Origin: a virus
Reading direction: 5' to 3' (one strand)
Virus record (IMG/VR): IMGVR_UViG_3300048504_000674
Location: 1-22,631 of that record
Length of the DNA: 22,631 bases
The notes below the pieces were generated by a model. The model was not told the origin of the DNA. It searched no databases and saw only the letters and a list, made by a program, of their open reading frames with translations. A program made the translations under genes and the position numbers. Positions 1 to 22,631 of the stretch are shown piece by piece. Position 1 is the stretch's first letter. Every line of letters begins with the position of its first letter.

Positions 1-1413
1 GTTTTGCTCACATGGATTTTCAGTTTGAGGATGTGAAATACCCGTACCGGAGTCATGTGAGTTTTTGAGTGGTGTTTTTAGTTTCAACGAACTGTAATCC
101 ACACACATGGCACACTCGGAGGTTTCCGTCCCCTCTCCGATTTCAACCCAAGAACCCACAGGATATTGTGTAGGGTTGTTAACATGGAGTTTGTCATCAC
201 CCGCAGATGCCTTTTTTGTTAGAGCATCTGCGATCTTCGGTGAATTGTTACCTGCAAAAACTACTTTCTCGTCTGAGTTTGTTTCATCAAATGAAATTCC
301 CACTATGTCTGATTTTATGTCGATACCACTTTGTACGATGACTGCGTCTTCAGCCGAGGTCGTTGCTTGCTGATTTACCTCACGATTTAAACCAGTCCTC
401 GGATCAAATTCTACATTAAATAAAGACTTTCCTTGATTTTGTATAGTCAAGTCACCCTTTCCTAGATTACACGCATCACATTTCAATGCGTCTATATCAC
501 CCGCAATTGACTTAAATTGTTGATCAAATCCAAAGTCGTTTCTGGCATATGTATCATATGTACCACTATCAATCAGTTGTTTTCCAGCAAGTGCAGTTAA
601 TTTTTTATTAGACAATCCGAGTGGTAGGTTTTTTCGCAATGTGTCTACCGTATTAGAACCGTATTCCATATTTTCTATCCAGTCGCACAAATTAAACAAT
701 CCCGTTGCTATATTTAGATCGTTTATTCCAAATGACGAAAAATTCGGTTGAGTTAATGCCATTAACTTATCAAAGATTGATTTAAGTCTTGCTATTAAAC
801 TCAAATCAACATTAAGAGATAAAAGTAAACCAAGTGCTTCTTCTGTGTCCGATGTATATCCACCGGGACCACCGCGTTGCTTATCTTTCAGTGAAGCACA
901 TAACATTTTTAAACCAAAAGCAGCTAATTTAAATATTTGGAACATATCTGAGTCTCCCTCACCTATCCCCAGCATATCACCATTTTTTGGTCCAATTCCA
1001 AGTGAACTTGCTCCAATTAACGAAGAGCCGATTGCATCCCCCTTTAAAAAGGAAGATGAATTTTCTCTACCAGATGATATTGAGTTTATTAAACCACCTT
1101 CGAATGCAGAGTTTAGTGAGAAATTACCCAAACCCATAGAGTTTATTAAATGGGACTTTTTTTGAGAATCATTCATGGATGACTTTTGTTTGTTACTACC
1201 GGGTGTATCGATTAATTTCATCAATGTTGACGGAGACTTGCCACCCAAATTCATGCCAACCTTCTTAGATGTATTTGCATCTAGTGCTAAACCGAATGAT
1301 GTACCCAGTGCACCCGTCATGTTTCCACTCTTTCCAAAGCTTAATATTTCAGCGGAAGTATTAGTTTGGTTGCTTTGGTTTTCGCAGGCCTTGCAATTTG
1401 AAGTCGTGGTCAT
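1..1413 (-). CDS. Large phage structural (baseplate/tail) protein, partial at window start
   Basis: This frame is open from the ATG at 1413 down to base 1 with no stop, giving 471 residues; the C-terminus lies outside the window. The product is rich in Gly, Ser and Asn, with a low-complexity N-terminal half and no membrane segment. Three CxxC pairs are visible (C7/C10, C312/C315, C434/C437). Near the visible end, a stretch about residues 395-425 (ADALTKKASAGDDKLHVNN, then PVGSWVEIGEG) resembles a small beta domain of phage tail proteins. The gene starts one base after the stop of the baseplate hub gene, and an AGGAG lies 13 bases before the ATG. A tail or baseplate component is the likely role, inferred from context and composition; I do not recognise a named family. 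Confidence 0.8.
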   Translation of the reverse strand, partial: MTTTSNCKACENQSNQTNTSAEILSFGKSGNMTGALGTSFGLALDANTSKKVGMNLGGKSPSTLMKLIDTPGSNKQKSSMNDSQKKSHLINSMGLGNFSLNSAFEGGLINSISSGRENSSSFLKGDAIGSSLIGASSLGIGPKNGDMLGIGEGDSDMFQIFKLAAFGLKMLCASLKDKQRGGPGGYTSDTEEALGLLLSLNVDLSLIARLKSIFDKLMALTQPNFSSFGINDLNIATGLFNLCDWIENMEYGSNTVDTLRKNLPLGLSNKKLTALAGKQLIDSGTYDTYARNDFGFDQQFKSIAGDIDALKCDACNLGKGDLTIQNQGKSLFNVEFDPRTGLNREVNQQATTSAEDAVIVQSGIDIKSDIVGISFDETNSDEKVVFAGNNSPKIADALTKKASAGDDKLHVNNPTQYPVGSWVEIGEGTETSECAMCVDYSSLKLKTPLKNSHDSGTGISHPQTENPCEQN

Positions 1414-1414
1414 A

Positions 1415-2500
1415 CTAGTTTATTCTATCTCCTGCTGGACGTGCTAGTCGGGTTGCGGTATCTTGTCGGGTATAATTGCTACCCGTTCCTACTTTGCTTT
1501 TTCTTAATGTTTCAAGACCATTAAATGTTTTATGGACGCACCCACGGCGTGGATAATTTACATTATCATATTTGTGGTTTATGGTCGGAACGAACTTAGA
1601 AACTGTTCTACCAGATGTAATTTGTATTGAACTACCATCTTCATTTACATTCTCTAATATATTATATTGAAATTTTTGTTCGTCTTTGTTAGTTTTCTTT
1701 TGACGATTTCTTATCAAAATCATAGGGTTTCCCAAGTTGTCTTCATAGGACTCACCGTACCCCAATGAAGTTCCTATATCAATTTTTGGGTCATCCTCAT
1801 AGCAACCAAACCTTATACTACTTCCATGTCTGCTTTGTAATACAGTGTCTCCTTCATAATGCTTAAGTGGTCTAATTTTATTGTTCACTTTAAAATATCT
1901 TCCAAGATACTTACCACCAGAAGCTTCACCATATTTATTTGTTTGTGGCCATAAGTCAGACTCATTTCTTGCTTTAAGTAAAGAACCAGGACTTGTTTTA
2001 TCATTTACCCCTTGCAGTTTGCCAAATCTCCACTCATGTTGAAAGTCTGCACTGTTATTTATGAAATTTCTTGAATTTAGTCTTCTTGAATAAAAAAGTC
2101 TACCCATGTATTGTGATACTACTACTACCTCATTGACCAATGGGTATTCAAATAAATTAGTCTCAATTGGTGTAACCCAATCTAGGTTTTCAATTGGCAG
2201 TTGTTGCTGACTGTTTACCAATCTTACTTTTATTCTACCTATCCATGAATAATCTAAATCTGGATTTGTTGAGTTTGTATACTTCTTTGGCCAGTTCGAT
2301 GTTTCTGTTTTTGGTGGACTTGGGTTGTCCGTAAATACTGGATGCATTTCATCTCGTATAACATCAATTACCACCGCAGCCTCGAGTTCGTAAAATAGAT
2401 CAACATCCGGTTGAACCGACAATGACTCTCTCTGAGTCGTTAGTTCACGACGTGCTATGTCGTTTGTGTTACTTTTACGATGAGTTTTTGTGTAAGCCAT
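1415..2500 (-). CDS. Baseplate hub / gp5-like OB-fold protein
   Basis: The 361-residue product looks like the OB-fold baseplate hub protein of marine T4-like phages. Residues 86-135 (WIGRIKVRLV then VNEVVVVSQYMGRLFYSRRLN) form the beta-barrel-like part. Residues 208-232 (KIRPLKHYEGDTVLQSRHG, then SSIRFG) match the characteristic 'RPL..yEGD...egR.GnSIRFG' signature of that family. Residues 258-266 (NPMILIRNR) and 288-306 (DGSSIQITSGRTVSKFVPT) are the usual following elements. In T4 gp5 an OB domain precedes a lysozyme and a needle domain; neither is visible here, so this is the hub/spike-base version only. The ATG has AGGAT about 10 bases upstream. It overlaps the upstream small gene by 26 bases, and the next gene starts one base after its stop. 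Assignment rests on recalled family signatures. Confidence 0.75.
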   Translation of the reverse strand: MAYTKTHRKSNTNDIARRELTTQRESLSVQPDVDLFYELEAAVVIDVIRDEMHPVFTDNPSPPKTETSNWPKKYTNSTNPDLDYSWIGRIKVRLVNSQQQLPIENLDWVTPIETNLFEYPLVNEVVVVSQYMGRLFYSRRLNSRNFINNSADFQHEWRFGKLQGVNDKTSPGSLLKARNESDLWPQTNKYGEASGGKYLGRYFKVNNKIRPLKHYEGDTVLQSRHGSSIRFGCYEDDPKIDIGTSLGYGESYEDNLGNPMILIRNRQKKTNKDEQKFQYNILENVNEDGSSIQITSGRTVSKFVPTINHKYDNVNYPRRGCVHKTFNGLETLRKSKVGTGSNYTRQDTATRLARPAGDRIN

Positions 2501-2906
2501 CTAATTTATCCTGTTTGTCTAAATTATTCATTTCCGATTGAATTTTTTTATCAACATCACTTACATCTTTTAATTCACTTTTTACACTATTTAGCAATTC
2601 TTCTTTTTCGAACTCAGATAATCCATACCCACCACCGGCCGACTCTTCGTTTGTAGGTGAATTGTTTATTGCTCTTTGTAGAACCGCAGATAGTTTAATA
2701 AGTTGGTCGTCATTTTTAACAGATACATCTAAGTAATCTTTAATCATGGGTGCAATAACAGTGGCACTACCTGCGTCTTTTATCATAGTCCTTAGATCTT
2801 TTATAAGTTGATCTATCTGCTGTGCTTTCCGTGTAGAATTAAAATAAATATCTTTAGCAAGTGATGAAAAAGTCTTTCCTGTAAATATTTCTGCGTCATT
2901 GTCCAT
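2475..2906 (-). CDS. Conserved T4-like phage protein of unknown function
   Basis: This 143-residue, mostly helical, charged protein has no membrane segment. Its N-terminal part (EIFTGKTFSSLAKDIYFNST, then KAQQIDQLIKDLR and PMIKDYLDVSVKNDDQLIKL) resembles a small protein I recall next to baseplate and gp55 genes in marine T4-like phages; its function is not known to me. A Gly-rich linker (about residues 92-95, GGGY) separates two helical halves. The gene overlaps the start of the hub gene by 26 bases, implying coupled translation. No Shine-Dalgarno is visible; the leader is a run of TATATTTAT-type repeats reaching the ATG. A tail or assembly role is only suggested by position. Confidence 0.7.
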   Translation of the reverse strand: MDNDAEIFTGKTFSSLAKDIYFNSTRKAQQIDQLIKDLRTMIKDAGSATVIAPMIKDYLDVSVKNDDQLIKLSAVLQRAINNSPTNEESAGGGYGLSEFEKEELLNSVKSELKDVSDVDKKIQSEMNNLDKQDKLDGLHKNSS

Positions 2907-2945
2907 AAATATAAATATAAATATACATATTTTTTGAACTATATC

Positions 2946-3662
2946 TTATGCATTATCTATCTTTATATATCCAGTTTGATTGTATTCAATCTGTATCTTC
3001 TTTTGTAAATCTTTCATTTTGTTAACAACTTTTGTTATATTTTGAGTCTTACAATTTGTCATTTCTCTTATATACAGATATAATGCTTTTTTATTGAAAT
3101 TTTCAATTCTATCTGAGTTTCTAAATATTTCCAAAACTGCATATGCTATTTGTAACTCACTTTGTTTTTTGAATATTCTTTCAATATTTACATCCCAAAA
3201 TTCAATCATTAACCGGAAGAATTCACTTAACTCTTTTTTTGTTTGAGAACTCTGTGTAGTAGAACTAAGTGCCATATCTACATTTGGTGCTTCTTCGTCA
3301 TCAACACTTACGTGCTTTTTAAACTTTCTATAATTGCCATTATTGTACAGGATTAAGAAATTTTTTGCGATTATGCTAAAATATGAAAATGCTTTTCCGT
3401 TGTCAGGTTTATATTTGTGTATATTGCTAACTAAATTACTAACCACTTCTTGTTGAACCTCAATATGACTACATTGAAAATATGAAAACTTAAAAGTGTT
3501 TAATATATTTTCTGCTAGTTTATCGAATGCAGCTGAGATTCTTTCGTTGTATATTTTATTCCTTAAAACTTCATCTTCAGAACTGTTATATTCTATAATT
3601 GCATTTTCTGCTTCTTTACCAAAGTATATTTTAGATTTTTTTCTTCGTTTTTTTACTGCCAC
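2946..3662 (-). CDS. 55: Late-transcription RNA polymerase sigma factor, gp55-like
   Basis: The 238-residue protein resembles the T4 gp55 family, the small sigma factor that directs host RNA polymerase to phage late promoters. The basic N-terminus (AVKKRRKKSKIYFGKEAEN) followed by AIIEYN matches the start of marine-phage gp55. Residues 83-104 (KYKPDNGKAFSYFSIIAKNF, then LI) are the region-2-like core that contacts the polymerase and the -10 element. It is longer than T4 gp55 (185 aa), as in other marine phages. The start is GTG, supported by AAAGGA about 6 bases upstream; the next in-frame candidates would cut the basic N-terminus. It lies 12 bases after the small membrane protein gene, so they are probably cotranscribed. 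Confidence 0.8.
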   Translation of the reverse strand: MAVKKRRKKSKIYFGKEAENAIIEYNSSEDEVLRNKIYNERISAAFDKLAENILNTFKFSYFQCSHIEVQQEVVSNLVSNIHKYKPDNGKAFSYFSIIAKNFLILYNNGNYRKFKKHVSVDDEEAPNVDMALSSTTQSSQTKKELSEFFRLMIEFWDVNIERIFKKQSELQIAYAVLEIFRNSDRIENFNKKALYLYIREMTNCKTQNITKVVNKMKDLQKKIQIEYNQTGYIKIDNA

Positions 3663-3674
3663 CGTTTGTCCTTT

Positions 3675-3944
3675 TTATGTGTTATTTGTCATTGTATCAA
3701 AATCCTTTATTAATTCGGAGATATTTTCATACACAAATCCAACATCATCGTCTTTTTCAAAAAGTTTACGTTCATCCACCTCATTTATATCTGATTTTAA
3801 TTTTTTAATACGCACATCTATATTATCAACCCACGACTCGTAAATCTTTACTTTTTTATATAAGTTATAACAGATATATACAAGTAATAATATAACTAAT
3901 ATAATCGTGAGTTGTAGATAATGTTCAGTAAAATATTGATACAT
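3675..3944 (-). CDS. Small membrane-anchored phage protein upstream of gp55
   Basis: An 89-residue protein with one N-terminal hydrophobic segment (about residues 10-29, LQLTIILVILLLVYICYNLY), followed by a charged, helical cytoplasmic tail. The tail contains RKLFEKDDDVGFVY (about residues 59-72), a pattern I recall in small proteins beside gp55 in marine T4-like phages. The function is unknown to me. The Shine-Dalgarno of gp55 lies at the end of this gene, so the two are likely coupled. No Shine-Dalgarno precedes its own ATG. It could be a membrane tether for a transcription or assembly factor, but nothing in the sequence shows that. Confidence 0.65.
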   Translation of the reverse strand: MYQYFTEHYLQLTIILVILLLVYICYNLYKKVKIYESWVDNIDVRIKKLKSDINEVDERKLFEKDDDVGFVYENISELIKDFDTMTNNT

Positions 3945-4006
3945 AATGATTTAATAATTACATAAATAATTTTATTTGTCAATTTTTAAATATATATCGG
4001 ATTTTT

Positions 4007-4564
4007 TTAATTTTTTGAGTTATCAGATTTTTTTTCTTCTGCTTTATCGTCAGTTGGTACATTTCCTATTGTGCTTCCTGGTATATAACCATCCATTGCT
4101 TTGTATCTTTTTTTAGCAAACATATTTTCATCTGTTTCTTTCGTTTTATTGTATAAATCCATTGATGTTTTTTTCCACGGAACATAATAAGGACCTTTAT
4201 TCTCGTCTTCACCGGGTTCTGAATTATCATACATAGCAGTCGTGATTACATTGTCATTATCCGAATTTATTTTTTTCGGTGTCGGAATTTGTTGTGGAGT
4301 TGGAGTGGGAGTTGGTGATGGAGTTGGAGTTTGTGGTTCGGGAGTTGGTGATGGAGTTGGTGTTGGAGTGGGAGTTGGTGACGGTGTTGGAGTTTGTGGT
4401 TCGGGAGTTGGTGACGGTGTTGGAGTTGGAGTGGGAGTTGGTGACGGTGTTGGAGTTGGAGTGGGAGTTGGTGACGGTGTTGGAGTTTGTGGTTCGGGAG
4501 TTGGGGTGGGTGTTTCTAATAAAGCAACATCTTCGTCCTCTTCAAAGTCACCCTCGTTTTGCAA
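4007..4564 (-). CDS. Pro-Thr-rich protein, probably the -1 frame extension of the upstream membrane protein
   Basis: The frame gives an acidic start ([13 protein letters not shown]), about 70 residues of [13 protein letters not shown] repeats, and a charged C-terminal domain (about residues 97-185) containing [15 protein letters not shown] and [15 protein letters not shown]. The only start near the beginning is TTG, without a Shine-Dalgarno. The same frame is open further upstream through [11 protein letters not shown] to the A10 run at 4596-4605, where it lies in -1 relative to the preceding gene. I therefore think it is mainly made as a C-terminal extension by frameshifting, or that the A10 length is mis-sequenced or variable. 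Pro-Thr repeats typically form stiff extended linkers. The shadow Val-Gly frames on the other strand are artefacts of this repeat. Confidence 0.6.
4294..4513 (-). repeat. Tandem repeat encoding the Pro-Thr region
   Basis: About 220 bases are made of short near-identical units. On the plus strand they read GTTGGTGACGGTGTTGGAGT and GTTTGTGGTTCGGGAGTTGG, in several copies each, with T/C variation between GATGG and GACGG. On the coding strand they specify TPTPSPTP and PEPQTP. Such a repeat is prone to length change by recombination or slippage, and to assembly collapse. Confidence 0.9.
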
Positions 4565-4587
4565 CTTATCAGCAAATGGTAGGTTAT

Positions 4588-5682
4588 CTATCCAATTTTT
4601 TTTTTCGGTAACTCTTCTCCAAGAGTCATTTTTCCACCCACCATAATATTGTAAGCAAGCACAAGTGCGACTGCAACGGGATCAAAAACTAAAACAATAA
4701 TAATAATAAACCACTTGACAACCTGATCGACTGGCATATTGAACGACTCTGCAATAAAACGAAAACTTCCTATATCAGTTGCACGAATTCCTTCTTTTTC
4801 TTTTAGTATTTCTGCTTGGTTTGATTTTATCTTGGTGTATTTGTCTTCAATAACAGATACATTATCTAAATCGTTTGTTGTATCACGAAGTCCGTTTACT
4901 TTTTCCACAAATTTATCGTATTCCGTTGAAATCTCTTCATCTATTTTTGCAAGTGTATCATTGTATCGTTTTGTTGCGGATGTTTCTTCTTCTGAAATAG
5001 ATGACATAGAAGATGCAATTGAATCTCGTTCTGGTTGTTGAGCAACTCTTAGTTCTTCAAGTTTCTTTTTATTGCTTGAAAATAACCCACCACCCTTAGA
5101 CTCTATTGCAGTTTTTGTAGAGTCTAATACAGAAAGACGATCAAGTAATTGTTGTCTGCGAGTGGTTCTTGCTTCAGTATCACTTTTATTGCGTAAAGAT
5201 AATGCATCTTGTCTTGCTCTTCGATCTGCGACATAATCGTCATAAATTTTTTGAAATCCTGCAATTGTTTCTGTCTTTTTATCTTCTACGGTTACATCTG
5301 TGTTTTTTAGTGTTTCAATTTCAGTTTCTATTACAACTATTTCTTTGTTTAGTGTTTCGATGTTACTTTCGTGCATTTCTACCCGAGAACGTGTATCGTC
5401 ATAAGCATCACTTAAAAATCCATAAATACCAAGTGAAGTTATTCCTATCAAAACAACAACAGATACAGTACAATACCACTTCAACATTCGTGGAATTCTT
5501 TCCCAATACCGATATAAAAATGAAGTCATAGCAAGTTTACCTGCTTCTAAAACTCCAGCCATTACCATAGCTGCGATAGCCGCACCTGCGAATAATAAAC
5601 CAATACCACGGACAGAAAAGAAAGCAGCTGTACCAGCCACCGCAAGGGCAAGAAAACCTATAATTGCTGTAAATGTTTTCAT
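4588..5682 (-). CDS. Polytopic membrane / coiled-coil phage protein
   Basis: The 364-residue zero-frame product starts with two hydrophobic segments (about 4-23 and 27-50, the second ending [19 protein letters not shown]), then a third (about 70-90). A long coiled-coil-like region (about 95-310) rich in Glu, Lys, Arg and Thr follows, and a last hydrophobic segment lies at 321-350, containing [13 protein letters not shown]. The pattern 'EAGKL..SFLYR.W' plus a terminal 'FDP.AV.L.LA.N' is familiar from larger conserved proteins of T4-like cyanophages; the function is unknown to me. It begins with ATG after GAGGAG about 12 bases upstream. The zero frame ends two codons after an A10 run (PKKKIG, stop), and a -1 slip would give a 558-residue protein with a Pro-Thr-rich tail. 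Confidence 0.75.
4596..4605 (-). other. Candidate -1 frameshift (slippery) site, A10 on the minus strand
   Basis: On the minus strand the codons read CCG AAA AAA AAA ATT GGA TAG, so the zero frame stops two codons past the run. The -1 frame reads on as AAT TGG ATA GAT AAC into the Pro-Thr-rich frame, open to 4007. A GGAG at 4617-4620 lies 11 bases before the run, the spacing at which an internal Shine-Dalgarno stimulates -1 slippage in bacterial dnaX. A homopolymer error, length variation between phages, or transcriptional slippage would look the same. Confidence 0.55.
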
Positions 5683-5711
5683 AATAATATATATCTCCTC
5701 ATTAAACTTTA

Positions 5712-5724
5712 TACGATCATCGTA
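5712..5724. repeat. Short palindrome TACGATCATCGTA upstream of the membrane-protein gene
   Basis: Two perfect 6-base arms (TACGAT and ATCGTA) flank a single central base. It sits between the hsp20 terminator and the start codon at 5682, next to a TATATTTATAG motif (5729-5739, minus reading). The size and place suit an operator or a small hairpin in the leader, but with only 6-bp arms it may be chance. Confidence 0.35.
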
Positions 5725-5728
5725 CTTT

Positions 5729-5739
5729 CTATAAATATA
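5729..5739 (-). promoter_or_regulatory. TATATTTATAG element before the membrane-protein gene
   Basis: An exact TATATTTATAG on the minus strand, 46 bases before the ATG at 5682 and just after the hsp20 terminator. This is where a new promoter is needed, since the strong hairpin should end the previous transcript. Promoter function is inferred from position and recurrence. Confidence 0.45.
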
Positions 5740-5750
5740 ATATAATTATA

Positions 5751-5784
5751 AAAAAAGGAGGTAAACTTAATTACCTCCTTTTTT
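5751..5784 (-). terminator. Rho-independent terminator after hsp20 (possibly bidirectional)
   Basis: A perfect 14-bp inverted repeat (AAAAAAGGAGGTAA at 5751-5764, TTACCTCCTTTTTT at 5771-5784) encloses a 6-base loop. It lies between the hsp20 stop (5807) and the start of the next minus-strand gene (5682). The stem has a central GGAGG/CCTCC and ends in A/T runs on both sides, so it would work on either strand. It separates hsp20 from the membrane-protein/gp55/baseplate genes, which then need their own promoter. Confidence 0.85.
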
Positions 5785-5806
5785 GTTGTTAAATTTATAG
5801 ACACTA

Positions 5807-6304
5807 TTACATTATCTTTACTTTTTTTGACTTAGTTTCCGTGACTTCTTTTTTCGGTATGGTTACATTTAATATTCCATTGTCAAACTTGGCTGTAATT
5901 TTGCCGACCTGAAGGACTGATTCGTCTACTTTAAATGACCGTTTGAAAGAAGATCGTTTAAGTTCACGATACACATACTTTACATCAGGATCTTCAATTT
6001 CAGTCTTTTTGTCTCCTGCGATAGTGAGCATACCATCTTCATATTCAACTGACACATCATCCTTTCCTAGTCCGGCTATTTCTGCTTCAATTCTTACTTC
6101 GGTTTTGGTATCTGCTACATTTACCCGTGGATATGAACTATTTCCAAAGAAATTTACACCAAACTCTTGGCCGAAATTTGGAAATGCCTGGTTAACCATT
6201 TTGTCAAATATGGAGTCAAATGGAGTTAAAAACTCGTCTCGCATAGTTGGAACGTGTTTATTTAGTCCTGTTCCGTAGGACTTATTTAATCCGTAGTTTT
6301 TCAT
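5807..6304 (-). CDS. hsp20: Small heat shock protein (Hsp20 / alpha-crystallin family)
   Basis: The 165-residue protein has the usual layout: a variable N-terminus (1-57) with a helical part (FDSIFDKMVNQAFPNF), an alpha-crystallin domain (about 58-152) and a short Lys-rich tail. Recognisable elements are PRVNVADTKTEVRIEAEIAG (59-78), DDVSVEYEDGMLTIAGDKK (82-100), the SFKRSFKVDESV segment, and the family signature FDNGILNVTIPK (140-151). Hsp20 proteins are ATP-independent holdases that bind unfolding proteins; T4-like cyanophages and pelagiphages often carry one, probably helping virion or host protein folding during infection. AAGGAA precedes the ATG. The gene ends before a strong hairpin terminator. 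Confidence 0.93.
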   Translation of the reverse strand: MKNYGLNKSYGTGLNKHVPTMRDEFLTPFDSIFDKMVNQAFPNFGQEFGVNFFGNSSYPRVNVADTKTEVRIEAEIAGLGKDDVSVEYEDGMLTIAGDKKTEIEDPDVKYVYRELKRSSFKRSFKVDESVLQVGKITAKFDNGILNVTIPKKEVTETKSKKVKIM

Positions 6305-6378
6305 TTTACTTTTCCTTTTTTAATTACAAATCCCAGATTGGGCATTCGTTAAACAACCTCATACGAGCATTGTTCTGT

Positions 6379-6389
6379 ATATAAATATA
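6379..6389 (-). promoter_or_regulatory. TATATTTATAT element before hsp20
   Basis: The minus strand reads TATATTTATAT, one base from the recurring motif, about 75 bases before the hsp20 ATG (6304) and just after the HD-domain gene stop. It could give hsp20 its own transcript, which the hairpin at 5751-5784 would then end. Confidence 0.4.
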
Positions 6390-6402
6390 AAGTTAATTGA
6401 AA

Positions 6403-7080
6403 TTATGGTTCAAATTTCATTATATCGTCCATGTTTGATTTCTCTGCTAGACAAGTCATGTGGTCTGCCCAGTGAATTACACGTGGTAGTTCGGTTTTTA
6501 ACCCAACTTCTTTTGAAAAGGCCTTTAAATATTGTGGATTAGATTCATCGTACATTCCGTCAGATAACTTGATTCCTAGGAATTCTTTCTCGGTAATCTT
6601 GATATCAAAGTGTTGTAGTAACCAAATTGTTCTGTCTGTAACTGACATCCAGTGAATATCTGGATTAATGTTATACAACTTTCCTTGGTTTTTACGATGC
6701 CACTCACTTTCGTTGTGTACATATTGCTCACCATCCAATGATCCTAGTTTCCCTAAGTCATGGTTAAGTGCAGCGAATAACATTTCATCGTCTGTAAAAT
6801 CTATATTTGCTCCTATGCTTTGCAATAAAACTTTCACACCTCTAACTGTTTTACATACACCAAGGACATGGTCTATATATCCACCGTCATATGCGTTATG
6901 AAATCTATCAATGCTACTTGCAGGAGAAGTTAGTGCTCGTAACCCAAGGCATCCGTCATCTGTGCCGTACATATAAAGCATTTTATCCTTACGATCACCT
7001 GTAAAGGTATCATCTATAAATTTCAAAAAATTCTTATAGTTATCTTCCAATTGACTTTCTGTATAATTTTTCATAAACAT
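6403..7080 (-). CDS. HD-domain metal-dependent phosphohydrolase-like protein
   Basis: The 225-residue protein shows HD-superfamily metal-binding residues in order: H71 (GGYIDHVLGV), H107-D108 with K111 (ALNHDLGKLG), H157 (WLLQHFDI) and D206 (HWADHMTC). HD enzymes hydrolyse phosphate esters of nucleotides or cyclic nucleotides; the substrate here cannot be read from sequence. Marine T4-like phages often carry HD proteins that may act on nucleotide pools or alarmones. Start choice is uncertain: ATG at 7080 or the second ATG at 7074 (MKNYTESQ); neither has a clear Shine-Dalgarno. It is separated from hsp20 by about 100 bases. Confidence 0.8.
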   Translation of the reverse strand: MFMKNYTESQLEDNYKNFLKFIDDTFTGDRKDKMLYMYGTDDGCLGLRALTSPASSIDRFHNAYDGGYIDHVLGVCKTVRGVKVLLQSIGANIDFTDDEMLFAALNHDLGKLGSLDGEQYVHNESEWHRKNQGKLYNINPDIHWMSVTDRTIWLLQHFDIKITEKEFLGIKLSDGMYDESNPQYLKAFSKEVGLKTELPRVIHWADHMTCLAEKSNMDDIMKFEP

Positions 7081-7118
7081 ATAATATAATGTTTTTTTAA
7101 AAAATACAAGACTTTAAA

Positions 7119-7787
7119 TTAAATTTCTTCAAAGAAAAGTTTTTTGTTATTTTGGTAGTATTGTTTTGATGCTTTCGTGTGATATAAATGAAACGCATTA
7201 TTTTGTGTATACTTAATTTTATTATCTTTTTTATTTATTTTGTTAAATAAATTTAAGTCTTGAAATCCCCACCCTTGGAATTGTTCGTTATACCCACCAA
7301 CTTCAAGAAACTTGCCTCTTTCTATAATATAGGAATATTTTCCATAATGATTGTTAATCACTAAATTTTCACTATCAATTTTAACTTTAGCAGTATTTCG
7401 TGTAAATTGCGTATTACTTTTGTTTAATTTTACAACTTGGTTAAACGGCCTTACAAAATCAAACTGACTGGGTAAATTGTTAATTACATATTCATAGTTC
7501 ATGTATACATCTGCATCTATCATCCAAACATAGTCATAATTTACACTATTGAAAAAAATATTTAATAATTTAGACTTATTGAATGTGTTGGTTTTTAAAT
7601 TGTATCGTTTGTAGTTTACTCTGCCGAACAATCTTATAATATCTGTGACATTGGTATTTGCCGAGTGTTGTTCAATTACATTTATATTTTCAATCGTCGA
7701 CAAACTAAGTCTAGATAAAACAAATTTAAAGTTTAAAAACCTATCTAATGTCAAGTTATATATTGGAATAACTACTCCAATGTTCAC
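7119..7787 (-). CDS. GT-A fold glycosyltransferase coupled to a fibre gene
   Basis: The 222-residue protein starts with the nucleotide-binding strand of GT-A enzymes (NIGVVIPIYN). It has a DAD metal/sugar-nucleotide motif at 91-93 (VWMIDADVYM) and the acceptor/catalytic region GGYNEQFQGWGFQD at 164-177, as in the C-terminal domain of galactosyltransferase-like families. These enzymes transfer a sugar from a nucleotide sugar to an acceptor. The start is GTG, and its GTGA overlaps the stop of the 718-residue fibre-like gene by 4 bases, so both are made together. Glycosylation of that virion protein is an attractive inference; the acceptor is not shown by the sequence. Confidence 0.85.
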   Translation of the reverse strand: MNIGVVIPIYNLTLDRFLNFKFVLSRLSLSTIENINVIEQHSANTNVTDIIRLFGRVNYKRYNLKTNTFNKSKLLNIFFNSVNYDYVWMIDADVYMNYEYVINNLPSQFDFVRPFNQVVKLNKSNTQFTRNTAKVKIDSENLVINNHYGKYSYIIERGKFLEVGGYNEQFQGWGFQDLNLFNKINKKDNKIKYTQNNAFHLYHTKASKQYYQNNKKLFFEEI

Positions 7788-9940
7788 CTAATTTCTCTTT
7801 TTTGAAACTTTGTTGGTCCTTGGATATGCTCCAACTCTTCAAGTGTGTAATGACCACCTCGGATACTTCCGTCATAGATGAAACTAAAACAGGTTTCAGG
7901 AGCAGACGAAGACGTGCTACCCGAATTAACGGTTAACCTTACAAGTTTTCCATTCAGTGTTTCTTGTGCTCCGATTTCCATTAATATGTATCTCGGATCA
8001 TAAAATTGAGATTCGTTTTCAGTCTTTTTGTGGTTTGCTAAATTTGTAATCTCCCTTGCTTCATTTGCATAGATGGTCATAAATGCAGGTTCAGTACCTG
8101 CATCCGTTGGTGGATAACAGAATAATGTTTTCTCTCTGCAATTCTTCCAGGAGATTGCAAGTGTTCCACGACTTGAAGTTTGAGATGGTGAATTTACATC
8201 TTTGGTATACAGTTTTGCACCGTCTTTGTTGTTGAGCAATAATGAATCTCCATTTGTGAGTATATCACTGATTTCAACTTCCCTTGACAACTCCCCTAAC
8301 GAATCAGGTCTCAGTTGATCAAGTGAATCAATGCAACACGACCCAGAGAAGCAAAATGCTAAGTTGTCTTTTAAGACACTCTTGGAATATATATATGCCC
8401 AGTGTGTTTCAGGAAGTTCCTTTCCGGTTCTATCAGTTGCGGTGATTCTTAAATTATTTTCCACAACAGTCTGACCCGATGACGTGATTGGTATTACTTC
8501 AAGCATCTCACGATCAGGTAGTTGTAGTTTAAATGTTCCTGTTATCGGTGAAAACTCAACATTTTCTTGATATCGTCCGTCTGGAAGTTCTGTAACCGAA
8601 TCAATTTTAAAACCAATGTTATATGGCATAGGTATTTTCTTTGTCTCAGGTGGGTTTGATGTACCAGAGTGCGTAAGAACAGTTTCATGAAGTTTAACTG
8701 CGAAAACAGTGCCTTCCTCTGAGTCAAGTGGTTGAATAACGGTACTTCCCTTAACGTATACATCGTTATCATTTTCTGTGTTATTTTCACAACTACCTTC
8801 AAGTGACAATGTTGGTACAATTTTACTTTTACTAACTTGACTTGCATTTGTGACTAAAACTTCAGGTGAACTTAATTTATCTGTAAATGTTATATTTGAT
8901 GTAGACTGAGTTATCACCTTGAGTTTGACATCAATTTCACCTATACCCGTTACATAAGATTCGGTCTCGGGTGTAAAATCTATTTCCTTATATGATACAA
9001 ACACATCATCATCTTTAATGTTTGCCTCGGATGCGTTATACAATACACCTATATTGCTATGATATACATATATTTCATCATTTATAAGTGGCATATCCTG
9101 ATCAGTTGGTTGTGGTCCTTCTAATTTATTATATTCTATTTGTAAAAGCAGATTGTTGCGACTAGTTACAGTGCCTGTGTTTTCAACTCGTATCTTCCAA
9201 CCTGTATATAAGAAGTTTCCATCTGCATCATTGTAAATATTTGGTTTTATTGTTAGTTTATATTCTTCTGATAATGGTCTACCACCGGTTGGTGATCCAG
9301 TTAGTGGTCGGTAGTTTGTTACAATCGCAGTATGTTTACCGGTTGCAACAAACAGGGGTTTGCTTATTACAGGTTCAAGTCGTGCATGGACAGCATTTGA
9401 CCCCATTATGCTACCAAGTTGGGTGCTTGCGTTAATTCTAGCAAGAGTATCTGAGAGATAGTACACTACACCAGGTTCTAAATCAGTTGTTTCTTCTCCA
9501 AATGTTATTTTACCGAAAAACACAACTTTAGCACGAAAACCCTCTTCAGGAAGTTCACGACCCGTTTCACAACTTACTTCAACTTTTTCAACAATAGCAA
9601 GTGATTCTATTAAGTGTTCTGGATCTTTTGTGTAATTTCCGTTGTCAATTTCAGCTGAAGCTAAATCATAACCATCTTTGTAGGAATTCCAAAATACTGC
9701 GTCACCTACCCGTGGACAATCATACTTTAGGTATACTATATCTGCTATTTGAGTGGTGTGGTTTTGGGGATCATTTTCATAGATCTTTCGCAACTCATGA
9801 CGAATAATGTCCGTGGATATTACGGTAATGTCATCTCCGTCTGTTGAGGTGACCTGTGTCCATCCGGACGCATTGCAACCACCTCCACCCGAACCACCAG
9901 ACGAACTACATTTTGACATATTGAAAGCTGAATTTGACAT
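7784..9940 (-). CDS. Tail-fibre-like virion structural protein
   Basis: The 718-residue protein opens with a Ser/Gly/Cys-rich segment (CSSSGGSGGGGC, 11-22). Residues 78-213 form a module also present in the 638-residue neighbour: VGDAVFWN, then IVEKVE, VVFFGKITF, LEPGVVYYLSDT, EPVISKPLFVATG and AIVTNYRPL. I recall this module in fibre and baseplate-attached proteins of marine myophages. The rest is beta-rich with Ser/Thr/Asn, ending in a region that could be a distal domain. No membrane segments or catalytic motif are visible. AAAGGAAA precedes the ATG. It lies 17 bases after the 123-residue gene and overlaps the glycosyltransferase gene by 4 bases, giving a structural operon with a modifying enzyme. 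Confidence 0.75.
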   Translation of the reverse strand: MSNSAFNMSKCSSSGGSGGGGCNASGWTQVTSTDGDDITVISTDIIRHELRKIYENDPQNHTTQIADIVYLKYDCPRVGDAVFWNSYKDGYDLASAEIDNGNYTKDPEHLIESLAIVEKVEVSCETGRELPEEGFRAKVVFFGKITFGEETTDLEPGVVYYLSDTLARINASTQLGSIMGSNAVHARLEPVISKPLFVATGKHTAIVTNYRPLTGSPTGGRPLSEEYKLTIKPNIYNDADGNFLYTGWKIRVENTGTVTSRNNLLLQIEYNKLEGPQPTDQDMPLINDEIYVYHSNIGVLYNASEANIKDDDVFVSYKEIDFTPETESYVTGIGEIDVKLKVITQSTSNITFTDKLSSPEVLVTNASQVSKSKIVPTLSLEGSCENNTENDNDVYVKGSTVIQPLDSEEGTVFAVKLHETVLTHSGTSNPPETKKIPMPYNIGFKIDSVTELPDGRYQENVEFSPITGTFKLQLPDREMLEVIPITSSGQTVVENNLRITATDRTGKELPETHWAYIYSKSVLKDNLAFCFSGSCCIDSLDQLRPDSLGELSREVEISDILTNGDSLLLNNKDGAKLYTKDVNSPSQTSSRGTLAISWKNCREKTLFCYPPTDAGTEPAFMTIYANEAREITNLANHKKTENESQFYDPRYILMEIGAQETLNGKLVRLTVNSGSTSSSAPETCFSFIYDGSIRGGHYTLEELEHIQGPTKFQKREIR

Positions 9941-9957
9941 AACTTATTTCCTTTGCT

Positions 9958-10329
9958 CTAACTAATAATTCCTGGTTTTAATGATGTTACTGGATCAAGA
10001 ACTTGTTTCCAGACAAGGTTGTACACTTGTTGATCGGTTGGACTTGTTATATCAACTTCCCGTACTCGTTTATACACATAAATGTTTTTGACTTCTAGTT
10101 CTTTTTCTTTTTGTACAACATATGTTACAAAACTATAATCACCCTCCGAACTATCTCCTATGAAAATTCCCTTATGTGGCCAAACTCTATCAAGAAATTT
10201 GATTATTTCATCAGTTCCGTCATCATTAGTGGGAGAAGATTCGCACTTGGATGAGTCACTTGCATCTGCACATGAGTTAAATGTAAAGTGACGATACCTA
10301 AAATTACCTATGTCATATAAACTACCCAT
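9958..10329 (-). CDS. Small virion-associated protein sharing a C-terminal fibre module
   Basis: The 123-residue protein contains LDRVWPHKGIFIG, then YSFVTYVVQK, IYVYKRVRE and LVWKQVLDP. This pattern parallels the C-terminus of the preceding 638-residue protein (LKSAWPTAGI, then ITYVIDTVI, LFETHEYVKI and NWNYLRR), so the two probably share a fold. A Cys/Ser/Asp-rich loop precedes it (about residues 20-40). The start codon overlaps the upstream stop as TAATG, with AAGGAG 9 bases before it, so it is strongly translated by coupling. A fibre or baseplate accessory role is inferred from the shared module and operon. Confidence 0.65.
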   Translation of the reverse strand: MGSLYDIGNFRYRHFTFNSCADASDSSKCESSPTNDDGTDEIIKFLDRVWPHKGIFIGDSSEGDYSFVTYVVQKEKELEVKNIYVYKRVREVDITSPTDQQVYNLVWKQVLDPVTSLKPGIIS

Positions 10330-12245
10330 TACGAGATTCTCCTTAAATAGTTCCAGTTTGCGTTTGTAAGTGAGTCAATTTTTACATATTCATGTGTCTC
10401 AAATAGTGTTACATTATTATTAGATATCACTGTGTCTATAACATATGTAATAATACCCTTGTCATTGATACCGGCAGTAGGCCATGCAGACTTTAAGAAA
10501 TTATTACCAAATTCCTCAAGATCACTTTGATTTGTAAATGCAGATGATCTATTTACCGAGAAGTTTTTTGTATCTCTTACATCGTAGGTTCTACACGGTG
10601 TCCCACTTGTTGGATCAATTGCGTTACATACATCTTTGGGATTTGGGTATGCAGGTTGATTTAAAATTAATATCTTTGTGGAACTTAGTGCATAAAATGC
10701 AGGTTTTGAATAAGAAAGAACCTTACCGGTAACTGCGTCGCGTTTAAACGGATCAACCATCGTTGTATTTCTAAAAGGTCTACTTCCATCTAGTTGTGGT
10801 TTAAGTGATGCGTTCATAAGTGGGTTTGTGAACCTACCATCTGTTTCTTGATTCAACGCCTGACCAATTTCTTCGGAAGAAAAATCATATATTGAATTTC
10901 TCAATTCACTTGGTTTGTTCGTGTCTGCTTTTTGGTCATCATTAAGTGGGAATGATTCGATGTAATATGTATAACCCTCGTTAAACAACCTCTCAATTGG
11001 TGAAGTTTCTGGAGTTTGTGAACCATCAACTTCAGTTGTAAAATTACCAGTTTCCATGAGTGGTAGGTTAAACTCAACTATACCCGAAGTTTGTATTTCA
11101 AAGAAGTCATTGGATGAATTTATAACAATTCCAAGCATATCACATCCATAATTGTCATCTTCGAATGGATCGTTTGGGTTTTCAGACTTTAATTGAGATG
11201 CTGAGTTGCATAAAGCATAATTCATCTTATCATCTGATATAATTCCCGACTCCCGTTCAATAAAACTGGGTAATATCTGCTCATGCAAACTATTTTCATC
11301 AAAACTGGAACTATGATCCAAACCATCCACACTAGTTCTTACTTTTTTTCTTACGATCCTTAACATATCTCCAATTTTTATGCTATTACATGATGCAGGT
11401 TCATATATAACAAATTTATTGGCACTTTCATCTGAACTACACATTAACCCTCTGTAATTTACCATTACACCCGATGTGGGTGAGGTTGCAATTAAAACTG
11501 GTTTCGAGACACTCTCTGATATGGTTGGGTCTTCTGCGGGTTCAAAATCAAGTAAAGTTCCTTGTTTTCCGAGAAAATAAGTTTGTCCTGGGTTGAGAAG
11601 TTGGTTTTCATATACTTCAGTATAATTAAGACTATCAACTTGAGATATTGTTCTTTTTTCTATCTTTAATGGACCTCCAATTTGATCATCATTCCACTCC
11701 CATTTCACAAGACCATTAAATACAATATTTACTTTTTCTATCACAGAACTTAATAATGCAGAATTATCGGAAATGGGTTTGTATTTAAGTTTCTTGATTA
11801 TACCAATCACTTCTGCTGATTCACTACTGAGACAACTTGCTTTTTTAAATTTATTATCCCCTGTACTTATTAATAGATCACCCACACTGTATTCTTGTAC
11901 CTCACCTAAATCGTGAGTTTCAAGTGAACTACCCGAAAATGATTGCTCCGATGCACCAGGTGAATCGGTAAACTCAATAGACGTTCCACTATCATTAATT
12001 CTTATGAAACCACCTTTATGCTCATCGTATGAATCTGGTACATCTCTTAGGTTTTTGAAATCAATACCAACTTCGTTGTTTGCAATTCGTGTCAGTTCTG
12101 TTGCGAGTGACGATGCCGATATTCCTTTTGTTTCTCCCGTGGGTGACGCTGAATTGGTTTTTGAGTCTGTATCGACCACAATAAATAAGTCATCTTCTTC
12201 AAGTTGATGAAGTTTATTTAAGTCAGTTATTTTTTGGTTGGCCAT
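10329..12245 (-). CDS. Tail-fibre-like virion structural protein with repeated module
   Basis: The 638-residue protein begins with KITDLNKLHQLEEDDLFIVV (5-24) followed by SPTGETKGISASSLATEL, a common N-terminal attachment segment of phage fibres. Residues 121-267 carry the VGD, VIGIIKKL, VNIVFNGLV, LNPGQTYFLG, EP, SVSKPVLIA and VMVNYRGL module shared with the 718-residue protein. A second, more diverged copy follows (about 370-535: MLGIVINSSNDFFEIQTSGI, NEGYTYYIE, SYSKPAFYALSSTKILILNQ). The C-terminus contains the WPTAGI module shared with the 123-residue protein. No Shine-Dalgarno is obvious before the ATG; the leader holds a parS-like palindrome. Fibre or baseplate-peripheral structure is likely. 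Confidence 0.75.
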   Translation of the reverse strand: MANQKITDLNKLHQLEEDDLFIVVDTDSKTNSASPTGETKGISASSLATELTRIANNEVGIDFKNLRDVPDSYDEHKGGFIRINDSGTSIEFTDSPGASEQSFSGSSLETHDLGEVQEYSVGDLLISTGDNKFKKASCLSSESAEVIGIIKKLKYKPISDNSALLSSVIEKVNIVFNGLVKWEWNDDQIGGPLKIEKRTISQVDSLNYTEVYENQLLNPGQTYFLGKQGTLLDFEPAEDPTISESVSKPVLIATSPTSGVMVNYRGLMCSSDESANKFVIYEPASCNSIKIGDMLRIVRKKVRTSVDGLDHSSSFDENSLHEQILPSFIERESGIISDDKMNYALCNSASQLKSENPNDPFEDDNYGCDMLGIVINSSNDFFEIQTSGIVEFNLPLMETGNFTTEVDGSQTPETSPIERLFNEGYTYYIESFPLNDDQKADTNKPSELRNSIYDFSSEEIGQALNQETDGRFTNPLMNASLKPQLDGSRPFRNTTMVDPFKRDAVTGKVLSYSKPAFYALSSTKILILNQPAYPNPKDVCNAIDPTSGTPCRTYDVRDTKNFSVNRSSAFTNQSDLEEFGNNFLKSAWPTAGINDKGIITYVIDTVISNNNVTLFETHEYVKIDSLTNANWNYLRRIS

Positions 12246-12250
12246 TTTAA

Positions 12251-12266
12251 TTTTTCACGTGAAACA
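12251..12266. promoter_or_regulatory. parS-like palindrome (ParB-binding-site match)
   Basis: The minus strand reads TGTTTCACGTGAAAAA, differing from the bacterial chromosomal parS consensus TGTTTCACGTGAAACA at one position. The inner 12 bases TTTCACGTGAAA (12253-12264) are a perfect palindrome. It sits 5 bases upstream of the ATG of the 638-residue fibre-like gene, in its probable 5' leader, downstream of two TATATTTATAG-type elements. It could bind host or phage ParB, or be an unrelated operator or leader hairpin. Confidence 0.55.
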
Positions 12267-12272
12267 TAGAAT

Positions 12273-12312
12273 CTATAAATATACATATATTGTTATATGC
12301 TCTATAAATATT
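12273..12312 (-). promoter_or_regulatory. Paired TATATTTATAG elements upstream of the fibre operon
   Basis: On the minus strand an exact TATATTTATAG occupies 12283-12273, and AATATTTATAG (one mismatch) occupies 12312-12302, overlapping the phoH stop codon. The first lies 27 bases before the ATG of the fibre gene, a suitable distance for a -10 element. The complement of each contains TATAAATA, the T4 late-promoter word, but pointing away from the gene. Promoter function is inferred from recurrence and position only. Confidence 0.4.
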
Positions 12313-13066
12313 ATTTTGATAAACTTTTTAACTTAGTAATTATAAATTTTACTAATTGACTTCTAACAATATCCTCTTCTGTGAATTTAAAAGTGTGAAT
12401 TCCGTGACTTTTTGATGCTTCATCTTCAAATAAACTAAGTATACTATTAAACCCACTCCGGTTACCAATATCACTCTGCATGGCATCTCCACAGATGAAA
12501 ACTTTACAATTTTCACCTATACGAGTCATGATAGTTATCATTTCCTTTTCTGATAAATTTTGTGCTTCGTCTACTAAAATAAATTTATTTTCCCAACTTG
12601 CTCCTCTGAGGAAACCAACCGGAATTCCATAAATTCTTTCTTCTTCTTGTAAATATTTTATGTCAATTGGATTTAGCAGTTCTTCTAGTTTATCTTTAAA
12701 TGGTTCTAAGTAGGGAGCCATTTTATCATCCTGTGCTCCCGGTAAAAATCCGAGTTTTTGATCAGAACTCTCCACGGCACTTCTGACATATATCATTTCT
12801 TCGATCTGTTGATTCTGAAATAATTCTAATCCACAATATACACTCAACCATGTCTTTGCCGTGCCAGCTGGTCCATCAACGAATATAAGTTTTGTGTCTT
12901 CTTCTAATGCAATCTTATTTAAAAGTTTTTGTTTTTCTGTAAATTTTTTATTTAATTTAATTTTTAATTTTCGAAGTGGAGTAAGTTGATTATCATGGAT
13001 TTCTTCTTCAATGTGAGCATTTGCTAACAAATTTTTATTTACTGTTTTTGCTTTTTTTCTTGACAT
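12311..13066 (-). CDS. phoH: PhoH-like ATPase
   Basis: The 251-residue protein has a P-loop GPAGTAKT (65-72), a Walker B-type FILVDEAQN (162-170) and a GDAMQSDI sensor-like segment (193-200). YVRSAVESSDQKLGFLPGAQ (93-112) is the usual PhoH segment between them. These are the hallmarks of the PhoH-like NTPases that are nearly universal in marine T4-like phages. Host PhoH belongs to the phosphate regulon, but the phage protein's job is unsettled; RNA-related ATPase activity is a common suggestion. A basic N-terminus (1-45) precedes the domain. AGGAA lies about 9 bases before the ATG. It is followed by the promoter-like region of the fibre operon. Confidence 0.93.
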   Translation of the reverse strand: MSRKKAKTVNKNLLANAHIEEEIHDNQLTPLRKLKIKLNKKFTEKQKLLNKIALEEDTKLIFVDGPAGTAKTWLSVYCGLELFQNQQIEEMIYVRSAVESSDQKLGFLPGAQDDKMAPYLEPFKDKLEELLNPIDIKYLQEEERIYGIPVGFLRGASWENKFILVDEAQNLSEKEMITIMTRIGENCKVFICGDAMQSDIGNRSGFNSILSLFEDEASKSHGIHTFKFTEEDIVRSQLVKFIITKLKSLSK

Positions 13067-13117
13067 GGTTATATTCCTACATTATTTGTTATAACTGTTG
13101 TTAACTATTAATACTAA

Positions 13118-13453
13118 TTAGTCTTCATTTATATTATTTATATTATTTATTTTAGCTATAAGCGATTTAATTATCTTACAAGTTTCATACTCTTCTATAT
13201 TAGAGTAAAAGTCTAGTAAATTATTTAAATTACTAATATAACTTTCTTTTTTTACTATCACTTCTAAGTTAGTATCTTTAAATTTAAATAGATTAATTTT
13301 TGTGGGAATACTATTTTCGTCTTTCATAGATTGCAAAAAATTATCTAGTATAAAAGACATATACTTTTCTTTATTATTTTTAATATCCAATTTTAATTGC
13401 TTGTTATCGTTGGGAATTTCAAATTTTTTTTTATTGATATCGTTCTCATCCAT
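13118..13453 (-). CDS. Small hypothetical protein at the strand switch
   Basis: A 111-residue, Lys/Asn/Glu/Ile-rich, probably helical protein without membrane segments or recognisable motif; I do not recognise it. The C-terminus is a short repeat (KINNINNINED) encoded by AT-rich repeats. It is the first gene of the minus-strand block, diverging from the gene at 13489 with only 35 bases between start codons, and lies upstream of phoH with a gap of about 50 bases. No Shine-Dalgarno is visible; TATACTTATAG (one mismatch to the recurring motif) lies two bases before the ATG. Confidence 0.6.
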   Translation of the reverse strand: MDENDINKKKFEIPNDNKQLKLDIKNNKEKYMSFILDNFLQSMKDENSIPTKINLFKFKDTNLEVIVKKESYISNLNNLLDFYSNIEEYETCKIIKSLIAKINNINNINED

Positions 13454-13488
13454 ATCTATAAGTATAAATGTTAATCAAATATTAAAAC
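13454..13488. promoter_or_regulatory. Divergent intergenic region between minus and plus blocks
   Basis: Only 35 bases separate the divergent start codons. Toward the minus gene the sequence reads TATACTTATAG (13466-13456). Toward the plus gene it reads TATAAATG (13463-13470), similar to the T4 late-promoter word, ending 18 bases before the ATG at 13489. Overlapping promoter elements on the two strands are likely if both genes are transcribed from here; leaders would be very short. Confidence 0.4.
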
Positions 13489-13845
13489 ATGGAAAGACGA
13501 TTTTTTAAAAAATATAAAAGAATAGGTGATGGTAAAAGTCACACAAACAACCACTTGGGTAAAAAAATTTCTAAACCGAGTGTAAGTGAATCAACTCACA
13601 CATATAAAGATTTAGCAAGTAATCTTGTAACTTCCTTAGTAGAGTGGCAAAGGTCGGGTCGTAAAGTAGTAACATCGGAGCAATGGACTAAAAGATTAAC
13701 GATATGCAGAGGTTGTGAGTTTTGGTCTGAGGTATATAACACAAAAATAGCACGATGTAAAAAATGTGGTTGTAGTAGTGGAAAACTATTACTTGCAACA
13801 AGTTCATGTCCTCTCAATCCCCCAAAATGGAACAAAGAAATTTAA
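13489..13845 (+). CDS. Cysteine-rich zinc-ribbon-like phage protein
   Basis: The 118-residue protein has a basic N-terminus (ERRFFKKYKRIGDGK) and a C-terminal cysteine cluster: C73 and C76 (ICRGCEFW), C90, C93 and C95 (RCKKCGCSSGK), and C107 (SSCPLNPPKW). The pattern CxxC...CxxCxC...CP..KW is a compact metal-binding motif seen in small phage proteins, probably binding zinc. The domain's task is unknown to me. Residues 38-70 (HTYKDLASNLVTSLVEWQRS and on) form a helical region. It is the first gene of the plus block; no Shine-Dalgarno is seen before the ATG. Confidence 0.75.
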   Translation: MERRFFKKYKRIGDGKSHTNNHLGKKISKPSVSESTHTYKDLASNLVTSLVEWQRSGRKVVTSEQWTKRLTICRGCEFWSEVYNTKIARCKKCGCSSGKLLLATSSCPLNPPKWNKEI

Positions 13846-13882
13846 GTTTTTATAATTTTTATAATTTTTTTTTGAAATGATG

Positions 13883-13892
13883 TATATTTATG
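13883..13892 (+). promoter_or_regulatory. TATATTTATG element before the ribbon-helix-helix gene
   Basis: TATATTTATG reads in the gene's direction, 4 bases before its ATG (13897), and matches the recurring motif found in the opposite orientation before minus-strand genes. Its closeness to the start would leave a very short leader if it acts as a -10. Confidence 0.3.
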
Positions 13893-13896
13893 TAAA

Positions 13897-14094
13897 ATGA
13901 ATGATGCAAATTACAAACTTACAACCGTTAAGGTTTTGTCTGAAAACTACTCCAAGTTCAAACTAAAGACAATTGATTCTGATATGACATTGCAGAAATT
14001 AGTAAATCGTGCAATTGAACAATACCTCACAGACGATAAGTTTGAAAAAAATCTTGATGAAGTAAAAATATTTGATAATAATAGCAAATATTAA
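13897..14094 (+). CDS. Ribbon-helix-helix-like DNA-binding protein
   Basis: The 65-residue protein has the layout of an Arc/CopG-type ribbon-helix-helix fold: a short beta strand (KLTTVKVL, 7-14), helix A (NYSKFKLKTIDS), and helix B (TLQKLVNRAIEQYLTD, 31-46), then a charged tail. Such proteins dimerise and insert the two-stranded ribbon into the major groove, commonly as repressors. Similar short proteins occur in marine T4-like phages. It is placed just before the glycosyltransferase operon and its promoter-like sequence, so it could regulate that operon; this is inference. TATATTTATG precedes the ATG by 4 bases, with no Shine-Dalgarno. Confidence 0.65.
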   Translation: MNDANYKLTTVKVLSENYSKFKLKTIDSDMTLQKLVNRAIEQYLTDDKFEKNLDEVKIFDNNSKY

Positions 14095-14103
14095 TATAAG
14101 ATA

Positions 14104-14133
14104 TTGACATATATGGTGCAGTACTGATATTAT
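14104..14133 (+). promoter_or_regulatory. Sigma70-type promoter before the glycan operon
   Basis: A perfect -35 hexamer TTGACA (14104-14109) is followed after 18 bases by TATTAT (14128-14133), one mismatch from TATAAT. Transcription would start near 14140, at or next to the GTG start codon at 14141, implying an almost leaderless transcript, or translation from a start further inside. No Shine-Dalgarno lies before that GTG. Confidence 0.5.
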
Positions 14134-14140
14134 TGCATTA

Positions 14141-15385
14141 GTGAAAAAGAAAATATTACTTCTGTCTGATGATATAAGACTACAAACTGGTGTAGCGAAT
14201 ATATCTAAGAGCATAGTCCTTAATTCATGTGACACATATGATTGGGTTCAAATGTCAATGGGATCACTTAATACCAATCAAGAAATTATTGATGTTTCCG
14301 ATTCAGTAAGTAAGATCACCAATACATCCGATACTTACGTAAGATTGTACGAAACTAAGGGATATGGAAGTCGTGATTCGTTGTTGAATATTATCAAAAA
14401 AGAAGAACCTTCTGCAATTATGCATATCACAGACCCCCATAGATTCTCCTGGTTATACTCTATGAGTGATGAGGTACGAGAGTTAATGCCCTTGATGTAC
14501 TATCATGTATGGGATAATGATCCACACCCAAAATTTTTAAGGAATGTATATAATAAATGTGACTGGATTGGGTGTATTAGTAAACTTACATATGATTCGG
14601 TCAAGGAAGTCACACCAGAACACCCAAATTACGAGTATATCCCACATGGAGTATCAGACAAAGTATTTTTTCCACAAGACGAAAGCACCAGAGAAAAGCA
14701 TCGTATCGGTCTGCTGGGTAAGAATTATAAATTTGTTCTTCTTTTTAATAATGCCAATATAAGTAGAAAGCAACTATTACTTACCATTCAGTCATTTTCC
14801 AAATTCTATCAAAAATTAAATGAAGAGCAAAAAAAAGAAGTTGTATTACTACTACACACCGATGTAAACCATCGTGGTGGTTGTAATGTAAATACACTGC
14901 TTGATGAAATATATTCTGATCTTCCTGTGTTAATATCACCAAGTTTGGTAAGTGAGTCACACTTAAATAATATTTACAATCTATCACATTGTACTATTAA
15001 TGTTGCTTACAATGAGGGATTTGGATTATCAACACTTGAGTCGGTTTTTACAAACACACCTATTATATTAAATAAAACTGGTGGGTTATCTGATCAAATT
15101 AATAACGAATGGACTGAAGTAGTGAACCCCACATCCAGAATGTTAGTAGGAACACAGCAAGTCCCGTATCTCTATACAGATATATGTAGTGCAGACGATG
15201 TCGCCGTTGCAATTGATAATATGTATAAACGACATACAGATATTGATATGACTGATAAGTTTGATTTTATATTAGAAAATAGGTTCACAGACAAACTTAT
15301 GGTTGAATCAATTGTCAACGGAGTTGATAAAACTATTAAAAAATTTAAACCTGTCCACAATATTAGGTTTACCAAAATTAACTGA
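14141..15385 (+). CDS. GT4-like (GT-B fold) glycosyltransferase
   Basis: The 414-residue protein begins MKKKILLLSDDIRLQTGVAN, as in marine-phage glycosyltransferases. It carries the GT4 donor-site region: NISRKQLLLTIQSF (206-219) and the E-x7-E motif within NEGFGLSTLE (E292 and E300), followed by PIILNKTGGLSDQI. GT4 retaining enzymes use nucleotide-activated sugars. The start is GTG; the protein begins exactly at the first beta strand, so the start is plausible although no Shine-Dalgarno is present. It is first in a run of glycan genes, with the next start two bases after its stop. The acceptor is unknown; virion or envelope glycan is likely from context. Confidence 0.85.
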   Translation: MKKKILLLSDDIRLQTGVANISKSIVLNSCDTYDWVQMSMGSLNTNQEIIDVSDSVSKITNTSDTYVRLYETKGYGSRDSLLNIIKKEEPSAIMHITDPHRFSWLYSMSDEVRELMPLMYYHVWDNDPHPKFLRNVYNKCDWIGCISKLTYDSVKEVTPEHPNYEYIPHGVSDKVFFPQDESTREKHRIGLLGKNYKFVLLFNNANISRKQLLLTIQSFSKFYQKLNEEQKKEVVLLLHTDVNHRGGCNVNTLLDEIYSDLPVLISPSLVSESHLNNIYNLSHCTINVAYNEGFGLSTLESVFTNTPIILNKTGGLSDQINNEWTEVVNPTSRMLVGTQQVPYLYTDICSADDVAVAIDNMYKRHTDIDMTDKFDFILENRFTDKLMVESIVNGVDKTIKKFKPVHNIRFTKIN

Positions 15386-15387
15386 CT

Positions 15388-16560
15388 ATGAAAACAATAG
15401 TATATGAATCACCATTGATGTCTTTATCCGGATACGGTGAACATTCACGTGAGATAGCAACTTATCTAATTAATAACCACAAATCAGAACATTTGCATTT
15501 TATATCAACAAATTGGGGAAGCACACAGAATTCACTCAGAGCATTGAGTAGTAAAATTAAAAAACAATTCAGAAAACACATAGATATTAACACCAAGGTT
15601 GATTTATTTATACAAGTTGGGTTGTTGGAAGAGTTTAAATGTGTTGGTAATACAAATATTGGAATTTCGGCGTGTGTAGAATCAGCATTATGCAGTAGAG
15701 AGGCAATAGTAAAGTGCAATTTAATGGATTTAGTTATCGTTCCGTCTAGTTTTTGCAAAGAAGTAATTTTAAATAGTTCAAATGAGTACGATATAAAACT
15801 TAACACCCAAATAGAAATTATTGGTGAAGAAGTTAGTTTATCCAAACGAGATGTTAATAAAAAGGAAAAAAGTGAAATAGATAAATTCACAAAAGAGATT
15901 ACAGAAGATTTTTGCTTTTTTTCGGTCGGTGAGTGGGATTTTAAAAATGACAGAAAAAATATAGATGGGTTAATTTCTTCTTTTTGTAAAACTTTCAATA
16001 AAACTGATAATGTTGCACTTATTTTAAAAACACAAAATAAAAACTATTCTGATGTAGACTATGAGTTGGTATATAATAAACTAAAAAACAAATTGGATGA
16101 AGATAAATCTGCCTCGGTTTACTTATTGCATGGTAATTTATCCCAAGTTCAACTAGAATACTTTTATATGAACTCAAAAATAAAATGTTGTGTTTTTCCA
16201 ACAAAAGGTGAAGGTTTTGGTAGATCAATACTACAATCAGTAAAACTAGGCATTCCGACAATTTCATCAAACTGGTCGGGACACACAGACTTCTTATCAG
16301 AACAAAGATTTTTAATAGATGGTTCTCTTTCGGAAGTAAACTCAGATGATAAAGTTTTCTCAAACGATTCTACCTGGTTTAATATTTCAACAAAAAAATT
16401 ATCAGAAAAATTAAACGATATTGTTGATAACTATCCCGAATATAAAGAGGGTATATCCAAAATTTCAAAAGATTGCCTTAAAAAGTATTCACACTCTAAT
16501 ATCTCTACTAAGTATAAAGAAATTATCAGTACATATATATTATCTAACGATAGTGTATAA
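15388..16560 (+). CDS. GT4-like glycosyltransferase with altered E-x7-E motif
   Basis: The 390-residue protein resembles GT-B glycosyltransferases. The start YESPLMSLSGYGEHSREIA contains the glycine loop of the acceptor domain. FSVGEWDFKNDRKNIDGLIS (178-197) marks the beginning of the donor domain, and KGEGFGRSILQSVKLGIPTI (273-292) is the nucleotide-sugar site. In the usual E-x7-E motif the second Glu is replaced by Gln (E275, Q283), which may alter donor binding. The ATG lies two bases after the preceding stop, so it is in the same operon and probably coupled; no separate Shine-Dalgarno is evident. Confidence 0.8.
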   Translation: MKTIVYESPLMSLSGYGEHSREIATYLINNHKSEHLHFISTNWGSTQNSLRALSSKIKKQFRKHIDINTKVDLFIQVGLLEEFKCVGNTNIGISACVESALCSREAIVKCNLMDLVIVPSSFCKEVILNSSNEYDIKLNTQIEIIGEEVSLSKRDVNKKEKSEIDKFTKEITEDFCFFSVGEWDFKNDRKNIDGLISSFCKTFNKTDNVALILKTQNKNYSDVDYELVYNKLKNKLDEDKSASVYLLHGNLSQVQLEYFYMNSKIKCCVFPTKGEGFGRSILQSVKLGIPTISSNWSGHTDFLSEQRFLIDGSLSEVNSDDKVFSNDSTWFNISTKKLSEKLNDIVDNYPEYKEGISKISKDCLKKYSHSNISTKYKEIISTYILSNDSV

Positions 16561-16562
16561 AA

Positions 16563-17258
16563 GTGAGTTACTATTCAAAATATTTACAAAGATTAATAGG
16601 TGGTAATATAAGTGCTTCTAAAACAAGAATTTCACCTGGACAGATTGTATCCTTCAAATACAAGTCAGAAACAACAGGTCGTAGACTACCAAGACTTATT
16701 TTAGTACTTGGGAAATTCAACAAAGGTGGTGGTATGCTTCTACATGGTATTACACTAGAACACATACCCGAACGTGCATTATACGCATTTCTTAAAAAAG
16801 TAATAATCAAAGATACCTTATCTTTGATTAAAAGAAAGTATGAAATAAAAGGACCGTTTTCGCAATTAATAGATCGCCCTCGTACATTCTACACAAACTA
16901 TATAAAACCAAATCTTACAGAATATGATTGCTACCGAACATATCATATAACGAGAATAACTCAAGTAAAATGTTGGATGTTAGATTGGAAACGCCTTGGG
17001 GTATTTGATGTAAACACGCACACGTCTGCTATCATTGGCAAAAATGAATCATTAAATGAAATAGTGAAAGGTAGAGACTTGCTTAGTAAGATTCTTAAGG
17101 CTGATATAACCCAACTTAACAATGCCAAATTTTCTAAAATTGTAAAAGAACGATTTGGCACAATGTCTGCCTTTTATGAGATGTTAGAGGACATAGAACA
17201 ATTTTCAGACGATTTACTAAACGACTCACTGGACGACCTTGATGCAACCAAGTATTAA
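16563..17258 (+). CDS. Conserved phage protein of unknown function
   Basis: A 231-residue, basic, soluble protein. The N-terminal 70 residues (ISPGQIVSFKYKS, then LPRLILVLGKFNKGGGMLLH) look like a small beta-barrel; residues 104-145 contain RPRTFYTNYIKPNLTEYDCY and RTYHITRITQVKCWMLDW. I recall similar YxTYR-type proteins in T4-like marine phages, none with an assigned role. A helical, acidic tail ends it (EDIEQFSDDLLNDSLDDLD). The start is GTG two bases after the preceding stop; the 3' end overlaps the next gene by 17 bases. A 12-bp inverted repeat lies inside the gene at 16804-16830. Its place among glycosyltransferases may be incidental. Confidence 0.65.
   Translation: MSYYSKYLQRLIGGNISASKTRISPGQIVSFKYKSETTGRRLPRLILVLGKFNKGGGMLLHGITLEHIPERALYAFLKKVIIKDTLSLIKRKYEIKGPFSQLIDRPRTFYTNYIKPNLTEYDCYRTYHITRITQVKCWMLDWKRLGVFDVNTHTSAIIGKNESLNEIVKGRDLLSKILKADITQLNNAKFSKIVKERFGTMSAFYEMLEDIEQFSDDLLNDSLDDLDATKY
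16804..16830. repeat. Perfect 12-bp inverted repeat inside a coding region
   Basis: TAATCAAAGATA (16804-16815) and TATCTTTGATTA (16819-16830) are exact inverted copies separated by CCT. On the minus strand the hairpin is followed by TTACTTTTTT, resembling a weak terminator for antisense transcription. On the plus strand no U-tract follows. It encodes IIKDTLSLI in the 231-residue protein. Confidence 0.6.
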
Positions 17259-19437
17259 AATAAGTTATGCAATCTGCACTCATAATGAAACTCAAAGTTT
17301 AAAAAAACTAATTGATTTACTGAAATCAAATATAGACGAAAACGATGAGATAGTGATTGTAGATGATATGTCAACCAATCCAGAAACAATCAAGCAACTA
17401 AAAAGAATAAATTGCGTAATTCACAAGAAATTAGGTAATGATTTCGCATCACAAAAAAACCTCTTCTTTCAAATATGCAAAGGAGATTATATTTTCAATA
17501 TTGATTCAGATGAACTCCCGAGTATTAATTTAATAAAAGATATAAAAAAAATATGCAATGATGGTTACGATTTAATATATATTCCACGGAGAAACTACAT
17601 TGATGAATTATCTAAAGATCAAATAGTTAAATGGGGATTTCGGGTTGGAACTGATGGACGTGTAAATTATCCAGATTACCAAGGTCGTGTATATAAAAAC
17701 AAAAAAGAACTAAGATGGAAGTCGTGTGTACATGAACACATAGTCAATTTTAAAAAATCAAAAAGGTTACCACAAAAAACTTCTTATTATATTGACCACA
17801 TAAAATCAAACGAAGCACAGACTAAAAGTAATTCGCTTTATTCAAAAATCAGTAGAGATAAATCAGACTTTGATTCAGAGTTTGTTATTTTAAATTGTTA
17901 CTTCAATCCATGTGACTACAAAAGTAAATTTATTAATTTTCAAAAAACAATAAAATATTTTGATCAATTTGAGTTTCCGTCTTTGACAATCGAATCATTC
18001 AAGGATAACTCAAAATATAGGATTTACACTAATACAAAAAATGTAATATCAGTAAAGTCAGAGTCTACATTTTGGCAAAAGGAAAATTTACTAAATATAG
18101 GAATAGAGTTTTTAAAGAAATTTGACTGCAAATATATACTAGTTCTTGACGGTGACATAAAGTTTTCATCGGACAACTGGATAAGAGAAATAAAACAGGC
18201 AAGTCGCATGAACGACATAACTCATATTTTCAAAACGGCTAACCGAACAGATTTTCATAATAAAAAAATAAGAAAGTTAAATACGATTTTACACAGAATA
18301 AACGAGAACCAAAGTAATGAGCAGAAATTAAATTTATTATTAGAAAGAGATGGTGAACCTGGTTATGGATATTGCTTTAAAAAAGATGTATTTGCTAATG
18401 TTAACCTATACGACAAGTGCATAATGGGTTCGGGTGATTTTTTTAACTTAATTTCAAATTACAAGTGTAGAGGATTTTCAAAAAAAATTAAAAACGATAG
18501 GTTTTTTAGAAAAACAACAACCGAATTTGTGTCGGATTACTTGGATTATGTAAATAAATTTTTCTCACCCGATGTTAAGGTTGGTTATGCAAAATGTGAA
18601 CTTGATACATTTTATCATGGTGACATAGTTAACAGAGAGTATGTGAATAGAGAATCTATACTCAGTAAATTTAACTTTAATCCAACCACAGATATTAAAA
18701 AAAACCAAATTGGTGTTTATGAAGTTACCAATAAAATTTTAGAAAAAAGAATTTATAAATACTTTCAGGATAGAGATGAGGATGCAAATCACACTAGTCT
18801 TAGTTATGGTTTGGTGACAAATATTTTGAAACCCCAAAAAAAAGTAATAAGTTGTTTTAAGTTTAAGTCATCAGATAATTTAGTAATTGCAACAACCTAT
18901 AATTCAAAAAAAGTTTCAATAAATAGAATTGAATGTTTAAATAAAATTTTTATTGATAGCTCAAGCACCCCAAGTATATTATCATATACATCGGGTTTTG
19001 ATAAAGTGCCGAGTAATTTTTACAATTTTTTTTGTTTTATACACACCTTCTACCATGTACTACCTGACTATTGTTATTTTGTTTCACCAACTTCGTTGCG
19101 ATATAATTATGTGAGTGATATAAATAGAGATATAGAATCAAATAATGAAATGTCGTCAAATCTTACATTTTTACACGGAAGTAAATGTAAAATAAAAACA
19201 AAATACACGGATTATATAAGAAATGAAGTCAAGTTTTCTTCTTGGTTGGAATATATAGGTGCAACTGAATATAAAATAAATAAAACATATATACAAGGAC
19301 CTACATTTAAAGTTACACGCAACGGAATACACAATAGACCTAAAGAATTTTATGTAGAATTATGTGAGTTACTTAAAAAATACCCAACCACATATAATTT
19401 TTTAATCGAGAGAACCCTCGGGAACATATTCCAGTGA
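17242..19437 (+). CDS. Multi-module GT-A glycosyltransferase
   Basis: The product is 731 residues from the ATG at 17242 (a TTG one codon earlier is possible). Module 1 (about 1-200) is a classic GT2: YAICTHNE, VIVDDMSTN, the DSD motif in FNIDSDELP (88-90) and WKSCVHEHI. Module 2 (about 213-480) restarts as another GT-A-like unit: FVILNCYFNP, ILVLDGDIKFSSDNW with a DGD motif, and GEPGYGYCFKKDVF. Module 3 (about 520-731) contains VIATTYNSKKVSINRIECLN and FFCFIHTFYHVLPDYCYFVS and has no motif I recognise. Two catalytic centres in one chain could add two sugars in sequence. It overlaps the preceding gene by 17 bases and the next by 4 (GTGA). Confidence 0.8.
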   Translation: MQPSIKISYAICTHNETQSLKKLIDLLKSNIDENDEIVIVDDMSTNPETIKQLKRINCVIHKKLGNDFASQKNLFFQICKGDYIFNIDSDELPSINLIKDIKKICNDGYDLIYIPRRNYIDELSKDQIVKWGFRVGTDGRVNYPDYQGRVYKNKKELRWKSCVHEHIVNFKKSKRLPQKTSYYIDHIKSNEAQTKSNSLYSKISRDKSDFDSEFVILNCYFNPCDYKSKFINFQKTIKYFDQFEFPSLTIESFKDNSKYRIYTNTKNVISVKSESTFWQKENLLNIGIEFLKKFDCKYILVLDGDIKFSSDNWIREIKQASRMNDITHIFKTANRTDFHNKKIRKLNTILHRINENQSNEQKLNLLLERDGEPGYGYCFKKDVFANVNLYDKCIMGSGDFFNLISNYKCRGFSKKIKNDRFFRKTTTEFVSDYLDYVNKFFSPDVKVGYAKCELDTFYHGDIVNREYVNRESILSKFNFNPTTDIKKNQIGVYEVTNKILEKRIYKYFQDRDEDANHTSLSYGLVTNILKPQKKVISCFKFKSSDNLVIATTYNSKKVSINRIECLNKIFIDSSSTPSILSYTSGFDKVPSNFYNFFCFIHTFYHVLPDYCYFVSPTSLRYNYVSDINRDIESNNEMSSNLTFLHGSKCKIKTKYTDYIRNEVKFSSWLEYIGATEYKINKTYIQGPTFKVTRNGIHNRPKEFYVELCELLKKYPTTYNFLIERTLGNIFQ

Positions 19438-20288
19438 ACATCATTTCAATTCACATTTTTCCACATGAACTTCATAACTATAAACGCATAGTTGATAGAT
19501 TAAATGTTTCTATGTTCAATTTAAATATCAAAGATATAGAAGTGTGGGTTACACTAAACTTAAATAAGACAATACTTGATTTCAAAAAAATATCAGATAT
19601 AGACTTGATTATAGAACAATTTAAAAACACCACAAAAGAACTTGTTGTTAAATACAAATTAAGAATAAATTTACAAGATGATTTTCTTGGAGTAAATGAA
19701 CACAGAATTGAAACAATAAATAATTCAGATATAAATGATTATATAATGTTCTTGGATTCGGATTTATTTTTTAATCACAATTTACTAAAAAAACACACTG
19801 AATATGCTCATTTATTAAAAAAAGAAAATAAACTATTCATAATAACACCTCAATGTATACGATTATGGGATTCAACTTGGGATTGTGTTGTTAATATGAA
19901 TTTTCTTAAAAAACCTCTTGGTTATTACAAAAAAGTAGACCCAAGTGAAATTACAAAAAAAACTTACGGAAATTTCTCATTAAATAAATTATCAAAATTT
20001 AAATGGGCAAACGGTTGGTTCACAGGAATGTCAGCCGAACTTGCTAAGTTAGTTAATATACCAAAAAGTTTTAAGGGATATGGACCCGATGACACCTACA
20101 TGATGGAATGTTGTAAGTTTCTTAAACAACAAAACTATGATATAAATCAATATACAATAAGAGGTTTAATAGTGTGTGAAGATGTATCAATTAGAGACAA
20201 TTTTTTTAAAAAAGACATTCCCAATTTTAGGCAGAACTGCAATAGATTATTTAATCAAGAGTTAGAAACATTCAGAAAACGTATATAA
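19434..20288 (+). CDS. GT-A fold glycosyltransferase
   Basis: The 284-residue protein has a DSD sugar-nucleotide motif (108-110, IMFLDSDLFF) and an acceptor/catalytic region KWANGWFTGMSAEL and FKGYGPDDTYMM (190-224), where DD precedes a conserved Tyr-Met. This is the arrangement of GT2-like enzymes related to the galactosyltransferase C-terminal family. Start is GTG within GTGA, overlapping the stop of the large multi-module gene, so the two are translated together and probably act on the same glycan. The donor and acceptor sugars are unknown. Confidence 0.8.
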   Translation: MNIISIHIFPHELHNYKRIVDRLNVSMFNLNIKDIEVWVTLNLNKTILDFKKISDIDLIIEQFKNTTKELVVKYKLRINLQDDFLGVNEHRIETINNSDINDYIMFLDSDLFFNHNLLKKHTEYAHLLKKENKLFIITPQCIRLWDSTWDCVVNMNFLKKPLGYYKKVDPSEITKKTYGNFSLNKLSKFKWANGWFTGMSAELAKLVNIPKSFKGYGPDDTYMMECCKFLKQQNYDINQYTIRGLIVCEDVSIRDNFFKKDIPNFRQNCNRLFNQELETFRKRI

Positions 20289-20304
20289 TATAATATATAT
20301 ATTT

Positions 20305-21114
20305 ATGAACACATCAAATTTATACAAATCACTTTTGATCACCACCCTCTCCTTTTCAATGTCTGGATGTATTACACTTCCAACTTGGGGACTAAAACAA
20401 GATCGACAAGAAATCGCAGGAGAAATAACAAGAAAAGAAAGTGAACTTGAAAGACACACTCGTTCTTATGTCACTGGTACAGTTGAAGCATTGTCCTTAT
20501 CCGAGAATAAATCAACAGAAGACTTGGTAGCACTTCAGTTGGCAAAAGAAGCACAAACGATTGTAGGACTTCCACAACCAGGTGATAAAATTCATGTTGA
20601 GGATCTTATTACACAAAACGAAATTGCAATAGAAAATCTATCAGACAGAGAACAGGATGTAATTGAACTTAGTAGACGCAAACAGATTCTAGGACACGAC
20701 CTCAAAGATACAGAAGAAAAACTTATTAGCTTGGGAGAACTTAAAGCAAAAGAGCAAAAAGATGGATTTTTTAATTCGGTGTGGGTATGGTTAACAGGAA
20801 CATTCGGATTAATAGGAGCAGTCGCAGTTTTAATAGTTGCAGGACCCGCACTTCTTCCGGTAATTACACAACTTATAGGTTGGTTAGTAGCAAGAATACC
20901 AGGACTCATTGCTTGGTTTGGAATTACAAGTAGTCAAATGACAAGCAACATAATAAAAGGAGTGTATGATGCAAAACAGAAAATCCGTTCTCTTGATGAT
21001 GATAAAAAATTAAGCAAAAATGAAGTATTAAATATATTCGGGTCGTCTTTGGGAAATTCCACAAATGTAACAGACAAAAATGCGATTGATCGCATAAAGA
21101 GAAAGTTTAAGTGA
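20305..21114 (+). CDS. Phage lipoprotein with an internal hydrophobic segment
   Basis: The 269-residue protein has a signal peptide with a lipobox (SMSGC; Cys at 22), preceded by one Lys and a hydrophobic run, so the mature form would be lipid-anchored with Ile after Cys. The mature part has a coiled-coil-like region (about 32-150), then a long hydrophobic stretch (about 158-207, VWVWLTGTFGLIGAVAVLIV, ALLPVITQLIGWLVA, GLIAWFGI), and a charged tail ending IDRIKRKFK. A lipid anchor plus transmembrane region could join two membranes or plug a receptor or channel; superinfection exclusion, lysis (spanin-like) or glycan export are possible. No Shine-Dalgarno precedes the ATG. GTGA couples it to the next gene. 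Confidence 0.75.
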   Translation: MNTSNLYKSLLITTLSFSMSGCITLPTWGLKQDRQEIAGEITRKESELERHTRSYVTGTVEALSLSENKSTEDLVALQLAKEAQTIVGLPQPGDKIHVEDLITQNEIAIENLSDREQDVIELSRRKQILGHDLKDTEEKLISLGELKAKEQKDGFFNSVWVWLTGTFGLIGAVAVLIVAGPALLPVITQLIGWLVARIPGLIAWFGITSSQMTSNIIKGVYDAKQKIRSLDDDKKLSKNEVLNIFGSSLGNSTNVTDKNAIDRIKRKFK

Positions 21115-21722
21115 GTAATGTAATCACGATAAAAAATAAAAGGTTTACAGGTAATATTAAAAATGGCATACAAAGCAATGCTTTGGGTTTTATGTGGAGA
21201 CCTGGTATGCCCAAGGAAAAAATAAGAATTGATAATTGCCACATTGACGCAGGAGAAGTCGCAGAAGGATTAAAATTATCATATTGTAGTGATGTTGTAG
21301 TAACCAACACCACAATAATTGGTGGATTCGAAGATGTGGTTGATATTGTTCGTGGTGGATTTATGTTGTTTGAAAATTGCATATTTATTTCAAGAAACAC
21401 CAAGCAACATTTTACAATAAAATGTCAGGCATCTAATATTACTATCAAGAATTGTACATTCATTAATGATTTCCGCACAATTATAGACGGAGCATTTGTA
21501 GACCTTGGAAATTGGTCGGACTATGATGTAGACGATTTGCCAAAAACAAAAGATATATACATCGTTGATTGTAAGTTTGAAAATGTAAGTTGGTATAAAA
21601 AAATAATATCAAGAAGATTATATGCAGAAACACCCGTTGTCAGAGGTAACGGGTTTATTCTTAAAGTACCAAGATTATTTGTTTGGTTTTTTTGGAAATT
21701 TAGACGATTTCAAGTAAGTTAA
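21111..21722 (+). CDS. Right-handed beta-helix repeat protein
   Basis: The 203-residue protein shows repeated short beta turns with Asn/Cys/Thr spacing typical of parallel beta-helix (pectate-lyase-like) proteins: IRIDNCHIDAG, LKLSYCSDVVVTNTTIIGG, FMLFENCIFISRN, ITIKNCTFIND and IYIVDCKFENVSW. Beta-helix folds in phages bind or cleave polysaccharides, or form tail spikes; this one is short, and no catalytic residues can be assigned. The C-terminus is unusually basic and aromatic (PRLFVWFFWKFRRFQVS), as if to attach to a membrane or hydrophobic surface. Start GTG overlaps the lipoprotein stop (GTGA), so the two gene products are likely partners. Confidence 0.7.
   Translation: MSNVITIKNKRFTGNIKNGIQSNALGFMWRPGMPKEKIRIDNCHIDAGEVAEGLKLSYCSDVVVTNTTIIGGFEDVVDIVRGGFMLFENCIFISRNTKQHFTIKCQASNITIKNCTFINDFRTIIDGAFVDLGNWSDYDVDDLPKTKDIYIVDCKFENVSWYKKIISRRLYAETPVVRGNGFILKVPRLFVWFFWKFRRFQVS
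21632..21654. repeat. 7-bp GC-containing inverted repeat near the end of the beta-helix gene
   Basis: ACCCGTT (21632-21638) and AACGGGT (21648-21654) flank a 9-base loop. It is one of the few GC-containing hairpins in this AT-rich region and lies about 70 bases before the stop codon, followed by TTATTCTT. It may be a weak attenuator, mRNA-stabilising hairpin, or chance. Confidence 0.3.
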
Positions 21723-21764
21723 AACCATAATAGATTATACTTATTATAAAAGGTTATACGCAAT

Positions 21765-22631
21765 ATGAAAAAAGGAATAAAGCGTAAGATGAAAATTGGA
21801 GTTGTTGGAAATGGATTTGTGGGTCATGCGATGACCTTGCTTAGACCATATGTTGATGTATTAGTATGGGATGTAGTAGAAGAAAAACGTGAACCAAAAT
21901 CTTTGGATATTGAAACATTTGTAGAGGAGTCCGAAATTATTTTTGTTGCAGTTCCCACACCAATGAATAAAGACGGAAGTGCTAATCTTGATATTGTCCG
22001 TGCAGTATGTGAAGAAATTCAAGAAATAGACGATAGTAAATATATTATACTTCGCTCTACAGTACCACCTGGAACAAGTGAAGAATTTGATGTAAATTTT
22101 ATGCCAGAGTTCCTAACTGAGAAAAATTGGGCAGAAGATTTTAAAAATTGCAATCAGTGGATACTTGGTTCTACTGATCCTTTTTTATATGAAAAAATGA
22201 AACGTATGTTTGAACTTGCTTACAACGATGGAAATGGATCTGTTGTAAACAAAGAAGTAATTCAATGCAAACCAAGTGAAGCAGAAATGATCAAATATTT
22301 AAAAAATGTTTTTCTAAGCGTAAAAGTAGGATTTTTTAATGAACTTGAAAACATTTGCTCGAAACTTGGTTTTGACTACGAGAATGTAAGATGTATTGCA
22401 ACAGAGGACAAACGAATTGGTACTGGACACACAAAAGTTCCAGGACATGACGGAAAACGAGGTTTCGGTGGAACTTGTTTCCCAAAAGACACAAATGCAC
22501 TTGCTAACTTTGCAAAAGAAAACGATGTGGATACACCCATATTAGATGCAGTCATAAAAAGAAATGAAGAAATAGATCGTCCAGAGCAAGACTGGAAAAC
22601 AGACACAGGTCGTGCAGTAGCAGGAGAATAA
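21765..22631 (+). CDS. Short UDP-glucose/UDP-ManNAc dehydrogenase-like enzyme
   Basis: The 288-residue protein has the NAD-binding motif GNGFVG (15-20), VAVPTPMNKDG (61-71), STVPPGT (98-104), MPEFLTE (113-119), KYLKNVFLSVKVGFFNE with the catalytic Lys180-Asn181, and the active-site Cys238 in GFGGTCFPKD. These mark the nucleotide-sugar 6-dehydrogenase family, which oxidises UDP-sugars to uronates. Family members usually have about 390-450 residues; the C-terminal nucleotide-sugar-binding domain is missing and the chain ends cleanly at TAA at the window edge. Either start (ATG 21765 or 21789, MKIGVVGN) is possible; the second trims a basic N-terminal tag. It would supply uronic acid donors to the adjacent glycosyltransferases. 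Confidence 0.88.
   Translation: MKKGIKRKMKIGVVGNGFVGHAMTLLRPYVDVLVWDVVEEKREPKSLDIETFVEESEIIFVAVPTPMNKDGSANLDIVRAVCEEIQEIDDSKYIILRSTVPPGTSEEFDVNFMPEFLTEKNWAEDFKNCNQWILGSTDPFLYEKMKRMFELAYNDGNGSVVNKEVIQCKPSEAEMIKYLKNVFLSVKVGFFNELENICSKLGFDYENVRCIATEDKRIGTGHTKVPGHDGKRGFGGTCFPKDTNALANFAKENDVDTPILDAVIKRNEEIDRPEQDWKTDTGRAVAGE

Follow-up and report, generated by a model that had tools for sequence, protein, structure and literature searches.

The glycosyltransferase GT, encoded directly behind the fibre-like protein FIB in a 22.6-kb virus record (the whole stretch analysed here, referred to as the window), is best read, by a modest lean, as a dedicated virion-protein glycosyltransferase belonging to the fibre module of a T4-like phage. 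GT would be made together with the P638-P123-FIB module, presumably by joint transcription, and would add sugar to at least one protein of this module, with FIB, a putative part of the virion, as the first candidate. The GT1-GT4 enzymes encoded on the other strand would then extend or complete the glycan, whose benefit could lie in receptor binding or in shielding. The features concerned are listed in Table 1; both genes and their GTGA overlap have the coordinates, strand, lengths and GTG start that a previous, sequence-only reading of the window had described.

Table 1. Positions of the features discussed, as numbered in the window
Feature	Position	Strand	Description
P185	4007..4564	minus	Thr/Pro-rich (mucin-like) protein; alternative acceptor candidate
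GT	7119..7787	minus	222-aa GT-A glycosyltransferase (GT2/GT7C type), GTG start
GTGA stop/start overlap	7784..7787	minus	Read on the coding strand; 4 nt shared by the GTG start codon of GT and the TGA stop of FIB
FIB	7784..9940	minus	718-aa fibre-like protein, mostly beta; low-confidence Ser/Gly-rich N-terminus, conserved Cys
P123	9958..10329	minus	123-aa gene between P638 and FIB; kept in the module
P638	10329..12245	minus	638-aa structural-like protein; shares a domain with FIB
GT1-GT4 glycan cluster (with P231)	14141..20288	plus	Probable partners of GT
GT4	19434..20288	plus	Below-cut-off PF00535 match only
UGD	21765..22631	plus	UDP-glucose dehydrogenase-like; PHROG 9148, 1.6e-41

By its domains and motifs, GT is a GT2/GT7C-type GT-A glycosyltransferase with an intact motif set. 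It matches two Pfam families over their cut-offs, PF10111 (4.7e-08, 33.3 bits, cut-off 27.3) and PF02709 (1.5e-07, 31.4 bits, cut-off 23), the latter being found in 22/22 aligned family members at E <= 0.01. Residues D91, D93, G172-W173-G174, Q176-D177-L178, H200 and H203 are invariant in these 22 homologues, which were drawn from the 25 distinct pairs after removal of near-duplicates. We take D91/D93 to be the DxD metal motif and GWGxxD to be a conserved glycosyltransferase motif; the earlier identification of the enzyme from its DAD motif and GWGFQD is thereby borne out. Used as a single query, GT gave no confirmed match in viral contigs, and none of the 15 stretches of bacterial genomes that fitted the pattern of the GT alignment was confirmed. 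The AlphaFold2 model of GT (mean pLDDT 93.5) has chondroitin polymerase K4CP as its top structural match (Z 18.0, rmsd 2.7, 202 residues aligned), followed by a crowd of matches at Z 15-17 that includes chondroitin synthases, cellulose synthases and GalNAc-T2 (Z 16.2 over 203 residues). Sequence identity to the matching structures listed is 11-18%, and the best PDB match by sequence profile is beta-4-galactosyltransferase 7 (2.6e-05). Such a crowded field means that the fold names neither donor nor acceptor, and families beyond the matches listed are not counted as excluded. GT resembles the beta-1,4-galactosyltransferase, chondroitin polymerase and polypeptide GalNAc-transferase GT-A families in PF02709, DxD, GWGxxD and close fold, but differs from them by a glutamine where their GWGxED motif has a glutamate. 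That the top match, K4CP, is a polysaccharide polymerase counts against a virion-protein substrate; close folds also include the peptide-modifying GalNAc-Ts, at Z about 16.

DNA glucosylation is a known trait of T4-like phages (PMC2884959), and this lends some appeal to the idea that GT glycosylates phage DNA. The idea is nonetheless highly improbable: GT is of GT2/GT7C type, and a PF00303 gene (thymidylate synthase/dCMP hydroxymethylase) is absent from 6/6 long, possibly incomplete relatives, which weighs mildly against it.

Homologues of GT begin at the same alignment column as GT itself, which supports its GTG start. The overlap with FIB had been proposed to fix the ratio of enzyme to fibre, a claim left unsupported by comparison with relatives, where the junction ranges from -47 to +14 nt, and with the window itself, where 4-nt overlaps occur elsewhere. 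Among 22 same-strand junctions in the window, counted from the coordinates of 24 genes hand-chosen by the analyst, six overlap, three of them by exactly 4 nt (GT/FIB, GT3/GT4 and P269/P203), and the 4-nt GT/FIB overlap is thus ordinary for the window. The GTGA overlap as proof of stoichiometric coupling was accordingly rejected, 4-nt overlaps being too common; in one related locus (L179), GT has a 4-nt overlap with an upstream 75-aa non-fibre gene. A GAG, read by eye 7 nt ahead of the GTG of GT, makes independent translation initiation possible. The P269/P203 overlap lies within window positions 20305-21722, where the gene for a 269-aa protein, lipoprotein-like by eye, runs into that for a 203-aa protein weakly resembling tail spikes (PHROG 2234, 0.0067).

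Conservation of the gene pair, the check that the sequence-only reading had named, gave a clear answer: conservation of the FIB-GT pair is strong. The two genes are direct neighbours in 35/35 contigs holding both (window included, contigs counted by name from HD- and P638-derived loci), representing 25 distinct GT sequences, and this adjacency persists down to about 30% identity. One further contig outside the 35 (L118/L145) carries a truncated FIB beside GT, and each of the six contigs of 115-170 kb has a single copy of FIB and of GT, side by side. Both genes are present in 31/32 loci found via P638, the exception (L088) having a P638 match that spans 60 residues only. Relatives of the HD gene define 51 loci: the 24 with HD identity of at least about 60% all have a GT-profile match, with FIB directly before GT in 23 and a Thr/Pro-rich protein in this place in the remaining one (L017/L147), and at HD identity of 51% or less a GT-profile match is found in 0/27 loci, within the fetched stretches. 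The FIB-GT gap is -4 to +14 nt in 29/35 contigs, including exactly -4 in four, and -11 to -47 in the other six, where the larger overlaps (-11, -38, -47) may reflect start choice, since contig genes are longest-ORF calls.

The whole FIB-GT neighbourhood is syntenic within the clade, so that adjacency alone is weak evidence there. Genome compaction could in principle account for the arrangement; GT would then initiate translation by itself and do an unrelated job, and common descent would explain the synteny. Six of the 22 same-strand junctions in the window overlap, and distances of GT, FIB, PhoH and SIG all correlate within the clade, as shared descent predicts. Fibre- or stalk-like neighbours of GT recur, however, in other lineages with different partners (see below), which makes this explanation very unlikely. 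Directly downstream of GT, the HD, HSP20 and P364 genes (window 4588-7080) show distances discordant with those of the neighbourhood: correlation with GT distances is r 0.21-0.42 for these three genes, 0.52 for P269 and 0.83-0.97 for most other genes. This island looks as if it were recombining between lineages. The idea that FIB-GT itself is a swapped hypervariable cassette was dropped, the distances of both genes following the backbone and only those of HD/HSP20/P364 being discordant.

FIB has no family over cut-off in Pfam or PHROG, and 0/20 members of its family match PHROG at E <= 0.01 (20 of the 25 distinct pairs were aligned, near-duplicates being omitted; FIB of L022 is truncated). Neither FIB nor P638 matched named phages, FIB as a single query gave no confirmed match in viral contigs, and a fold search gave no credible match (TM about 0.1), its query being a low-confidence model (mean pLDDT 68.8, largely beta, with low confidence over 62 residues at the N-terminus). 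"Fibre-like" is hence a fair label as far as position and shared domains go, but one that neither a family, a named relative nor a credible fold backs. The shared domains are of two kinds. Positions about 82-242 of the FIB family profile are common to P638, and in 6/6 long contigs the second FIB-profile match falls within P638, two genes upstream; positions about 540-700, corresponding to the C-terminal domain, recur in a phage protein of giant size (2.6-3.2 kaa) that coexists with FIB in two contigs. Together with a block that leads to baseplate-wedge genes, as seen in L006, a contig sharing P361 at 95%, these domains support a virion role for FIB. The T4 Gp23 capsid gene is found in 6/10 relatives searched, namely the six longest (115-170 kb), which is in line with a T4-like phage. 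Two contigs with FIB encode giant 3.1 kaa proteins that include the FIB C-terminal domain (L121:4526-13924 and L125:4496-13939); the giant gene of L121 is followed by one for DNA primase.

FIB is a plausible acceptor for GT. No part of it is mucin-like (S/T/P peaks at 0.44 per 25 aa, 78.6th percentile), and the acceptor may hence be another protein of the block rather than FIB itself. In addition, sister phages carry GT behind a different protein, so that FIB need not be the sole acceptor: in L139, L141, L143 and L147, whose downstream genes are the same, the gene immediately before GT encodes a Thr/Pro-rich protein, and FIB is absent from the fetched stretch. These observations, the lack of a mucin-like stretch in FIB and the presence of the PT-rich P185 in the window would fit a Thr/Pro-rich stalk, P185 for instance, or some other structural protein as the main acceptor, the place of GT behind FIB being then a relic of a mucin-like stalk locus. 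Yet the upstream stretch fetched was 0.5 kb in L147 and 2.6 kb in L139 and L143, leaving room for FIB further up, and P185 has PT repeats in just 5/19 relatives for which the P364-P89 interval was covered (window included, own ORF calls), as against GT in 19/19; the C-terminal part of P185 is conserved. A stalk or other structural protein in place of FIB as main acceptor is thus unlikely, though it keeps some weight. A PF13640 prolyl hydroxylase family gene, which would hint at hydroxyproline glycans, was found in 0/6 long contigs.

Related glycosyltransferases outside the clade are frequently, though not invariably, preceded by fibre- or stalk-like genes. In L174-L178, which have other neighbours, a 210-251 aa PT-stalk protein lies 8-25 nt ahead of GT. 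In L181, L182 and L184 the gene upstream of GT is large and overlaps it by 4, 4 and 1 nt, respectively; another L181 gene, further upstream (2592-4475), matches tail-fibre PHROGs, and the L182 and L184 genes at the same position begin alike. For L181 (no PHROG match) and L184 (no Pfam match), the protein encoded immediately before GT is fibre-like by context only. In L183, GT starts 3 nt after a 1188-aa protein whose PHROG match is weak (head closure, 1.3e-04). Neither L179 nor L180, which belong to the L174 cluster, has a fibre- or stalk-like gene immediately ahead of GT. A mucin-like gene directly precedes GT in 10 of 15 non-FIB loci of GT relatives, versus a null mean of 1.6. Counted by clusters, the figure is 3/6 versus a null mean of 0.53, and the resulting P = 0.009 is not a clean prior test, as mucin-like was defined with the first loci already in view; moreover, the largest cluster is represented by a positive (L174) and also holds the negatives L179 and L180. 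In a comparison set of 52 loci, which omits L119-L128 and L032 (a locus without this GT that has a PT-rich protein), 1/830 ORFs is mucin-like; several of L119-L128 have PT-rich ORFs elsewhere in related phages, and PT-rich proteins thus also exist away from this GT.

These partners raise a broader and more tentative possibility, namely that GT O-glycosylates the fibre or mucin-like stalk encoded directly upstream and is kept while its partner is swapped. This would amount to a phage form of mucin-type glycosylation of virions, in which an E-x-F-P at the C-terminus of partners from two lineages might serve for recognition; although conceivable, it is doubtful at present. The partners swapped in such a module of fibre and dedicated GT, carried by uncultured phages, would be FIB, a dockerin-like PT stalk, a small PT stalk and other fibre-like proteins, a list to be taken with equal reserve. 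Partner proteins from two lineages (L174-L178, L180, L181, L182 and L184) end in [E/Q]-x-F-P. An FP ending is present in 15/3339 ORFs, 12 of which (from eight distinct contigs) end in E-x-F-P and lie directly upstream of GT. At L032:3330-9470, in the place between PhoH and HD that FIB-GT occupies in the window clade, lie a gene for a 771-aa protein containing PT-rich stretches and, behind it, a PF11397 (GlcNAc-transferase) gene, a GT2 gene and two further genes that match no Pfam family.

GT had been noted to lie far from the glycan cluster on the opposite strand, but this distance does not show a separate function. In L164-L169, four of six GT proteins have a further, distinct segment that matches GT3 at residues about 203-531; in L139, L141 and L143, whose GTs are 452-475 aa long, there is a weak match to the C-terminal part of GT3 (36, 23 and 32 bits, respectively). 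Furthermore, GT divergence follows that of GT1 and GT2: GT distances correlate with those of GT1 at r 0.91 and with those of FIB at 0.87, and partial correlations are 0.62 for GT1 and 0.47 for GT2 given FIB and P638, versus 0.37 for FIB given GT1 and GT2, partial distance correlations being prone to inflated false-positive rates. The partial-correlation set was reduced from 24 groups to 15 by dropping near-identical (P638 distance <=0.05) or missing-gene groups. Given these fusions and this co-variation, GT probably works in one glycan pathway with the opposite-strand cluster. UGD is a possible source of UDP-glucuronate. That GT tracks GT1 slightly better than FIB counts against an enzyme of the fibre module.

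Several glycosyltransferases and a UDP-glucose dehydrogenase-like gene in one window, together with chondroitin and heparosan synthases as the closest structures to GT, would also suit an enzyme that acts on the host surface (O-antigen or capsule), changing receptors or blocking superinfection, with GT1-GT4 and UGD in a surface-glycan pathway. Seroconversion caused by phage glycosyltransferases is an established phenomenon. It is also mentioned in one of the papers on virion glycosylation cited below. Against this, GT sits behind fibre-like genes in several lineages and its closest named homologues belong to glycosyltransferase sets linked to virion glycosylation, so that action on the host surface appears distinctly unlikely.

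These homologues come from mycobacteriophages: 31/32 named-collection records matching GT are Mycobacterium phages. The primary report of phage virion glycosylation is said to be that of Freeman et al. in 2023. GT shares 21.9% identity over 219 aa with Firecracker gp35 (blastp 1.0e-12, small set) and also matches Che8 gp109 (blastp 3.8e-04, small set), with GT profile E-values of 9.8e-08 (at Z = 50000) and 7.7e-08, respectively. Firecracker gp35 resembles Che8 gp109 at 56% identity and is the counterpart of Corndog gp37 by length and gene order; the closest named homologues of GT are thus Corndogvirus genes (about 22% identity), counterparts of Corndog gp37/Che8 gp109. These are the middle genes of three-glycosyltransferase sets, Corndog gp36-gp38 (PMC4351075) and Che8 gp108-gp110. 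Proteins of Corndog, Che8 and Myrna are reported to be glycosylated, Che8 gp110 and Corndog gp38 are named as essential, and the acceptors reported are capsid and tail tube (PMC11600133, PMC12619734, PMC12363180).

The likeness of the window GT to the middle gene of the Corndog/Che8 sets extends in part to its setting. The cluster O set lies amid structural genes, as does the window GT within its structural block, but its genes stand in tandem between portal and protease, whereas a single GT follows a fibre-like gene in the window, with the other glycosyltransferases (GT1-GT4) on the opposite strand. The Che8 set is also in tandem, but the homologue there is among the last genes of the record and not beside structural genes. 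The acceptors also differ, being capsid and tail tube in mycobacteriophages and, as a candidate, the fibre module in the window; inspection by eye of the capsid and tail proteins of Firecracker showed no mucin-like stretches. Six mycobacteriophage glycosyltransferases were tested against the profiles of GT1-GT4, with no match, and neither these profiles nor that of GT, all from a 22.6-kb genome fragment, matched Firecracker gp36 or Che8 gp110. With no gp38/gp110-type match, the likeness is one of a single component and perhaps of working principle, not of the whole set.

Host-surface action, DNA modification and bare compaction are less likely than a virion-protein glycosyltransferase. Phage-encoded enzymes are reported to glycosylate virion proteins of mycobacteriophages, namely those of capsid and tail tube; titles and abstract starts, covering few subscription papers, held no fibre-linked phage glycosyltransferase or mucin-like phage proteins. 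The conserved FIB-GT pair, like the mucin-like partners of sister phages, points to particular candidate acceptors. If a fibre-linked glycosyltransferase does operate in T4-like phages, their receptor-binding parts could bear phage-made glycans, and such glycosylated fibres would bear on host range, on evasion or on the mimicry of surface sugars.
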